From: Eubacteriales bacterium
GTDB lineage: Bacteria > Bacillota > Clostridia > Saccharofermentanales > DTU023
NCBI GenBank assembly: GCA_030532065.1
Contig: JAUNLW010000001.1
Coordinates: forward strand, 62,001-126,000
Direction of reading: 5' to 3'
DNA: 64,000 nt
The translations under genes and the position numbers were made by a program. The notes beneath the pieces are model-generated. The model was not told the DNA's origin. It did not search any database and worked only from the letters and a program-made list of their open reading frames with translations. This document shows, in pieces, positions 1 through 64,000 of the stretch (its first letter is position 1; every line of letters starts with the position of its first letter).

Positions 1-297
1 GCTGCTACAGCAAAAATTTTAGAAGAACTTTATCAACTGACAGTCGAACGTGATAAGGATCCGGTAGCGGGCTCCTATACTAATTATTTATTGGATAAAG
101 GTTCGGATCGTATCTTGCTAAAACTGGGTGAACAATGCCTCAGCCTTATTCTAGCAACTAAGAACGAAGAAGATGAGCAACTTAAGAATGAGCTGGCGGA
201 CTTGCTTTACCATCTCACGGTTTTGCTTTATACTCGTGGCCTGGACTGGCAAGAAATATACGAAGAACTGGAAAAGCGTAGAAGGGAAAACGCTTGA
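1..297 (+). CDS. hisE: Phosphoribosyl-ATP pyrophosphatase, 3' part (HisE)
   Basis: The reading frame is open from the first base of the window to a TGA at 295-297, so the 5' end lies outside. The 98 visible residues carry the HisE pattern: GSYTNYLL near residue 24, an acidic metal-binding stretch around NEEDEQLKNELADLLYH, and a C-terminal EELEKRR. HisE hydrolyses phosphoribosyl-ATP to phosphoribosyl-AMP in the second step of histidine synthesis. It could be the HisE domain of a HisIE fusion, since the N-terminal part is not seen. Its stop codon lies inside the next promoter, so it is the last gene of the upstream unit. Confidence 0.88.
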   Translation, partial: AATAKILEELYQLTVERDKDPVAGSYTNYLLDKGSDRILLKLGEQCLSLILATKNEEDEQLKNELADLLYHLTVLLYTRGLDWQEIYEELEKRRRENA

Positions 298-321
298 CAG
301 TCGAGTCCTTTGTGCTATAAT
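294..321 (+). promoter_or_regulatory. Consensus sigma-A promoter for rpmG-secE-nusG
   Basis: TTGACA (294-299) and TATAAT (316-321) are both perfect hexamers separated by 16 bases. The -35 box overlaps the hisE stop codon. A start near 328 would give a leader of about 118 bases ahead of rpmG. This is probably the main promoter for the translation and ribosomal protein cluster. Confidence 0.85.
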
Positions 322-445
322 TGCTAGCGCTTGTTTCGCACAAGTCTTTTTTATTGTGGACGAAAAGCCCAAGCAATAATAATGTAATGTATTAGAGAAA
401 CAGCGTGAGTATCGGACTCTCGACTAGCTGGAGGTATAAGAGAAT

Positions 446-610
446 ATGGCCAAACCCGGTGCAAGAGAAAGAATTGCCTTAGTGTGTGAAGAATGCAAAC
501 AACGCAACTACACCACCAAGAAGAACAAAATGAATACTACGGAAAAGCTTTCCCTTAATAAGTATTGTCCGTTTTGCCGCAAGCATACCAAACACAACGA
601 ATCCAAATAA
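446..610 (+). CDS. rpmG: 50S ribosomal protein L33, zinc-binding form
   Basis: This 54-residue protein is short but clear. It begins at ATG 446 after the ribosome site GGAGG at 431. It has two CxxC pairs, Cys14/Cys17 and Cys41/Cys44, forming the zinc ribbon of the C+ type of L33. The basic middle ([18 protein letters not shown]) is typical of the family. L33 is a small protein of the large ribosomal subunit near the E site. It is the first gene after the 294-321 promoter and is followed by secE, the usual Firmicute order. The tRNA-Trp gene often found between rpmG and secE is not present here. Confidence 0.95.
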
Positions 611-669
611 GGATCAGCAGGTAGGCTGGTGTCCTTTGTGGATGCCTGACTTTGAGAAAGAGGAAGACC

Positions 670-1089
670 ATGGCAAAAAACGAGCAAAAAGATAAAGCAA
701 AGAACAAGAAAGATAAGCCTTCATTTGGCCAACGAATCAGATCTTGGTTCAAGGGTATTCGGGCAGAACTTAAGAAAGTAACCTGGCCGGAAAAACTCAA
801 ATTCCGTAAGAACGTTGCCGCTGTACTTGTGATCATCATTGTTTCTGTAGTCGTGATCTACTTCTTTGATACTCTAGTCACAGCCTTCTTGAATGTAACC
901 GGCTTCTACGAGATAAAGCCAAATGAAGCGCCTCTGGCAGTTCAGCCCGCAATCGAAACGTCGATCGCAGAAGAAGCTCCGCCTGAGGAACAGGAAGCTG
1001 AGCCGGAAACTAAAGAGAACGAGGAAGAAAAGGCTGCTGAAGCGGAAAAAGTTGAAGCAACCGCTGAAGAAACTACGGGTGACAAGTAA
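670..1089 (+). CDS. secE: Preprotein translocase subunit SecE with long acidic tail
   Basis: SecE is the small membrane subunit that clamps SecY in the protein export channel. The start at ATG 670 is preferred over an upstream TTG at 652 because AGGAAG lies just before it. The conserved amphipathic segment with RAELKKVTWP (about residues 36-45) and a single membrane helix (about 55-78) identify the family. Most Gram-positive SecE proteins are 60-75 residues. This one is 139 because an Ala/Glu/Pro-rich acidic tail of about 55 residues follows the helix. By usual SecE topology that tail would be on the outer face. It sits between rpmG and nusG as expected. Confidence 0.93.
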   Translation: MAKNEQKDKAKNKKDKPSFGQRIRSWFKGIRAELKKVTWPEKLKFRKNVAAVLVIIIVSVVVIYFFDTLVTAFLNVTGFYEIKPNEAPLAVQPAIETSIAEEAPPEEQEAEPETKENEEEKAAEAEKVEATAEETTGDK

Positions 1090-1127
1090 CACCCTGGCAG
1101 CTTGATAGACCAGAAAGAAAGCTAAGG

Positions 1128-1664
1128 ATGTCAGAGAGAAACACAAAAGATGCACTGTGGTATGTAGTCCACACTTACTCCGGTTACGAGAACAAGGTTA
1201 AGAACACTTTGGATATGATCGTGGAAAATCGGGGTCTGCAGGACTATATCCAAGAAGTCTTGGTGCCCACCGAAGAAGTGGTGGAGATCAAGGATGGTAA
1301 GCGTAAGACTTACGAGCGCAAGATCTACCCTGGCTATATTTTGGTTAAACTCGTACTCACAGACGAGATTTGGTACATTGTGCGTAATACCCATGGCGTC
1401 ACCGGCTTCGTTGGTTCTTCCAGCACTAACCCCGTGCCGCTGACGGATGAGGAACTCATGATCATGGGGCTGGAATCCAACTGGGAGCCCATTGTGGACT
1501 ACGGTATTGGTGACTCTGTAAAAATCATTTCCGGTCCTCTGGATGGTTTTGTGGGCACAGTAGAAGAAATCAACAACGAGAAAAAGAAACTCACGGTTTT
1601 GGTATCCATGTTTGGCCGCGAAACCCCGGTTGAGCTGGAACTTACTCAGGTGCTCAGAGTTTAA
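1128..1664 (+). CDS. nusG: Transcription termination/antitermination factor NusG
   Basis: This 178-residue protein has the usual NusG length. The N-terminal domain contains [14 protein letters not shown] (residues 11-24) and [10 protein letters not shown] near residue 66, which bind the RNA polymerase clamp. The C-terminal KOW domain contains [20 protein letters not shown]. NusG modulates elongation, pausing and Rho action and couples transcription to translation. It lies 38 bases after secE, followed by rplK, in the standard secE-nusG-rplK-rplA order. Confidence 0.97.
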
Positions 1665-1666
1665 TG

Positions 1667-1750
1667 AGCAGAGCCAGCGCGCATGGCCTTAAAGCTATGT
1701 GGGCGTTTATTTTGCTGTATAGCAGCAGCCGAGTCTAACTTAGCTCTGCT
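1667..1750 (+). promoter_or_regulatory. Possible structured leader of rplK-rplA
   Basis: AGCAGAGC (1667-1674), three bases after the nusG stop, is exactly complementary to GCTCTGCT (1743-1750). This would close an 84-base structure that holds a smaller GCTG/CAGC hairpin around 1714. The element ends 36 bases before the rplK start. In many bacteria L1 represses the L11-L1 message by binding its leader, so a similar role is possible here. I saw no match to a named RNA family. Confidence 0.4.
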
Positions 1751-1786
1751 TTCAGAATAGATTTTAGAAAAATTGGGAGGTGGCAT

Positions 1787-2233
1787 ATGGCAAAAAAAGT
1801 AGTAGCCATGGTCAAACTGCAGATCCCCGCAGGTAAAGCAACACCAGCGCCGCCGGTCGGACCAGCCCTTGGACAACACGGATTGAACATTGCTCAGTTC
1901 ACCAAGGAATTTAATGAAAGAACCAAGAATGATATGGGAATGCTTATCCCTGTCATTATCACCGTTTATGCGGATAGGTCCTTTACTTTCATTACCAAGA
2001 CTCCGCCCGCAGCGACCTTGATCAAGAAAGCGATCAACCTGGAAAAAGGTTCAGGTGAGCCTAACAAGAAAAAGGTAGCTTCTTTGCCTTGGGCCGAGTG
2101 CCTTAAGATCGCCGAGATCAAATTCAAAGAATCCAACGCCGCCAGCCTTGAGACTTGTGCTCTGATGGTGGCTGGTACTGCCCGTAGCATGGGCGTAACT
2201 GTTCCGGATATTCCGGAAGAGCTTAAGGCTTAA
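1787..2233 (+). CDS. rplK: 50S ribosomal protein L11
   Basis: The 148 residues match L11 along their length. The N-terminal half has [23 protein letters not shown], the proline-rich region that contacts release and elongation factors. The C-terminal half has TARSMG, part of the 23S rRNA-binding domain. A strong GGGAGGTG site precedes ATG 1787. L11 helps form the GTPase-associated centre with L10 and L7/L12, which are also encoded here. rplA follows 14 bases later, so the two are co-transcribed. Confidence 0.98.
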
Positions 2234-2247
2234 GGAGGAGTCGACTT

Positions 2248-2937
2248 ATGGCAAAACACGGAAAAAGATACCGCCAGTTGCGCGAAAAGTTTGATTCTTC
2301 TCAGACTTATTCCGCTCACGAGGCTTTAGGCCTGACGGTAGATATGGCAAACGCCAAATTTGACGAAACTATCGAAGTTCACCTGCGCTTAGGCGTTGAC
2401 TCCCGTCACGCTGACCAACAGGTACGTGGTTCTGTAGTACTGCCTCATGGTACCGGTCGCGAGATGCGTGTCTTAGTTATCGCTAAAGGACCCAAGGCTG
2501 AAGAAGCCAAAGAAGCCGGCGCTGATTTTGTAGGCGACGAAGACATGATTCAGAAGATCCAGAATGAGAACTGGTTTGACTTCGACATCATGATCGCAAC
2601 CCCTGACATGATGGGTGTCGTAGGACGCCTGGGTCGTATCTTAGGTCCTAAGGGCCTGATGCCTAACCCCAAGTCTGGTACCGTAACCATGGATGTAGCC
2701 AAAGCAGTTCACGACGCTAAGGCCGGTAAGATTGAGTATCGTCTTGATAAGACCAACATCATCCACTGCATTATCGGTAAGTCCAGTTTCGGTCAGGAAA
2801 AGCTTGAAGAAAACTTCAATACTCTCTTAGATGCAGTGATCAAGGCGAAGCCCGCTGCCGCTAAGGGCCGTTATATCCGCTCTTGTACTGTGACCTCCAG
2901 CATGGGCCCCGGTATCAAGGTAGAAACCAGCATCTAG
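2248..2937 (+). CDS. rplA: 50S ribosomal protein L1
   Basis: This is a full-length L1 (229 residues) with the signature region [21 protein letters not shown] around residues 126-146. L1 forms the mobile stalk at the ribosomal E site and in many species represses its own operon by binding the mRNA leader. The start ATG 2248 follows an AAGGAGGAG site. It is followed by a 189-base gap that holds the L10 leader. Confidence 0.98.
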
Positions 2938-2984
2938 CTAGAACACAGCCGGCAGTGCTTATTAAAGCCGATCCGGCCTCAAAC

Positions 2985-3106
2985 TAATAAATACACCTAA
3001 TCGCCCAAGACAGCCGGTGGCAGTACATTGCCGTAAACCCGGCCGAGGCGGAGTAGTAAGACTTTTCTTGCCCCTCCGCATCCTCTAGCGAGAGGGGTAT
3101 TTAAAT
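2985..3106 (+). ncRNA. Ribosomal protein L10 leader
   Basis: The gap between rplA and rplJ contains the conserved parts of the L10 leader: AAGACAGCCGGTGGCAG (3008-3024), GCCGTAAACCCGGCCGAGGC around 3031-3050, and then a CCCCTC...GAGGGG hairpin (about 3071-3096). In Firmicutes the L10(L12)4 complex binds this RNA to repress rplJL. The last hairpin may act as a terminator or block the ribosome, although no strong T-run follows it. Ends are approximate. Confidence 0.8.
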
Positions 3107-3126
3107 ACATAATAGGAGGAAAGAGA

Positions 3127-3741
3127 ATGCCAGGTAAAGCAAGTTTGGCTATCAAGCAAAAAGCCCTCGATAACCTGATCCAGGCCGTTGATGGTGCTGA
3201 GTCCGTAGTTTTCAGTAACTATCAGGGCCTCACCGTTGACCAAGATACAGAGATGCGTAAGGGTATGCGGGAAGCCGGCGTTAGCTACACGGTAGTTAAG
3301 AACACGCTGGCCTTGCGCGCTTTCGACCAAATGGGTATCACCGGTTTGGAAGAAATTTGCAAGGGACCTACCGCTATCGCTTGGAGCAAGGAAGATGTTA
3401 CCCTTGCCCCTCGTTTAGTCAAGAAGTATGTTGACCAGTTTAAGAAGACTGAGATCAAAGGCGGTATCGTCAATAATGAGCTCAGCGACCTTGACACGAT
3501 CCAGGCTCTGGCCAACATCCCTACACTCGAGGTCCTCTACGGACAATTAGTCTCCAGACTGATCTTCCCCGTTACCTCTTTAGCAATGACCTTAGGCGCG
3601 TTAGCTAAAAAAGGTGAGGAAGCCGGCATTGAACAAGTTGCCGATCTCGTAGAAGCCAAGACCGAAGAAGCCCCTGCTACAGAGGATGCCCCTGCCGCAG
3701 ACCAAGCGGAAACACCCGCTGACCCCGAAGTCACTGAATAA
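3127..3741 (+). CDS. rplJ: 50S ribosomal protein L10 with C-terminal extension
   Basis: L10 anchors the L7/L12 stalk to the large subunit. The N-terminal globular domain (residues 1-135) has [10 protein letters not shown] and [11 protein letters not shown], and the L7/L12-binding helix follows. The protein is 204 residues, about 30 longer than usual. The extra part is an Ala/Glu/Pro-rich tail from about residue 175. SecE in the same cluster has a similar acidic tail. An AGGAGG site lies before ATG 3127, and rplL follows after 16 bases. Confidence 0.97.
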
Positions 3742-3757
3742 TTTGGAGGAAATATAC

Positions 3758-4144
3758 ATGTCTAACGAAAAAATTACTCAAATGATCGAAGATATCAAGA
3801 CCCTCTCTGTCTTAGAGTTAAACGACTTAGTCAAAGCTCTGGAAGAAGAATTTGGCGTATCCGCTGCCGCTATGATGGCTGTTGCTCCTGGTGCTGCAGG
3901 TGGCGCTGCCGGCGGTGCTGAAGCTGAGGAGCAGACCGAGTTCGACGTAATTCTGAAGTCCGCTGGCTCCAGCAAGATCAACGTTATCAAGGCTGTTCGT
4001 GAGATCACTGGCCTGGGCCTCAAAGAAGCCAAGACTCTGGTTGACGAAGCACCCAAGCCTGTTAAGGAAGGCATTGAGAAGGCTGAAGCTGAGGAGATCC
4101 TCAAGAAGCTGCAAGATGCCGGTGCTGAAGCTGAGCTGAAGTAA
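3758..4144 (+). CDS. rplL: 50S ribosomal protein L7/L12
   Basis: The start is ATG 3758, after a TTGGAGGAAA site; an upstream in-frame codon at 3686 would run through the end of rplJ and is rejected. The 128-residue protein has the N-terminal dimerisation helix pair, an Ala/Gly hinge near residues 45-55, and the C-terminal factor-binding domain with [20 protein letters not shown]7/L12 recruits elongation factors. In most bacteria rpoB follows rplL, but here a terminator follows. Confidence 0.98.
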
Positions 4145-4214
4145 GCTAACTTATCTTTACCCTTAGCTGACAACAGAAGCTGAGGAAAAAATTCCAACAT
4201 TTGTTGGTTAATGT

Positions 4215-4256
4215 GGGTATCTCAAAACACCAAAGTGTTAGAGATACCCTTTTTTA
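4215..4256 (+). terminator. Terminator after rplL
   Basis: GGGTATCTC (4215-4223) pairs perfectly with GAGATACCC (4241-4249) and is followed by TTTTTT. It ends the ribosomal protein unit 70 bases after rplL. Confidence 0.92.
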
Positions 4257-4319
4257 TGCTTACTTTCTTGAGATTAATACGTGGCTGACGGTTACAATTA
4301 GCTTATTCAGAGAAAAGTT

Positions 4320-4379
4320 GCAAGATCTAGTTACCTTGCTTGGAGACGACTAAGATCTTGCTTAGAAAAAAGGAGATCT
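4320..4379 (+). promoter_or_regulatory. Inverted repeat over the ribosome site of the next gene
   Basis: GCAAGATCT (4320-4328) pairs with AGATCTTGC (4353-4361) around a 24-base loop. The self-complementary hexamer AGATCT occurs at 4323-4328, 4353-4358 and again at 4374-4379, where it abuts the GGAG ribosome site. Either earlier copy could pair with the last one and hide that site, so two alternative folds are possible. A weak promoter-like pair, TTGAGA (4268-4273) and TACAAT (4293-4298), lies upstream with a long 19-base gap. Confidence 0.4.
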
Positions 4380-4382
4380 GAG

Positions 4383-5702
4383 ATGTTAGTTGCCAAAAAT
4401 TATGCAGAGGAACTTGTACGTCTGCGCCGTCACTTTCACCGCATTGCCGAGCCTGGCTGGTTTGAGTTTGAAACCACTCTGGATATAATAGCCAGCTTAA
4501 AAGAGGGCCCCTGGAAAATCCAATCAGGCAGAAAAATTCACGACCAGGAACGTATGGGCTTGCCCAGCGACAAGGAAAGGGCTGACTACCTCGCTCGGTA
4601 TGTTGATCACAAGGCTTTGATTGTCAAAGCCGATGGATTAGGCCTCAGTGAAGCAGAGACCAATGATCTCCTGGATAATTACACGGGCCTGGTCGCGGAC
4701 TACGATACGGGTAGGCCGGGACCGTATGTGGTTATACGTTTCGATATTGACGCGCTTCCCATGCGTGAGAGTCAGAGTCCTGACCATCGCCCCAATCGTG
4801 AAGGTTTTGCGGAATCGACGGGACGAGCAACTCATGCCTGTGGCCATGACGCGCATATCAGCCTGGGGCTTTGCTGCGCGAAAATCATTGCGAGCTCCGA
4901 AATACTCACCGGTAAGTACAGATTGATCTTTCAACCTGCTGAAGAAGGCACGCGTGGCGCCTACAGCATGGTAAAACGCGATCTGGCGTGTGGCGCGGAC
5001 TTCTTACTCGCGAGCCATATCGGTCTGGGGATTCCCAGCGGCAAAGTGGGTGTTGGGTCTGAGTATTTTCTGGCCAGCAGCAAATACGATCTAAATATTC
5101 AAGGAAGGGAAGCTCATGCCGCCAGCAATCCTGAGGATGGGCGCAGTGCCCTCCTGGGAGCAGCCAGCCTGGCGCTCAGCCTTTCCTATCTCACTCAGGT
5201 AGGTAAAGGCAAAGCCTGGCTCAACGTGGGTGAGCTAAGAAGCGGCACGGCAGCTAACATTGTACCGGGTGAGGCGGAACTGCGCTTTGAGCTAAGATCT
5301 GATCGCCAGCCGGTCCTTGAGCAATTAGCTGAGAAGGTAGCCCGTATGGTGGAAGGAGAAATGTCTGGCCGTGAACTAACTTATCAGCTGGAACGTGTTA
5401 CTTCTGCCGACGCGCTGGACGAAAAATATCTGCCGGCTTACCGTCATTTGGGCGCTGGGCTTGCGGCAGAACTGGGAAGTCAGGGCTTTGATATAATCTT
5501 GAGCCCCCAATTCGGCGCGTCTGAGGATGTGGTTGCCTGGATCAATAAAGTTTGGGCTGAAGGTGGCCAGGTCATGCACTTGATGTTGGGCGCTGATATC
5601 AGCGCCAGCCATCATAATCCGGCCTTTGATCTGGATGAGAGCGCGCTGCCCCAGGCATTGGGTGCTCTGGAGGCCACGCTCTATTATTTCCAAGGTCTGT
5701 AA
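4383..5702 (+). CDS. M20-family amidohydrolase, AbgA-like
   Basis: This 439-residue cytosolic metallopeptidase-like enzyme has the metal site THACGHDAH (His151, Cys153, His155), FDIDALPMRES upstream of it, QPAEEGTRGA after it, and a late SASHHNPAFDLDE. The shared pattern with subunit A of p-aminobenzoyl-glutamate hydrolase is strong: an ERMGLP segment, DTGRPGP before the metal site, and the same length (about 436). That enzyme cleaves folate breakdown products; other relatives remove acyl or amino groups from amino acids. I infer an aminoacyl amidohydrolase of the AbgA group; the substrate is unproven, and no AbgB partner is next to it. It stands alone after a terminator, with an inverted repeat at its ribosome site. 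Confidence 0.85.
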   Translation: MLVAKNYAEELVRLRRHFHRIAEPGWFEFETTLDIIASLKEGPWKIQSGRKIHDQERMGLPSDKERADYLARYVDHKALIVKADGLGLSEAETNDLLDNYTGLVADYDTGRPGPYVVIRFDIDALPMRESQSPDHRPNREGFAESTGRATHACGHDAHISLGLCCAKIIASSEILTGKYRLIFQPAEEGTRGAYSMVKRDLACGADFLLASHIGLGIPSGKVGVGSEYFLASSKYDLNIQGREAHAASNPEDGRSALLGAASLALSLSYLTQVGKGKAWLNVGELRSGTAANIVPGEAELRFELRSDRQPVLEQLAEKVARMVEGEMSGRELTYQLERVTSADALDEKYLPAYRHLGAGLAAELGSQGFDIILSPQFGASEDVVAWINKVWAEGGQVMHLMLGADISASHHNPAFDLDESALPQALGALEATLYYFQGL

Positions 5703-5769
5703 TCATGTTATGATTAGGAGGCTTAGAGAGAAAAAGCGGACTAGTGGTCCGGAAAAGAGGAACTAGACT

Positions 5770-7068
5770 ATGTTAGATATAAATCTGTTGCGTCACGACC
5801 CCAGGATGGTGGAAGAAGCTCTGGCCAAGCGCGGCCTGCAGGTACATCTGGATGATTTCCTGCAAAAAGATGAGGAGCGCCGTTCTTTGATCCATGAGAC
5901 GGAGCAAATGAAGGCAGAGCGCAATCGTAAATCTCAAGAAGTACCCAAGCTCAAAAAAGCCGGTGAAGACGTATCCGGACTGATCACGGAAATGCGTGAA
6001 CTGGCTGACGGTATTAAAGAACGTGATGAGCGTTTGCAGGCATTGGACTCTGAAATGCGCGAGTTTATGCTGGGCCTGCCTAATATCCCGGCTTCTTCTG
6101 TAGTGGCTGGTGGTAAAGAATGCAATCAGGTGATGAAAACTTTTGGCAAGAAGCCGGAGTTTGACTTTGAGCCCCTGCATCACGTGGATATCGCGGAAAA
6201 ACTGGGCCTGATCGACTATGCCCGCGGCGTAAAGCTGGCCGGATCCGGATTCTGGATGTATCGCGGCCAAGGCGCTCTCTTAGAGCGTGCCCTGCTTAAT
6301 TTCTTCATGGATCAGCATATTAAGGATGGCTATGAGATGATCCTGGCCCCCTTTATCCTCAATTATCAGTGTGGCCTGTCTGCGGGCCAATTCCCCAAAT
6401 TTGCTGAGGATGTGTTCCAACTTCGCCTGCAAGGCAAGGAAGAGGACGAGTTTGGTCAGGACTTTAACCGCTTTCTCTTACCCACCTCGGAGACTGCTTT
6501 GGTTAACCTCTTCCGTGACGAAATCCTGCCGGAAGAAGACTTGCCCATCAAGCTCTTCTCTTTATCTCCCTGTTTCCGCCGTGAAGCCGGATCCTACCGC
6601 GCTGAAGAGCGTGGCATGATCCGTGGCCATCAGTTCAATAAGGTTGAAATGTTCCAATATACCAAGCCGGAAGATTCTCCGGCAGCTCTGGAAGAACTGA
6701 TCGGTAAGGCCTGTAACCTGGTAGAGCAGTTGGGTCTACACTTCCAGTTGGTAAAGCTCGCGGCCGGAGATGTTTCTGCTTCTATGCGTGAGACTTGGGA
6801 CATTGAGGTCTACATTCCCAGCATGGGTGGTTATAAGGAAGTTTCTTCTGTTTCCAACGCTGGTGACTATCAGGCGCGGCGCGGCAATCTTCGCTATCGT
6901 GACCAGGAAACCGGTAAAGCAGAATTCCTCCATACTTTAAATGGCTCTGGCCTGGCGACATCTCGTATTTTCCCGGCCATCCTGGAGCAAAACCAGACGA
7001 AAGACGGTCGGGTAAGAGTGCCGGAAGTATTACGTCCCTATCTCAATGGTCTGGAGTATTTAGGCTAA
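5770..7068 (+). CDS. serS: Seryl-tRNA synthetase
   Basis: This class II synthetase (432 residues) charges tRNA-Ser. It starts MLDINLLRHDP, as most bacterial SerRS do. A long coiled-coil arm (about residues 30-105) reaches the tRNA variable arm. The catalytic domain has motif 2 (SPCFRREAGSYRAEERGMIRGHQF, given here in part) and motif 3 (NGSGLATSRIFPAILE). Length is normal. Only 67 bases separate it from the preceding amidohydrolase gene. They hold a small CGGAC/GTCCG hairpin at 5737-5751 but no T-box. Confidence 0.97.
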   Translation: MLDINLLRHDPRMVEEALAKRGLQVHLDDFLQKDEERRSLIHETEQMKAERNRKSQEVPKLKKAGEDVSGLITEMRELADGIKERDERLQALDSEMREFMLGLPNIPASSVVAGGKECNQVMKTFGKKPEFDFEPLHHVDIAEKLGLIDYARGVKLAGSGFWMYRGQGALLERALLNFFMDQHIKDGYEMILAPFILNYQCGLSAGQFPKFAEDVFQLRLQGKEEDEFGQDFNRFLLPTSETALVNLFRDEILPEEDLPIKLFSLSPCFRREAGSYRAEERGMIRGHQFNKVEMFQYTKPEDSPAALEELIGKACNLVEQLGLHFQLVKLAAGDVSASMRETWDIEVYIPSMGGYKEVSSVSNAGDYQARRGNLRYRDQETGKAEFLHTLNGSGLATSRIFPAILEQNQTKDGRVRVPEVLRPYLNGLEYLG

Positions 7069-7074
7069 AAGTTT

Positions 7075-7095
7075 ACTGAATTAAGGTTCAGTTTT
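7075..7095 (+). terminator. Weak terminator after serS
   Basis: ACTGAA (7075-7080) pairs with TTCAGT (7087-7092), followed by a short TTT. It overlaps the end of the convergent gene. The stem is only 6 base pairs, so this is tentative. Confidence 0.35.
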
Positions 7096-8562
7096 GGGGG
7101 GAGCCGTCGCGATAGGAAAGCGGCGGCTTTCTTCTGTCGCCGCTGCTTCCGCCTCCGCTTCTGAGGCTCTTTCGGAAGCTCTGACGATGCTTTCCTGAGC
7201 TTGCTGCTCTTCCTGTAGTTGCCCTTCCGCCTGGGTTAGGAAACAATCTTCCGGATAACTGTATTCCGCATTCCAGAGAATCCATTCACTATAGCCGGCA
7301 TCGTAAAGGGCCTGGATTTGCTGGCGGATCTCCCAGGGACCATATTCCATGTAGTAGCCGGGTACCAGCCAATTGGCGGTAAAGGCTTGCAGCCAGGGAC
7401 GCAGCTTAGCGTAACCTTTCTGGAAGCTGGCTTTTTCGCCGTCGATCATGGCATTCTGCACGACTTCATATGGCTCCAGGTCCGGTTTATCAAAAAAGTT
7501 GTGACCAATGTAGGAGCCTACGCCGTTGCCCTGGCTACCTAAGGAAGAGTTGGCGTAGTGTGAAGGGTAGATCATGGGACAAATGGCGTCGATCGCGGTT
7601 AGCCCGATAGTGGACCAGTTCTGACCGATCAGTTTGCCGTCCACCTCAGACGTCATAACAATGGAAAAGAGATCGGCGGTCACAGGTACGCCCAGCTCCT
7701 CTTGAATCTTAATGCGGGCGAATTCCAAAAAACGGTTGATAGCGTATTCTTTGGGAATTGTCTCCTCCACTTTTTTATAGATAGGTGGTTTGTCGCTATC
7801 CGGCGCGCCAGTAGGGAAGCGCACGTAGTCGAACTGGATCTCATCCACGCCCATATTCACCACCTCGGTGGCGATATCTACCAAGTAGGCCCAATAGCGG
7901 GTGTCGTAAGGATTGGCAAAAGACTGGTTGCCTTCCAAGGGGAAAGTTAAAAGCTGGCCGTCAGTATCAATGAGGCAGAGGTCAGGTCGTTTCTGCGGCA
8001 TCAGCTCATCCTTAAAGCAAACAATGCGGGCGATCACGCGTACGCCGGCGGCATGACAGCGTTCTATGATTGCTTCCAGATCTAACTCGCCAGTAGAAGC
8101 GCCAATTTCCTGGGCTAGAGGGACCTGGCTATCATAGGTGAGCCCCCAGCTTTCTTTAACATCAATGACAAAAGCGTTTACTTCTGACCAGGAAGCCAGC
8201 GCCAAAGCCTCATCCAAGTTCTTGGCCCGCCCCAGGTAAATTCCTTTTACCGGTGACAGACTTTTATACTCGGTGCTTTTGGCCTGAACACGCGGCAGTT
8301 CGCCGAACTGCTCGTTAAGTATCTCCTGCATGGATTCCTGCTTAACACTCAAAGCTTGACGCGGTGGAGGCTCTGTAGCAGAAATGGATAATTGCGCCGT
8401 GGTTTCCTCAACGTCTTCCACTTTGAGTTCGTCCATGCGCTTATGAAAAAGCCTGCTGATCAGAAAAATCTGGCCGGCCAGGAGCACTACCAGTAAAATT
8501 ACGATCAGCACAAAGCTAAAAGGCTTGGGCTTTTTAGGGTCATTGAGGAAAATCCTGTTCAT
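7081..8562 (-). CDS. Membrane-anchored DUF4015-type glycosidase-like protein
   Basis: This protein has 493 residues. A membrane helix at residues 16-37 follows a short basic head, so the body should be outside the cell. The central region, from SPVKGIYLGRA (about 103) to ILWNAEYSY (about 445), matches the family called putative glycosyl hydrolase domain (DUF4015), a TIM-barrel-like fold: AFVIDVKESWG, RVIARIVCFKD, VDEIQFDYVRFP and ICPMIYPSHY. The DYVRFP and MIYPSHY segments are hallmark strands. The Ala/Glu-rich C-terminus looks disordered. Substrate is unknown; cell wall glycan is a guess. No ribosome site is visible before ATG 8562, and TATTCT lies six bases upstream. It converges on serS. 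Confidence 0.8.
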   Translation of the reverse strand: MNRIFLNDPKKPKPFSFVLIVILLVVLLAGQIFLISRLFHKRMDELKVEDVEETTAQLSISATEPPPRQALSVKQESMQEILNEQFGELPRVQAKSTEYKSLSPVKGIYLGRAKNLDEALALASWSEVNAFVIDVKESWGLTYDSQVPLAQEIGASTGELDLEAIIERCHAAGVRVIARIVCFKDELMPQKRPDLCLIDTDGQLLTFPLEGNQSFANPYDTRYWAYLVDIATEVVNMGVDEIQFDYVRFPTGAPDSDKPPIYKKVEETIPKEYAINRFLEFARIKIQEELGVPVTADLFSIVMTSEVDGKLIGQNWSTIGLTAIDAICPMIYPSHYANSSLGSQGNGVGSYIGHNFFDKPDLEPYEVVQNAMIDGEKASFQKGYAKLRPWLQAFTANWLVPGYYMEYGPWEIRQQIQALYDAGYSEWILWNAEYSYPEDCFLTQAEGQLQEEQQAQESIVRASERASEAEAEAAATEESRRFPIATAPPKTEP

Positions 8563-8665
8563 AGAAGGAGAATAGCACAGACCGGCCTGCTTAGACTAGG
8601 GCTCTTAACGCGTCTTCGGTCTGTTTGTATTTTATCTTTACCCACGACTTTGCTAGACTGTTTCT
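8563..8665. promoter_or_regulatory. Divergent spacer, possible leaderless starts
   Basis: This 103-base gap separates two divergent genes, and neither has a Shine-Dalgarno sequence. On the minus strand TATTCT ends six bases before the ATG at 8562. On the plus strand TAGACT (8654-8659) ends six bases before the ATG at 8666. If these are -10 boxes, both mRNAs would start at or next to the start codon. The -35 regions are weak. Confidence 0.3.
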
Positions 8666-9316
8666 ATGACCATAGCAAGACACACAGGCCCTGAGCGTTG
8701 GACGACTGTTAAGCGAGAAGCGCAGATCGAATTTGTCGAGAAAAAATCCCGCTTTATTGGTATCTGCCTGCCTATTCGTGACAGTGAGGAAGCGGAAGCC
8801 CGTCTGGCCCGTTGCCGTAGAGAATACTCTCAGGCCAGCCACTGGGTCTATGCCTGGCGCCATATCTTTCCAGAGCGGGGAGGACGCTGTTCGGATGACG
8901 GTGAGCCACAGGGCACAGCCGGCCTGCCAGTTTTAGATGTACTGCGCAAGCAGGAGATTGATCAGGCCCAGATTTTAGTTGTACGTTATTTTGGCGGTGT
9001 GCTTTTGGGCACTGGTGGCCTGGTAAGAGCCTATGGACGAGCCGCTTCTGAGGCATTAGCCGCGGCCGAGCCTTACACACTGGCTTTGCGCCAGCGCCTG
9101 CGCCTGGTAGTTCCCTATAGCTACTATGACAAGATGCGCTATCGTCTGCAAGAAGCAGGCTTTTACCAGGAAAAGGCCAGTTTTGGCCTGGATACGGAAT
9201 GGGTGGTGACCTGCGGCCCGGAACAGGAAGGTCAATTAAGAGAACTGGTGGCGGAAGTTAGCCAGGGTACCGCCATTTGTCTGCCAGAGGGTGTCGACTA
9301 CGCTCCTTTGGCTTGA
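8666..9316 (+). CDS. YigZ/IMPACT-family protein
   Basis: The 216-residue product belongs to the YigZ/IMPACT family (UPF0029). Visible family features are IEFVEKKSRFIG (residues 22-33), ASHWVYAW, DDGEPQGTAGLP around residue 76, and VVRYFGGVLLGTGGLVRAYG. The C-terminal part fits the second, ferredoxin-like domain. The eukaryotic relative IMPACT modulates translation control, but the bacterial role is not established. The start is ATG 8666, which has no ribosome site; conserved residues begin soon after it, so a much later start is unlikely. Confidence 0.9.
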   Translation: MTIARHTGPERWTTVKREAQIEFVEKKSRFIGICLPIRDSEEAEARLARCRREYSQASHWVYAWRHIFPERGGRCSDDGEPQGTAGLPVLDVLRKQEIDQAQILVVRYFGGVLLGTGGLVRAYGRAASEALAAAEPYTLALRQRLRLVVPYSYYDKMRYRLQEAGFYQEKASFGLDTEWVVTCGPEQEGQLRELVAEVSQGTAICLPEGVDYAPLA

Positions 9317-9322
9317 TATAAT
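9294..9322 (+). promoter_or_regulatory. Promoter for yebC
   Basis: TCGACT (9294-9299) and a perfect TATAAT (9317-9322) are separated by 17 bases. It overlaps the end of the preceding gene and lies about 90 bases before yebC. Confidence 0.6.
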
Positions 9323-9413
9323 TAGTAAATGCTTAAGTTGCCTTTATCAGGAAGATAAAGCGTTTTCGGGCCTAAAACAGGCCTAAGCCAGTAACGATTT
9401 TAGGGAGGTTCGT

Positions 9414-10151
9414 ATGTCAGGACACTCGAAGTGGAACAACATTAAGAGAAGAAAGGGCGCCCAGGATGCGGCAAAGGGTAAGATCTTTACCAAGTTGGGC
9501 CGTGAGATTCAGCTTGCGGTAAAACAAGGGGGCCCCGACCCGGCCACCAACCGCACCCTGGAAGATGTCATTGCTAAGGCCAAAGCCAATAACATGCCTA
9601 ACGATACCATCAATCGTTCAATAAAGAAGGCATCCGGCAGTGATGCTGAAGAATACGAAGAAATCATCTATGAAGGTTATGGAGAAGGTGGTGTAGCCAT
9701 TATGGTGCGTTGCCTGAGTAATAACCGCAACCGTACAGCCGGCGAAGTTCGCCATCTCTTCGGCAAGTATAACGGTAATTTAGGTGAGAACGGTTGTGTG
9801 TCCTTTATGTTTGAGAACGTGGGCTACATGATTTTGGATCGTGAGCGTTATACAGATGAGGATACTGTAATGATGGAAGCCATTGAGGCCGGCGCGGATG
9901 ACGTAGTTGCCCACCCTGACTATTTTGAGGTGCTTACCTCTCCGTCAGATTATCATGAGGTCCACCATGCCATGCAGGATATGGGCTACGAATTTATGGA
10001 CAGTGGCCTGGAGTACCGTCCGCTCAACTATGTGCAGGTGCCGGATGAAGGTGTGCGTGTCAGCGTAGAAAACCTGCTGGAAGCCTTAGATGACTTTGAT
10101 GATGTTACCGATGTCTTCCATAACATGGAAGATACGGATGAGGAAGACTAA
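9414..10151 (+). CDS. yebC: YebC/PmpR-type protein (TACO1 family)
   Basis: This 245-residue protein begins SGHSKWNNIKRRKGAQDAA, the family hallmark, and contains GPDPATNRTLEDVIAKAKANNMP and EIIYEGYGEGGVA. YebC proteins were described as DNA-binding regulators. More recent work links the family to translation, helping ribosomes at proline-rich stretches, as its mitochondrial relative TACO1 assists translation. The start has a good GGGAGG site. Length is normal. Confidence 0.95.
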   Translation: MSGHSKWNNIKRRKGAQDAAKGKIFTKLGREIQLAVKQGGPDPATNRTLEDVIAKAKANNMPNDTINRSIKKASGSDAEEYEEIIYEGYGEGGVAIMVRCLSNNRNRTAGEVRHLFGKYNGNLGENGCVSFMFENVGYMILDRERYTDEDTVMMEAIEAGADDVVAHPDYFEVLTSPSDYHEVHHAMQDMGYEFMDSGLEYRPLNYVQVPDEGVRVSVENLLEALDDFDDVTDVFHNMEDTDEED

Positions 10152-10188
10152 GCCCGTCTCAGCTTCCTTACTTTAAGGCGGTTTCACG

Positions 10189-11265
10189 GTGTTTGAGTTT
10201 TTGTTCAACCGGTCTAATCGCAAACGTGAGACATCCTCTCGAACCGGCGGGGAAATGTTACCGCCGGCCCAGAGTGGCGATCCGGTCTTTACACCTTTAG
10301 GCCGGCTGGCTACGGCTGTCAAATCCACCGTCTATGAGATCAATCGTGGGCTGGAACCGGAGGTAGGCAGTAACGAGGCCATTCGCGAACAGCTGGAGGC
10401 TATTACGGTAGTCGCCTTTGTAGGCGCCAGCGGCACGGGTAAGTCTACCAGGGCCATCTCTCTGGCTAAAAAATACGGCATTAGCTACATCATTGACGAT
10501 GGTATCCTGATTTACGGTACCAGCATTATTGCCGGTTCTTCGGCCAAAAGAGCCGATACCAAGATCGAGTCGGTAAAGGCGGCCATCTTCGCGGATGAGA
10601 CCAGGGCGCAGAATATGCGTCGCGCTCTATTGGAAGAGTTGCCACCGGCGCTCATGATCTTGGGCACTTCGCGTAACATGGTGGAGCGTATTTGTACCAA
10701 TCTCTGGCTGCCCAAACCTCGCATGCTAATCCGCATTGAGGACATCACCTCAGAAGAGGAAAGACGTCTGGCGCGTGAGATTAGGATGACCGAGGGCAAG
10801 CATACGATTCCAGTGCCGGGCATGGAAATCAGGCACGAATTTTCCGGCAGTCTGGCTGAACCCTTCATGAAGATCAAGCGCCGCTTTGACCGCGGTGGCA
10901 AAGAAAGTCTAGTTAATGAAGGTGAGCGCACCGTTGTCAGGCCTACTTTTTCTACCTTAGGCAAGTATTCTATTTCTGATGAAGCCATGGCCCAGATCGT
11001 GAGTATCACACTCAAGGATGTGGCCGGTGTGGCAGAGATGAAGCATTTTCGTTCTTATAAGGAATTTTACGGAGCCAGCTTTGAGATTGACGTTTCTCTT
11101 TACTATGGCTTCAATGCCCAGGAAACGCTTAGCCACGCTCAAGAAGCAGTCACGGAAGCGGTGGAAAAAATGACCTCAATTAATGTACTGCGAGTGGATA
11201 TACAAGCAGTCTATTTGGTAAGGCCTGACAACCCTGAACTTTCTACAGTATCTGGGGCTAATTAA
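10189..11265 (+). CDS. P-loop ATPase fused to an Asp23/Gls24-like domain
   Basis: The 358-residue product starts at GTG 10189 with AAGGCGG upstream. A Walker A motif GASGTGKST lies at residues 79-87, after an ITVVAFV strand. LMILGTS near residue 160 could be a Walker B-like strand, but no clear Asp-Glu pair follows. A short Arg/Lys-rich segment precedes the C-terminal domain (about 245-350), which resembles Asp23/Gls24 proteins: an opening GKYSISDEAMAQIVSITLK, the GVAEM turn, and the final LRVDIQAVYLV strand. Asp23 proteins are tied to envelope stress and membrane-associated scaffolds. The combined function is unknown. It lies 37 bases after yebC and may share its transcript. A small AAAGGC/GCCTTT hairpin with one more T overlaps its stop codon. 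Confidence 0.7.
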   Translation: MFEFLFNRSNRKRETSSRTGGEMLPPAQSGDPVFTPLGRLATAVKSTVYEINRGLEPEVGSNEAIREQLEAITVVAFVGASGTGKSTRAISLAKKYGISYIIDDGILIYGTSIIAGSSAKRADTKIESVKAAIFADETRAQNMRRALLEELPPALMILGTSRNMVERICTNLWLPKPRMLIRIEDITSEEERRLAREIRMTEGKHTIPVPGMEIRHEFSGSLAEPFMKIKRRFDRGGKESLVNEGERTVVRPTFSTLGKYSISDEAMAQIVSITLKDVAGVAEMKHFRSYKEFYGASFEIDVSLYYGFNAQETLSHAQEAVTEAVEKMTSINVLRVDIQAVYLVRPDNPELSTVSGAN

Positions 11266-11371
11266 AGGCGCACAAGAGCCTTTTAGCGTGAGCAAAATTA
11301 GTTTTTATTAGTTCCTGAGCCCCATTTAGTAGCTAAAAAGCAGAAAAAGGGCGCATTTTTCCCTTTGCTTA

Positions 11372-11400
11372 TTGCTAGAGAGCGCTATTTTAGCTAGAAT
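11372..11400 (+). promoter_or_regulatory. Promoter for the 11471 membrane protein
   Basis: TTGCTA (11372-11377) and TAGAAT (11395-11400) are separated by 17 bases. It lies 71 bases before the start codon and is the only good match in this gap. Confidence 0.55.
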
Positions 11401-11470
11401 GTTACTTAATTCTTACAAGAGTATGCTAACACTATGACGTGTGGAGACGTCTTGTTGAGGAGGTATTTTT

Positions 11471-12442
11471 ATGAACCAAGATAGACCAGATAGAGGTAAC
11501 TACCCTGACCAGAAATATTGGAACGAGGGCGAGCCTTATAATCCCAATAACCGACCAACGGGAACTCCCCAGGAAGAGCCTCCCTTCCAAGATTTGGACC
11601 AGGCTGCTGCCGGCAGTCCCGCTCCTAAGCGAGAAGGCAGACCACAAGCGCGGGGTGAAGATCGCTTTTACACCAACAGCGCTCGCCCGGCTCAACCTGA
11701 GCAGCCATATTACAACCGCGGAGGACGTGAGCAGGGAGAGTCCGGCCCCAAACAGGACCGCCGTTTCCAGACTGCTGCGCACGCGCCCGTGGGCCACGGC
11801 CCCGGACAGCGCCCGCAGGGAAGACCACAAAAACGCCCGTCCTATGGTAATAAAGCTGCCAACGCCAAGCCTAACGCCGCAGAATCTGTTTTAGTGCGTG
11901 AATTCACCTCTTTCTTCAAAGGCTTTTTCTCGGCTAACCCTTCCGATGCTCTGAAGGAAGACCTTTCTACACCGGCTTGGGTAACTCTGATAGTAGTCAA
12001 TTGGCTTTTCTTCGCTCTGGCTCAGGCTACGGTAGCAGTTAAGATGGGTGTAGACCTGGGTATGGGGCTTGATATCTTCAAAGTATCCTGGGGCAAGAGC
12101 TTTGCCATGGGCCTCATCCAACAGGCAGTGGTCATCCTGATCTTCTGCCTGGCAGCCTGGCTCTTAGCTGGCCAAAAGGGAGGACAAAAACTGGCACCGG
12201 TACAGTACCTTAAAATGCTGTCCTATGCCACGCCCCTGCACAGTATTCTGTCGCTGGTAATTATTATTTTTGCCCTCATTTACCCTATGGGCGCGGTAAC
12301 TTTGCAATTAATGAATCGCCTGGTCCTGTTCTTCAGCTTTAATTATGTGTACGATACGGTATATCCACAGACCCGGACTACGCGCTTTTGGCCTAACATA
12401 CTCATTCTCTTGATTCTGAGCGTTTTGAGCATGTTGTTCTAA
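11471..12442 (+). CDS. Membrane protein with disordered N-terminal head
   Basis: I do not recognise this 323-residue protein with certainty. Residues 1-140 are rich in Pro, Arg, Gln, Gly and Asn and lack hydrophobic runs, so they are probably disordered and cytosolic. Residues 165-323 contain about five hydrophobic helices (for example VTLIVVNWLFFALAQ and ILSLVIIIFALIYP). The layout resembles Yip1-like or zinc-ribbon-less relatives common in Firmicutes, but no firm motif is seen. A strong GAGGAGG site precedes the start. sbcD follows after 15 bases, so the two are probably co-transcribed. Confidence 0.75.
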   Translation: MNQDRPDRGNYPDQKYWNEGEPYNPNNRPTGTPQEEPPFQDLDQAAAGSPAPKREGRPQARGEDRFYTNSARPAQPEQPYYNRGGREQGESGPKQDRRFQTAAHAPVGHGPGQRPQGRPQKRPSYGNKAANAKPNAAESVLVREFTSFFKGFFSANPSDALKEDLSTPAWVTLIVVNWLFFALAQATVAVKMGVDLGMGLDIFKVSWGKSFAMGLIQQAVVILIFCLAAWLLAGQKGGQKLAPVQYLKMLSYATPLHSILSLVIIIFALIYPMGAVTLQLMNRLVLFFSFNYVYDTVYPQTRTTRFWPNILILLILSVLSMLF

Positions 12443-12457
12443 TTAAGGAGAAGAGCT

Positions 12458-13651
12458 TTGCGCTTTATCCATACCGCTGACCTCCACCTGGGCAAGGTGC
12501 TGGGTAAGCTTTCCTTAGAGGAAGATCAGCGCTTTATACTACAAGAAATTATCCGTATCGCCGGAGAGAGGAGGGCAGATGCCCTCCTCTTGGCCGGCGA
12601 TATTTTTGATTCTACTCAGCCTTCGGCGGAGTCTATTTGCCTCTTAGACGAATTTCTGGCCATGGCCCAAAAAGAGAATTTACCGGTCTTCATGATCGCT
12701 GGTAACCATGACTCCGCTGATCGCCTGGCTTATGGAGCAAGCTTATTTACTGAGCAGGGCATCCATATTGTGACTGAGTTGGAGTCGGAGATTCGCGTGA
12801 TCAGCTTTGAGCGCGAGGGAGAAGTTTGTGATATCTATCTCTTGCCTTATACACGACGGACAGCACTGGCAAGATTGCTTACAGAAAGGCCTAATGCCAA
12901 AGCAGATGACTTCACTGGCCTGATGGCAAGTTACTTGGCGCCCAGCCTGGAACGAATTCATCAGAGAAGGATAGATGGAGTGCCATCTTTGCTAATCGCT
13001 CACCAATGGCTGGTAGCAGCGGGTGGAGCGAGTTTGGAGGCTTTTGAGAACAGCAGTTTGGGTACAGTTGAGGTATTGGGAGCAGAAATCTTCCAGGACT
13101 TTGATTATGTTGCTCTGGGACACCTGCATCGTCCTCAGATGGCTGGAGAAAATGGCTATTATCCTGGCTCGCCTTTGGCTTATTCAGCAGCAGAAGTTCT
13201 ACCAGTAAGACCATCTTGCCAGCATATTTTGGTGGAAAACGCTTCCGAGAAATCTCTCCTGGAAATAGATATCACAGCCGAAAGTAAGTCGGTCAAGCGC
13301 TTACCGCTCCATCCTTTGCGACCGGTAAGCCGTATCCGTGATAATCTGCAAACGATCTTATCCGGCTTATATGACAGCTACTGTCAGGACTACGCCTATA
13401 TAGAACTTACAGACGAAAGGCTGGAACTGGATGTCTACAGCAAGCTAAAGGCCCACTTCCCCAACCTGATCAATATTCGTTATTTGGCCTTTGAAAAGCA
13501 AGCTCAGCTCTCAGAATTGACCACGGTTAATGCAGAGGATCAACGGTCAGTTGAAGAGCTTTTCCTGGATTTTTTTAGTGAATATATTGGCCACGCGCCT
13601 AACGAGCGCCAAATCAAACTGGTACAAAAAAACCTGCAGCCAGAAGAATAA
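12458..13651 (+). CDS. sbcD: Exonuclease SbcCD subunit D
   Basis: This is a 397-residue Mre11-type nuclease starting at TTG 12458 after TAAGGAG. Metal-binding motifs appear in order: FIHTADLHLG (residues 3-12), LLAGDIFD (about 45), IAGNHDS (about 83), ALGHLH and the final H pair around residue 225. SbcD with SbcC forms an ATP-dependent nuclease that opens hairpins and blocked DNA ends. sbcC follows after 23 bases, the usual order. Confidence 0.96.
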   Translation: MRFIHTADLHLGKVLGKLSLEEDQRFILQEIIRIAGERRADALLLAGDIFDSTQPSAESICLLDEFLAMAQKENLPVFMIAGNHDSADRLAYGASLFTEQGIHIVTELESEIRVISFEREGEVCDIYLLPYTRRTALARLLTERPNAKADDFTGLMASYLAPSLERIHQRRIDGVPSLLIAHQWLVAAGGASLEAFENSSLGTVEVLGAEIFQDFDYVALGHLHRPQMAGENGYYPGSPLAYSAAEVLPVRPSCQHILVENASEKSLLEIDITAESKSVKRLPLHPLRPVSRIRDNLQTILSGLYDSYCQDYAYIELTDERLELDVYSKLKAHFPNLINIRYLAFEKQAQLSELTTVNAEDQRSVEELFLDFFSEYIGHAPNERQIKLVQKNLQPEE

Positions 13652-13674
13652 CGCTTTAGACAGGAGGATGACCG

Positions 13675-16600
13675 GTGCGCCCTTTAGTTCTCACCATGCA
13701 GGCCTTTGGGCCTTTTATCGCGAAGCAAAGCCTGGATTTTGAAAAGCTGCGTCCAGGTCTTTTTCTCATTGCCGGCGATACAGGAGCCGGTAAGACCAGC
13801 ATTTTTGACGCTCTTACTTATGCTTTATATGGCCAGGCTTCTGGTGAACGTCGGCAGGTGTCGGATCTGCGCTCAGACTTCGCCGGTTCCAGGCTGGAAA
13901 CCTATGTTTATTTGAAATTCATCCATAACGGAAAAATATATGAGATCACTCGCTCTCCGGCGTACAAAAGGCCCAAGCTCAGAGGCTCCGGTTATACAGA
14001 ACAGGTGGCTAGAGCAGAATTAAAGCTGCCGGATGGACGGGTTCTCGAAAAGAGTGATGAAGTAAACAGAAAGGTCCGGGACATACTGGGAGTGGATTTC
14101 GACCAGTTTCGGCAAACATCGCTCCTGGCACAGGGAGAATTTACTAAATTCCTTACGGCCAGTAGTAATGACCGAGCCGATATTTTCCGGGCAATTTTTG
14201 GCACAGAAGCTCTACAGGCCTTTACCAAGCGTCTGGGAGAGCAAGCCAGGGCAGGCATAGCTAAATTGGGCCGGATTCGCGATCTTTGGGCCCAACAAAT
14301 CGTGCTGCTTGTGCTGGACCAGGAAGAGCTGGCGCTTGAGCAGCGTAATTTTTCGGAAAACTGGGAAGCTGGAAATATTCAGCAAGTTGACTGGAAGTAC
14401 TGGCTGACTGTCCAAGAAACTGCGGATCGTAGGAACTTACAAGAGCTAGCTAAGCAGCGAGAACAGCAGATACAAGTGGAAGATAAGGCGAGTAAAGAGC
14501 TGGATCTTGCGAATTCTTGGCTTGAGCAGGAGAAGAACTGGCAGGAACTGGAAGAGCGCCTGCTAGAGCAACGAAAGCGTTGCCTGGATCTGGATGAGCG
14601 CAAGCAGCAGCTGGAGCTTTGCAGGCAGGTTAAGAAGGTTTTGCTAACGAAAGAACAGGTTTACCAATCTTACGAGAACAATTACCAAGCGCAGGCAGAG
14701 CAGTTAAAAACCGTTAAGACTCAGAAAAAACAACAGGAAGAGAGGCTGGAAGTTCTGGGCCGTCAACTTACCGTCCTGGAGTCGGAGAAAGAAACACAGG
14801 CGGCGGAACAAAGACGCCTGCAGAAGTTACGAGATTCGCTGCCGCTTTATCAAAAATTAGAAGATGCCAGAGCGGCCGCGCGCGAGATCGAAACCGAGCT
14901 TCAGTGCTTAAAGGCTAAATTGCCCCAGTTCCAAAAGGCTTACGATCAGGCCAAAGCGCAGTACACAACTGAGCGAGACCTTTCCCAAAAACTGTCGGAG
15001 CTGCAACAGTCTTGGCGTGCTGCGGAAGAGGAGACCAGACTGGCAAGTGAGCGCCTGGAGGATCTGGAAAAACTGGAAACTAAACTCCAAAATTGGCAAG
15101 CGACAGAGTCTAAGCTACAGCAAGCGGAAGCAGAGCTAAAAAAACTTCTTAATGAGCTTAATAATCTTGATCGGGAAAAAAATCAGGTCGAAGCTGCCTA
15201 TTTGGCGGGAGAGGCCTCGCGACTGGCGCTCAAGCTGGAAGAGGGAAAGCCCTGCCCGGTTTGTGGTTCTACCAGCCATCCGGCACCGGCCGTAGCTTCA
15301 GAAAAAGAGCCAGATCGAGAACTGGTCCAAAGTTTACAGAGAGAATGGAAAGTCAAAGAAGAAGCCTACCAGGAGTCCAGGACAAGCTGGGGCGCGGAGC
15401 GCAAAAAGCAAGACTACAGCTGGTCAGAGCTGGCTGAACAAGGACAAAAATTATTAGTGGATTCAATTTGGGGCAAATCTGATTCGGCTGCGAGTCAAAC
15501 AGAGCTTACTGCTACTTGCCTTAGCCTCAGAGAAACCATCGGAGTCAGTAGGCGACAAGTTGATAAACTCCAGGCGGAGGCAGAAGAAAGAAAAAAAGCC
15601 TGCCAGGCAGCAGAGCAAAGTTTGGAACGGTTGCCGGAACTGGAAAATAAAGTACAAAGCGCGCAGGAAGTTCAGCAAGAAACCGAGGCTAAACTTAATG
15701 AATTAAGGCTTGAGTTTAAAAACTGGCAGGACCAGGCGAGGATTCGAGCTGAAGGGCTTAGCTTACCCAATCGGGCGGAGGCAGAAGCGGCGATCACTGA
15801 AGGTGAAAAACAGGTAGCCGCTTGGGAACAGCAGTTCAAGCTCTTAACTGAGCAAGTTCAGTCCTGTCGAGAAGAGCTGGTAAGCCTACATGAAAGAGCA
15901 GCAAGCTTAATTGATTCGCTAGATAAGGAGCAGCGCCACGCAAATGAAGCCAAGGCTGAATTTGAGAGAGAGCTGGCCAAGTTGCATCTGGACATAGAAA
16001 AGTACGGACGCCTCAAGGAAGCGGATCTGGATTTAGAGGCCCAGGCGCAAGCGATTGAAGAAGATCAACAAGGCCTTACCAGTCTGAAAGGAGAGGCGAA
16101 GAATTTCCTGAAGCATTGGAATAAGGATCAAGAGCGGCCTGAGCTTGAGCAGCTGGAGCAAGACTTGGCTGCGGCCAAGGAGCAATTGGAACGGCTCTAT
16201 GCTGAGCAAAATGAGCTTAAACATCGACTTAATTCTAATCAGGCTGTGTCAGAAAAGCTGGAAGAACTGGATCAACGTTTATTCACAGTGGAGGCGGAAA
16301 CGCGAGATCTGGTGGAGTTAGCTGATGTAGCGAGTGGTAACCTCACTGGCCGCGGCAGAATGAATTTTGAGAACTATGTCCAAGCCTACTATTTTCAGGC
16401 GGTTTTGGAACGAGCTAATCTGCGCCTGGCAGAGCTTACCGGTGGACGCTATCGTCTGATCCTGGAAAAAGAGCCGCAGGACCTGAGAAAATCACTAGGA
16501 CTTAATATCCAGGTCGATGACCTCAGTAGTGGCAAGGCCAGGTCTGTTTCCAGTCTGTCTGGCGGTGAGAGTTTTCTCACTGCTTTAGCGCTCGCCCTGG

Positions 16601-16848
16601 GTCTATCAGATGTGGCTCAAGAACGCCATGGCGGTTTGGCCATTGAAACTCTCTTTATCGATGAAGGCTTTGGCAGTCTTGATCGCGCCAGCCTCTCTGA
16701 AGCCGTACGTATTTTGGAAGATCTGGGCGAACATCGTCATCACTGTGGCATCATCTCGCATGTAGAAGAGCTAAGAGAAGAGATCGACCAGCAGATTCTG
16801 GTAGAGAAACAGGGCATAGGCTCAGTCCTGCGTCAGCTCGAGCTTTAA
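13675..16848 (+). CDS. sbcC: Exonuclease SbcCD subunit C
   Basis: This is a 1057-residue SMC/Rad50-like ATPase with a GTG start. The N-terminal Walker A is GDTGAGKTS (about 34-42), in the typical IAGDTGAGKTSIFDALTYALYG context. Two long coiled coils flank the zinc hook CPVC (Cys527, Cys530), where two SbcC molecules join. The C-terminal part has the signature LSGGESFLTALALALGLSD and Walker B ETLFIDEGFGSLD. It holds DNA ends and drives SbcD by ATP hydrolysis. Codon use in the coiled coils is looser than in the ribosomal genes, as expected for a low-abundance protein. Confidence 0.97.
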   Translation: MRPLVLTMQAFGPFIAKQSLDFEKLRPGLFLIAGDTGAGKTSIFDALTYALYGQASGERRQVSDLRSDFAGSRLETYVYLKFIHNGKIYEITRSPAYKRPKLRGSGYTEQVARAELKLPDGRVLEKSDEVNRKVRDILGVDFDQFRQTSLLAQGEFTKFLTASSNDRADIFRAIFGTEALQAFTKRLGEQARAGIAKLGRIRDLWAQQIVLLVLDQEELALEQRNFSENWEAGNIQQVDWKYWLTVQETADRRNLQELAKQREQQIQVEDKASKELDLANSWLEQEKNWQELEERLLEQRKRCLDLDERKQQLELCRQVKKVLLTKEQVYQSYENNYQAQAEQLKTVKTQKKQQEERLEVLGRQLTVLESEKETQAAEQRRLQKLRDSLPLYQKLEDARAAAREIETELQCLKAKLPQFQKAYDQAKAQYTTERDLSQKLSELQQSWRAAEEETRLASERLEDLEKLETKLQNWQATESKLQQAEAELKKLLNELNNLDREKNQVEAAYLAGEASRLALKLEEGKPCPVCGSTSHPAPAVASEKEPDRELVQSLQREWKVKEEAYQESRTSWGAERKKQDYSWSELAEQGQKLLVDSIWGKSDSAASQTELTATCLSLRETIGVSRRQVDKLQAEAEERKKACQAAEQSLERLPELENKVQSAQEVQQETEAKLNELRLEFKNWQDQARIRAEGLSLPNRAEAEAAITEGEKQVAAWEQQFKLLTEQVQSCREELVSLHERAASLIDSLDKEQRHANEAKAEFERELAKLHLDIEKYGRLKEADLDLEAQAQAIEEDQQGLTSLKGEAKNFLKHWNKDQERPELEQLEQDLAAAKEQLERLYAEQNELKHRLNSNQAVSEKLEELDQRLFTVEAETRDLVELADVASGNLTGRGRMNFENYVQAYYFQAVLERANLRLAELTGGRYRLILEKEPQDLRKSLGLNIQVDDLSSGKARSVSSLSGGESFLTALALALGLSDVAQERHGGLAIETLFIDEGFGSLDRASLSEAVRILEDLGEHRHHCGIISHVEELREEIDQQILVEKQGIGSVLRQLEL

Positions 16849-16928
16849 ACTGCTTGCTGTCCAAGCCGCCAGCCAGACAGAATTAGGTTATAATAGGCGA
16901 GACCTTGAGCAAGGAGGAGCGGTAAGCA

Positions 16929-17492
16929 ATGTCAGGTAAAAAAGCCAATCAAGCGGAAATAGAAGCTTTCGAGACTGCCGCGGAGGCTGGCCGCGACAAG
17001 GAGGCTCTGGCTATCTTAGACGGTTTGCGTGATAAGGTAAATCAACTCAATCCCGCGCAGAAAGCCGCCATCTTTTATCATGAAGGTCGCATCCTGGAAC
17101 GCGCGGGCGATCTTTTGGGCGCGGAAGAGGCTTTCACCAAATTGTTCCATGAAGGCCTAAAAAGACGCCAATCCTATAATCAGACTCTGGCTTTACATAA
17201 TCTGGGCTGGGTCTACACGCAAATGGACCACTATACGGAAAGTATAAACAGCTACCGGCAGGCGCTCAGAATTCTTAATTCCCACATGGAGAATTACCAG
17301 TCGCTGCTGTCGCGGAACTATCTGGGCCAGGGTGACTGTTTCCGGGCAGCCGGAGACAATGAGGAAGCTGCGATGTACTATGAGCTGGCTCTGGCTTTTG
17401 CCGAATCCATCAAAGATAATAAGCAATGTGAGGAGGCGAGGAGCAAATTAAGTGAGGTCAGGGCATCTTCAGCTCGGACCAATGACCTGTAG
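16929..17492 (+). CDS. Tetratricopeptide-repeat protein
   Basis: The 187-residue product is all helical and contains several TPR-like units: residues 12-45, 55-80 (IFYHEGRILERAGDLLGAEEAF), 85-115 (ALHNLGWVYTQMDHYTESINSYRQAL) and 125-160 (YLGQGDCFRAAGDNEEAAMYYELAL). It has no signal peptide or membrane segment, so it is probably a cytosolic scaffold. The partner is unknown. GGAGGAG precedes the start at 16929, and a perfect TATAAT lies at 16889-16894 without a good -35 box. It is followed by a peptidase gene after 62 bases. Confidence 0.8.
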   Translation: MSGKKANQAEIEAFETAAEAGRDKEALAILDGLRDKVNQLNPAQKAAIFYHEGRILERAGDLLGAEEAFTKLFHEGLKRRQSYNQTLALHNLGWVYTQMDHYTESINSYRQALRILNSHMENYQSLLSRNYLGQGDCFRAAGDNEEAAMYYELALAFAESIKDNKQCEEARSKLSEVRASSARTNDL

Positions 17493-17554
17493 GCCGTGCG
17501 GAAAATTAAATTGAGCAAAATTAGCAAATAACAATAGAAACAGAGGAAATTTCA

Positions 17555-18640
17555 ATGGCAACTAAGGACCAGAAAGAAATCAAAAACTTGGACCTCGCCC
17601 AAAAGGCGATGCGGGAAATGATGACTATTTGTCAGATCCCCAGCCCCACTGGCTACACCCATAATGTAGAAGCTTACCTTATGGAACGCCTGACTTCTAT
17701 GGGCTTCCACCCCTGGCAGCGCCATAAGGGCGGCATTATCTGCGCTTTGGACAAGAACGCTCAGCCTCAGTCCGGTAAGGCGGGTGAAAACGCGCTTATG
17801 CTTTCTGCCCACATTGATACCCTGGGCCTGATGGTACGCCATATCAAGGGTAACGGACGTCTGCGCCTGACAGCTTTAGGTGGTTATCCCTTAAACTATG
17901 CTGAGCAGGAAAATGTCAAAGTAATTACCCGTGACGGCAGAGAATATGATGGTACGGTACGCCTGATGAACCCGGCTGTCCACGCTTCTCGTGATAGCGG
18001 TACTCGTGCCAGAGATGACGCTAACATGGAACTGGTCCTGGATGAGCAGGTCCATAACCGTGAAGATGTGGAAGCTTTGGGCATTTCCGCCGGTGACTTT
18101 GTCGTACTGGATCCCCGGACGCAACTGGCAGGCGATGGTTTCCTTAAGTCTCGCCACTTGGATGATAAAGCTTCTTCCGCCATGCTCCTGGCTTTGGCTG
18201 AGGAGATCGCTGCCGGCCGTATTAAGCCCAGCCGTAAGCTTTATGTCATGTTTACCAACTACGAAGAAGTTGGTCACGGCGCTGCCGGTGGTATTCCGGA
18301 AGGCATCTCTGACCTCTTAGCCGTGGATATGGGTGTAGTTGGCGATGACCTTGATACTGATGAATACTGCCTCTCTATCTGCGCCAAAGACAGTTCCGGC
18401 CCTTACAACTTCTTCTTCACCAACGAACTGATTGAGTTGGCCCAAAAGAACGACCTGCGCTATGCCGTAGATATTTATCCTTTCTATGGTTCTGATGCCG
18501 CCGCAGCTCTGCACTCTGGCCTGGATATTCGCCATGCTTTGATCGGTACCGGCGTAGCCGCTTCTCACGGCTATGAGCGCGTCCATCAGGAAGGTGTAGC
18601 CAATACCCTGAGCCTGCTCTTTGCTCTGGCCGAAGCCTAA
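17555..18640 (+). CDS. M42-family metallo-aminopeptidase
   Basis: This 361-residue enzyme has the M42 metal-site motifs SAHIDTLGLMV (first metal histidine, about residue 89), SRHLDDKASSAMLLA (bridging Asp), NYEEVGHGAAGG (catalytic Glu pair), DMGVVGDD, and a late SHGYERVH. M42 enzymes are large tetrahedral cytosolic aminopeptidases that finish peptide breakdown. Substrate preference (glutamyl, lysyl or other) cannot be read from sequence. Codon use is strongly biased, suggesting high expression. It fits the peptide-using profile of this organism, together with PepF, the M18 enzyme and the Opp genes. Confidence 0.92.
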   Translation: MATKDQKEIKNLDLAQKAMREMMTICQIPSPTGYTHNVEAYLMERLTSMGFHPWQRHKGGIICALDKNAQPQSGKAGENALMLSAHIDTLGLMVRHIKGNGRLRLTALGGYPLNYAEQENVKVITRDGREYDGTVRLMNPAVHASRDSGTRARDDANMELVLDEQVHNREDVEALGISAGDFVVLDPRTQLAGDGFLKSRHLDDKASSAMLLALAEEIAAGRIKPSRKLYVMFTNYEEVGHGAAGGIPEGISDLLAVDMGVVGDDLDTDEYCLSICAKDSSGPYNFFFTNELIELAQKNDLRYAVDIYPFYGSDAAAALHSGLDIRHALIGTGVAASHGYERVHQEGVANTLSLLFALAEA

Positions 18641-18667
18641 GGCTCAGGAGAATAAGCTCCGGTTTTT

Positions 18668-19495
18668 ATGGACCCGAGACCCATTGGTGTTTTTGATTCA
18701 GGCCTGGGTGGCCTGACTTGTGTGACCCACCTGCTCCGAGTTATGCCCAAGGAGCGGGTGGTCTATTTTGGTGATACCGCTCGCACTCCCTACGGCTCGA
18801 AAGGCGTGGACACCATTCGCCATTTCTCACGTGAAATCGTGGCTTTTCTGGTAGAACATGACTGCAAGGCAATTATGATTGCCTGTAATACCGTGTCTTC
18901 CATCGCCCTTGATGACCTGCGCCAACAGTTTCCCAAGCTGCCTATAGTGGGTATTATTGAGCCGGTAGTCGCGGAACTTGCCGCCAAATATCAGACTGAG
19001 CAGCAGGTTAAAGCGGCAGTTATCGGCACAAAAGTCACGATTGAAAGTGGCATCTATCCGCGTCTCTTCCAAGAAGCTCTGCCCGGCTTTAAGCTGGCCA
19101 GTCAGGCCTGCCCTTTATTTGTGCCTCTGATTGAGGAAGGGCTAAAGGATCACGCAATGATGGACCTGGCCATTCACTATTACCTGGATGATTTTTTGGC
19201 GGAAGGGGAGATCACAGACCTTATCTTAGGCTGTACCCACTATCACTTGATCCAGGAGCGACTCAGACGAATATATCCTAAGCTGAATATCTTCAGCCCA
19301 GCTAACGCTCAGGTGGAGGCCCTGCGCCAGGTGCTGACCGAGCAGGGTTTACTGGCGGGAGAAGTTTCTGAGGTCGAGCCGGCAGGGGAGAATCTTTTCT
19401 ATGCCTCAGACTTGTCCGGTAGCTACCGCAAGATGATCGCGGATATCGTCCAGGACCAGTCTGCCAAGATCAAGTTCAAGAATCTGTCACTTTAG
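18668..19495 (+). CDS. murI: Glutamate racemase
   Basis: MurI makes D-glutamate for peptidoglycan. The 275-residue protein has IGVFDSGLGGLT (residues 6-17), YFGDTARTPYG, the first catalytic cysteine in IACNTVSS (Cys73), and the second in LGCTHYHL (Cys189). Length is normal. It lies 27 bases after the M42 peptidase gene and is probably co-transcribed with it. No strong ribosome site is visible before ATG 18668. Confidence 0.96.
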   Translation: MDPRPIGVFDSGLGGLTCVTHLLRVMPKERVVYFGDTARTPYGSKGVDTIRHFSREIVAFLVEHDCKAIMIACNTVSSIALDDLRQQFPKLPIVGIIEPVVAELAAKYQTEQQVKAAVIGTKVTIESGIYPRLFQEALPGFKLASQACPLFVPLIEEGLKDHAMMDLAIHYYLDDFLAEGEITDLILGCTHYHLIQERLRRIYPKLNIFSPANAQVEALRQVLTEQGLLAGEVSEVEPAGENLFYASDLSGSYRKMIADIVQDQSAKIKFKNLSL

Positions 19496-19560
19496 ACCGT
19501 TGACTATTTACAGCTTTTATAAAAGAATTTGTCGCTAATTTACCAATAATTAAGGAAAAA

Positions 19561-19588
19561 TTAGCCTAAAAATGTTAAAATAGGCTAA
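19561..19588 (+). promoter_or_regulatory. Inverted repeat upstream of pepF
   Basis: TTAGCCTA (19561-19568) and TAGGCTAA (19581-19588) form a perfect 8-base inverted repeat with a 12-base centre. The centre includes TAAAAT, which resembles a -10 box (19576-19581). It could be an operator over the pepF promoter or a weak end signal for murI; the T-rich stretch after it is poor. Confidence 0.4.
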
Positions 19589-19603
19589 ATTTAGTCTTTG
19601 TGC

Positions 19604-19650
19604 AACGCTGCCGGAGGCACTGTGTTTATCGCGCCTGTGCCACAAGCGTT
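19604..19650 (+). promoter_or_regulatory. Two-part stem-loop in the pepF leader
   Basis: AACGCT (19604-19609) pairs with AGCGTT (19645-19650), and inside it GGCAC (19616-19620) pairs with GTGCC (19637-19641). Together they make an 11-pair stem with an internal loop and a 16-base end loop. It lies 35 bases before pepF. No named RNA family was recognised. Confidence 0.35.
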
Positions 19651-19684
19651 TAGCTAACGTGCTATACGAGAAGGAGGATATTTT

Positions 19685-21490
19685 ATGGCTCAAGCTTTAC
19701 CGAAACGTTCAGAGGTTCCTGTAGAACTAACTTGGGACCTGACCACAACTTTTACCAGTGATGCTTCTTGCCGTGAGGTCTTAAAAGAATTGAACCGCGA
19801 AGTTGATGAATTCGTGGATAACTTCAAAGGTAGAATCAAAAAAGATGGCGCCGAGGGCGTAGTCAAAGCTCTCAAAGCCTACGAAAATATCTTGATCCGG
19901 CTCAGCCGGGTTATGGTTTACACCAGTTTGCGCCGCTCCACCGATATGGGTGATAGTTCTGCTGTGAGGCTCGCGGGCGAAGCTGCTCAGCAGGCTTCCG
20001 AACTCAGCGCCAGGCTCTCATTCTTCCAGGATGAGCTGTCTAAACTCCGTTCCAGGAATCTCAAGGAAGCCGCTAAGCTAGCGCCTCAATATAAGACCTA
20101 CCTGACGGATATTGCCGCCTGGCAAAAACATATGCTTAAGCCCAGAGTGGAAGAGACTTTGGCTAAACTCGCCCCCAGCTTAAACTTGCCGGGAGATGTC
20201 TATGAAGTTTCAAAGGCTGCCGATATGCGCTTCCCGGATTTCACAGTGGATGGCAAGAGCTATCCCTTAAGCTATGTGCTTTATGAGTCTCACTATTGCG
20301 AAGAACCGGATACCGCCGTCCGTCGCCAGGCTTTCAGTAGTTTCTCAGATACGCTGCGCCAGTTCCATAATACTGTAGCCACGGTTTATAATGCCCAGGT
20401 CCAGCAGGAAAAGATCATGGCCAGTCTTAGAGGTTTTGACTCTGTGATCGATTACCTGCTCTTCCACCAGAAGGTGCCTCGTAGTCTCTATGACCAACAT
20501 ATTGATCTGACCATGGAAAAATTCGCGCCAGTCATGCGCAGATGGGCGAAAGTACTGCAGACGAAACATGGGCTTGAAGAAATGCACTACGCGGACCTCA
20601 AATTGGTCTATGACCCTGAGGGCAACCCCAAAGTACCGGTAGAAGAGGCCTCGGCTTATATCAGTGAAGCCATGAAGCCCATGGGCCAGGAGTACCATGA
20701 CCTTATCATGCGCTTCAAGGAAGAGCGCTGGGTCGACTTTGCGCGCAACCAGGGCAAATCTACCGGTGGCTTCTGCACCAGCGTATGGGAAGGACAACCT
20801 TATATCCTGCTCAACTGGAATGATTCTCTCTCAGAGCTTTACACCATAGCTCATGAGCTGGGTCATGCGGCCCAGGGCCTGATCTGCGAAGCAAATAACA
20901 GTTTCCTGGAATCTGACTTTACCTGGTACGACGTAGAATCTCCTTCCACCTTCCACGAGATGCTGCTCAGCAATAGCTTTATGCGCAAAGTCAAAGGCGA
21001 TAAAGTTGCTGAGGCCAGAGTGGCAGCCAACATGATCGAGAATACCTACTACCATAACTTTGTAACTCACTTCCTGGAAGCCTACTATCAGCGTGAGGTC
21101 TATCGCCTGGTGGATGCCGGTGAGCAGTTACAGGCAGAAGACTTTGACCGGATCTATCGTGAGACCTTGGAGAAATTCTGGGGTGACGCGGTAGTACTGG
21201 ATCCAGGTGCTGAATTGACCTGGATGCGTCAGCCTCACTACTACATGGGACTTTACTCCTATACCTACTCAGCCTCGTTGGTCATTTCTACCCAGATGTA
21301 CCTGCGCCTCATGGCTGAAGGCGACAGCGCCGCCAAGGATTGGCTGAACTTCCTCGCTGCCGGTGGCCCCATGGCTCCAATCGACCATGCCAAGATCGCC
21401 AAGATCGACATCTCCGATACTAAGTCTTTGGAACGTACGATCGACTTTATTGAGTCTCTGGTTGAGAAAGTAGAAGCGGCCCAAGACTAA
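19685..21490 (+). CDS. pepF: Oligoendopeptidase F
   Basis: This 601-residue M3B zinc peptidase has the HELGH motif (His390, Glu391, His394) and the third ligand region in VESPSTFHEMLLS about 28 residues later. The full helical shell typical of the family is present. PepF cuts short peptides (about 7-17 residues) inside the cell after Opp-type uptake. It starts at ATG 19685 after AAGGAGG, with a structured leader upstream. A strong terminator follows. Confidence 0.95.
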   Translation: MAQALPKRSEVPVELTWDLTTTFTSDASCREVLKELNREVDEFVDNFKGRIKKDGAEGVVKALKAYENILIRLSRVMVYTSLRRSTDMGDSSAVRLAGEAAQQASELSARLSFFQDELSKLRSRNLKEAAKLAPQYKTYLTDIAAWQKHMLKPRVEETLAKLAPSLNLPGDVYEVSKAADMRFPDFTVDGKSYPLSYVLYESHYCEEPDTAVRRQAFSSFSDTLRQFHNTVATVYNAQVQQEKIMASLRGFDSVIDYLLFHQKVPRSLYDQHIDLTMEKFAPVMRRWAKVLQTKHGLEEMHYADLKLVYDPEGNPKVPVEEASAYISEAMKPMGQEYHDLIMRFKEERWVDFARNQGKSTGGFCTSVWEGQPYILLNWNDSLSELYTIAHELGHAAQGLICEANNSFLESDFTWYDVESPSTFHEMLLSNSFMRKVKGDKVAEARVAANMIENTYYHNFVTHFLEAYYQREVYRLVDAGEQLQAEDFDRIYRETLEKFWGDAVVLDPGAELTWMRQPHYYMGLYSYTYSASLVISTQMYLRLMAEGDSAAKDWLNFLAAGGPMAPIDHAKIAKIDISDTKSLERTIDFIESLVEKVEAAQD

Positions 21491-21528
21491 GTCCTTTCTC
21501 CCCAGAAACTTAAACTCTTAAAATAAAT

Positions 21529-21569
21529 TGGCCCCTGCCGTGCATAACCGCTAGCGGGGGCCATTTTTG
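21529..21569 (+). terminator. Terminator after pepF
   Basis: TGGCCCC (21529-21535) pairs with GGGGCCA (21557-21563), followed by TTTTT. Seen from the other strand, an A/T-rich stretch also follows the stem, so it may serve the convergent gene weakly as well. Confidence 0.85.
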
Positions 21570-21600
21570 TGTTCCAGTTTTTACAGAAATAAGGAAGAGT

Positions 21601-22494
21601 CTAGCGTATCTGGCTTAGGACCATCATGAGACCGAAATTTGCCTTATCGCGGCGATAGGAATGGAAGTTTTGCGGTTCCGCTACTGTAGAGCGATGGGCA
21701 GGGAAGATGTGGTCAGGGCGGACTCCGGCCTTCAAAAGATTATAGATAATGCATAAGTTAAGGTCGACCAGGTATTTCTGCCCGGCTTGAACTTTGTTCA
21801 AGTCCTTTAAACTCAATCCTCCGGCGTAGGGATCGTCGGTTTCTCTGGAGATGTGCTTCAGACGTACCAGGTAGGGGGCAAGTTCTGGATAGGCCTTAAG
21901 GAAGGGTTCAGCCACATCCAGGTCCACCTCAAAATCATCGCGTCCGATATGAGGGCCGATCGCTACATATATATTTTGGGGATCAAGGCTGTAGTGGTCA
22001 ATCATCTGCCGGAGGGTGTTGCCGCCGATGTTAGCCAGAGTTCCACGCCAGCCAGAGTGCACGTTAGCCTGCACTTTAGCCTGTGGGTCAAAGATCAGGA
22101 GGGGAGCGCAGTCGGCGAAGGAGGAAGAGAGTAAAAAGTCTGGACGACTGGTGATCAGGCCGTCCGGCTCATCTAACTTGCGACCCGGGCCGGATGCGTC
22201 CCCTAGCCCTTCTTCATCTACCACTACGGCAAAGTCTGTGTGCCGCTGATACATGGAGTAGTATTCGGTGTGAGCCTTTGGCATAGTAGCTAAGAAATTG
22301 CTCCAGTCGCGGATGAGGTCCGGATCATCCATCCGACCACCGACTTTCAGGTTGACATCTATGCTAGAAAGCTGATGATCCAGTCCCAGAACTTCCATTT
22401 GAGGGAAATAAAAGCAACGGAAATTGTGGACTTTTCTTTCAGAAAACTCCGCTTTGATACGGGAAAGTTCCAGAGCTTGTGATACTAATTGCAT
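21601..22494 (-). CDS. YfiH/PgeF-family (DUF152) protein
   Basis: The 297-residue protein has the family motifs DCAPLLIFD (metal-binding Cys region) and VHSGWRGTLANIG (metal-binding His), plus VAIGPHIG further on. Members were called multicopper polyphenol oxidases or laccases. Later work shows purine nucleoside phosphorylase/deaminase activity, and PgeF in E. coli edits peptidoglycan precursors. Which applies here is not known. The start ATG 22494 has GGAGGC upstream. It converges on pepF across the 21529-21569 terminator. Confidence 0.88.
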   Translation of the reverse strand: MQLVSQALELSRIKAEFSERKVHNFRCFYFPQMEVLGLDHQLSSIDVNLKVGGRMDDPDLIRDWSNFLATMPKAHTEYYSMYQRHTDFAVVVDEEGLGDASGPGRKLDEPDGLITSRPDFLLSSSFADCAPLLIFDPQAKVQANVHSGWRGTLANIGGNTLRQMIDHYSLDPQNIYVAIGPHIGRDDFEVDLDVAEPFLKAYPELAPYLVRLKHISRETDDPYAGGLSLKDLNKVQAGQKYLVDLNLCIIYNLLKAGVRPDHIFPAHRSTVAEPQNFHSYRRDKANFGLMMVLSQIR

Positions 22495-22634
22495 GAGCTT
22501 GCCTCCATTTATAAGTAGGGCTGTAAATACTTCCAGCTTTTATTCTAACCGCAGAGAGTAGTCTTTGACCACTTAAGGGAGGATGGTTGCTGCTATAATG
22601 GCCTTGGCAAGAAAATTAGAGGAAAGGACATCCT

Positions 22635-23972
22635 ATGACTAGACTAACAGAATTATCAATTTACCCTGAGGCTAAGTTGACTGCCAACGAGCTTCTAGAT
22701 TTTTTGAGCGCTTCTCCTACTGCCTGGCAGGCCGTGGCGCGGGCAGAAGAAGAACTGCAGGCCGCTGGATTTATTCGCTACGAGCAGGCAGAAAAGCTCA
22801 GCCTGAAGACCGGAGACAAAGGCTATTTTGTCCAAAACGGTTCTGCCTTATTAGCCTTCCAGATCGGACGAGATCCCCTTAAGCAAGGCTTTAGAATATT
22901 TGGCGCTCACTCTGACTCACCGGCACTCAAATTAAAGCCCCAGGTGATTTCTCCTTCCGAGGGCGTGAATCGCCTGGCTGTTGAAGTTTATGGCGGTCCA
23001 TTACTGAATACCTTCTTTGATCGCCCGCTATCACTAGCGGGACGCGTCAGTCTCAAAAGCGATAATCCGCTTAAGCCGCAGGTGCGTCTGGTCGATTTCA
23101 AACGTCCCTTGCTGATCTTACCCAACTTGGCTATCCATATGGGCAACACTTCTAATGAAGGCCTGAAGATTGAGCGTCAGAAGGATATCCTGCCCTTTAT
23201 CAGCTTGCAAGGCGAAAACGATGAGGTTGATCACGATCTCCTGCGTAAGCTGCTGGCAGAAGAATTGGACGTAGACTTCGACACAATCCTGGACTATGAG
23301 CTACTGACTTATGAAGCGGCCCCGCCCTCTTTCTGTGGTTTAGATGATTGCTTTATTTCTGCTGGCCGTCTGGATAATCTTTCCATGTTTAAAGCCGGCC
23401 TTGACGCCCTGATCCACAATGGTCAGGCGGAAGATCCGGGTACAGGCATCAAAGTGCTGCTGATCACCGACAATGAAGAAGTAGGCTCTCGCACCAAGCA
23501 GGGAGCGGCTGGACTTTTTGCTCGCGATCTCCTGGAACGCCTGGCTCTGGCTCTGGGAGCAGATCGCGCTGACTTCCTGGCCAGCTTCGCGAACTCCTTC
23601 ATGATCTCCGCTGACCTGGCCCACGCTGTCCACCCCAACTATCCTGAGAAAGCTGACCCCGGCCATCGCCCGCGTCTCAACCAGGGGCCGGTCATCAAGC
23701 AGGCAGCTTCTCAATCCTATTCCTCAGATGCTTACTCCAGCTCAGCCTTCCGTCAATTGGCTACTGCGGCCGGCGTGCCTTGCCAGACTTTTGTTAACCG
23801 CAGCGATCTGCGTGGTGGCTCCACCATTGGGCCTATCAGCTCTGCTTTACTGCCCATGCCCACCGTAGACTGTGGCAACGCGATTTGGGGTATGCACTCC
23901 ATCCGTGAGACCGGCGGCGTTTTAGACCCCTATTATATGGAACAACTGGTACGCTATTTCTACAGTCTCTAA
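22635..23972 (+). CDS. apeB: M18-family aminopeptidase
   Basis: This 445-residue enzyme carries the M18 metal motifs FGAHSDSPALKLKP (about residue 93), SAGRLDNLSM (bridging Asp), TDNEEVGSRTKQGA (catalytic Glu pair) and a C-terminal GMHSIRE. It is a cytosolic dinuclear-zinc aminopeptidase that prefers acidic or neutral N-terminal residues. Length is normal for bacterial M18. A TATAAT at 22594-22599 lies just upstream, but the nearest TTGACC is 23 bases away, too far for a standard promoter. Confidence 0.93.
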   Translation: MTRLTELSIYPEAKLTANELLDFLSASPTAWQAVARAEEELQAAGFIRYEQAEKLSLKTGDKGYFVQNGSALLAFQIGRDPLKQGFRIFGAHSDSPALKLKPQVISPSEGVNRLAVEVYGGPLLNTFFDRPLSLAGRVSLKSDNPLKPQVRLVDFKRPLLILPNLAIHMGNTSNEGLKIERQKDILPFISLQGENDEVDHDLLRKLLAEELDVDFDTILDYELLTYEAAPPSFCGLDDCFISAGRLDNLSMFKAGLDALIHNGQAEDPGTGIKVLLITDNEEVGSRTKQGAAGLFARDLLERLALALGADRADFLASFANSFMISADLAHAVHPNYPEKADPGHRPRLNQGPVIKQAASQSYSSDAYSSSAFRQLATAAGVPCQTFVNRSDLRGGSTIGPISSALLPMPTVDCGNAIWGMHSIRETGGVLDPYYMEQLVRYFYSL

Positions 23973-24065
23973 ACAGTCTGTTACACTTTGTCATTGACAA
24001 TTGGCGAGCCAGGCGCTCGACCAGCAGCCACTCTTATTACAATTAAATAGACAAAGCAAGCTAGT

Positions 24066-24101
24066 GCCCGAACTCAATTTCCAGGGTTCGGGCCGGCTTT
24101 T
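24066..24101 (+). terminator. Hairpin before the large secreted protein
   Basis: GCCCGAAC (24066-24073) pairs with GTTCGGGC (24086-24093), then CGGCTTTTGCTT. It probably ends the M18 aminopeptidase transcript, although the T-run is weak. It lies only 20 bases before the next start codon, so it could instead act as an attenuator. Confidence 0.55.
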
Positions 24102-24120
24102 GCTTCAGGAGGTAAGAGCT

Positions 24121-27100
24121 ATGGCTAATACAAAGCAAAAACATCACAATCCTCGAAATGCTATTACAATTACTGCCGCGCTCCTAGCGCTCCTATTCCT
24201 GGCTCCTCTGCTGGGGCCGGCCTGGCAGGTTAGTGCCATGAACGCTCAGCAGGTGGACTTGTCTTATGAGGACACCTGGCGCCTGCAGATCCAGGACTTA
24301 CAAGCCCCCCTCTTTTCCAACAGCCCTTTGACTGACAGCAAGGGCAATCCACGTGGACCAGGTATTTATAACGATGCTCCAGGCGTTAGTTTCGCGCAGA
24401 GTTTTATGTATATCTGGGATCCCGATGCTTATCGGTCACAGCTGGATCAGATCTACGATCCCGTAAGCGAAGAATTTGTTCTCAGCGATGACCAGGTCGT
24501 GGCGCTCTTGCCTTACCCGCAAGATATGTACTTCATGCCGGTAAATAACGAATATTTTGCCTTCCGCTATGTCAATCCATCGCCTTATCCCATACTTAAC
24601 TGCAATGTAGAATTGATCAGTCGCCAACATCCTGAGCGAAGTCTCTATATCTATAACAACAATGTTGTGTTGCCGGGCCAGCTTTCTCCCTTGTGTCTGA
24701 GTGAGTTAACGCTCTACGATGATGACTACAACAGCTATACGGCTGATTTGGACGATTTAGTTTTTGCCGGCTACAGCATAAGCTACCTGGATGTTGATAA
24801 TGGCTTGGTTACACTGGATTATGATCCCAGACAATACACTGTCCGTCTGACAAATTACAACGATTATTACACAGATTACCAACCCGCGAACGAGGAAGAA
24901 AGTGAAGACTATGGTGAATTCATGGACCACTTTTTCCCCAAACAGGATTCGCTGATCATAACCAATACTTTTGACCGGGATATTATCGAGCTCTATGCCA
25001 TTTTGATTGGGGATAACGGAGCCGAATTCCGTCTGATACTGCCTCTGGCCGCAGGTTTGAGGATTCCTCCTGGCGCCACGGTCGATCTGGGAGATTTCCT
25101 GGTCTGGCCGGGTAACATCGCTTTCCCCGGATACGATTATATCTTTGTTGATCAACTGGAGTTGGCATTTGCCGGTAATGATTACTATGACGGAGAGGAT
25201 ACTTACCTCTTCTACCTGCCAGCCTTGGATTTGGTCACGTGGGATCACTTCCCGGATATGGGTGATTTCGGTGAGTTCACTTCTGTGGAGGACTTACTAG
25301 GTGACACGACCATCGCGGAAAGCATTTATCTGGAGCCTTCCTCTTTGATCAGGGAGAATTCCGAAACTGTACCTGCCACCAGTCCACGTTCTACTTTGCC
25401 GATTGTACCGCAAGCGACCGAGCCGCCTACCAGAAGTACGATGCCGACTGTACCGCAAGCGACCGAGCCGCCTACCAGAAGTACGATGCCAACTGTACCT
25501 CTTTCTTATCAGGAAAACAGCAATACTGAATCGACTGAAATAGACGAAGAGGCAGATCCTTTTGCGCTGATTGAGATAAATCTGCCTCAACCCGGCCCGG
25601 AGCTGACAGCCGCTGAAGAACTGGGAGCTATGGCGGTACGTTCGTATATGGTGGCCCGCGTCTATTGGCAGCAGCTTATGGACTACCCTCTGGAAGACCC
25701 GGAAAATTTTGATGCTGAGGAATACGCAAAGCTCCTTGATCACGCCAACCAGGCCTTTGATAATGCCCAGCGCTTAGCAGATATGTTTGAACTGGCTTCT
25801 TCCAACCTGGCTGCCTTGGAAGAAAATCCGGGCTATAGCAGCTATGCCGTTCCAGGATCAGTAGATTATACGGAGTTGGGCCTGGATGACGCCAGCGGAC
25901 TTTCTCCTTACAGGGATATAAAACTAGACAACATCAGTAGGCAGATATTAGATCTGCCCGCTGGTGGTGGCGCTAGTGGTCAAAGCCTCATCTTCTTTAG
26001 TACTAAGAGTTCTGCCGAGAAGAAGAAGGCTGCTGAAGAGCGACAAGCGGCTCTGAAATGGGCGCAAAATGTGGTAGACACGTTTGACCATGCTAAGAGT
26101 GGCCAGAAACTAAAGACCGTTGCGGCTCATTTAGGTACTGATTGTCGCAGAGCCTTCGCAGTACTTAAACAGGCTAACGATATGCTAACCGGAGCAGCCT
26201 ATGAGGAATACGAAGATTATGCCAACACGGTTTACAAGGCTGGGGTAACCGCTCAGGCTGCCGGAGCGGTAGCGCAGTTGGGTTTATCTATAGCATGCCC
26301 GCCAACTACTGCTATAGGCAAGATTTCTCTGGGCGTGAGTACCGTATCTACCACGCTCACGGTTGGCTCTGCCGGAGCTACCATTTATAACAATGGTAAC
26401 GATAACGTTGTAAGTAAGACCCTGGATTCTATACAGAAACGTGTGGGGCCGGTAGCGGAAGTCTTTGCCATTACCGACCTGGTGTCAGGCGGCAAGAATC
26501 TGTTGAAGCATGGCCAGGAACTGCTAAAAGGCAAAAATGCTCTGGAGGCGCTCAAGTTCCTGACCACCCCGGAGGGATCAGAACTTGCTCGTGATGCTGT
26601 AATGCAGGGGGTGAGTGGCTTATCCTACTTCACCAATGAAATCATGAACTATACCGGCAACAAGCAGCTCCTGAGTGGTGTTTGGACCTTTACGCCACAG
26701 GGACTCAAATTTACTCTGATGGATACCTTGGCCGGCCGAGATCCAGCTCAGGCAAAGGCCATCAAAGACGAACTCAAAGCCAAGGGCTACGATCCGGAAC
26801 AACTGCCGGCCAGTGTGCTGACAGGTGAGGAAGGCAACATAGCAGAACCCAGCGACATGGATTCTATTCCGCCGGAACTGGGAAACAAGATTCTGGAACG
26901 GAACTCAGCTTATGATCCGGCTGCCGGCATTTTGAGCCAAGAAGAGTGGGCTAATCTTGTTGACGCGCTAAATCAACTGATTGATCAAATCTATGAGGAA
27001 GCGGCAGAAGAACTTCTGGCCGAAACTCCTACCGCCCCCGAAACAGAAATCAGCGATGAGCGCCTGGCCTCACTTATAGGCCGCTGGAGATGGGATTATA

Positions 27101-27960
27101 TCGCGGATGGTATGCTGGGCGATGATGCAGCCACGTATCAGGAAATGACCGATCTCGGCATGAAGCTGGACTTCTATTTCAACTTGCTGCCCGACGGCAA
27201 GATGAGTATGGATTATGATTTTTCTATGCCTTTTCCGGTCGCCGGCCTCGATACCATACCGGAACGGATAACAAGATCGATCTATAATATATCAACCTAT
27301 GAGATGAAGGAGGCGCTGGCTCACAGCAGATACGAACTCAGAGGTGAAGATGAGATAGTGTTTAAGACAGAGGGTTCTGATCAAGAAATAGTAAGCCATT
27401 ACAGCCTGGATGGAGATGTCTTGAAATGGGAGTACGAAGGTAGAACTTTGACCTATGTCAGGGTCTCTGATCCCGTACAAGCATCTCCTGCTAAATCGCA
27501 GCCCTATAACCCCGCAAAACCTTTGCTTGGTACCTGGAGCCTGGATGTTCTGGCCTTTGCGAGGTCTGCGGGAGGCGAGGAAATCTTCGCCGAGATGCGC
27601 GAATATTATGACGCGGGCGGTGTCATAGCAGTTTATTTTAGCCTCCTGGAAGATGCCAGCGTTGGCGTGGATTATGACTACGCGCCACCGATAGGCGTGG
27701 ACGCCAATCAGCAGTCACATTACAATGAAATCATCCGTGACTTGGACCTGGAAGGCATTGTCGCGGCAATTGTGGAGGCACAAGCAGAATTAAGCGGCGT
27801 TCATTATGAGTACACCGGACAAAATGCTGGTACTATTAGCCTCTATTCGGAAGCAGGTGAGTCAATTATCAGCTTGGACTATGAAGTTAATGCTGATACA
27901 CTCACTTTGACCGGCCCAGGTGATCAAATAATTGTATGTAACCGAGTCCAATCTAATTAA
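24121..27960 (+). CDS. Very large secreted protein of unknown function
   Basis: The frame is open from 24001, but ATG 24121 follows CAGGAGG and begins a clear signal peptide: a basic head, then TITAALLALLFLAPLLGP, with likely cleavage after VSA. The mature protein is about 1240 residues. Residues 40-400 are rich in Tyr and Asp and predicted to be beta-rich. A Pro/Thr linker with tandem repeats lies at about 423-465. A helical section follows (about 500-680), then a Gly/Ala-rich stretch at about 705-770 with two long hydrophobic runs. The C-terminus holds two similar domains starting LIGRWRWD (985) and LLGTWSLD (1135), lipocalin-like in look. No LPXTG sorting signal, lipobox or catalytic motif was found, so the protein may be released. 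I cannot assign a function. Confidence 0.85.
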   Translation: MANTKQKHHNPRNAITITAALLALLFLAPLLGPAWQVSAMNAQQVDLSYEDTWRLQIQDLQAPLFSNSPLTDSKGNPRGPGIYNDAPGVSFAQSFMYIWDPDAYRSQLDQIYDPVSEEFVLSDDQVVALLPYPQDMYFMPVNNEYFAFRYVNPSPYPILNCNVELISRQHPERSLYIYNNNVVLPGQLSPLCLSELTLYDDDYNSYTADLDDLVFAGYSISYLDVDNGLVTLDYDPRQYTVRLTNYNDYYTDYQPANEEESEDYGEFMDHFFPKQDSLIITNTFDRDIIELYAILIGDNGAEFRLILPLAAGLRIPPGATVDLGDFLVWPGNIAFPGYDYIFVDQLELAFAGNDYYDGEDTYLFYLPALDLVTWDHFPDMGDFGEFTSVEDLLGDTTIAESIYLEPSSLIRENSETVPATSPRSTLPIVPQATEPPTRSTMPTVPQATEPPTRSTMPTVPLSYQENSNTESTEIDEEADPFALIEINLPQPGPELTAAEELGAMAVRSYMVARVYWQQLMDYPLEDPENFDAEEYAKLLDHANQAFDNAQRLADMFELASSNLAALEENPGYSSYAVPGSVDYTELGLDDASGLSPYRDIKLDNISRQILDLPAGGGASGQSLIFFSTKSSAEKKKAAEERQAALKWAQNVVDTFDHAKSGQKLKTVAAHLGTDCRRAFAVLKQANDMLTGAAYEEYEDYANTVYKAGVTAQAAGAVAQLGLSIACPPTTAIGKISLGVSTVSTTLTVGSAGATIYNNGNDNVVSKTLDSIQKRVGPVAEVFAITDLVSGGKNLLKHGQELLKGKNALEALKFLTTPEGSELARDAVMQGVSGLSYFTNEIMNYTGNKQLLSGVWTFTPQGLKFTLMDTLAGRDPAQAKAIKDELKAKGYDPEQLPASVLTGEEGNIAEPSDMDSIPPELGNKILERNSAYDPAAGILSQEEWANLVDALNQLIDQIYEEAAEELLAETPTAPETEISDERLASLIGRWRWDYIADGMLGDDAATYQEMTDLGMKLDFYFNLLPDGKMSMDYDFSMPFPVAGLDTIPERITRSIYNISTYEMKEALAHSRYELRGEDEIVFKTEGSDQEIVSHYSLDGDVLKWEYEGRTLTYVRVSDPVQASPAKSQPYNPAKPLLGTWSLDVLAFARSAGGEEIFAEMREYYDAGGVIAVYFSLLEDASVGVDYDYAPPIGVDANQQSHYNEIIRDLDLEGIVAAIVEAQAELSGVHYEYTGQNAGTISLYSEAGESIISLDYEVNADTLTLTGPGDQIIVCNRVQSN
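25405..25494 (+). repeat. Two tandem 45-base repeats encoding a Pro/Thr linker
   Basis: Units at 25405-25449 and 25450-25494 are almost identical in DNA and encode VPQATEPPTRSTMPT twice. A degenerate unit precedes them and a partial one follows. Near-identity at the DNA level points to recent slippage, so copy number may vary between strains. Confidence 0.9.
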
Positions 27961-27963
27961 GCT

Positions 27964-27990
27964 CTGCCCGGCTGACCTTTGCGCGGGCAG
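27964..27990 (+). other. Hairpin between the secreted protein gene and hemZ
   Basis: CTGCCCG (27964-27970) pairs with CGGGCAG (27984-27990). No T-run follows; the hemZ ribosome site comes next. It may limit read-through or trim the upstream message. Confidence 0.4.
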
Positions 27991-28003
27991 CCAGGGAGCA
28001 GCG

Positions 28004-29548
28004 ATGGTAAAAATAACTTTCTTTAACCACACGGAGCACGCCGCCTTGCGAGAGGCGGTGTCGCTCTTTTCACGTCAATACCAGGTCCTGCCGGCGGATG
28101 ACAAAACTGCCGTAAAGCGAGAAGAAGCAGGTTATCTGGCTGATTTATACTGCTTGGCGGATTCTTATAAACAGCTGACTCCCAGCCTGGAACTTGGGTT
28201 AAGTCAAGCTCTGTCACTTGAGGTCCTACGAGGCCACAAAGCAGGGGAGACTGTAACAGTTTGGTCCAGGATCAGGCTAAAGGACCAGATTGTCTGGCAG
28301 CAGGAATGCCAGGTCTTGGGCTCCGAAGCACGCCGGGAATTAAAGCGCCAGGCCTATCTGGGTCTGGAAGAACTGACCGGTATCCATTGGCCCTGGGGCG
28401 CTTTGACCGGCATCCGCCCTACTCAGGTAGCCCTGGAAGTCTGGGAGCAAAGCGGAGGTGACTTAGATACGGCCCTTGAAGAATTGGTCGGCTTCCAGCG
28501 GCTGACTCCGGAGAAGGCGCGTAAAGCCCTGTTCTGCGCTAAAAGGGAAGCGGAGCTTTTAAGCCGCTTGCCGGAAGATGAGTATTTAGTCTATGTAGGT
28601 GTGCCTTTTTGCCCCAGTCGCTGTGCCTATTGCAGCTTTATCACTCAGAGCGCCTTGGGCCAGGCCGATCGCCTGCACGACTATGCCTTGGCTCTTTGTC
28701 AAGAAATCCGCTCAACTTTTAGAAGCTTCCCCGGTAAGGTCTCTTGCCTCTATTTTGGTGGTGGAACACCCACTAGCTTGTCAGAACAAGACCTGGCTCT
28801 GGTCCTGGAGACCCTGAGGCGGGATCTACCGCTCAAGGATGACGCGGAGATCTGCGTTGAAGCCGGACGGGCAGACACGCTCAATTCCACCAAACTGCGA
28901 CTATTGGCAGACTTTGGCACTCAGCGACTTTGTATCAACCCTCAGACCATGCAGGATAAGACTCTGGAGCGCATCGGACGCCGACACACCGTAGCAGACG
29001 TTTTGCGAGCCATGGAAGAAGCCAGGCGCCAGGGCTTTGACAATATCAATATGGACTTTATTCTGGGCCTGCCGGGGGAAAGTGGCGAGGAGTTTGTGCA
29101 CAATCTTCACCAGGCCATTGGCTTGGGAGCAGAGAGCATAACTTTACATAGCCTAGCTTTTAAGCGTTCTGCCTACCTGGAAGATATGGTCAGATCTGAG
29201 TCAGGCCCGGATCTGCTCTTACCGGATCCGGAGCTTTCCCAGGCCCTGCAAACAGCAGAAGAGCTGCTGGAAGATAGGGGCTATGAGGCCTATTATCTCT
29301 ACCGACAAAAGCAGGTACGGGGAGGTCTGGAGAATACGGGCTATGCCTTGAAAGGCAAAGAGTGCCTATATAATGTCGGCATGATGTCAGATCGACGCAG
29401 CGTTATTGGCCTGGGCTCCGGCGCTTCCAGTAAGAGATTCCACCATGGCCGTCTGTTACGCCTTTATAACTCCAAAGATCTAGGCGACTACCAAAGGCGG
29501 ATTGAGGAGATCTCCGAGAAAAAGCGCGCCTTTTTCCAGGAAGACTAA
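28004..29548 (+). CDS. hemZ: HemZ-type radical SAM coproporphyrinogen dehydrogenase-like protein
   Basis: The start ATG 28004 has GGGAG upstream and matches the family N-terminus; the frame extends further upstream only into the previous gene. The 514-residue protein has an N-terminal HemZ-specific region, GALTGIRPTQ at about residue 125, then the radical SAM cluster motif CPSRCAYC, followed by YFGGGTPTSL and the late Gly-rich GLGSGASS. HemZ belongs to the HemN superfamily, named for oxygen-independent heme synthesis. Its activity is not certain in strict anaerobes that lack the pathway. It may share a transcript with the secreted protein gene. Confidence 0.92.
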   Translation: MVKITFFNHTEHAALREAVSLFSRQYQVLPADDKTAVKREEAGYLADLYCLADSYKQLTPSLELGLSQALSLEVLRGHKAGETVTVWSRIRLKDQIVWQQECQVLGSEARRELKRQAYLGLEELTGIHWPWGALTGIRPTQVALEVWEQSGGDLDTALEELVGFQRLTPEKARKALFCAKREAELLSRLPEDEYLVYVGVPFCPSRCAYCSFITQSALGQADRLHDYALALCQEIRSTFRSFPGKVSCLYFGGGTPTSLSEQDLALVLETLRRDLPLKDDAEICVEAGRADTLNSTKLRLLADFGTQRLCINPQTMQDKTLERIGRRHTVADVLRAMEEARRQGFDNINMDFILGLPGESGEEFVHNLHQAIGLGAESITLHSLAFKRSAYLEDMVRSESGPDLLLPDPELSQALQTAEELLEDRGYEAYYLYRQKQVRGGLENTGYALKGKECLYNVGMMSDRRSVIGLGSGASSKRFHHGRLLRLYNSKDLGDYQRRIEEISEKKRAFFQED

Positions 29549-29672
29549 ACCCTGCGCTCAGCCTTACAAACCGCAAGCTAATTATCTGCCTTTTAAGGTA
29601 GTGGACCTGCTAATTGTGGTAGACTGAATGCAGTTTTTCTGCGCCAGCAGAGTAATCCTAGGAGATGATGAA

Positions 29673-31031
29673 ATGTTAGAAAAAACCTTCAAGCTGCAAG
29701 AGCACAAGGTTACCGTAAAGAGTGAGATCGCTGCCGGTCTGACAACTTTCGTGACCATGGCTTACATCTTAGCGGTCAATCCCCTGATCTTGAGCGCTAC
29801 CGGTATGTCTCAGGGCGGTGTTCTCATCGCTACAGCCTTAAGTTCCTTTATCGGCTGCATTTGCATGGCTTTTATGGCTAACCTGCCCTTTGCCCTGGCA
29901 CCGGGTATGGGTCTGAACGCTTACTTTGCTTATGTGGTTGTCCTGGGCATGGGCTACACCTGGCAAATGGCTCTCTTCGCCGTATTTATTGAGGGCGTGA
30001 TTTTTGTCCTCTTGACCTTAACCAATGTGCGCGAAGCGATCTTCAACGCGATCCCTATTTCGCTTAAGCATGGTATTTCTGCCGGTATAGGTCTCTTCAT
30101 TGCCTTTATCGGCCTTCAAAACTCCCACCTGGTTCGCAGTGACGAAGCTACCATGGTGGCCTTCAACAAGTTTAGTGAGAACTTTTCCACCAGTGGTATC
30201 AGCGCTCTGCTTTGCTTAGTTGGTGTTTTGATTATTGCCGTACTCAGTGCCCACCAACGCAAAGGCGCGATCTTGATCGGTGTATTCGCGACTTGGGTCA
30301 TTGGTATGATTTGCCAGGCAGCAGGCCTCTATGTTCCCGATCCGGAAGCAGGTTTCTACTCCCTATACCCTGTATGGGCAGGCCCTGACTTTGCCGGTTT
30401 TGGCACTCTGATTGGACAGTGCTTTAAGCTGGACTTCAGCAGCTTAAAGCTGGGTGACTTCTTCGCTGTAGTCTTCGCTTTCCTGTTTGTAGATATTTTT
30501 GATACTATCGGCACCCTGGCCGGTGTAGCCACCAAGGCTGGTATGCTGGATGAGAATAATCAACTGCCCAACGCTAAAGGCGCTCTGATGGCTGACGCTA
30601 TCGGAACCATGTCCGGCGCGGTTTTAGGCACCTCCACTGTTACCACCTATGTTGAGAGCTCAGCTGGTGTTGAAGCAGGTGGACGGACTGGACTTACGGC
30701 CCTGACCACAGGCATCATGTTCCTGATTGCCATGTTCTTCTCGCCGATCTTCATTGCTATTCCCGGATTTGCTACCGCCGCTGCTTTGATCTATGTTGGC
30801 TTCTCCATGTTCTCTTCTGTACTGAAGCTGGACTTCCACGACCTAACCGAAGCAATCCCGGCTTACCTGGCTATCCTGGTCATGCCGCTCTTCTACAGCA
30901 TCGCCGAAGGTATTTCTTTTGGCGTTATCGCTTTTGTTCTGCTCAAAGTTCTGGCCGGCCGTCGCAAAGACGTCAGCCCCTTGATGTATATACTGGCCCT
31001 GATCTTTATTGTCCGTTACATCTTTGCCTAA
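29673..31031 (+). CDS. NCS2-family purine permease (AzgA/PbuG-like)
   Basis: The start ATG 29673 follows AGGAG. The 452-residue membrane protein has about 12-14 helices and family motifs: TTFVTMAYILAVNP (residues 25-38), APGMGLNAYFAY, a DIFDTIGTLAGVATKAGM segment around 285, and GTSTVTTYVESSAGVEAGGRTGLTAL. These place it in the AzgA/PbuG branch, proton-linked importers of adenine, guanine or hypoxanthine. The adenine deaminase gene faces it across a shared terminator, which favours adenine as a substrate. No purine riboswitch is present upstream. Confidence 0.92.
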   Translation: MLEKTFKLQEHKVTVKSEIAAGLTTFVTMAYILAVNPLILSATGMSQGGVLIATALSSFIGCICMAFMANLPFALAPGMGLNAYFAYVVVLGMGYTWQMALFAVFIEGVIFVLLTLTNVREAIFNAIPISLKHGISAGIGLFIAFIGLQNSHLVRSDEATMVAFNKFSENFSTSGISALLCLVGVLIIAVLSAHQRKGAILIGVFATWVIGMICQAAGLYVPDPEAGFYSLYPVWAGPDFAGFGTLIGQCFKLDFSSLKLGDFFAVVFAFLFVDIFDTIGTLAGVATKAGMLDENNQLPNAKGALMADAIGTMSGAVLGTSTVTTYVESSAGVEAGGRTGLTALTTGIMFLIAMFFSPIFIAIPGFATAAALIYVGFSMFSSVLKLDFHDLTEAIPAYLAILVMPLFYSIAEGISFGVIAFVLLKVLAGRRKDVSPLMYILALIFIVRYIFA

Positions 31032-31040
31032 GAGCAAACA

Positions 31041-31085
31041 GCTGCCTATTGAGGCAGCCGGATTCTGAAGCGGCTAAAGCTTCAG
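31041..31085. other. Two extra stem-loops after the purine permease
   Basis: GCTGCCT/AGGCAGC (31041-31058, loop of 4) and CTGAAGC/GCTTCAG (31065-31085, loop of 7) lie in a row before the main terminator. They could protect the permease mRNA 3' end or slow polymerase ahead of termination. Confidence 0.5.
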
Positions 31086-31097
31086 CCTTGTAAACCG

Positions 31098-31134
31098 AAA
31101 AGCCCCATTCACTAATTTGCGAGTGGGGCTTTTT
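31098..31134. terminator. Bidirectional terminator between permease and adenine deaminase
   Basis: AGCCCCATTC (31101-31110) pairs with GAGTGGGGCT (31121-31130). AAA precedes the stem and TTTTT follows it, so the hairpin has a T-run on both strands and can end both convergent genes. Confidence 0.92.
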
Positions 31135-31158
31135 AGTAGAAAAAGTTTTCTGAATAAT

Positions 31159-32925
31159 CTACGCTTCCAGGTCTACCAGTTTGAATTGAGTGACGTCAAA
31201 CAGGCCCAGATCTGTTAGTTTTAGTTCCGGTATAACTGCCAGGGACATAAAGCTTAAGGTCATCACTGGATCAATTTCACGGCTGATACCCAGTTTTCTA
31301 TGTGCCTGTTCTTCCAGCTTACTTAAGCTTTGTGCCAGCTCGGTGGCAGGCTCTTCGCTCATTAGTCCAGCGACCGGTAAGGGTAGGTTGGCAATAACTT
31401 TTCCTTCTTGGACTAAGACTACGCCACCTTCCTGGTCCACCAGGGCTTCCACGGCCTTGGCCATCTCGGCCTGGTCGCGACCGGCTACCAGAATGTTGTG
31501 TGAATCGTGAGCAATGGAGGTCGCGATGGCGCCGTTCTTAAGGCCATAACCTTCTAAAATACCCAGGCCGACATTGCCGGTATTTTTGTGCCGTTCTACA
31601 ACTGCCAGGTAAACAAGGTCCTGGTCAGCTGGAAGCAATACACGTCCCTCATTGTCTAAATCTACCTGACAGGTGCCGGCTTTGGTCAAGACACCACCGG
31701 GCTGGAGGATCATGCAGCGTAAGTGGTTAGACTTAGCGCGAAGTACCAGCTTATCTCTATTGAAATTACCCAGGTGGAATGATTTGCGTACCGAGGAGGT
31801 ATCAGCGCGTTCAAAAGCGGGCAAATAATGGCCGTCTTGAGCTACTAATTCTCCGTCGATAAAGACTGCTTTTGCCTCGAACTTTTGCAAGTCCTCAAAG
31901 AAAGCCAGATCTGCTTTGCGACCAGGGAAGAGTGCTCCGCGATCATTAAGACCAAAAGCCTCCGCGGTATTAAGCGTTGCCATGCGCAGGGCCTGTAAAG
32001 GGGAAAGACCATTTTGGACGCAGATCTGCAGGTGTTCGTTGATATGCCCCAGCCTCAAAATGGTGTCAGCATGGCGGTCATCAGAGCAGAGTAGGCAACG
32101 AGTATAGTTGTCGGCGTTTACCGCGCCCAGGAGTTGAGCCAGATCGTGGCAGGAAGAGCCTTGGCGCAGCATTACGTAGAGACCACGGGCCAGACGAGCT
32201 CTTGCTTCTTCTGCTGTAGAACATTCGTGGTCAGCCAAAATACCGGCTGCGGCATAGGCGTTAAGGCCCTGACCCTGCAAGCCTGGCGCATGACCGTCAA
32301 TCAATTTCCCTAAATCTTTGGCCGCCATGATCTTAGCCATTACCGCAGGGTCAGCATTAATCACGCCGGGATAATTCATCAGCTCGGCTAGGCCCAGGAT
32401 GTTTTTCTCCTCTAAGAGAGGAAGTAGGTCCGCAGCTTCCAGATCGGCACCGGCCGTCTCAAAGGCAGTGGCCGGAACGCAGGAGGGGACAAGATACTCG
32501 ATTTTGAGCACGGTTTTCTCAGCTGCTGCCTGCATGTAGCGGAAGCCCTCAATACCGGCTACGTTTACGATCTCATGCGGGTCAGCGATGATGGTGGTTG
32601 TGCCCAGAGGCACTAATAAACGACCCAATTCTTCCGGTGTCAGGTAAGATGACTCAACATGGATGTGGGCATCCATGAGGCCGGGACTGCAATAAGCGCC
32701 TTGGGCATCCAGAACTTTTTTCGCTTGGTACACACTGCCAGCCGCGTTGGGTTCGCCATTTTCATAGAAAGTTATGGCGGCTATATATGGCCCGGTAATT
32801 GCAATCTCGCCCCGTGCTATGCGGCCGTCACCATGCGAGATCAGTTGACAGTTTTTAATAACCAGGTCGGCCGCTTTTCTGCCGGCGGCAACATCCAGTA
32901 AATTTTTTATTTCTGCTGTAGTCAT
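31159..32925 (-). CDS. ade: Adenine deaminase
   Basis: This 588-residue amidohydrolase converts adenine to hypoxanthine and ammonia. The metal site DAHIHVESSYLTPEE (about residues 93-107), ADPHEIVNVAG, the IDGHAPG segment and CSDDRHADT are all adenine deaminase marks. The C-terminal domain with ATSIAHDSHNI is also typical. Length is normal. It is convergent with the purine permease, so import and deamination of adenine are encoded side by side. Upstream on this strand the gap leads to the divergent ileS promoter. Confidence 0.95.
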   Translation of the reverse strand: MTTAEIKNLLDVAAGRKAADLVIKNCQLISHGDGRIARGEIAITGPYIAAITFYENGEPNAAGSVYQAKKVLDAQGAYCSPGLMDAHIHVESSYLTPEELGRLLVPLGTTTIIADPHEIVNVAGIEGFRYMQAAAEKTVLKIEYLVPSCVPATAFETAGADLEAADLLPLLEEKNILGLAELMNYPGVINADPAVMAKIMAAKDLGKLIDGHAPGLQGQGLNAYAAAGILADHECSTAEEARARLARGLYVMLRQGSSCHDLAQLLGAVNADNYTRCLLCSDDRHADTILRLGHINEHLQICVQNGLSPLQALRMATLNTAEAFGLNDRGALFPGRKADLAFFEDLQKFEAKAVFIDGELVAQDGHYLPAFERADTSSVRKSFHLGNFNRDKLVLRAKSNHLRCMILQPGGVLTKAGTCQVDLDNEGRVLLPADQDLVYLAVVERHKNTGNVGLGILEGYGLKNGAIATSIAHDSHNILVAGRDQAEMAKAVEALVDQEGGVVLVQEGKVIANLPLPVAGLMSEEPATELAQSLSKLEEQAHRKLGISREIDPVMTLSFMSLAVIPELKLTDLGLFDVTQFKLVDLEA

Positions 32926-32999
32926 AGGCTTATTCCCCTCTCCTGAAACACTTAGTTTTATTTTAGCATGATGGCGCTAAAAGGCTGTTACACTCGGGC

Positions 33000-33028
33000 T
33001 TGCCAAGTGGAAGCGGCGCTCATATAAT
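33000..33028 (+). promoter_or_regulatory. Promoter for the ileS T-box transcript
   Basis: TTGCCA (33000-33005) and a perfect TATAAT (33023-33028) are separated by 17 bases. Transcription would start near 33035, just ahead of the T-box leader. Confidence 0.75.
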
Positions 33029-33306
33029 ACATCTAGGCTTTAGCCTCGAATCTGCATAGAGCATAAACGCTATGACAAGCAAGAGTAGTTGCCGGAAGCG
33101 ATGCGAGCGAGTGCCCGCTGGTGTGAGGGGCATATTGGCCCGGCAGTGAAAATCAGCTTTGAGCGGCCTTCCCCAAAAGCAGAGTCTGAGTAAGGGAGGA
33201 CGGATGGAACTAACCAGTCCCCGCCGTTACAGGAAAATAAGGCCGAGTCTTTACTCGGTGAAACGGGTGGTACCGCGTATTATGACGCCCCGTGGGGGCG
33301 TTTTTA
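33029..33306 (+). promoter_or_regulatory. T-box riboswitch for ileS
   Basis: The conserved T-box bulge GGGTGGTACCGCG is at 33265-33277. The stem before it is CCGAGT/ACTCGG (33243-33258). The terminator is ACGCCCC (33285-33291) with GGGGCGT (33295-33301), then TTTT. In the specifier region, GAAAATC puts the isoleucine codon ATC at 33152-33154. The TGGT in the bulge would fit tRNA-Ile with an A discriminator. Uncharged tRNA-Ile should favour read-through into ileS. The 5' limit is inferred from the promoter. Confidence 0.93.
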
Positions 33307-33339
33307 TTTGCCCCTCATTTCAGAAAAGGAGCAAGAACT

Positions 33340-36300
33340 ATGTACCAAAAAGTAGACAATTCTCTGGACTTTGTCAGCCGTGAAAAAGAGGTCTTGGATT
33401 TCTGGAAAACAGAAAAGATCTTCCAGCGTCAGGTTGAACAACACTTGGCAGGTGAGACCTATACCTTCTACGATGGCCCGCCTACAGCTAACGGTCGTCC
33501 GCATATCGGACACGTGCTTACCCGTGCGATCAAAGACCTGATTCCCCGCTACCAGTCCATGCAGGGTAAGAATGTCCTGCGTAAGGCCGGTTGGGATACA
33601 CACGGCCTGCCGGTAGAACTGGAAGTGGAAAAATCTTTGGGCATCAATGGCAAGGAAGAAATTGAAGAGTACGGCATTGAGGCTTTTATCCAGAAGTGTA
33701 AGGAATCAGTCTGGACCTACAAGCAGGAGTGGGAAGACCTCTCCGAGCGCGTAGGCTATTGGGCGGATATGGAAGATCCCTATATCACTTATAAGGACGA
33801 GTATATCGAGTCTGAGTGGTGGGCACTTAAAACTATCTATGAGAAAGGTCTCCTTTATCAGGGCAATAAAATCGTGCCCTATTGCCCGCGCTGTGGCACG
33901 GCTCTGGCCAGCCACGAAGTAGCGCAAGGCTATAAAGATGTAACTGATACCTCCATTTATGTGAGCTTTAAGCTGGTCGACGAGCCAGATACTTATTTTG
34001 CGGCCTGGACGACTACTCCCTGGACGCTTCCTTCCAACCTGGCTCTGGCAGTCAATCCGAGCGTGGATTACGTCTTGGTAGAACGCCAGGAGAAGAACGG
34101 AGAAACTCGCAAGTACTATCTGGCCAAGAGCCTGGTTGAGAGTGTCTTCCCAGAAGAAGAATTGAAAGTTCTTAAAGAACTCAAAGGTCAGGATCTGGCA
34201 GGTAGACGCTACGAACCGATTCTGCCTTATGCGGAAGACATAGTAAAAAGATCCGGCAAGAGCGCTTACGAAGTCCTGCCGGCTGACTTTGTCACTATTG
34301 AAGACGGTACAGGTATCGTCCATATCGCGCCAGCCTTCGGTGAGGATGACTCCAAAGTGGGTCGCGCTTACGACTTGCCCTTTGTACAGCTGGTAGATGA
34401 TGAAGGTCGCCTTACCCCGGAAGTTACGGAATTTGCCGGCCAGTTCTGCATGGACGCAAATCCCGCTATCACAGACAAACTGGAAGCAGAGGGTAAATTG
34501 ATCCGCCGCCAGGTTTATGAGCATAACTACCCCCACTGCTGGCGCTGTGACACGCCGCTTATTTATTACGCGCGTCAGGGTTGGTTCATCGAGATGACCG
34601 CAGTCCGAGATCAGCTGATGGCAAATAACGCCCAAGTCAATTGGATTCCCGCCAGCCTGGGTGAAAAGCGCTTCGGTAACTTTCTGGAAAATGTTATCGA
34701 CTGGAATATATCGCGTGAACGTTACTGGGGTATGCCACTACCTATCTGGCAGTGCCCCAACGGCCATACCCATGTAGTAGGCTCTGTAGCGGAACTGCGC
34801 TCCATGTCACCCGATTGCCCAGACGATATGGAATTACACCGCCCTTATATTGATGCGGTCCATATCAAATGCCCAGAATGCGGAGAACTCATGACTCGGG
34901 TGCCGGAAGTGATTGATTGCTGGTTTGACTCCGGTTCCATGCCCTTTGCCCAGTGGCATTATCCTATGGAAAATGAGGAAGTATTCCATGACCACTATCC
35001 GGCGGATTTTATTTCAGAAGCAGTGGACCAGACCAGAGGTTGGTTCTATTCTTTGACTGCGCTCAGCACGGTGCTCTTTAATCAACCTGCTTTTAAGAAC
35101 TGTATTGTTCTGGGCCATGTCCAGGACAAGGACGGTACCAAGATGAGCAAACACCTGGGTAACGTAGTAGCTCCCAACGAAGTCCTGGATAAGGAAGGCG
35201 CGGACGCGGTACGCTGGTATTTCTATTCCAACAGTCAACCCTGGCTACCCACTCGTTTCTCCATCGAGGGCGTTAATGAGGGCAAGCGCAAGTTCATGGC
35301 TCCGCTTTGGAATACCTACGCCTTCTTTGTCTTATACGCCGATATTGATAAATTCGCTCCCGAAGAGTATGCCTGGGACAAGACCAAGCTCTCCGTCATG
35401 GACCGCTGGATCTTATCCAGGCTCAACTCTCTGGTATTAGAGGTAAGGAAGAGCTTAGACGCTTTTGATATCTTCAACGCCACCAGGCTTATGGAAGACT
35501 TTGTAGATGATCTATCTAACTGGTATGTCCGACGTTCGCGTGAGCGCTACTGGGTAGCCGGCATGCCGCAAGATAAGATCGATGCCTACCAGGTGCTCTA
35601 CGAAGTTCTGGTCACCTTAGCCAGCCTGACCGCGCCCTTTACGCCTTTCCTGGGTGAGATGATTTACCAGAATCTGGTGCCCGGCAAAATTACAGGCGCG
35701 CCGGACAGCGTCCATCTGACCAGCTATCCCGAACCGGATATGAGCCTGATCGACCCTGAGTTAGAACACCATATGAGTTTGGTGCTGCAACTGGTTAACC
35801 TAGGCCGTACAGCTCGCTCGCTCTCTCAAGTCAAGACCCGTCAGCCGCTCTCCCGTATGTTAGCAGTGGGCGTGGGAGCGGACAGAAAGTTAAGCCCGAG
35901 ATTCATGGAACTGGTAGCCGATGAGCTCAACGTCAAAGAACTGGAATGGACTGATGATGCTGCCAGCCTGCAAGACTATCACTTCAAGCCGCAGCTTAGA
36001 CTTTTGGGCAAACGCTTCGGAAAACGCCTGAATGAAGTACGTGAGATCCTGGATAAGCTGGCTGGCGTAGAGAGTTATCGCCAGCTGCAAAAGAATGGCC
36101 AGATTGAGATCCAGACCAAAGACGGTCCGGAGACCTTGACTGCCGAAGAGTTGATTATTGAGACCATCCAGGCGGAAGGATTTGCTGCCGCTTCTGACTA
36201 CGGACTAACAGTAGCTCTGGATACTGAGCTAACTCCGGAACTGATTGCGGAGGGTTTCCTCAGAGAGATGGTTTCCAAGATCCAAACTCAGAGAAAAGAC

Positions 36301-36513
36301 TCCGACTTTGAAGTTACCGACCGCATCAAGATTTACTACCAGGCCAGCCCCAAACTGCAGCCCATCATTGAGCGTTATGCGGATGAGTTAAAGCGTGAGG
36401 TCTTGGGCAAGGTGCTCCTGCCTTTAGACCAGGCCCCAGAAGGTCAGAACGTTGTAACCTGGGATATCAATGGTGAGGAGCTGAAGCTCGCCCTCGTAGT
36501 AGACAACGCTTAA
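33340..36513 (+). CDS. ileS: Isoleucyl-tRNA synthetase, eukaryotic-like (IleS2) type
   Basis: The start ATG 33340 follows AAAGGAGC; a longer in-frame start at 33292 lies inside the T-box terminator and is rejected. The 1057-residue class I enzyme has the HIGH motif as PHIGHV (55-58) and KMSKH at 601-605. The motif context [20 protein letters not shown], the length above 1000 and the absence of the C-terminal zinc finger of the usual bacterial enzyme place it with the IleS2 group. Some IleS2 enzymes resist the inhibitor mupirocin. The CPRCG and CPECG pairs in the editing and linker regions may bind zinc. The upstream T-box confirms the amino acid. Confidence 0.95.
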   Translation: [1057 protein letters not shown]

Positions 36514-36525
36514 GCATTTACTATC

Positions 36526-36571
36526 CGGCTTGGCTCTGAAAATACTTATTGGGGCCAAGCCGTGACTTTTT
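36526..36571 (+). terminator. Terminator after ileS
   Basis: CGGCTTGGC (36526-36534) pairs perfectly with GCCAAGCCG (36554-36562); two more pairs extend it inward. TGACTTTTT follows. It lies just upstream of the queT-like gene, which has only a weak ribosome site. Confidence 0.85.
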
Positions 36572-36588
36572 AGGTTAGGAAAATATTT

Positions 36589-37191
36589 ATGGCTAACAAA
36601 CCCGCCCGAACAGCCTGGGCTTTTACACCTTTTAAACTAGTCTTAGCCGCAGCCATTGCAGCCCTCTATGTCCTGCTTTGCCTGCCTTTTGCCAGCTTCT
36701 CTTTCGGTATCATCCAATTTCGCCTGGCTGAGGCTCTTACTGTGCTGCCGGCTTTCAGCTCCGCGGCGGTACCGGGCGTCTTCCTGGGCTGCCTTTTATC
36801 CAACCTGTTCAATCCCGATAATTTGGGCATCGTAGATATCCTGGGCGGCAGTCTGACCAGCTTGCTGGCTGCTTTCCTGACTTATGTGTTATCACGCAAC
36901 TATCGCAAGAATCTTTTGGAAGCTAGATCTCCCCGCACCGAAGCTCAAGCGGAACTTAGCGCCTGGAAAATGCGAACCTACCGTGTTCTGGCCCTGATGC
37001 CGCCGGTAGTGTTTAACGCGATTGTGGTAGGAACCTATTTGCCTTATCTGCTCCTGGAAAATCCGGGCGCGGGTGAGGTAATCGCTTCCATCGGATCAAT
37101 TTTTCTGTCTCAGACCCTGGCAATCTATGGTATTGGTCTGGCATTGATGCTAGCCTTGGAGAAAGCAAAGCTGCCCTTAGAGAAAATGTAG
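36589..37191 (+). CDS. QueT-family transporter (queuosine precursor, ECF S component)
   Basis: The 200-residue membrane protein has about five to six helices and the QueT hallmark IQFRLAEALTVLPAFSSAAVPG (given in part, about residues 43-64) with a GxxLSNLF segment after it. QueT proteins are substrate-binding S components of energy-coupling factor transporters and are linked to uptake of queuosine precursors such as preQ1. The ATPase and T subunits would be encoded elsewhere. No preQ1 riboswitch is visible in the 75 bases upstream. A methyltransferase gene follows after 12 bases. Confidence 0.85.
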   Translation: MANKPARTAWAFTPFKLVLAAAIAALYVLLCLPFASFSFGIIQFRLAEALTVLPAFSSAAVPGVFLGCLLSNLFNPDNLGIVDILGGSLTSLLAAFLTYVLSRNYRKNLLEARSPRTEAQAELSAWKMRTYRVLALMPPVVFNAIVVGTYLPYLLLENPGAGEVIASIGSIFLSQTLAIYGIGLALMLALEKAKLPLEKM

Positions 37192-37203
37192 GAGGCTGGC
37201 CTT

Positions 37204-37848
37204 ATGCCAAAGCAAGAACCCAGATCGCACTATTTCGAGCCTTCGCCGGATACGCCTCATCGCAAGCAAAATTTTTGCGAGGAAGTGGTCGGCAAGAAGT
37301 TCTATTTTCTCACAGATAGTGATACCTTCTCCCGCAAAAGCTTGGATTTTGGCTCACGCCTGCTTCTGGAAACCAGCTTGGAACAGCTTGATTTTGCCCA
37401 AGGCGAGCGGGTCTTGGACCTGGGTTGCGGTTGGGGACCGGTAGGCATCGTTTTGCAGGCCTTTCACCCCGAGCTTAAGCTTAGCTTCTCCGATGTTAAC
37501 GAGCGCGCTTTAGAGCTGGCGCGCGAGAATTACCGAGCCAACATCAAGCATAAGCAGGCAGATTTTGTGCAGTCTGATGGACTGGAAAAACTGACCGGAT
37601 CTTTTAACAAGATTTTTTTGAATCCACCGATCCGGGCCGGCAAACAGGTTATCTTTCGCTTGTTTAACGAGGCTTACGAGGCGCTGCTGCCCGGCGGTGA
37701 ACTTTTGATTGTCATTCGCAAAAAACAAGGAGCGGATTCAACTCGCAAAGAGCTGGAACGGCTGTTTGGCTCAAATCAGGTAGAAGATATCGCTCGCAAG
37801 GCCGGCTATCGTGTTCTTCGCTCAGGTAAGGCTGAGGAAACGGTCTAA
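37204..37848 (+). CDS. RsmC/YbxB-like class I methyltransferase
   Basis: This 214-residue SAM-dependent enzyme has the SAM motif VLDLGCGWGPVG (about residues 72-83), SFSDVNERAL for ribose binding, and the catalytic NPPI loop (about 140), typical of N2-guanine rRNA methyltransferases of the RsmC/MTS group. The Bacillus relative YbxB usually sits between rplL and rpoB. Here it lies far from rplL, in a different operon. The final A of its TAA stop is also the A of the next ATG. Target RNA is not proven. Confidence 0.88.
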   Translation: MPKQEPRSHYFEPSPDTPHRKQNFCEEVVGKKFYFLTDSDTFSRKSLDFGSRLLLETSLEQLDFAQGERVLDLGCGWGPVGIVLQAFHPELKLSFSDVNERALELARENYRANIKHKQADFVQSDGLEKLTGSFNKIFLNPPIRAGKQVIFRLFNEAYEALLPGGELLIVIRKKQGADSTRKELERLFGSNQVEDIARKAGYRVLRSGKAEETV

Positions 37849-38351
37849 TGTCTGAGCTAATGTACATCACAGCTCTGGGTGAAGACAGTCATCGTTTTTT
37901 GCCGGAAAGTAGCGACAAACCACTGGTCCTGGCCGGACTGGTCATAGACGGTTATCCGGGCCTTGAGGGCAACAGCGACGCGGATGTGATCCTGCACGCC
38001 CTTACTAATGCAATCAGCGGACTTACCACCAAGCCGATCTTGGGCGAGAGGGCTGATCGCCTCTGCCTGGCAGGAGATACCAACTCTCTGACCTATTTGC
38101 GTCTGGCGCTTGCTGACCTGGTCGCGGATCCGAGAGGCTTCCGTTTACTGCATTTGTCTGTAGTTCTGGAAGGAGCGCGACCGCGCTTTTCCAATTTATC
38201 TGACGATATCCGCGCTAATTTGGCGCAAATATTACAACTGGAGAAGCAACAAGTGGCTTTGACCGCGACCAGTGGGGAAGACCTTACCAGTTTTGGCCGT
38301 GGTGAAGGTTTGCGCTGCAGCTGCCTTTTAAGTACCAGCTGCCACTATTAA
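37848..38351 (+). CDS. Divergent IspF-like protein (MEcPP synthase family)
   Basis: The 167-residue protein aligns with IspF, which makes 2-C-methyl-D-erythritol 2,4-cyclodiphosphate in the MEP isoprenoid pathway. The metal ligands are kept: Asp and His in GEDSHRF (residues 7-13) and His in ILHAL. The usual GHSDADV is GNSDADV, so the histidine near the active site is Asn. The loop that normally reads GDIGxHFPDTD is replaced by a different segment, and the C-terminal KATTxExLGFTG is TATSGEDLTSFGRGEG. It may be a functional divergent subfamily or a protein with a changed substrate. The start overlaps the previous stop by one base, and no ispD is adjacent. Confidence 0.8.
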   Translation: MSELMYITALGEDSHRFLPESSDKPLVLAGLVIDGYPGLEGNSDADVILHALTNAISGLTTKPILGERADRLCLAGDTNSLTYLRLALADLVADPRGFRLLHLSVVLEGARPRFSNLSDDIRANLAQILQLEKQQVALTATSGEDLTSFGRGEGLRCSCLLSTSCHY

Positions 38352-38377
38352 TTAAAAATAAATAGGAGGACTATCTC

Positions 38378-39394
38378 ATGGAACAAGCTTCTGCCTATAC
38401 GGCTGATCAAAATCAGGAACATCAAAGAGCTTTACTTAGTGCCTCGGGCCTTACCAGCAAGGCAGAGATCTACCTGGCTGGAGGCTGTTTCTGGGGTGTA
38501 GAGGCCTACTTCAAGCAGATCTACGGTGTGCTGGAAACGGAGGTAGGCTACGCCAATGGTGAGACGCTTAAGACTTCCTATGAAGAACTAAAACTCACCG
38601 GTCACGCGGAAACGCTCAAGTTGGTCTATGACCCGCACAAACTACACCTGGCAGAGATTTTAGAGCGTTATTATCGCATTGTAGACCCTTTTTCACACAA
38701 TGTTCAGGGTAATGACTACGGCACGCAATACCGTACCGGAATCTTCTATACAGATGAGAGAAGCAAACTACTGGCGGAGTTCTCTCTAGCGAATTTCGCC
38801 CAGATCCAGGGGCGTGAGCCAGCTATCTTGCTTCAGCCTTTAGCCAACTTTATTCTGGCGGAAGGCTACCACCAGGACTATCTGGATAAGAATCCCGGTG
38901 GCTATTGCCATGTCAATCTGTCTAAAGCTCAAGATCCGCTTTTCCCCGGCAAACCTTTACCTGCTGATAAAGATGTGGCTAAAGAGTTGTCTGAGATTGC
39001 TTATAAGGTTATGCGCCAGCACGGCACGGAAGCTCCGTACTCCAGTCCTCTGGACCAGCAGTTCACGGAAGGAATCTATGTGGAGCAGCTTACTGGCAGA
39101 CCGCTCTTTAGTTCACGAGATAAGTATGACGCCGGTTGTGGTTGGCCCAGCTTTACCATGCCCATTACAACGGATGTGGCGCTTTACTATCGCGACCTCA
39201 GCTTTGGCTATGATCGCGTGGAAGTTAGGACGCCGTCCGACAACCATCTGGGCCACGTTTTCTCAGACGGACCTCGTGAGGCAGGCGCGCTGCGTTATTG
39301 CATAAACGGCGCAGCCCTGCGCTTCATCCCCTGGGAGGAGATGGAGATGGACTACGCCGCTCTCAAGCCCTTTGTATTTGAGCCCCGGTTGTAG
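38378..39394 (+). CDS. msrAB: Methionine sulfoxide reductase MsrA-MsrB fusion
   Basis: The 338-residue protein joins two repair enzymes. The MsrA part (about 30-190) has the catalytic Cys37 in GGCFWGVEAYF, and the MsrB part (about 200-335) has DAGCGWPSF and the catalytic Cys308 in LRYCINGAAL. MsrA reduces the S form and MsrB the R form of methionine sulfoxide. The MsrB part lacks the CxxC zinc pairs of the zinc-bound type. Both catalytic positions are Cys, not selenocysteine, although the genome encodes tRNA-Sec. AGGAGG precedes ATG 38378. Confidence 0.95.
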   Translation: MEQASAYTADQNQEHQRALLSASGLTSKAEIYLAGGCFWGVEAYFKQIYGVLETEVGYANGETLKTSYEELKLTGHAETLKLVYDPHKLHLAEILERYYRIVDPFSHNVQGNDYGTQYRTGIFYTDERSKLLAEFSLANFAQIQGREPAILLQPLANFILAEGYHQDYLDKNPGGYCHVNLSKAQDPLFPGKPLPADKDVAKELSEIAYKVMRQHGTEAPYSSPLDQQFTEGIYVEQLTGRPLFSSRDKYDAGCGWPSFTMPITTDVALYYRDLSFGYDRVEVRTPSDNHLGHVFSDGPREAGALRYCINGAALRFIPWEEMEMDYAALKPFVFEPRL

Positions 39395-39405
39395 CCAGGG
39401 CTCAA
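39378..39405 (+). terminator. Weak terminator over the msrAB stop
   Basis: TTGAGCCC (39378-39385) pairs with GGGCTCAA (39398-39405); the stop codon is in the loop. A T-rich tract comes only about 18 bases later, so this is a poor terminator or an mRNA-end hairpin. Confidence 0.4.
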
Positions 39406-39437
39406 TAGCAATAGGTAATTAGTTTTTCTTTTGTGAA

Positions 39438-41456
39438 TTACATCTTCTGAGTATCTTCGTATTGGAGACGATAGAGATCGTAATAGAGTCCACCTAAGCT
39501 GATCAGCTCATCATGTGTGCCCGTCTCGGCGATTTGGCCATGGTGCATAACGATGATCTTGTCAGCATTTTTTATGGTGGATAGACGGTGAGCCACGATA
39601 AAGGTGGTACGGTCTTCAATCAGGCGTGCGATAGCTTCCTGGATCAGTTCCTCGGTATCGGTATCGATGCTGGCAGTAGCCTCATCCAGAATGAGGATAT
39701 CTGGCTTATGGACCAAGGCTCTGGCAAAGCTGATCAACTGTCGCTCGCCGGCAGAATACGTGCTACCACTCTCGGTAACCGGATGATCCAAGCCGTCGGG
39801 ATAACGGTTAATGATCTTATCGGCGTTTACATGGCGCGCGGCTGCCATGATCTCGGTGTCAGTGATATCCGGTGAGAGCAACTTGATGTTGGTTCTTACG
39901 TCACCAGAGAAGAGGAAAACGTCTTGCAATACAGCGGAGATGTGCCGGCGCAGTTGATACTTATCGTATTCCTTGATGTTATGACCGTCGATCAAAATCT
40001 CACCGCTGTCTACGTCGTAGAGACGTGATAAAAGGCTGATAATAGTCGACTTACCGGCACCGGTGGCACCGACAAAGGCAATTACATCGCCGGGCCTAGC
40101 TTCAAAGGATACCCCCTTGAGCACTTCCTCGCCTTCAATGTAGGAGAAGTGTACGTCTTTAAACTCCACGTGACCCTTGAGCCCCTCCTCTGGCATAGCC
40201 AGGGGTTTTGGCGAGTTGATTACCTCTTCTGATTCCTCAAAGAGCAGGAAGATACGCTCAACAGAAGTCAAAGAGGCCTGGAGGATATTAAATTTCTCAG
40301 ACAGGTCCTGAATAGGGCGGAACATCTTGTCGATATAAAGGGTCATAGCAATGATGACACCCACTTCCAGATGTCCTTCCATAGTCATCCTGCCACCGAA
40401 ATACACAGCCAGAAAAAGAGCCACATAATAGAGGAAATTAATAGCCGGACGGAAGATTGCGTAGAGTTTGAGCTCACGGCGTGAAGCCTGGCGGTAGCTC
40501 TCGTTGATCTCGGCAAAGTCATCAGCAAATTTATCTTCCTGATTGAAGATCTGAATGGTCTTCATACCAGTAATGTTCTCATTTAAAGCGGTGTTAATTC
40601 TGGCCAGTCTTACCCTTACTACCCGATAAGCCTGGCGCACCAGTTTACGGAAATAGTAAGTGATGATAGCCAGAGGTGGAATTACCAGTAGGCAGATAGC
40701 AGCCAGCGTGGGATTCATCGACAACATCATGATGATACTGCCGATAACCAGACCAATGTCGTGCAAAAAGCTGACGATAACGTCGGTGTAAAGCTCGTTG
40801 ATGTTTTCCAGGTCATTGGTCATACGGGTAACCAGACGACCGGTAGGATTGCGCTCAAAGAAAGGCAGGTCCAGACGTTGCAGATGGCCAAAAAGGTCAC
40901 TACGGATAGCGAAGATTACTTTTTGACCGATAAAGTTGAGGTTGTACTGCTGTGCGTAAGAAGCCGCCAGACCGATAATTACCACTACCGCCAGGAAGAT
41001 AACCATCTTCAGCAGCTCCAAATAGCGGCCGCGCCACATGGCACTTGCTTCAGATTCAGTCAGACGAATCTCTTCACCTTCCCAGTTTAAAACGATATAA
41101 GAAGTGTCAGAGCTGGCCTTTTCGCCAGAGATTACGGACTCGTCGTTCCTGCGCTCAACAAAGTTTTGACTGGCTTTAGGATTGGACTTGCCTAGCTTGT
41201 AGGACTTGCCCGCTACCGAAAAATCACCTTTTGCTACCTGTTCTACGCTGACGCGGTTAGGGTTCAGATAGTCATCGAGCCCTTTTTTTATAACATAAGG
41301 TTGGATCAGGCTGGAAGCGGTGACCGCGATCAGCAACACAAAGCAAAATATCAGACGCTTGATCCAGGGCTTGGTATAGCCTGCCAGCTTGCGTAAATTG
41401 GAAAGATCAGCGTCTTTTTCGATTTTCTTTTCTTGTTTAAAATTAGGCTGACTCAC
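39438..41456 (-). CDS. ABC exporter half, canonical ATPase site (BmrD-like)
   Basis: This 672-residue protein has six membrane helices followed by an ATPase domain. The GTG start at 41456 follows GAGGAGG; an in-frame ATG at 41477 overlaps the previous gene and is rejected. Walker A is GATGAGKST and Walker B is ILILDEATAS with the catalytic Glu. The signature is degenerate (YSAGERQ rather than LSGGQ). A roughly 100-residue insertion in the first extracellular loop (about residues 40-140) lengthens it. The partner gene starts the unit and ends two bases upstream. Size and pairing match the Bacillus multidrug exporter BmrC/BmrD. Confidence 0.93.
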   Translation of the reverse strand: MSQPNFKQEKKIEKDADLSNLRKLAGYTKPWIKRLIFCFVLLIAVTASSLIQPYVIKKGLDDYLNPNRVSVEQVAKGDFSVAGKSYKLGKSNPKASQNFVERRNDESVISGEKASSDTSYIVLNWEGEEIRLTESEASAMWRGRYLELLKMVIFLAVVVIIGLAASYAQQYNLNFIGQKVIFAIRSDLFGHLQRLDLPFFERNPTGRLVTRMTNDLENINELYTDVIVSFLHDIGLVIGSIIMMLSMNPTLAAICLLVIPPLAIITYYFRKLVRQAYRVVRVRLARINTALNENITGMKTIQIFNQEDKFADDFAEINESYRQASRRELKLYAIFRPAINFLYYVALFLAVYFGGRMTMEGHLEVGVIIAMTLYIDKMFRPIQDLSEKFNILQASLTSVERIFLLFEESEEVINSPKPLAMPEEGLKGHVEFKDVHFSYIEGEEVLKGVSFEARPGDVIAFVGATGAGKSTIISLLSRLYDVDSGEILIDGHNIKEYDKYQLRRHISAVLQDVFLFSGDVRTNIKLLSPDITDTEIMAAARHVNADKIINRYPDGLDHPVTESGSTYSAGERQLISFARALVHKPDILILDEATASIDTDTEELIQEAIARLIEDRTTFIVAHRLSTIKNADKIIVMHHGQIAETGTHDELISLGGLYYDLYRLQYEDTQKM

Positions 41457-41458
41457 GC

Positions 41459-43234
41459 TTAGGCCTCCTCTCCACAAATTTGTTGTCCATCAGAACACTG
41501 GTGATGCTTGATTTTTTCTTCCAGCTGCTGCTTGTGATATAGATGGGCGTATATGCCATCCTGAGCCAGTAGCTGCTGGTGATTGCCTTCTTCCGCGATA
41601 GATCCGTCTTCCAGCACGATAATCTGGTCGGCATCGTAAATAGAAGAAACACGGTGGCTGATGATAATGGTGGTATGGCCTTTTTCGTTGGAGCGCATGT
41701 ATTTGAGAATCTCGCTCTCGGTCTTGGTATCAACAGCGGACAGACTGTCGTCAAAGATCATGATAGGAGAATCTTTGTACAGCAGGCGGGCAATGGCGGT
41801 TCTTTGTTTTTGACCACCGGAGAGGTTAACGCCTCTTTCACCCAGTAAAGTGTCATAACCATCAGGGAAGCCCATGATCTCCTGGTGCAGCTGAGCGGCT
41901 TTGGCCGTTGCCAGCACCTTAGCGTCGTCCGGCTCGCTGTCAACAAAAGCGACATTATCTTTGATCTTGGTTGAGAAGAGGAAAATATCCTGCGGCACGG
42001 AGCCCACCAGGTCACGCGTATCCTGGATAGAGATATCGTTGATATCTACGCCACCGATAGTAATGCTGCCCCGTGGGATATTGTATAGACGGGAGAACAG
42101 GGAGATCAGACTGGTCTTACCAGAGCCGGTGTGGCCGATGATACCCAAAGTAGAGCCGGCCGGAATATCCAGGTTGATGCTGTGCAAGGCTGGAGATTCC
42201 TCGTTGGGATAACTAAAGGTTAGATCGCGGATGGCAATATCCATACTGGGAATAGCGTGGGATTCGCTCGTATCGCGCAAGTCGGACGGTGTGTCCAGAA
42301 TAACGTTCAGACGATCGATACTGGCGGCGCCTCTTTGGATTAGGTTATTTAGCATACCGAAGGCACGCATGGGCCAGAGCAAGGTCTCCAGATATTGCAG
42401 GAAAGCTACCAAGTCACCTAAAGTGATCAGCTTCTGCACTACGAACCAGCCACCCAGGGCCATGCCCAGAATCATGGACAGAGAGCCAACTACGTTGACC
42501 AGTGTGTGCATGGCAAGATGGGTCTTCACCAAGTTTAAATGGCGATTGAGATTTTCCTCGTTATGGTGGTTAAAATCCTCAAGGTTTTCTTCCTCTTGGG
42601 CGAATGATTTTATTACTTCAATACCGGAAAAAGATTCTTGTACTTTATCGGAGAGAAGGGAGAAACCTTCTTGTACAGCACGGAACTTTTGGTGGACCTG
42701 TTTGCCCATAACCGCGGCAATGAGCGCGATGAAGGGCAGAGGAATCAAGGCCAGAAAAGTCATCTTCCAGGAAATAGTGGTACCCATGACAATGATCGTG
42801 GAAACCGTAAGGAAGATAGCATCGACACTCATAATGATACCGCCACTGAACGTTCGTCGAATGGTGCCTATATCATTGGTGGCGTGGGCCATGAGGTCGC
42901 CGGTCTTGTGCTCCTGATAAAAGCTCTGTGGCATTTTTAAAAGATGACGGAAAAATTTATCCCGCATCCAGGAATCCAGGTCTGCCGCCGCGTAAACAAT
43001 ACAAGCCCGCCAGATATAGCGGCAGATACCAATGGATAAACCAACTAAAAGTATCAACAAGGCCGCTTTGGTTAAATTTAGTTCTGTAAAATCTTCTGCG
43101 ATAAGCGAGTTGGTGACATATTTTAGGATCTGTGGTGAGATCAACTGTAGTACGTCTACCAAAAGCAGGAAGATCATGCCTGTTATGTAGCGAGGCACAC
43201 GCTGGTGTAAGAATTCTTTGAGGTGTCTCAGCAT
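41459..43234 (-). CDS. ABC exporter half, degenerate ATPase site (BmrC-like)
   Basis: This 591-residue half-transporter has six membrane helices and an ATPase domain with Walker A GHTGSGKTS and a perfect signature LSGGQKQR. Walker B reads IMIFDDSLSA, so the catalytic Glu is Asp. This is the hallmark of one half of an asymmetric heterodimer; the partner supplies the working catalytic Glu but a weak signature. Together they make one active ATP site. Substrate is unknown, with drugs or lipids likely for this class. It is first in the operon, after the 43276-43305 promoter. Confidence 0.93.
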   Translation of the reverse strand: MLRHLKEFLHQRVPRYITGMIFLLLVDVLQLISPQILKYVTNSLIAEDFTELNLTKAALLILLVGLSIGICRYIWRACIVYAAADLDSWMRDKFFRHLLKMPQSFYQEHKTGDLMAHATNDIGTIRRTFSGGIIMSVDAIFLTVSTIIVMGTTISWKMTFLALIPLPFIALIAAVMGKQVHQKFRAVQEGFSLLSDKVQESFSGIEVIKSFAQEEENLEDFNHHNEENLNRHLNLVKTHLAMHTLVNVVGSLSMILGMALGGWFVVQKLITLGDLVAFLQYLETLLWPMRAFGMLNNLIQRGAASIDRLNVILDTPSDLRDTSESHAIPSMDIAIRDLTFSYPNEESPALHSINLDIPAGSTLGIIGHTGSGKTSLISLFSRLYNIPRGSITIGGVDINDISIQDTRDLVGSVPQDIFLFSTKIKDNVAFVDSEPDDAKVLATAKAAQLHQEIMGFPDGYDTLLGERGVNLSGGQKQRTAIARLLYKDSPIMIFDDSLSAVDTKTESEILKYMRSNEKGHTTIIISHRVSSIYDADQIIVLEDGSIAEEGNHQQLLAQDGIYAHLYHKQQLEEKIKHHQCSDGQQICGEEA

Positions 43235-43275
43235 TTGTCTTCTCCCAAGCGATGCTACTAAAGTTAAGTCTTTTG

Positions 43276-43305
43276 ATTATCAGAGATTACACTAGTTAAT
43301 GTCAA
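43276..43305 (-). promoter_or_regulatory. Promoter for the ABC exporter operon
   Basis: On the minus strand TTGACA (43305-43300) and GATAAT (43281-43276) are separated by 18 bases, with the exporter start codon 42 bases downstream. The -35 box is perfect. Confidence 0.7.
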
Positions 43306-43406
43306 GTTCCCTATGTGCATACGTCGCGTAAGCATGAACCACGCTACCAAGACTGATGAAGGCCTTAAGTAAGCTTTTCTGGACTGGCTGGTGCTTGTAA
43401 TCTCAG

Positions 43407-43441
43407 AGACTGCTTTCTCTTACAGAGGGCAGTCTGTTTTT
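43407..43441 (+). terminator. Plus-strand terminator with no gene upstream
   Basis: AGACTGC (43407-43413) pairs with GCAGTCT (43429-43435), then GTTTTT. On the minus strand no T-run follows it. No plus-strand gene lies between the exporter operon and this point, so what it ends is unclear. Confidence 0.65.
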
Positions 43442-43463
43442 GAGAGTGAAAAAGCTTTATCAA

Positions 43464-43497
43464 TAAAAAAGTCCTGTAAGGCAGAACTTCCAGGACT
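43464..43497 (-). terminator. Terminator after tRNA-Sec
   Basis: Read on the minus strand, AGTCCTG (43497-43491) pairs with CAGGACT (43476-43470) and a T-run (43470-43464) follows. It begins three bases after the tRNA CCA end. Confidence 0.88.
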
Positions 43498-43499
43498 AA

Positions 43500-43597
43500 T
43501 GGCGGGAACACGTGGGAATCGAACCCACCGGAGAAGCTTCTAACCCCTCTCAGACGGTTTTGAAGACCGCGGGGTACACCAGCACCCATCTGCTCCC
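43500..43597 (-). tRNA. selC: Selenocysteine tRNA (anticodon TCA)
   Basis: The 98-base gene carries the Sec anticodon loop CTTCAAA (anticodon TCA), a long variable arm of about 23 bases, a GTGGG/CCCAC T-stem with loop TTCGATT, a G discriminator and an encoded CCA (43502-43500). These features are specific to tRNA-Sec, which reads UGA as selenocysteine when SelB and a SECIS element are present. The acceptor stem pairs well for seven positions with one G-U; the eighth would be G opposite G. A promoter lies upstream and a terminator directly downstream, so it is transcribed alone. No selenoprotein gene is in the window. Confidence 0.96.
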
Positions 43598-43631
43598 ATG
43601 TTTTGCTAAAGCTACTTGTGTGAACTCCCAA

Positions 43632-43660
43632 ACGATAGCAAATTTTAGCGCCTCCTGCAA
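43632..43660 (-). promoter_or_regulatory. Promoter for tRNA-Sec
   Basis: On the minus strand TTGCAG (43660-43655) and TATCGT (43637-43632) are separated by 17 bases. The start would be near 43625, about 28 bases before the tRNA. Confidence 0.5.
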
Positions 43661-43682
43661 GCGGGCGTAACCTGCGATAGCC

Positions 43683-43709
43683 TTTGCATATTGACGTCCA
43701 TATTATAAT
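43683..43709 (+). promoter_or_regulatory. Possible promoter for hslO
   Basis: A perfect TATAAT lies at 43704-43709, 57 bases before the start codon. The best -35 candidate, TTTGCA (43683-43688), gives a short 15-base gap; TTGACG at 43691 is too close. Confidence 0.45.
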
Positions 43710-43765
43710 GGGCAAAGTGATTAAAAACTTCGCTAAAGAAAATTTATAGAGAAGGTGGAAATATT

Positions 43766-44641
43766 ATGTCAGATCAAATTTTACGTTTAACCGTGGCCCA
43801 AGGTACGGCTGTTGCTTATATAGCTCAGGCGCGTGAAACAGTAGAAAAAGCGCGCGCATTGCACGCTACTTCTCCTGTTGTCAGTGCCGCTTTAGGTCGG
43901 CTGCTGATTGCCAGCAGCATGATGGGCCAAATGCTGGATGATGAGAAAGATAAAATAAGTGTGATAATCAAGGGTGAGGGACCCGTGGGCACTATCCTCG
44001 CGACCTCTAATCGCCGTGGCCAGGTTAAGGGTTTTGCCCTGCGCCCACAGATAGAAGTGCCCAATAAACCTAATGGCAAGCTGGATGTAGGTGGCCTGAT
44101 TGGACCGGGCAGCCTGACCGTACTTAAAGACGTGGGGGGCGATGTGCCTTTCTCCGGTACAGTTGAGCTATTTAGCTCTGAAATCGCGGAAGATCTGGCC
44201 TATTATTATGCCCAGTCTGAGCAAACACCCACGGCCATGGCCTTAGGTGTACATGTTTCAGCTGACTATACTATCGGTGCTGCTGGCGGCTTCATGATCC
44301 AAATATTGCCCGACGCAGATGAGGCGGTAATAGAGCAACTTGAGAAAAATATCCGCGAGCTGGGCGCTGTTTCTGATTTTTACCTGCAAGGTGGTAGCCC
44401 CGAAGAACTGGCGGAACGCTTGTTCGGAAACTTGGGCTATGAGATCCATGAGCGTTGCCCGCTGGAATTCCATTGTTCCTGCAGTAAAGAAAAACTAACC
44501 TCAGTCTTGATTTCTCTGGGACGACAGGAGTTAGAGAGCATGCTCCACGAGGATAAAGGCGCCGACGTACGCTGCGAATTTTGCAATAGCTCTTACCATT
44601 TTTCGGAAGAAGATCTGAAGACTATTCTCGCTAAGATGTAG
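43766..44641 (+). CDS. hslO: Redox-regulated chaperone Hsp33
   Basis: The 291-residue protein has the Hsp33 fold and the C-terminal zinc switch CSC (in FHCSCSKEK, about residue 235) and CEFC (about residue 270). In Hsp33 these four cysteines bind zinc when reduced; oxidation releases zinc and turns on chaperone activity. N-terminal motifs such as KDVGGDVPFSGTVEL and GGFMIQILPDA are typical. It may protect an anaerobe during oxygen exposure, alongside MsrAB. Its last 11 bases overlap the end of the convergent gene. Confidence 0.96.
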   Translation: MSDQILRLTVAQGTAVAYIAQARETVEKARALHATSPVVSAALGRLLIASSMMGQMLDDEKDKISVIIKGEGPVGTILATSNRRGQVKGFALRPQIEVPNKPNGKLDVGGLIGPGSLTVLKDVGGDVPFSGTVELFSSEIAEDLAYYYAQSEQTPTAMALGVHVSADYTIGAAGGFMIQILPDADEAVIEQLEKNIRELGAVSDFYLQGGSPEELAERLFGNLGYEIHERCPLEFHCSCSKEKLTSVLISLGRQELESMLHEDKGADVRCEFCNSSYHFSEEDLKTILAKM

Positions 44642-45926
44642 TCCGATGGTTTTTGCGCGTCTGCCAGGCCTCACAGATGGGGTAGAGGAAAGCAGCGACC
44701 AGGCCAGTAGCAAAACCGTTGTTATACAGATTCATGCCTGCCTGAGGGCCTAACACATTGACTACGGTGCAGGCGTGAATAAAACCTGCCAGAACCCCGA
44801 CTAGTGGACCGAACTCGCCGGTTATCGGAGCCAGGGCCGTACCTAACATAGCCGCGGTCAAGGCTCCGGTGGTGTCTGCGCGGCCAGGACCCAATAGATT
44901 GGCAATACTTACGCCTAAGAGAATAGGTATAGTGTTGAGCGGGTGTTTACCCATGGCGGCGAAGCCTATGTAGGCGAACCAGGCTGCTAGAACCGGTCCA
45001 TTGATCGGACCGCTTGAGATCTTTATATAGGCAAAGCCAATAATGCCAACCAGCGCCATATTGGTAAGGCTGGTGACCAGACCAAAATCATCGCTGTAAC
45101 GGCCGCCTTTTCCCGGATGACGTATCAGGTCCGCGTAATTTGCAAAGCCGCGATTATGTGTCAGGCTGAAAACTAGCAAAACTATATTAAAGAATAGTAT
45201 AAAATAGCCTAGCGTATCAGCGTTGCTCTGATTGCTGGCCGGGTTAGTTTCTAAAGATAGTCCCATGAAGCGGCCCAGACCAACAAAAATCAACGCGACT
45301 AAGCCATCAGCAAAACCGGAATTGTAAAGTGTATATCCCTGATGGAAAAGTGCCGTATGTCCGGCTACCCGCACAGCCAGCATACCTAAAAGCAGGCCTA
45401 ACAAAATGGCGAGAATATAACGCGGAGCTGGAGCAAGTTTGATTCCTGGTGAGAAGGCAACATAGGAAACGAAAGGCGCCAGAGCTGCGGCCAGGAGAGC
45501 TTTAAAGCAAGTAGAAGCGGCAGACTGGCCGTTTAGCTTGCCCTGCAGAAATCCACCACAAATAATCGGCAAGCTATTGAGTACACTGATGCCGAAAAAA
45601 GAGAAGCCGGTGGTGATCAAGAGAGCGGCGTACATATCATCTTGGAGCTTATTTCCACTCAGGCCAATACACACCAGACATAAGATAAAGACCAGTAGCG
45701 AATTGAGGGTAGCGGAAGCCAGTCCACCCAATATGACGGAATCGGTAGTCAAGGCACAGGTGCTGGTCATGATCTTTACCAGACCCTGGCCAAGGCTAAG
45801 TTCTTGATCTAGTAGCAGGCTCAGAATCAGGAGTCCCAGACCAAAGATAACTACAATGGACCAGGACATGCGTTGGTCACGATCTTTGGTCGCAACTGGG
45901 GGTTGCCTCGTTACTTTTGCGGTCAT
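44631..45926 (-). CDS. DUF1576-family membrane protein
   Basis: The 431-residue protein has about ten to twelve hydrophobic helices and no large soluble domain. The overall pattern, with GGFLQGKLNGQSAASTCFKA, YTLYNSGFADGLVA and AAMLGTALAPITGEFGPLVG (each given in part), fits the DUF1576 family of clostridial membrane proteins. The two repeats of a YNxGFA(D/T)GLVA segment, around residues 205 and 410, suggest an internal duplication as in many transporters. Function is not known. It is divergent from the ornithine operon, so a link to amino acid transport is possible but unproven. The ATG 45926 is preceded by GGGAGC. Confidence 0.75.
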   Translation of the reverse strand: MTAKVTRQPPVATKDRDQRMSWSIVVIFGLGLLILSLLLDQELSLGQGLVKIMTSTCALTTDSVILGGLASATLNSLLVFILCLVCIGLSGNKLQDDMYAALLITTGFSFFGISVLNSLPIICGGFLQGKLNGQSAASTCFKALLAAALAPFVSYVAFSPGIKLAPAPRYILAILLGLLLGMLAVRVAGHTALFHQGYTLYNSGFADGLVALIFVGLGRFMGLSLETNPASNQSNADTLGYFILFFNIVLLVFSLTHNRGFANYADLIRHPGKGGRYSDDFGLVTSLTNMALVGIIGFAYIKISSGPINGPVLAAWFAYIGFAAMGKHPLNTIPILLGVSIANLLGPGRADTTGALTAAMLGTALAPITGEFGPLVGVLAGFIHACTVVNVLGPQAGMNLYNNGFATGLVAAFLYPICEAWQTRKNHRTTS

Positions 45927-46092
45927 GACTAATTGCTCCCTTCACGCGTTGGCTTAATTTTACTGTAGATTTTTCCTGGCGGTCAATGAAAACGCTTCTG
46001 ACAAAAAGCTCAAATTTTACCGGATCAGGACAGCGTTAAAAGTCTTAATGACGAAAAAATAAAAGCTTAGCAGGTGAAAAGACTAAAAAAAT

Positions 46093-46119
46093 TTGCTAGA
46101 CTTGCATTAAGTATATACA
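46093..46119 (+). promoter_or_regulatory. Possible promoter of the ornithine operon
   Basis: TTGCTA (46093-46098) and TATACA (46114-46119) are separated by only 15 bases. The surrounding sequence is A/T-rich and it is the best candidate between the divergent genes. The spacing makes it uncertain. Confidence 0.4.
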
Positions 46120-46138
46120 ACTTGCCTAGTGCATGCTT

Positions 46139-46168
46139 CTCGGCCAGCTAATTTTTCGACTGGCCGGG
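46139..46168 (+). promoter_or_regulatory. Inverted repeat in the ornithine operon leader
   Basis: CTCGGCCAG (46139-46147) pairs with CTGGCCGGG (46160-46168), nine pairs with one G-U, around a 12-base loop. No T-run follows. It sits between the promoter candidate and the ribosome site, so it could be an operator or an mRNA leader hairpin. Confidence 0.45.
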
Positions 46169-46216
46169 TGAGTTGTGTTGCTTTAGCAAAAAAGTATTGT
46201 GTATTGGGAGGTGCGA

Positions 46217-47578
46217 ATGCGCAAGATACGTGTAGTGATCTGGGGATTCGGTGCCATGGGAAGTGGTATTGCTCGGATGATTCTCGAAAAAGAAGGCTTG
46301 GAAATAACCGGCGTAGTAGATGGCTGGGATGCCATTATTGGCCAAGATATCTATGAACGCCTGGGGGTTGAGCGGGGAGATCGCCCGTCTGTAAAAATCA
46401 CGAAAAATCCGGAAGATGTTATTAGCCGTGACAAGTGCGATATTGTACTTATGGCGACGGACTCTTTTACGGCCAAAGCTTACCCCAAAATCTGCTTCTG
46501 CCTGGAGCAGGGAGTAAACGTGATCTCTACTGCCGAAGAAATGTCCTGGCCTTGGGCTTCCGAGCCGGAACTTTCTGCGGAAATGGATCGTCTGGCGCGC
46601 CAGAATCAGGTCACAGTTATTGGAACTGGTGTCAATCCTGGTTTTATCCTGGATCTTTTAGTAGTAGTACTGACCGGAGCTTGCGAGCAGGTAGAGTCTA
46701 TTGAGGCTGCCCGTATCAACGACCTCTCACCCTTTGGCCGTGCTGTTATGGAAGAGCAGGGTGTAGGCTTGACCGTGGATGAGTTCAACGAACTTAACCA
46801 AAAAGGCCAACTGGCCGGCCATGTCGGATTTAAAGAATCTGTTGCCATTATCGCGGCCGGACTGGGCTGGGATGTGGCTGAATTCAAAGAAATAAAAGAG
46901 CCAATCGTTTCCTCAGTCGAACGCAAGGCAGATCATTTCCATGTTTTGCCTGGTAACGTTGCCGGTGTGCGTCAACAATGCTTTGCTTACGATAAAGAGG
47001 GACGTCAGATTATTCATCTGGACCACCCGCAGCAAGTCTATCCAGAACTGGAAGGTACCGAAACTGGCGACTATATTACCATTCATACGGGTGAATATGA
47101 TATGAATCTGCGTATCAAGCCAGAAACTCCGGGTGGCATTGGCACTATCGCGATGGTAGCTAATATGATTCCGCTTATTATAAACGCTAAACCAGGCCTC
47201 TTAAGCCTATTAGACCTGCCCCTGCCCCGTGCCATGGAAGGCGATGTTCGCCTCAAATTAACCCAGAATCAGGAAGCGCGTCACCTGTATAAGGCCGGTG
47301 ATACGGTAGTGGTGGAGCAGATCTCTCTACCGGCAGGCCAAAGATCAGGCAAACTGCCTGCTGACACAGCGCAGACCGATTTGATCCTCTGGCTCAAAGG
47401 TGAGCTCTTAGCCGACGCCTATACGGGAGACGAAGTGAAGATTCGCACCATTATTGGCCGCGAAGTTACAGGCCGGCTTACCAACCGACCGGTCTCTTAC
47501 CAGCATGATTTTGGACGTATGCAGCCTCTATTACAAGAGGTTGGACAACAAGTCAAACGCGCGCTGTGGGAGGATTAA
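46217..47578 (+). CDS. Fusion of 2,4-diaminopentanoate dehydrogenase (Ord) and AKP thiolase alpha subunit (OrtA)
   Basis: The start ATG 46217 follows GGGAGGTG. Residues 1-350 are Ord: a Rossmann motif VVIWGFGAMGSGIA at the start, the VISTAEEMSWPW segment near 105 and the GTGVNPGFILDLL region. Ord oxidises 2,4-diaminopentanoate to 2-amino-4-ketopentanoate with loss of ammonia. Residues 355-453 match OrtA, normally a separate subunit of about 100 residues: YKAGDTVVVEQI, LWLKGELL, a GDEVKIRTIIGREVTG strand pair and YQHDFG. OrtA with OrtB cleaves the product of Ord, so the fusion joins successive steps. ortB begins two bases after the stop. I saw no frameshift or linker defect. Confidence 0.87.
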   Translation: MRKIRVVIWGFGAMGSGIARMILEKEGLEITGVVDGWDAIIGQDIYERLGVERGDRPSVKITKNPEDVISRDKCDIVLMATDSFTAKAYPKICFCLEQGVNVISTAEEMSWPWASEPELSAEMDRLARQNQVTVIGTGVNPGFILDLLVVVLTGACEQVESIEAARINDLSPFGRAVMEEQGVGLTVDEFNELNQKGQLAGHVGFKESVAIIAAGLGWDVAEFKEIKEPIVSSVERKADHFHVLPGNVAGVRQQCFAYDKEGRQIIHLDHPQQVYPELEGTETGDYITIHTGEYDMNLRIKPETPGGIGTIAMVANMIPLIINAKPGLLSLLDLPLPRAMEGDVRLKLTQNQEARHLYKAGDTVVVEQISLPAGQRSGKLPADTAQTDLILWLKGELLADAYTGDEVKIRTIIGREVTGRLTNRPVSYQHDFGRMQPLLQEVGQQVKRALWED

Positions 47579-47580
47579 GC

Positions 47581-48987
47581 ATGAGAGATTTATCATATAA
47601 AGCAGTAATGGCCCGCCAAACTGAGATCATGCGTCAAGCCGTAGGCTTGGACTACTCGCAATTTGAACGCCCTGACTCCAGTTTTGACTACGAAGCTCTG
47701 ATGGCTGCGGTGCCCTATAGTCTGGAGGAAGTGAGAAAGATCCAGGAGAGCCTGCACGTAGGTCATACACCCTTTGTTTATCTGGACAATCTAACGGCTT
47801 TAGCCCGCAAGTTCGCTCCTGAAGGTCAGGGTGCCAAAATTTACTTAAAAGACGAAGCTTCCAACCCCTCAGGTTCTTATAAAGCCCGTCGTGCTTCTTT
47901 ATCCGTTTATGAGGCTAAACGCCTGGGCTACAAGGGCGTTATCGCGGCAACTTCCGGCAACTACGGAGCTGCTGTTGCCTCAATGGCGGCCAAGCTGGGC
48001 CTCAAATGTATCGTGGTGCAGGAGTGCTATGACTCACGCGGTATCGGCCAACCTGAGATCCTAGAGAAACAACGTAAATGTGAGGCTTTAGGAGCAGAAG
48101 TCGTACAGCTTAACGTCGGTCCTGAGCTTTTCTATGAGACCCTTAAACTGCTGGAAGAAACCGGCTTCTATGACGCCTCGCTCTATACGCCAACCGCAAT
48201 CGCGGGCGTAGAAACTTTGGGTTATGAGCTGGTCGAGGATTGCCGCGGAGTTTTGGGAAAAGACCCGGACTATGTCATCGCCACTAATGCCGGTGGCGGT
48301 AATCTTACCGGCACGGCACGCGGCGTAAAGAAAGCTGGCGCTGATAATACCAAGATCTACGCGGCATCAGTCGATCTTTCCGGCCTGCATATGGCCTCTG
48401 ACCATGATTTCAACCGCAAGTCATTTACTACCGGTCATACCGGCTTCGGTATTCCCTTTACTGTCCAACCGGACCGCTCAGACGTGCCACGCAATGCCGC
48501 TAGACCATTGCGCTATTTGGATCGCTACCTGCTATTAAAGCAGGGTGAAGTCTTCTATATCACAGAAGCCCTGGCATCTCTGGAAGGTATGGAGCGTGGA
48601 CCGGCCGGTAATACTTCGCTGGCTGCCGCTTTTGCTTTGGCGCCGACTTTGCCGGAGGATAAGGTCATAGTGGTACAAGAGACCGAGTATACCGGTGCGG
48701 GAAAACACCCCATGCCGCAGCTCAGTTTCGCGCAAGATCAAGGCATCGAGATCTTCTTTGGTGATCCAGAAGAGGAAGTCCCGGGTAAGAACATCATTCT
48801 GCCTGAGCATCCTTCCAAAATCGGCCTGCGTGACTATGACTTAGCTGATTTGCGACGCTCGGCGTTACGCCGCATGATCGCCAAGATGCCAGAAATCGGG
48901 CCCGAGCAAAAAACCTACCTCCGCGCGGAACTCAACTGCGATGAAAGTTTCCTGGAAGAGGAACTGCGCGCGCAGGGAAGAGCCTAA
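47581..48987 (+). CDS. ortB: 2-amino-4-ketopentanoate thiolase, beta subunit
   Basis: OrtB is the PLP-binding subunit that, with OrtA, cleaves 2-amino-4-ketopentanoate with CoA to acetyl-CoA and alanine. The 468-residue protein has a fold type II PLP pattern: YLKDEASNPSGSYKARRA with the PLP Lys after SGSY (about residue 104), ATSGNYGAAVASMAAKLG for the phosphate of the substrate, and TNAGGGNLTG, the glycine loop holding the cofactor phosphate. The start ATG 47581 is two bases after the previous stop; an in-frame TTG at 47566 lies inside that gene. Confidence 0.92.
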   Translation: MRDLSYKAVMARQTEIMRQAVGLDYSQFERPDSSFDYEALMAAVPYSLEEVRKIQESLHVGHTPFVYLDNLTALARKFAPEGQGAKIYLKDEASNPSGSYKARRASLSVYEAKRLGYKGVIAATSGNYGAAVASMAAKLGLKCIVVQECYDSRGIGQPEILEKQRKCEALGAEVVQLNVGPELFYETLKLLEETGFYDASLYTPTAIAGVETLGYELVEDCRGVLGKDPDYVIATNAGGGNLTGTARGVKKAGADNTKIYAASVDLSGLHMASDHDFNRKSFTTGHTGFGIPFTVQPDRSDVPRNAARPLRYLDRYLLLKQGEVFYITEALASLEGMERGPAGNTSLAAAFALAPTLPEDKVIVVQETEYTGAGKHPMPQLSFAQDQGIEIFFGDPEEEVPGKNIILPEHPSKIGLRDYDLADLRRSALRRMIAKMPEIGPEQKTYLRAELNCDESFLEEELRAQGRA

Positions 48988-49066
48988 ATATTCATAAGTA
49001 AGAGGGGACTTGTGCCAGCGAAGCCGGGCCCCCTTTGTTAAATTTGTTTGTATAAGGGAGAAAGAT

Positions 49067-49420
49067 ATGGCAAGACCGGATGATTTTGCAACACGAAGAC
49101 AACACCTGGCTAATCTCTCAGATGAAGAACTCTATGAGCGCTTCTGGGAATTGGCTGATAAGATCGTAGAACCAATGCTGGATGCTGGTAAAGTTTATAC
49201 GACTCCAGCTATTGAGCGCTCAGTGCTACTGCGTATGGGCTTTTCCAGCGTAGAAGCTAAGCCAATCGTGGATGGACTCCTGGAAAGAGAGCTCCTGGGA
49301 CATGGCGCTGGCAACTGCGTCTACCTTTTGGCCAGGAAACTGGACCTGCCGATCCGTGAGGCTGGCCTCAGCCTGATACAAGGCAAAAACTGGGATTTAG
49401 TACCCGGCCTGTTCGCGTAA
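49067..49420 (+). CDS. oraS: D-ornithine 4,5-aminomutase small subunit
   Basis: The 117-residue protein matches OraS: MARPDDFATRRQHLANLSDEEL at the start (given in part), FWELADKIVEPML, SIERSVLLRMGFSS-like AIERSVLLRMGFSSVEAK, and GHGAGNCVYLLAR. OraS pairs with OraE to shift the terminal amino group of D-ornithine using adenosylcobalamin and PLP. The start at 49067 follows GGGAG; an earlier in-frame start at 49010 has no ribosome site. oraE follows after 10 bases. Confidence 0.93.
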   Translation: MARPDDFATRRQHLANLSDEELYERFWELADKIVEPMLDAGKVYTTPAIERSVLLRMGFSSVEAKPIVDGLLERELLGHGAGNCVYLLARKLDLPIREAGLSLIQGKNWDLVPGLFA

Positions 49421-49430
49421 GGAGCTAAGT

Positions 49431-51683
49431 ATGTCTGATAAGAAAAAGTTCAACAATAATGCCCAATTACCCAGCCTTGAACCCAATGAGCGCTTAGATG
49501 TGCGTGAGATCCTGGATGGCCTGGAAAACTACCATCCCGCAAAGCACCCCTGGCACTGGCGTGAAGGTCGTAATCAAGAACGTAAGATCGGTGATTTCAC
49601 TTACTATGAGACCTCAGAACCGCTCAAAAATTCCGTACCCCTGCCAGGCAGCCGCGGATTTGGCTATATCGATCCCCAACCTGACTGCGTGATTACGACT
49701 GAAATAGCCTCGGGCAGATTTGAAGACGATATCCGTCGTATGCGTATGGCAGCCTGGAACGGCGCAGATCACCTTATGGTTATTCGTACCGCAGGCCAGT
49801 CACACATTGACGCTCTACTGGAAGGTACTACCCAGGGTATCGGCGGTATCCCGGTTACCCGTAAGCAGTGCCGTGCTACGCGCCGCGCTTTAGACCTTAT
49901 TGAAGAAGAAGTAGGTCGTCCTTTAAATTACCACTCCTATGTCTCCGGTGTTGCCGGCCCTGATATAGCGGTAATGTTCCACGAAGAAGGTGTTTCCGGT
50001 GTCCACCAAGATCCACAGTATAACGTCTTATACCGCAACATCAACGGCTTGCGTTCTTTTGTTGACGCCTGTGAATCTAAGGCCATTATTGCCGACGGTG
50101 GCATGCTACAGATCGACGGTGCTCACAATGCCAACGCCACGGCCATGGAAGCCTGGAAAGTTATGCCGGAGCTGATGGTACAACACGCTATCAACACCGC
50201 TTTCTCCAGAGGTTGTGGTATTAAGGCAGAGAATATTGCCCTGTCTACGGTGCCTCCAACTGCGCCACCTGCGCCCTGCATGAGGCTCGACCTGCCTTAC
50301 GCCGTAGCCTTACGCGACCTTTTCCGCGACTACAAGATGCGGGCACAGCAAAATACCAAATATATGGAATCCGAGACGCGTGAAGCGACAGTAACCCATA
50401 CGCTGAACATGATGATCTCACGCCTGACTTCCGCGGACATCCAGTCCACAATTACGCCAGATGAAGGCCGCAACGTTCCCTGGCACTACTACAACATCAA
50501 CGCCGTCAATACGGCGCGTCAGGCTCTGGACGGCATGGATGGCTTACGTCAAATGGTCAGGATCGACCGTGATGGACCTCTGGGTGAAGCTGTGCGTGAG
50601 CTGAAAGAAAGAGCTGTGCTCTTCATGGAAGAAATCCTGGAAGTTGGTGGCTATTTTGAAGCTGTAGAAAAAGGATTCTTTATTGACAATGGCTTGTATC
50701 CTGAGCGTAAAGGCGATGGCCTGGTCAGAGAGAAAAATGGTGGTATTGGCTCCGGAACTGTGGTTAAGCGTGAACCGGACTATTTCGCCCCTGTTTCTGT
50801 CCACTATGGTGACAACCATCTGCCTGAAGGCATCAAGAATCCCTCTGATGCCATCGGTGGCGATACCTTTGAAAAACCTGAGAAAATCATTTTCATCGAT
50901 GAGTTAGATCCGGAAGATAACGTCAACACGCGTATCAAAGAAAAACAAAATTACTTTGATCATCCGAATCTGGTGAGGCCGGAAGTAGAGTGGCTGGCAG
51001 ACGGCGTGATTGTAATCACGCTCATGCTGCCCTGCAATCGCAGACGGGCTGAGTTTGCCGCTATCGAGATCGGTAAACGGTTGGGACTTAACGAACCCAC
51101 TGTAATCCATAGCCAGGTCATGCACCCCTCAGAAGGTACGTTGATTGAGTTAAAAGGTAGTATCGACTTTGATATTGACCTGGATAAGCTCGATATACCC
51201 GAGGAGATTCCCGTACTATCAGAAAAAGAGATCCGCGATTTCGTACACCAGCGTCCTGTTACTGTAGTTGCGGCTACTGTGGGTGAAGACGAGCACTCTG
51301 TAGGACTTAAGGAAATCCTGGATATCAAGCACGGCGGTATTGAAGGCTTTGGCATTACCTATCACTACCTGGGAACTTCAGTTCCTGTAGATCAGTTGGT
51401 TGACGCAGCCATTGAAACCAACGCGGACGCAATTCTGCAGTCTACGATCATCTCGCATGACGATGTCCATATCAAGAATATGGAAAAACTGGACCAGATC
51501 TGCCGTGAGCGCGGTGTGCGTGACAAGCTGATCTTAGTCTGTGGCGGCACGCAGGTGACCAATGAGATCGCGGTAAAAGCAGGAGCTGATGTGGGTTTCG
51601 GACGTGGCTCACACGGAATTGATGTAGCCTCTTTCATAGTTAAGACCTTGCAAGCTCGTGAGGGCAAGGAGGAAAAACACTAA
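49431..51683 (+). CDS. oraE: D-ornithine 4,5-aminomutase large subunit
   Basis: This is the catalytic subunit (750 residues, the usual length). The C-terminal B12 domain has DEHSVG (about 620-625), with His622 as the likely cobalt ligand, and IKHGG with Lys633, which by spacing matches the PLP lysine of the Clostridium sticklandii enzyme. CGGTQVTNEI and GRGSHG complete the B12 site. The TIM-barrel part contains YHSYVSG-like NYHSYVSGVAGPDIAVMF. The enzyme turns D-ornithine into 2,4-diaminopentanoate. Such radical mutases inactivate themselves, which fits the accessory ATPase gene downstream. Confidence 0.96.
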   Translation: MSDKKKFNNNAQLPSLEPNERLDVREILDGLENYHPAKHPWHWREGRNQERKIGDFTYYETSEPLKNSVPLPGSRGFGYIDPQPDCVITTEIASGRFEDDIRRMRMAAWNGADHLMVIRTAGQSHIDALLEGTTQGIGGIPVTRKQCRATRRALDLIEEEVGRPLNYHSYVSGVAGPDIAVMFHEEGVSGVHQDPQYNVLYRNINGLRSFVDACESKAIIADGGMLQIDGAHNANATAMEAWKVMPELMVQHAINTAFSRGCGIKAENIALSTVPPTAPPAPCMRLDLPYAVALRDLFRDYKMRAQQNTKYMESETREATVTHTLNMMISRLTSADIQSTITPDEGRNVPWHYYNINAVNTARQALDGMDGLRQMVRIDRDGPLGEAVRELKERAVLFMEEILEVGGYFEAVEKGFFIDNGLYPERKGDGLVREKNGGIGSGTVVKREPDYFAPVSVHYGDNHLPEGIKNPSDAIGGDTFEKPEKIIFIDELDPEDNVNTRIKEKQNYFDHPNLVRPEVEWLADGVIVITLMLPCNRRRAEFAAIEIGKRLGLNEPTVIHSQVMHPSEGTLIELKGSIDFDIDLDKLDIPEEIPVLSEKEIRDFVHQRPVTVVAATVGEDEHSVGLKEILDIKHGGIEGFGITYHYLGTSVPVDQLVDAAIETNADAILQSTIISHDDVHIKNMEKLDQICRERGVRDKLILVCGGTQVTNEIAVKAGADVGFGRGSHGIDVASFIVKTLQAREGKEEKH

Positions 51684-51718
51684 TTTTTGCCTGAGGTGAA
51701 TTTAGTAATTTAGCCTGT

Positions 51719-51794
51719 AAAAGCCCTTCCTGGCGAGAAGGCCAAGCGTCAAGCTTAACTGACGTTTAGCATAAGATCCGGGAGGGCTTTTTTG
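51719..51794 (+). terminator. Branched terminator between oraE and the accessory gene
   Basis: AAGCCCTTCC (51721-51730) pairs with GGGAGGGCTT (51780-51789), followed by TTTTTTG. Inside it CGTCA/TGACG (51747-51751 with 51760-51764) forms a second hairpin, and GGCGAGAAGGCC makes a third small one. The long inner part makes this more than a simple terminator. It is partial or regulated if the genes downstream depend on the same promoter. Confidence 0.75.
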
Positions 51795-51851
51795 CAGGTA
51801 GTTATAGTAGAATGACTTTAGTCATTGAGTAAGCGGAGGAATATTCAAGCT

Positions 51852-53210
51852 ATGCATATTGATGTTCTGGTTGCCGAAATCGGCAGCACTACCACAGTGC
51901 TTAACGCCTTTGATCACCTGTCAGATGAAGAGCCAGTCTTCTTAGGGCAGGGTCAAGCCCGCACTACGGTAGAAGAAGGAGATGTCTCCCTGGGCCTGGA
52001 ATTAGCCCTGGATTCACTCAAAGAAAATCTAGGCATAGCCGAACTTAGCTGGGGTCATATGTTGGCCTCTTCCTCGGCGGCCGGTGGACTGCGCATGACA
52101 GTGCATGGCCTGGTTTATGATATGACCGTTAGAGCCGCTAAAGAAGCCTGCCTGGGCTCCGGTGGCGTGATCAAGCAAGTAACAGCCGGTAAATTACGCC
52201 CGGCCGCAGTAGAAAAAATCCGACGTATCCGACCTAATATCATCTTTGTGGCCGGAGGTACAGACTATGGTGAATGGGAAACCGCTCTGCATAATGCGGA
52301 AGTTCTGATGCAGGCCTGCCCAGATTTACCCATGATCTACGCCGGTAACATCAGCAATCAGGATGAGATAAGAAGTCTGGCTGAGCAGTACGGTGTAGAA
52401 GTCTATATCACGGAAAATGTCTATCCTGCTCTGGATGAGCTTAATATTGAACCAGCCCGCCGCTTAATTCATGAGGTTTTCCAAAAACATATCGTACATT
52501 CACCAGGTATGGAACGCATTAGAGATCTGGTTGATGGACCAATATTACCTACACCAGGGGCTGTTATGGAAGCGGCCATCCTGCTATACGAGAGTTTGGG
52601 TGACCTACTAGTCATGGATATTGGCGGCGCGACCACGGATATTCATTCTGTAACAGAGGGTAACCCCAATAACATTGAATATCTGCTTAACGCTGAGCCC
52701 ACAGCTAAAAGAACGGTAGAAGGAGACCTGGGGGTCTTCGTTAATCGTTTCCATATATATGAGCAGTTCACCGAAGCGGAAAAATTTACTTATGGCAAGC
52801 AAATTGAAGCCGGATTGGAAAAACTTCCCAAGATCCCAGAAACTGAGGAAGATCTGGAATTAGCGACACTCCTGGCGAGAAAAGCCGCGGCGGTCGCCTT
52901 GTCCAGGCATGTTGGTAACTGGACCGAAGTTTTCACGATCAGTGGCATGCAGCGTTTTATCAAGGGTAAAGACCTTAGCCTGATCAAGTACGCTATAGGG
53001 ACTGGTGGCGCTCTGACCCGCTTGCCGCAAGGTGGACAAATCTTAAAAGACCTCTTTGTATCACCGCCGGCCAAGTATCTATTGCCCGGCGAAACTCCAC
53101 CGGTCTTACTGGACCAAGATTACATCATGGCTTCTTTGGGCGTATTGGCCAAAACCCAGCCACAAGCAGCGTTAAGATTATTAAAGCAGAGCCTTAAGCT
53201 ATCTGATTAA
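51852..53210 (+). CDS. MutL/GlmL-family accessory ATPase of ornithine aminomutase
   Basis: The 452-residue protein has an actin-like ATPase pattern: DVLVAEIGSTTT at the start, SSAAGGLRM, IIFVAGGTDYGEWE, and the second phosphate motif LLVMDIGGATTDIHS (about residue 260). This is the MutL/GlmL family, found beside B12-dependent mutases and thought to act as a reactivating factor. In known ornithine operons a gene of this family sits next to oraE. The start ATG 51852 has GCGGAGGA upstream; the longer TTG start at 51825 has no ribosome site. It is not the DNA mismatch protein of the same name. Confidence 0.88.
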   Translation: MHIDVLVAEIGSTTTVLNAFDHLSDEEPVFLGQGQARTTVEEGDVSLGLELALDSLKENLGIAELSWGHMLASSSAAGGLRMTVHGLVYDMTVRAAKEACLGSGGVIKQVTAGKLRPAAVEKIRRIRPNIIFVAGGTDYGEWETALHNAEVLMQACPDLPMIYAGNISNQDEIRSLAEQYGVEVYITENVYPALDELNIEPARRLIHEVFQKHIVHSPGMERIRDLVDGPILPTPGAVMEAAILLYESLGDLLVMDIGGATTDIHSVTEGNPNNIEYLLNAEPTAKRTVEGDLGVFVNRFHIYEQFTEAEKFTYGKQIEAGLEKLPKIPETEEDLELATLLARKAAAVALSRHVGNWTEVFTISGMQRFIKGKDLSLIKYAIGTGGALTRLPQGGQILKDLFVSPPAKYLLPGETPPVLLDQDYIMASLGVLAKTQPQAALRLLKQSLKLSD

Positions 53211-53289
53211 GATCATTTAGCCCTTTATAGCTTTGCCGAAAATAGCGAAGTCAATCTCACAGCCCACGAGCTGGCTAGAAAGGAACAAG

Positions 53290-54351
53290 ATGCAAAACCC
53301 CGCTCTCCTAATTAATAAAGTAAAGTTTCGCGACAACGCGCTCAAACTGCGCGCGCTCTTTGACAAGCACCACAAAGAATTTCACGTAGTGACCAAGTGT
53401 TTTTGCGCTTATGAGCCCATGGTACAGGTATTGGCAGAAGCAGGCATTACCAAACTGGCAGATTCCCGCCTGGAGAACTTTTACTGCTTGCAAAAGTATG
53501 CTCAGGACTCGCTCTTGCTGCGTCTGCCGATGCTCTCCGAAGTCACTGAAGTCGTGGGACTTTGCGATATGAGCCTAAACTCAGAATATGACACCATTTG
53601 TGCCTTGTCCGATGCTGCCCTGGTGCAGCAGAAAACCCACGGTGTGATCCTGATGCTGGAAATGGGTGACCGTAGGGAAGGAGCTTCACTGGAAGAAGCC
53701 GACGCCATGATTGCTAAGATCGTCAATCTCAGAGGCGTACGCCTGGTTGGCATTGGCGCAAACTTTAATTGCTATGGTGGCGTTATTCCAGATGAGAAAA
53801 AAATGCGGGAATTGGCCGATTTTGCTAACTACGTAGAGCAGCGTTATGGCTTTGAGCTAGAATATGTCTCCGGAGGAAACTCAGGCAGTCTCTGGCTTCT
53901 GGAAGAGGACAAATTACTTCCCGAAGTCAACCATCTCAGGATCGGTGAAGGGTTGCTTTTAGGAAGAGAAACCTCTTTCGGACACAGCATAGCAGGACTA
54001 CATCACGATGTCTTTACCTTGCGAGCGGAAATTATAGAGTTAAAGCGAAAACCCTCCTTGCCTGACGGGCGCATCGGCCTTAATGCCTTGGGTGAGCAAG
54101 TTACATTCAAAGATGAAGGTATGCTCAATCGAGCAATACTTGCTATTGGTGCCCAAGACGTGGATCCCAGCCGCATGCAACCCAAGCTCAAGGGTGTACG
54201 TTATTTGGGTAACTCTTCAGATCATACCATCTGCGATGTTACACACTTAAACCAAGATCTGAGAGTAGGCGATACGTTGGACTTTGCTTTAGACTACTCC
54301 TGCCTCTTAGCTCTCTTTACCTCCCCCTATGTGAAGAAGTACTGGATCTAA
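53290..54351 (+). CDS. orr: Ornithine racemase
   Basis: The 353-residue protein is a PLP enzyme of the alanine racemase N-terminal family. The PLP lysine is in HVVTKCFCAYE (about residue 38), GANFNCYGG follows later, and SGGNSGS and LRIGEGLLLG bind the cofactor phosphate. It lacks the C-terminal domain of alanine racemase and matches Orr by context and size. Orr interconverts L- and D-ornithine, feeding the D-specific aminomutase OraS/OraE. The start ATG 53290 follows AAAGGAAC; an upstream TTG at 53233 lacks a ribosome site. Confidence 0.9.
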   Translation: MQNPALLINKVKFRDNALKLRALFDKHHKEFHVVTKCFCAYEPMVQVLAEAGITKLADSRLENFYCLQKYAQDSLLLRLPMLSEVTEVVGLCDMSLNSEYDTICALSDAALVQQKTHGVILMLEMGDRREGASLEEADAMIAKIVNLRGVRLVGIGANFNCYGGVIPDEKKMRELADFANYVEQRYGFELEYVSGGNSGSLWLLEEDKLLPEVNHLRIGEGLLLGRETSFGHSIAGLHHDVFTLRAEIIELKRKPSLPDGRIGLNALGEQVTFKDEGMLNRAILAIGAQDVDPSRMQPKLKGVRYLGNSSDHTICDVTHLNQDLRVGDTLDFALDYSCLLALFTSPYVKKYWI

Positions 54352-54434
54352 CCCTTATTGAGAACCTGACGGCCCTCAGGTATGCTGCGCTGCAGTGTGC
54401 CAGGTGTTAATTCCCAGCTAGAAAGAGTTTATCT

Positions 54435-55610
54435 ATGTACAAGAATTTGTCTGTTGCTGAACGTAAAGATCTGATCACCAGATCTCGCTGCTTCGCGGAA
54501 ATATCTTTGCCCAATCTTCGCCATAACTTAAACGAAGTAAAGCGCTTCGTGCGTCCCGGCACCAAGATCTGCGGTGTGGTAAAAGCCGACGCGTATGGCC
54601 ACGGACCCCTGGAGATCGCCCGTGCCTTGGCTGAAGCCGGTGTGCGCTATTTAGCAGTGAGTTGCCTGGGCGAAGCGCTGGAACTTAAGGAGGCAGGTAT
54701 TCCTCAAACTCTGTTCATCTTAGGACCCAACCTGCCGGAAGCAGCGCCTATACTGCAGGAGTTTGGCCTACGGCAGGCTTTGACTTCAGAGGCAGAAGCT
54801 TTGGCTTATAGTCGTTATCTGGACCCAGATTTGCCGGATCTCAAATTCCACCTAAAACTTGATACCGGTATGTCGCGCCACGGCTTCCGCTGTATTAATG
54901 AAGCTCAGGAGAAGGCCAGCCTGGCAGCTATTGCCAGAGTGGCTCAGTTGCCGAAAATTAAGCTGGAAGGTGTGTTTACTCACTTTGCCACCGCTTCAGA
55001 CGATGGTAACGCCCTATATGACGAACAGATCGCTTGTTTCCAAAGGACTGTAGCGGCTTTATCTGCTCAGGGTCAGAAGTTTGAACTGATTCACTGCGCA
55101 AACTCCGCCAGCATTTTGGTAAAACCAGAGTTGGACTATAACCTGGTTAGGGCGGGTATCATTCTTTATGGCGGCAGGGACGAAGACTACTTCCGCGCCA
55201 TGACGGATCTAAAACCGGTCATGACCCTGAAGGCTCGTCTGTCTGCCTGTTATGAGTTGGAAGCCGGTGACCACGTAAGCTACGGCGCGACTTATACAGC
55301 GGAAAGGCGTATGCGCATTGGTGTGGTGGAATGCGGTTATGCAGACGGTCTCCTGCGCAATCTCTCCGGCAAGGCGGTTTTCTCCCTTCACGGCCAGGCC
55401 ATCCAGCAAATTGGCCGTATCTGCATGGACCGCTGTATGGTAGACCTCAGCAACGCTCCGCAAGCACAGGCCGGTGAATACGTCACCATCTTTGGTGGCC
55501 AGGGCAGCGATTTTGTCGATGCGGCCGAACAAGCGGCGCGCGCCGGCACGATCTCTTACGAGCTTTTTTCATTGGTCAGCAAACGGGTTCCCAGGATCTA
55601 TATTGACTAG
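54435..55610 (+). CDS. alr: Alanine racemase
   Basis: The 391-residue enzyme has the PLP motif GVVKADAYGHG (Lys about residue 49), LKLDTGMSRHGF, and the second catalytic residue region with VSYGATYTAE (Tyr about 277), plus GRICMDRCMVDLS near 335. It interconverts L- and D-alanine, making D-alanine for the cell wall. Here it follows the ornithine operon, whose last step yields D-alanine, so it may also recover L-alanine. An 83-base gap separates it from orr and no terminator is visible there. The ribosome site is weak. Confidence 0.95.
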   Translation: MYKNLSVAERKDLITRSRCFAEISLPNLRHNLNEVKRFVRPGTKICGVVKADAYGHGPLEIARALAEAGVRYLAVSCLGEALELKEAGIPQTLFILGPNLPEAAPILQEFGLRQALTSEAEALAYSRYLDPDLPDLKFHLKLDTGMSRHGFRCINEAQEKASLAAIARVAQLPKIKLEGVFTHFATASDDGNALYDEQIACFQRTVAALSAQGQKFELIHCANSASILVKPELDYNLVRAGIILYGGRDEDYFRAMTDLKPVMTLKARLSACYELEAGDHVSYGATYTAERRMRIGVVECGYADGLLRNLSGKAVFSLHGQAIQQIGRICMDRCMVDLSNAPQAQAGEYVTIFGGQGSDFVDAAEQAARAGTISYELFSLVSKRVPRIYID

Positions 55611-55624
55611 GATCTATACTGAAT
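55593..55624. repeat. Tandem 16-base duplication at the alr stop
   Basis: AGGATCTATATTGACT (55593-55608) and AGGATCTATACTGAAT (55609-55624) are adjacent direct repeats with 14 of 16 identical bases. The stop codon TAG spans the junction. It looks like a small slippage event and leaves only 21 bases between the two convergent genes. Confidence 0.75.
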
Positions 55625-55631
55625 AGATTTA

Positions 55632-57056
55632 TTAATCTTCTTCGAAATCGTCTTCCTGGTTTTCCATGTGGATGACTTCTGTGCGCAGCCAGTCACTGTC
55701 CGGTCTGGTGACCAAACGGCTGTTCTTATAGGCAATGTCCAGGGGCAGAACCGTTTCACCCTGATAGGAACCTGACGGGTTGCGGATGACGACTAGAGCT
55801 AGATCAACCTGTGTTTCATCGGTTAGGGCCAGAGGCAGAAGAAGGGACCCTTGATTGCGCTTAGGATAGTAGGTGGGAATAGCTGTACGATAGTTCCACT
55901 CCGTACGTTTAAGGGCAAGGTCTACCGCATCTTCAAAACGATTAGTGATACGGTTGAAAATTCTAGAGTTTTCATATATACGTTGGCCTAATTCCTCGAA
56001 ATAGGCTTTGCGCTCGTAAAAATCACTGCAAGTCCTTATATCATTGAGGTTATTGCCATTTATATCCAGCATGTCTGGCGGACAGTTATCTTCTAAAAAC
56101 TCCGGGGGCAAACGGTAAGTCCTCTCGGTAATAATGTGTGTGTAGTCACAATGTAGAGGGCCAGTCGTAGTGTCGTAAAGCATATTCTCGATACGGTTCT
56201 CAAAATAATCCGCACGAGCGGGAAGAGGGTTGAAGATGCGACCCAGAATTTTACCCGCGTCTTCTCCGGCAACCACGAAGTCTAACAGAAACCAGTAAAT
56301 GCCGGTTTCGTCAAAACGCGTATTCTTTAGGAAGAAAGCGTAAATATATTCATATTTGCGGTCGACCAGACCGGTGTTAAAAGTGGCGTATTCTTCTTTA
56401 GTTTTAGAATTCACGCTGTAAAGGATCTTATCCTCATAGGCCAGGCGCTGGAAAGTATAATTAAGGTAGTTTCTTAGTAAAGGTTGGTCGGGAGTTCCTT
56501 CCTCAGGAGCATCGCCATAATACCATTTTTCCGGCAAAGCCAATTCACTGAGATCGGTATATTTACTCCAGTGCACAAAGGCCCAGTTTTCCAGCTTAGT
56601 GCCCTGCTGTGGATACTTTCCTGGTCGGAAACTATTGTGATCATCATGGCCGCTGCTTGAGGCATTCTTATAGTTTTGATTATGAGCGCAGTGCTCCAGG
56701 TTCTGATAAGTGGTATTCGAAAACGCCTGGTTCTGTTCCTCGGGGTGAATATTTATCGATTGAACCTTGAGTGTAGACTCCATGCCGTCATCTACTTTGG
56801 GGCGTACGAAAATCACCGGCGTTTTACCGGGCTCATTGATTTCGGAAAACTCCAAACAGTCGCTGAATTCCTGGATGAATGGCTTGAGCTTAATGTAGCC
56901 CAGCTCTTTGTATGAGATGCCCTGGCGGTTTAAATTATTACCCAGCGTGGCTAAATTGATCCAGCTATCGGCTTCTACCTGAAGTTCTTTGATTGTACCG
57001 ATAATTTTTTTGTTCAACTCATTCTTGACTTCTTTATCCATCTTATTGTCATCCAT
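55632..57056 (-). CDS. OST-HTH/LOTUS-like plus DUF3825-like protein
   Basis: The start ATG 57056 has GGAGGGG upstream; a further ATG at 57071 lacks one. The 474-residue soluble protein has two parts. Residues 15-85 resemble an OST-HTH/LOTUS domain: WINLATLGNNLNRQGISYKELGY, then KPFIQEF and a final VIFVRPK strand, with the order typical of these RNA-binding winged helices. Residues 150-470 resemble DUF3825: LENWAFVHWSKYTDLSEL, LPEKWYYG and FFLKNTRFDETGIYWF. The charged linker (about 90-145) looks disordered. LOTUS domains bind RNA or G-quadruplexes; DUF3825 is of unknown function. I infer an RNA-related role. It converges on alr. Confidence 0.75.
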   Translation of the reverse strand: MDDNKMDKEVKNELNKKIIGTIKELQVEADSWINLATLGNNLNRQGISYKELGYIKLKPFIQEFSDCLEFSEINEPGKTPVIFVRPKVDDGMESTLKVQSINIHPEEQNQAFSNTTYQNLEHCAHNQNYKNASSSGHDDHNSFRPGKYPQQGTKLENWAFVHWSKYTDLSELALPEKWYYGDAPEEGTPDQPLLRNYLNYTFQRLAYEDKILYSVNSKTKEEYATFNTGLVDRKYEYIYAFFLKNTRFDETGIYWFLLDFVVAGEDAGKILGRIFNPLPARADYFENRIENMLYDTTTGPLHCDYTHIITERTYRLPPEFLEDNCPPDMLDINGNNLNDIRTCSDFYERKAYFEELGQRIYENSRIFNRITNRFEDAVDLALKRTEWNYRTAIPTYYPKRNQGSLLLPLALTDETQVDLALVVIRNPSGSYQGETVLPLDIAYKNSRLVTRPDSDWLRTEVIHMENQEDDFEED

Positions 57057-57302
57057 TTTTTTCCCCTCCATCAGCTGGGCCTAAATTGGCAGAAATAGCA
57101 AAAAAACCCGAATAAAATGCCTTAAGGCAAAACTAATAATTTCTTAATTCGTGACTTATTATTGATCAAAAGCGCGAGTTAAGCAAGAATGTTTCGGATA
57201 ATCTTATTGAAATGAACTTTCCTGAGCATCCAAGAATCTCTTCCTGCTTTTTGTAAGACGCTCATCTTAAATAAATGCATTTTTGCTAAAATTAAAACAA
57301 TC
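57057..57302. other. A/T-rich spacer, nothing further seen
   Basis: The 346-base gap between the divergent genes at 57056 and 57403 is A/T-rich and has no coding frame I would support. The plus-strand promoter lies at its right end. No convincing minus-strand promoter was found. Confidence 0.5.
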
Positions 57303-57331
57303 TTGCCATAATGTTGTCAATCTGCTACACT
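57303..57331 (+). promoter_or_regulatory. Promoter of the oligopeptide transporter operon
   Basis: TTGCCA (57303-57308) and TACACT (57326-57331) are separated by 17 bases. The start would be near 57338, leaving a leader of about 65 bases. The very biased codon use of the first gene suggests strong expression. Confidence 0.55.
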
Positions 57332-57402
57332 GGACCGTGTAAGAGGCAGTTATTTTCACTGAATTGCCCTAAAATTTACCTGATGAATGGAGGACTTGTT
57401 TG

Positions 57403-59820
57403 ATGAAAAAACAACTCACCAAAACTTTACTTAGTTTGGTACTTGTCCTCTCCCTGCTCGTTGGTATTTCTGCCTTCCGTGTATATGCGGAAGAGGAAGC
57501 CAAAGACGAGGGAGATCTCTACGTAGTACGTGAAGCATGGTCTTCAACTCCTACTAACTGGAACCCCCTGACCTGGGAAAACTCCGGTGACTCCGATATG
57601 CTGGATATGCTCAGCGACGAACAGGTCGGCTTCACCATTGCGGAAGACGGTGTCAACTGGGCTTGGCAGATGGACGGCGTTATTAACGTTCGTGACGTCT
57701 CCGCCGAAGTAGACGCTGAGAAGTGGGGCATTGCAGAAGGTGAAACCGGTCGTGCCTGGGAATACGAACTGGCTCCTGATCAGAAGTGGCAAGACGGAAC
57801 CGAGCTCAACGCCGATTCTTTTGTCTACTCCTTCCAACAACTCCTGGATCCCTTCCAAAAGAACCGTCGCGCTGATATGTTTATCGCTAACGAGTCTGAA
57901 ATCGTGGGCGCTGCCGACTATTTCAACGGCGACAAAGCTGGTCAGATCCGCTACACTCCTGTAGTTTATGACGAAGAAGCTGAAGGTTATACCGAAGCTC
58001 CTGACGGCAAATACTGGGTCAACCTGAACGAAGAGAGCTACTTCTTTGGTGGTTCTCCTGCCGACTACTACAACAACGAAAAATATCAAGACTTCTTCAT
58101 GAAGGAAGATGAAGACATCTTTGAGAAATACGGTGAATGGACTGAAGTCACTGAAGACATCCAGGCCGACTTGAACTGGCTCGCTGCTCAATTTGGTTAT
58201 GAAGATGACGAAGCCTGGAAAGAATTTTCCTGCTACGAAGACGGCGTTTATCCTGAACCTAGCTGGGACGACGTTGGTGTTCTCTCTGATGGTGGCAGCA
58301 AAGTGACTGTTATCTATGTACCTCCTATGACTGAGTTTAACGCTAAGAGCCGCTGTGGCAGCTTCCCCATGGTACATGAAGAAATCTACGAGGCTAACAA
58401 AAAAGACGTTGGTGGCGGTCTAATCCAATCTGATTATGGTACCGACCTCGAAACCACCATGTCCTACGGACCTTATAAGATGGTTTCTTTCGAAAAAGAC
58501 AAACAAATTGTCTTTGAACGCAATGAGAACTGGTACGGCTATCACGATGGCAAACACGAAGGTCAATTTAACTTTGATCGTTACGTTGTAGACATCGTTC
58601 CTGAAGCTACTACTCGTCTGCAAATGTTTGAGTCCGGTCAGAACGACTTCGTCGGTCTGCAAGTGGAAGACTTTGACCGTTTCCGTTTCTCCGACTACCT
58701 GCTCTTAACTGACCTGTCCTACACTGACCGCTGGATCTTCGCTACTTCTCTGAAGTCTCTCGAAGCTCTTGAAAAAGAACAATCTGTCGGTAACAAGCGC
58801 ATCCTGCACTATGAAGACTTCCGCAAGGCTATCTCCTTCTCCATGGATCGTCAGCGCCTGTGCAAAGAAGCTACCACCGCTTTCAAACCGGCTTACTTCC
58901 TGTTTAACAACCTCTACTACCTCGACATCGAGAACGATCCTGAGTCTCAATATCGTAAGACCGACGCCGGTAAAGAAGCAGTACTGCGTATTTACGGCGT
59001 AGAATACGGCGAAGGCACCGAGTACGCAACCGTTGACGAGGCTTACGAATCCGTAACCGGTTACGACCTTGACTACGCTGCAGAACTCTTTACCAACGCT
59101 TATAACGAAGCAATCGCCGATGGCAACTACGAAGACGGTCAAGACATCGTCATCCGCTGCATGTGCTCCGCTGCCAACACTCTGTCTCCTAACGATACCC
59201 GTCAGCAAGACCTGATGAACGAATTCGTTGGCAAAGCTACTGAGGGCACTCCTCTGGAAGGCAAGATCCGCTTTGAGTTCCTGTCCGGTTCCACTACCCG
59301 TTACGATGACGTTGCTAATGGTAAGATCGAAATGATCCGCGGTGCTTGGGGCGGCGCTTACTTCTTCCCCTACCGTACCATCGGCGTATACGTAGATCCT
59401 GACCAAGTTGGTGGCCTCAACAAGATCCACGAGTCCAATGGTTGGAACCCGACCACTGAAGAACTCACCATCGTTTGGGACTTCAACGAAGACGGTGAAG
59501 ACGAAGAAGTTACTCACACTCTGACCGAGTGGTACAAGATCCTCACCGACATCAATCACGAATGGATCAAGGACAACAACGTCCGCAACAAGAACGAGAT
59601 CCTCTCTGAACTGGAATCCGCCATCATCATGGCTTACCAGTGCATCCCCTGGGGTACTGAGACCTCCGCTACTCTTTACAGCATGAAGGTTGAGTATCCT
59701 ACCACTGAATACAACGTAATGTATGGTTACGGTGGCCTGCGCTTACTGAAGGTTAACTACACTCAATCCGAGTGGGAAGCCTTCGTCCAAGAACAGGGTG
59801 GTATCCTCGACTACGAATAA
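57403..59820 (+). CDS. Oversized oligopeptide-binding protein (family 5) without lipobox
   Basis: The start ATG 57403 follows TGGAGGA. Residues 1-30 are a signal peptide (KKQLTKTLLSLVLVLSLLV then AFRVYA) with likely cleavage after VYA. There is no cysteine at the cleavage site, so the usual Gram-positive lipid anchor is missing. The mature protein (about 775 residues) has solute-binding family 5 marks: WEYELAPDQKWQDGTELNADSFVYS near 115, SYGPYKMVSFEKDKQIVFERNENWYG and FRKAISFSMDRQRL. Family members are usually 500-600 residues; the extra length includes an acidic insertion at about 185-295. Codon use is extremely restricted, as in the most highly expressed genes. It should deliver peptides to the permeases encoded next. 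Confidence 0.92.
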   Translation: MKKQLTKTLLSLVLVLSLLVGISAFRVYAEEEAKDEGDLYVVREAWSSTPTNWNPLTWENSGDSDMLDMLSDEQVGFTIAEDGVNWAWQMDGVINVRDVSAEVDAEKWGIAEGETGRAWEYELAPDQKWQDGTELNADSFVYSFQQLLDPFQKNRRADMFIANESEIVGAADYFNGDKAGQIRYTPVVYDEEAEGYTEAPDGKYWVNLNEESYFFGGSPADYYNNEKYQDFFMKEDEDIFEKYGEWTEVTEDIQADLNWLAAQFGYEDDEAWKEFSCYEDGVYPEPSWDDVGVLSDGGSKVTVIYVPPMTEFNAKSRCGSFPMVHEEIYEANKKDVGGGLIQSDYGTDLETTMSYGPYKMVSFEKDKQIVFERNENWYGYHDGKHEGQFNFDRYVVDIVPEATTRLQMFESGQNDFVGLQVEDFDRFRFSDYLLLTDLSYTDRWIFATSLKSLEALEKEQSVGNKRILHYEDFRKAISFSMDRQRLCKEATTAFKPAYFLFNNLYYLDIENDPESQYRKTDAGKEAVLRIYGVEYGEGTEYATVDEAYESVTGYDLDYAAELFTNAYNEAIADGNYEDGQDIVIRCMCSAANTLSPNDTRQQDLMNEFVGKATEGTPLEGKIRFEFLSGSTTRYDDVANGKIEMIRGAWGGAYFFPYRTIGVYVDPDQVGGLNKIHESNGWNPTTEELTIVWDFNEDGEDEEVTHTLTEWYKILTDINHEWIKDNNVRNKNEILSELESAIIMAYQCIPWGTETSATLYSMKVEYPTTEYNVMYGYGGLRLLKVNYTQSEWEAFVQEQGGILDYE

Positions 59821-59844
59821 GCCTTGACGGATTATCCGGCACAA

Positions 59845-59873
59845 TAGACTTTAAGTCTTAGTTTCGTTATAAT
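59845..59873 (+). promoter_or_regulatory. Possible internal promoter for the permease genes
   Basis: TAGACT (59845-59850) and a perfect TATAAT (59868-59873) are separated by 17 bases, after the binding protein stop. It could give the permeases and ATPases a second, independent transcript. Confidence 0.5.
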
Positions 59874-59895
59874 GCCGGAAACGCACAGGGTATTT

Positions 59896-59925
59896 GCAGA
59901 ACGCCCCGTCTACGGGGCGTTCTGC
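59896..59925 (+). other. Very stable hairpin between binding protein and permease genes
   Basis: GCAGAACGCCCCG (59896-59908) pairs perfectly with CGGGGCGTTCTGC (59913-59925) around TCTA. No T-run follows, so it is unlikely to be a strong intrinsic terminator. Such hairpins often protect the upstream message and give more binding protein than permease. Confidence 0.7.
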
Positions 59926-59985
59926 TCTTAACTAAATCGCAGCTAATAAGCAGATAACATAACAGAAGGTGGGGACGTATTTCTC

Positions 59986-60951
59986 ATGGACATGTTTAAG
60001 TATGTGCTGAAAAGACTAGCCCTCATGTTGGTTATTGCCTTCGTGATCATGACTATTTGTTTTGTCTTGATTAAAATGCTTGAGCCGGAAATCCCTATGC
60101 TCGGTATCCAAGCAGAGATCGAAATGGCCAAACGTGAGGCTCTCGGCTATAACAAGCCAATACTAGTCCAGTACGGCATCTATCTAAAGAACATCATTAC
60201 GGAATGGAACTGGGGCTGGTCTTGGAAAGTAGACTATATGAAACCCGTTACGGAGGTAATCGCCAAGCGTATACCGCCAACACTTATTTTGAACTTCCTT
60301 TCCATGATCCTGTCGATACCCTTTGGTATTCTCCTGGGTATCGTGGCCGCATTACACAAGAACACCGCGCTGGACCACTTTATTTCTACTGCCGTTATGG
60401 TGGTTGTATCGGTTCCGGCCTTTGTGTACGGCTTCTTACTACAGTATTTCTTTGCATTTAAATGGGGACTTTTGCCCATGGTGGTATCGTCACTACGCGA
60501 TGCCGGTGGCAGTTGGATGAGCTGGACGATGATCCGCTCCATGATTTTGCCTATCCTGTCCCTATCTTTCGGTACAATCGCCGGTATGGCGCGTTTTACC
60601 AGAGCGGAGCTTTGCGAAGCTTTGACTTCCGAATATATGCTCTTAGCGCGTACTAAGGGTCTGACTAAAGGCCAGGCTGTACGCCGCCATGCTATGAAAA
60701 ACGCCATGGTGCCAATTTTGCCCTCTATTATTGCCTCCTTCACCTCTATACTGGGTGGCGCGATTATTACAGAAAAAATCTTCTCTATCGTAGGCATGGG
60801 CTCACTTCAGATCGCGGCTATCTCTATGCTGGACTATGACCTCTTTGTGGCTACCAGTGTTTTCTATACACTTATCGGTTTGCTCGGCACGCTCATTGTT
60901 GACCTGAGCTATGGTTTCCTGGATCCCAGGATCAAGATGGGAGCAAGATAA
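59986..60951 (+). CDS. oppB: Oligopeptide ABC transporter permease OppB
   Basis: The 321-residue membrane protein has six helices and normal OppB length. The first helix is at residues 8-30, and the EAA loop that docks to the ATPase is seen as EYMLLARTKGLTKGQAVRRHAMKNA (given in part, about 212-236). The late SIVGMGSLQIAAI region is typical. OppB forms one half of the peptide channel with OppC. Its stop shares a base with the oppC start. ATG 59986 and ATG 59992 are both possible starts. Confidence 0.93.
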   Translation: MDMFKYVLKRLALMLVIAFVIMTICFVLIKMLEPEIPMLGIQAEIEMAKREALGYNKPILVQYGIYLKNIITEWNWGWSWKVDYMKPVTEVIAKRIPPTLILNFLSMILSIPFGILLGIVAALHKNTALDHFISTAVMVVVSVPAFVYGFLLQYFFAFKWGLLPMVVSSLRDAGGSWMSWTMIRSMILPILSLSFGTIAGMARFTRAELCEALTSEYMLLARTKGLTKGQAVRRHAMKNAMVPILPSIIASFTSILGGAIITEKIFSIVGMGSLQIAAISMLDYDLFVATSVFYTLIGLLGTLIVDLSYGFLDPRIKMGAR

Positions 60952-62510
60952 TGGAAAAAAAAGATTTACCAGCTATTGCTCAAGAAAAATTCAGCTTTAC
61001 TCAATTAGACGAGGCCATCCATGACCAGAAATTTGAGTCTAAGCCGATCTCTTATTTCCAGGATGCCCTGACTCGTTTTTCCAAAAACAAAGCTTCAGTG
61101 GTTGCTTTCTGGATTATTGTAATCATTGTTATTTTTGCCGTCTTTGGCCCTCTGCTCAGTAACTACGAGATGTCGTTCGCAGATGGTAACTACGCGCGTT
61201 GTAAACCAAAACTCCAGGTCTTTGACCGGAACGGTAGTGGATTCTGGGATGGTACCCATACCATGAAGTACAACGACAACTATCTGCTCTACGCAGCGGC
61301 TATCGGCATGGGTGCCACTTCTACGGACTCGGATGATATCGTGTCTTGGGATGCCGGCATGCAAAGTGAATTCCAGCCGATTATCTCTTACTCTGAACCC
61401 TACATGGGTGGTGGTAAGCGCTATCATGACGCTTTAGTAGATTCTTACTATCTGATCGGCTTCAAGTACCTGACTCTCAGAGAAAGCGAATTCGAAGACC
61501 TGAAAAAGTGGCAAGAAGAGACCGGTATCCAGGTCCTGTATCCCATGGTCGATATGAAGAGTGAATACTTCTATGAAGGTAACTCTCAGGATGCTAACTA
61601 CTGGTTCAACCATGCGCCTAACGGCAAGCCCTTAGATGAGAACGGCAAGAAAATGAGTCTGGAAGATATACAGGAAAAGGGTTTAGTACCCAATTACGCT
61701 CATGACGCGGACGGAAATATCAAGTATTTCCAACCGAGAGGCCGCTCCATGAAAGACGTCCGTGTACTCTATTACAATTATTTCATCTATAAGAACGGCT
61801 TTGCTCCTGCCTACGTTTTCGGTGCTGACGGCCAAGGCTACGATATCCTAGTACGTATGGCATCCGGTACTCGTCTATCTCTTATCCTTTCCGTATGTGT
61901 ATCCTTCGTCAACCTGACCTTAGGTGCTATCTACGGCGCGGTTGAAGGCTTCTACGGTAGCTGGGTAGACATGCTCATGGAGCGTATCGCGGACATTATC
62001 TCTGGTATTCCTTTCCTGGTTACCGCGACCTTGTTCCAATTGCACTTAGTTCAAACCGGTAAAGTAAGTACCTTCGTAGGTCTCTTGTTTGCCTTCTGTT
62101 TGACCGGTTGGATTGGTACAGCCTACCGTGTGCGTACACAGTTCTACCGTTTTAAGAAGCAGGAATATGTTCTGGCCGCTAAGACCTTAGGCGCGAAAGA
62201 CAGACGCCTGATGTTTAAGCACATTTTCCCCAACGCCATCGGTACGATCATAACCTCATCTGTATTGGTCATTCCCGGAACGATCATGTCAGAGACCTCT
62301 TTGGCCTACTTGGGTATTGTTAACTTCAACTCCAAGGACATGACTTCCTTAGGTACCTTACTCGGTAACGGTCAAAATTACCTGGGCACTGATCCACATA
62401 TCCTCTTTTTCCCGGCCGTAATCATCTCTCTGTTGATGATTTCCTTTAACCTCTTTGGTAATGGCCTCAGGGATGCTTTCAATCCTTCATTGAGAGGAGC
62501 GGATGAATAA
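60951..62510 (+). CDS. oppC: Oligopeptide ABC transporter permease OppC with large external insert
   Basis: The 519-residue protein is far longer than the usual 290-310. Residues 1-49 are cytosolic, helix 1 spans about 50-70, and the next helices begin near residue 309. Between them lies a segment of about 238 residues, normally near 50, predicted to be outside. It is rich in Tyr, Asp and Gly (for example LQVFDRNGSGFWDG and NYWFNHAPNGKPLDENGKK). Its end, FGADGQGYDILVRMASGTRLSL, matches the conserved segment before helix 2. The EAA loop (EYVLAAKTLGAKDRRLMFKH, about 404) and the last helices are normal. The start overlaps the oppB stop by one base (TAATG). Confidence 0.92.
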   Translation: MEKKDLPAIAQEKFSFTQLDEAIHDQKFESKPISYFQDALTRFSKNKASVVAFWIIVIIVIFAVFGPLLSNYEMSFADGNYARCKPKLQVFDRNGSGFWDGTHTMKYNDNYLLYAAAIGMGATSTDSDDIVSWDAGMQSEFQPIISYSEPYMGGGKRYHDALVDSYYLIGFKYLTLRESEFEDLKKWQEETGIQVLYPMVDMKSEYFYEGNSQDANYWFNHAPNGKPLDENGKKMSLEDIQEKGLVPNYAHDADGNIKYFQPRGRSMKDVRVLYYNYFIYKNGFAPAYVFGADGQGYDILVRMASGTRLSLILSVCVSFVNLTLGAIYGAVEGFYGSWVDMLMERIADIISGIPFLVTATLFQLHLVQTGKVSTFVGLLFAFCLTGWIGTAYRVRTQFYRFKKQEYVLAAKTLGAKDRRLMFKHIFPNAIGTIITSSVLVIPGTIMSETSLAYLGIVNFNSKDMTSLGTLLGNGQNYLGTDPHILFFPAVIISLLMISFNLFGNGLRDAFNPSLRGADE

Positions 62511-64000
62511 TGAGTGTTAAATTAGACGTAAGAAACTTAAATGTTACTTTCTGGACTAATACCGGTACGGTACAAGCCGTAAGAAATATCGACTTCCAGC
62601 TGAACGAAGGGGAAACTCTGGCTATAGTTGGTGAGTCCGGTTCTGGTAAGTCAGTTACTGCCAAGACCATAATGGGTATATTGGCCCCTAACGCGACTAT
62701 CGGTAGTGGTGAGATTATCTATAACGGTATGGATATTCTGGAGCTGAACGAGGATCAATTCCACGAGCTGCGCGGTAACGAGATTGCCATGATTTTCCAG
62801 GACCCACTGTCCAGTCTTAACCCCATTGTCCGTGTCGGCAAACAGTTGACCGAGGCGATGGAAGCCAACAATATTACACGCAGAAAACGTGCTACTAAAG
62901 AGTTCCAGGCGATTCAGGCTGACCTTAAGCTGGGTTTAGTCAGGGCTTATGAGCATGATGGCTTATCCAACTCGGAAGCCAACCATAAGGCCAACCAAAA
63001 TGTAGACCGCTTTGCCCGTCTGTTGGCAGAGAGTGGTAAGGAAAGCACGCGCTGGCAACTGGCCAGAGACTTCTTTGATGTTTATAGCGGTAACTTAGAA
63101 GATGTAAGGGTAAACCTTATCGGTGGTACTCCGGAAAAAGTTCTGATTGCTTTAGAGGAAGTTAACGCTTCACTGGCACATATCTCCCATCCACTGGTGG
63201 TTCATAACGCATCTGAGATAGAGCCTAAAATCAAGCAATTAACGCGCCAGGCTAAACAGCTGCGTCGCTCAGACGATCACGCGCTGAGAGACGAGATGCT
63301 CAAAGTGATTACTGAACTCCAGGCACAGATCGAAAAGATCCGCAAGGACGTGGATGAGCGCCCTGATTTCCTGGCCATGGGTTATGCTGACCTTAAAGGC
63401 AAATCCTGGTCCGAAGGATCTAATGTGCTTGGTAATATTAATAAATTGCGCTTCGAGCTGGACAAAGATTTCCTCGACGAGTTTACCAAGGACTTGGAGC
63501 TTGCGATCAAGCTTTCAATGGAAGATTCTGTGGGCCGTAAGCAAGCAGCCTTAAAGGCCATGTCTGAAGCTTATGATTCCATCGGAGAGACCATCAGCAA
63601 CAGTGAGGCTGAGCAAGTCGCGGCTAAACTTACGCCGCTCGTTAATGAAGCACTCAACAATCTGGATGTAGGTAAAGACAGTGCTGCTCTGATTTTCGCG
63701 CCGGCTCTGGACAATGCTGTGCGTGAATTAAAGAAATTCCGTCAACTCAGTAAGTTGCGCGAGGGTAAGAAACGCCGCAAGAAATTCCGTAAGGCCAATC
63801 TCTCTGAAACCACTTCCGAGGAAATTTTGACGCAGAATATTAAATCAATTATTAATCGCGCCATGATTTCCTTTGAGAACTACATTGAGGAAGCTGAGCA
63901 TATTGAATACGGCGGTTATACCCAGTGCTTCCTGGCTAAGCTGGAAAACCTGTCCCGCGATAAGGACTACAAGCTTTCTGGTGAAGTAGCTAAAGAACGC
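62510..64000 (+). CDS. Oligopeptide ABC transporter ATPase OppD-like with huge insertion, 5' part
   Basis: The frame is open from ATG 62510, which shares a base with the oppC stop, to the window edge (497 residues, no stop). Residues 1-115 are normal OppD: Walker A GESGSGKS (about 41-48) and the Q-loop MIFQDPLSSLNP (about 93-104). A typical OppD then reaches its signature motif (SGGMRQR) within about 50-60 residues and ends near 330. Here about 390 more residues follow without a signature or Walker B, mostly charged and helical (for example QAKQLRRSDDHALRDEML), with a basic GKKRRKKFRKAN near 440. Either the ATPase core resumes beyond the window, or the protein is broken. The clean frame and codon use favour a real insertion. 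Confidence 0.85.
   Translation, partial: MSVKLDVRNLNVTFWTNTGTVQAVRNIDFQLNEGETLAIVGESGSGKSVTAKTIMGILAPNATIGSGEIIYNGMDILELNEDQFHELRGNEIAMIFQDPLSSLNPIVRVGKQLTEAMEANNITRRKRATKEFQAIQADLKLGLVRAYEHDGLSNSEANHKANQNVDRFARLLAESGKESTRWQLARDFFDVYSGNLEDVRVNLIGGTPEKVLIALEEVNASLAHISHPLVVHNASEIEPKIKQLTRQAKQLRRSDDHALRDEMLKVITELQAQIEKIRKDVDERPDFLAMGYADLKGKSWSEGSNVLGNINKLRFELDKDFLDEFTKDLELAIKLSMEDSVGRKQAALKAMSEAYDSIGETISNSEAEQVAAKLTPLVNEALNNLDVGKDSAALIFAPALDNAVRELKKFRQLSKLREGKKRRKKFRKANLSETTSEEILTQNIKSIINRAMISFENYIEEAEHIEYGGYTQCFLAKLENLSRDKDYKLSGEVAKER

What the first reader, a model, noticed from the sequence alone, without database searches (positions are those of the whole stretch)
24121..27960. 1279-residue secreted protein with paired C-terminal domains
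A clear signal peptide starts a protein with beta-rich, helical, Gly/Ala-rich hydrophobic and twin lipocalin-like C-terminal parts, and a repeated Pro/Thr linker. No wall anchor is present. The hydrophobic Gly/Ala section recalls membrane-inserting proteins such as large toxins or their delivery modules, but this is only a resemblance.
Basis: partly seen in the sequence, partly recalled or inferred. Interest (0 to 1): 0.6.

Follow-up and report, generated by a model that had tools for sequence, protein, structure and literature searches.

The report
Secreted protein of unnamed envelope family
This is a large secreted bacterial protein whose middle part belongs to an unnamed, rarely occurring family of cell-surface proteins from Clostridia-like bacteria, most of them lipid-anchored and ending in a small beta domain; nothing found points to a toxin.

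Summary
The 1279-residue ORF (24121-27960, +) is real: an AGGAGG ribosome site, an N-terminal signal sequence, a 45-bp Pro/Thr linker repeat (2.3 copies, 96%) and two true C-terminal copies (z 14.8). It has no significant Pfam, NCBIfam, PHROGs, PADLOC or PDB sequence match. It is not a complete orphan: a profile built without it matches residues 486-1113 at E 3e-55 (best of 300 shuffles 0.93). Relatives occur in about 2% of class genomes, in 6 of 188 genomes of the order, and in a MAG labelled Fusobacteria. Most are 500-620-aa lipoproteins: lipobox, helices, moderately hydrophobic Gly/Ala hairpin, linker, C-terminal beta domain. AlphaFold gives that last domain in relative L011 as an 8-stranded barrel (pLDDT about 95; nearest lipocalin/FABP/Cap15 folds, E about 4e-3). 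The window protein is a divergent member: no lipobox, an extra unmatched N-terminal region, a doubled C-terminal domain. Four relatives sit beside a multi-TM LuxR regulator, a 2-TM protein or a zinc-ribbon protein; the window gene does not. The toxin reading is not supported. I favour an extracellular binding or scaffold protein; that function is inferred, and the core fold is unsolved.

The parts
24121..24237 (+). Signal peptide (residues 1-39), type I, no lipobox
   Evidence: hydrophobic stretch KD 2.3 at residues 14-32 and ...QVSA|MN cleavage-like end read from sequence; no lipobox found, unlike most relatives
24238..25395 (+). N-terminal region, residues 40-425; looks beta-rich by eye; no relatives found
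   Evidence: no Pfam match; no match better than E 0.003 in 186 genomes of the order apart from itself; its two halves are not repeats of each other
25397..25499 (+). Pro/Thr linker, 45-bp unit x 2.3 (QATEPPTRSTMPTVP)
   Evidence: TRF 96% matches, score 192
25570..27063 (+). Family core, residues 484-981: helix pair, helices with LG-x-D motif, Gly/Ala hairpin, post-core LSG-W...FTLMDTL motif, acidic linker
   Evidence: profile from 16 relatives without the window: E 3e-55; profile from 4 relatives of the order: E 2e-60, segments 484-554 and 638-981
26239..26400 (+). Gly/Ala-rich hairpin, residues 707-760
   Evidence: aligned to the hairpin of 16 relatives; KD maximum 1.27
27064..27501 (+). C-terminal copy 1, residues 982-1127 (starts LIGRW)
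   Evidence: duplicate of copy 2, z 14.8; no third copy in own genome or 37 genomes of the family
27517..27957 (+). C-terminal copy 2, residues 1133-1279 (starts LLGTW)
   Evidence: duplicate of copy 1

Best explanation
The gene encodes a secreted, extracellular multidomain member of an unnamed, patchily distributed family of cell-envelope proteins. The shared part is a helical core (about 330 residues plus a post-core segment) with a Gly/Ala helical hairpin, followed in most relatives by a small C-terminal beta domain (a calycin-type barrel in the one case modelled well). Most likely it is an envelope binding or scaffold protein: the helical core packs as a soluble or surface-associated bundle and holds beta domains that bind a ligand or partner outside the cell. 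In this genome's lineage a lipoprotein-like form probably lost its lipid anchor, gained an N-terminal region and doubled its C-terminal domain. Shown: secretion signal (by sequence), family membership of residues 484-981, duplication, lipoprotein form of relatives. Inferred: binding function, calycin fold of the window's copies, order of gains and losses.
For: Window-free profile E 3e-55 against P0001, best shuffle 0.93. The tree places the window with lipoproteins L052 and L053 of the same order (99/98), though on a long branch of 1.49. Lipobox in L011, L030-L032, L050-L053, L058, L073 (L010's pattern match lies inside its signal sequence and is not counted). Variable ends around the same core: SLH-like, MucBP and MORN-like parts in L008, SbsA-like start and MORN-like end in L074 (read from sequence), single C-terminal domain in lipoproteins. 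C-terminal domain of L011 predicted at pLDDT about 95 with 8 strands; top PDB matches lipocalins, FABPs, Cap15. Three relatives lie near a LuxR protein with 7-10 predicted TM segments (7 in the truncated L050 copy), the kind shown in Eggerthella to activate neighbouring genes in response to small molecules (PMC9734109).
Against: No biochemical evidence for any ligand. Core fold not predicted with confidence (pLDDT 44, pTM 0.25; hairpin below 50). No Foldseek match reached E 0.001. The window's C-terminal copies do not match the relatives' barrel by profile (8.6%). The LuxR/2-TM/zinc-ribbon neighbours are absent at the window and at most relatives. Free secretion is an awkward end for a mostly anchored family.
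Confidence: 0.5

Rival explanations
1. The helical core is a membrane-inserting module: the Gly/Ala hairpin enters a bilayer, as in colicin-like or ClyA-like proteins, and the protein is a secreted bacteriocin or toxin whose beta domains bind the target.
For: Two-helix Gly/Ala hairpin in all members, hydrophobic enough (KD 1.5-1.9) in several relatives. Helix-rich core in both models. A small 2-TM protein next to three relatives could be an immunity protein.
Against: Window hairpin KD only 1.27; charged residues conserved inside the hairpins of relatives. Ten relatives are lipoproteins. No significant toxin, PHROG, PADLOC or PDB match. No partner at the window, and no copies on plasmids or phages. 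No pore-forming protein among the best Foldseek matches, but the core model is too weak for that to count.
Confidence: 0.1
2. The protein is a ligand sensor or receptor for a membrane-spanning LuxR regulator: the extracellular barrel captures a small molecule and signals to the regulator encoded beside it.
For: Homologous LuxR proteins (51-66% identical) in L008, L050 and L032 within a few genes; homologous 2-TM proteins in L008, L050, L058; zinc-ribbon proteins 71% identical in L032 and L058. Lipocalin-like barrel in L011.
Against: Only 4 of about 17 relatives show any of these neighbours; the window has none. Regulation of the gene by LuxR is as likely as sensing for it.
Confidence: 0.2
3. 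It is an exported structural or adhesion protein of no special mechanism (a generic surface scaffold); the core has no function beyond spacing.
For: Pro/Thr linker, duplicated domain, interchangeable terminal domains.
Against: The core keeps specific residues (W-A, D, LG-x-D, K, I-x-x-G) across distant genomes, more than a spacer needs.
Confidence: 0.2

Closest known systems
Unnamed Bacillota/Fusobacteria lipoprotein family
   Same: Helix pair, LG-x-D helices, Gly/Ala hairpin, post-core segment (most alike in L051-L053), acidic or Thr/Pro linker, beta domain at the C-terminus
   Different: Window lacks the lipobox, has an extra N-terminal region of about 385 residues, a Pro/Thr repeat and two C-terminal copies that do not match the family's barrel by sequence
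Lipocalin/FABP-like (calycin) barrels
   Same: C-terminal domain of relative L011 modelled as 8 strands, Foldseek probability about 1.0 to lipocalins and FABPs; window copies begin with G-x-W (IGRW, LGTW)
   Different: No sequence-level match in Pfam or PDB; Foldseek E above 0.001; window copies are longer (146-147 residues against about 100)
Coriobacterial multi-TM LuxR-regulated loci (PMC9734109)
   Same: LuxR regulators with many TM segments near three relatives
   Different: The neighbour gene is a lipoprotein or surface protein, not a known enzyme; no such regulator at the window
Helical pore-forming toxins with hydrophobic hairpin (colicin-like, ClyA-like)
   Same: General pattern only: helices around a Gly/Ala hairpin (a resemblance from memory)
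   Different: No profile or fold match; low hydrophobicity in the window; lipid-anchored relatives

Membership tests
Unnamed helical-core envelope family (defined here) | Core profile match over helix pair, LG-x-D helices and hairpin | tested here: met
   E 3e-55 with a window-free profile, best shuffle 0.93
Unnamed helical-core envelope family (defined here) | Export signal | tested here: met
   signal peptide by hydropathy and sequence; no dedicated predictor was available
Unnamed helical-core envelope family (defined here) | Lipobox anchor (common, not universal: absent in L008, L009, L074) | tested here: not met
Unnamed helical-core envelope family (defined here) | Homologous C-terminal barrel domain (lipoprotein branch) | tested here: inconclusive
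   profile-profile probability 8.6%
Lipocalin-like (calycin) domain | Eight-stranded antiparallel barrel | tested here: inconclusive
   predicted for relative L011; window copies modelled mostly below pLDDT 55
Lipocalin-like (calycin) domain | G-x-W near the start of strand A | tested here: met
   IGRW and LGTW at the start of both copies, invariant columns; a short motif, weak on its own
Pore-forming toxin / polymorphic toxin | Match to a known toxin, pretoxin or delivery family | tested here: not met
Pore-forming toxin / polymorphic toxin | Membrane-inserting hydrophobic hairpin | tested here: inconclusive
   KD 1.27 in window, 1.3-1.9 in relatives
Pore-forming toxin / polymorphic toxin | Adjacent immunity-like gene | tested here: not met
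   window neighbours are M18 aminopeptidase-like and hemZ-like genes; 2-TM neighbour in 3 relatives only

The most novel reading that the evidence does not exclude
The helical Gly/Ala core is a new fold that acts as a sensing or membrane-contact module in an unrecognised envelope system (multi-TM LuxR regulator, 2-TM protein, zinc-ribbon protein, core lipoprotein with a calycin barrel), of which the window protein is an unanchored, expanded version.
Probability: 0.15. Interest if true: 0.55.

Novelty: new variant of a known kind. Interest (0 to 1): 0.33.

Why it matters
It turns an apparent orphan into a member of a recognisable family, absent from the libraries searched here, with a well-defined core, a predicted lipocalin-like domain in at least one relative and, in some genomes, a recurrent neighbourhood with a multi-TM LuxR regulator. 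If the ligand-binding reading is right, the family would be a set of extracellular binding proteins open to screening with small molecules. As it stands it is mainly an annotation advance.

Tried and rejected
Whole-protein tblastn in plasmids and phages, for the window and for L011: none. Pattern scan of genome contigs with the full window protein: none; alignment A1 was too diverse to scan. Viral contigs: none. AlphaFold of residues 466-1279 failed, and Foldseek on that model is meaningless. BFVD search of the L011 model gave nothing significant. N-terminal halves as repeats: rejected. N-terminal relatives in the order: only chance-level hits, E 0.003 or worse. PDB profile hits for the core (stage III sporulation AB, CENP-Q): weak, treated as chance. 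Foreign origin: GC 0.495, GC3 0.51 and codon usage are slightly lower than most neighbours but not clearly foreign. Promoter and terminator scans were at chance level.

Full report
What was checked. The ORF at 24121-27960 translates to 1279 residues, with AGGAGG just before the ATG and composition close to the neighbouring genes. A longer TTG start at 24001 exists in frame, but the ATG has the ribosome site. The signal sequence, the Pro/Thr repeat (45 bp x 2.3, 96%) and the duplicated C-terminus (z 14.8) are real. No Pfam or NCBIfam family (best Pfam E 0.08 to 0.2), no significant PHROG (best E 0.13), no PADLOC family and no PDB sequence matches.

Occurrence. It is the only copy in its 1.6-Mb genome. 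None of the other 37 genomes of its family has it, with the protein or with the core profile. In the two other genomes of the genus the neighbourhood of hemZ lacks it: in G011 hemZ is next to an M3-peptidase-like gene, and in G010 other genes including an IS21-like pair lie there (gene names from my reading).

Finding relatives. A class-wide search gave short weak matches, all to residues 623-793. The proteins behind them turned out to share a helical core. Alignments A1 and then A4 found 7 of 381 class genomes, 17 of 188 genomes of the order (6 with the core in full or nearly full, the rest with little beyond the first helices), 2 others among 389 phylum genomes, 2 more in the order of G356, and four named records, including a MAG labelled Fusobacteria and Mageeibacillus sp. 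UBA5747, whose contig has the same length as that of order-mate G384. L057 and L031 look like the same record. Circularity was removed by rebuilding the profile without the window: E 3e-55 for residues 486-1113 of P0001, against 0.93 for the best of 300 shuffles; a four-member profile from the order gave 2e-60 with segments 484-554 and 638-981.

Anatomy of the family. Ten relatives are lipoproteins by lipobox. The typical order is lipobox, short linker, helix pair (Y..AR...E.L), variable linker, helices with W-A and LG-x-D, Gly/Ala hairpin, a segment around 'GK.LG', a linker that is often acidic or Thr/Pro-rich, and a C-terminal domain of about 100 residues. Other members swap the ends: L008 has SLH-like, MucBP/Muc_B2 and MORN-like parts, L074 an SbsA-like beginning and MORN-like end (sequence reading). 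The core therefore behaves as a module combined with other extracellular domains. The window version has no lipobox, a unique N-terminal region and two C-terminal copies. In a tree of cores it groups with L052 and L053 of the same order (99/98), on a long branch, which fits descent within the order followed by fast change; loss in other genomes and transfer are both possible.

Structure. The window fragment 466-1279 was modelled poorly (pLDDT 44, pTM 0.25). For L011 the C-terminal domain reached about 95 with eight strands, while the hairpin stayed below 50. Foldseek put that domain next to lipocalins, bile-acid/fatty-acid binding proteins, Cap15 and designed barrels, probability about 1.0 but E no better than 4e-3. 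The window's own copies could not be tied to that barrel by profile comparison (8.6%); both begin with G-x-W.

Neighbourhood. At the window the gene stands between an M18-aminopeptidase-like and a hemZ-like gene, about 40 bp before the latter's likely ATG. In relatives L008, L050 and L032 a LuxR protein with several TM segments lies nearby (51-66% identical to one another); a 2-TM protein precedes the core gene in L008, L050 and L058; a zinc-ribbon protein is shared by L032 and L058. Similar LuxR proteins in Eggerthella were shown to activate neighbouring metabolic genes in response to substrates (PMC9734109). This is a lead, not a property of the window.

Judgement. Membership of residues 484-981 in the family is close to certain. 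A secreted envelope protein with binding domains is the most economical reading; a toxin is unlikely; the exact function is open.

Noticed in passing
L054:5914-9786, L055:5998-9792, L056:5326-9240, L059:6009-10163: Proteins of 1264-1384 aa in one genus of the same order: zinc ribbon, one TM segment, only the first helices of the core (YLYAR...E.LLETDLA), then repeated beta domains (GEITVSMLWDSxDDLDLHV; Pfam P_proprotein hit in L054) and a C-type lectin domain.
   Followed up: partly
L008, L050, L032, L058: Recurrent neighbourhood of multi-TM LuxR regulator, 2-TM protein of 173-188 aa and zinc-ribbon 2-TM protein around the core gene; the 173-188 aa proteins pass no Pfam cut-off.
   Followed up: partly
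window 46199-55610: Run of genes that from memory looks like an ornithine fermentation cluster (dehydrogenase, thiolase subunit, aminomutase-like B12 protein, MutL-like protein, two racemase-like proteins); not tested with profiles.
   Followed up: no
L019:6789-9058 (G010): IS21-like transposase and helper pair (by reading) near hemZ in a same-genus genome, suggesting local rearrangement.
   Followed up: no
L020:7845-9446 and L020:1113-2477 (G011): Two other secreted proteins (533 and 454 aa) close to hemZ in a same-genus genome; the second gives a short weak match (E 0.007) to the window's N-terminal part.
   Followed up: no
L008, within 5110-8487 (hairpin of the core protein): The hairpin of this relative contains an in-frame repeat expansion, (GTAAA)n at the protein level.
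   Followed up: no
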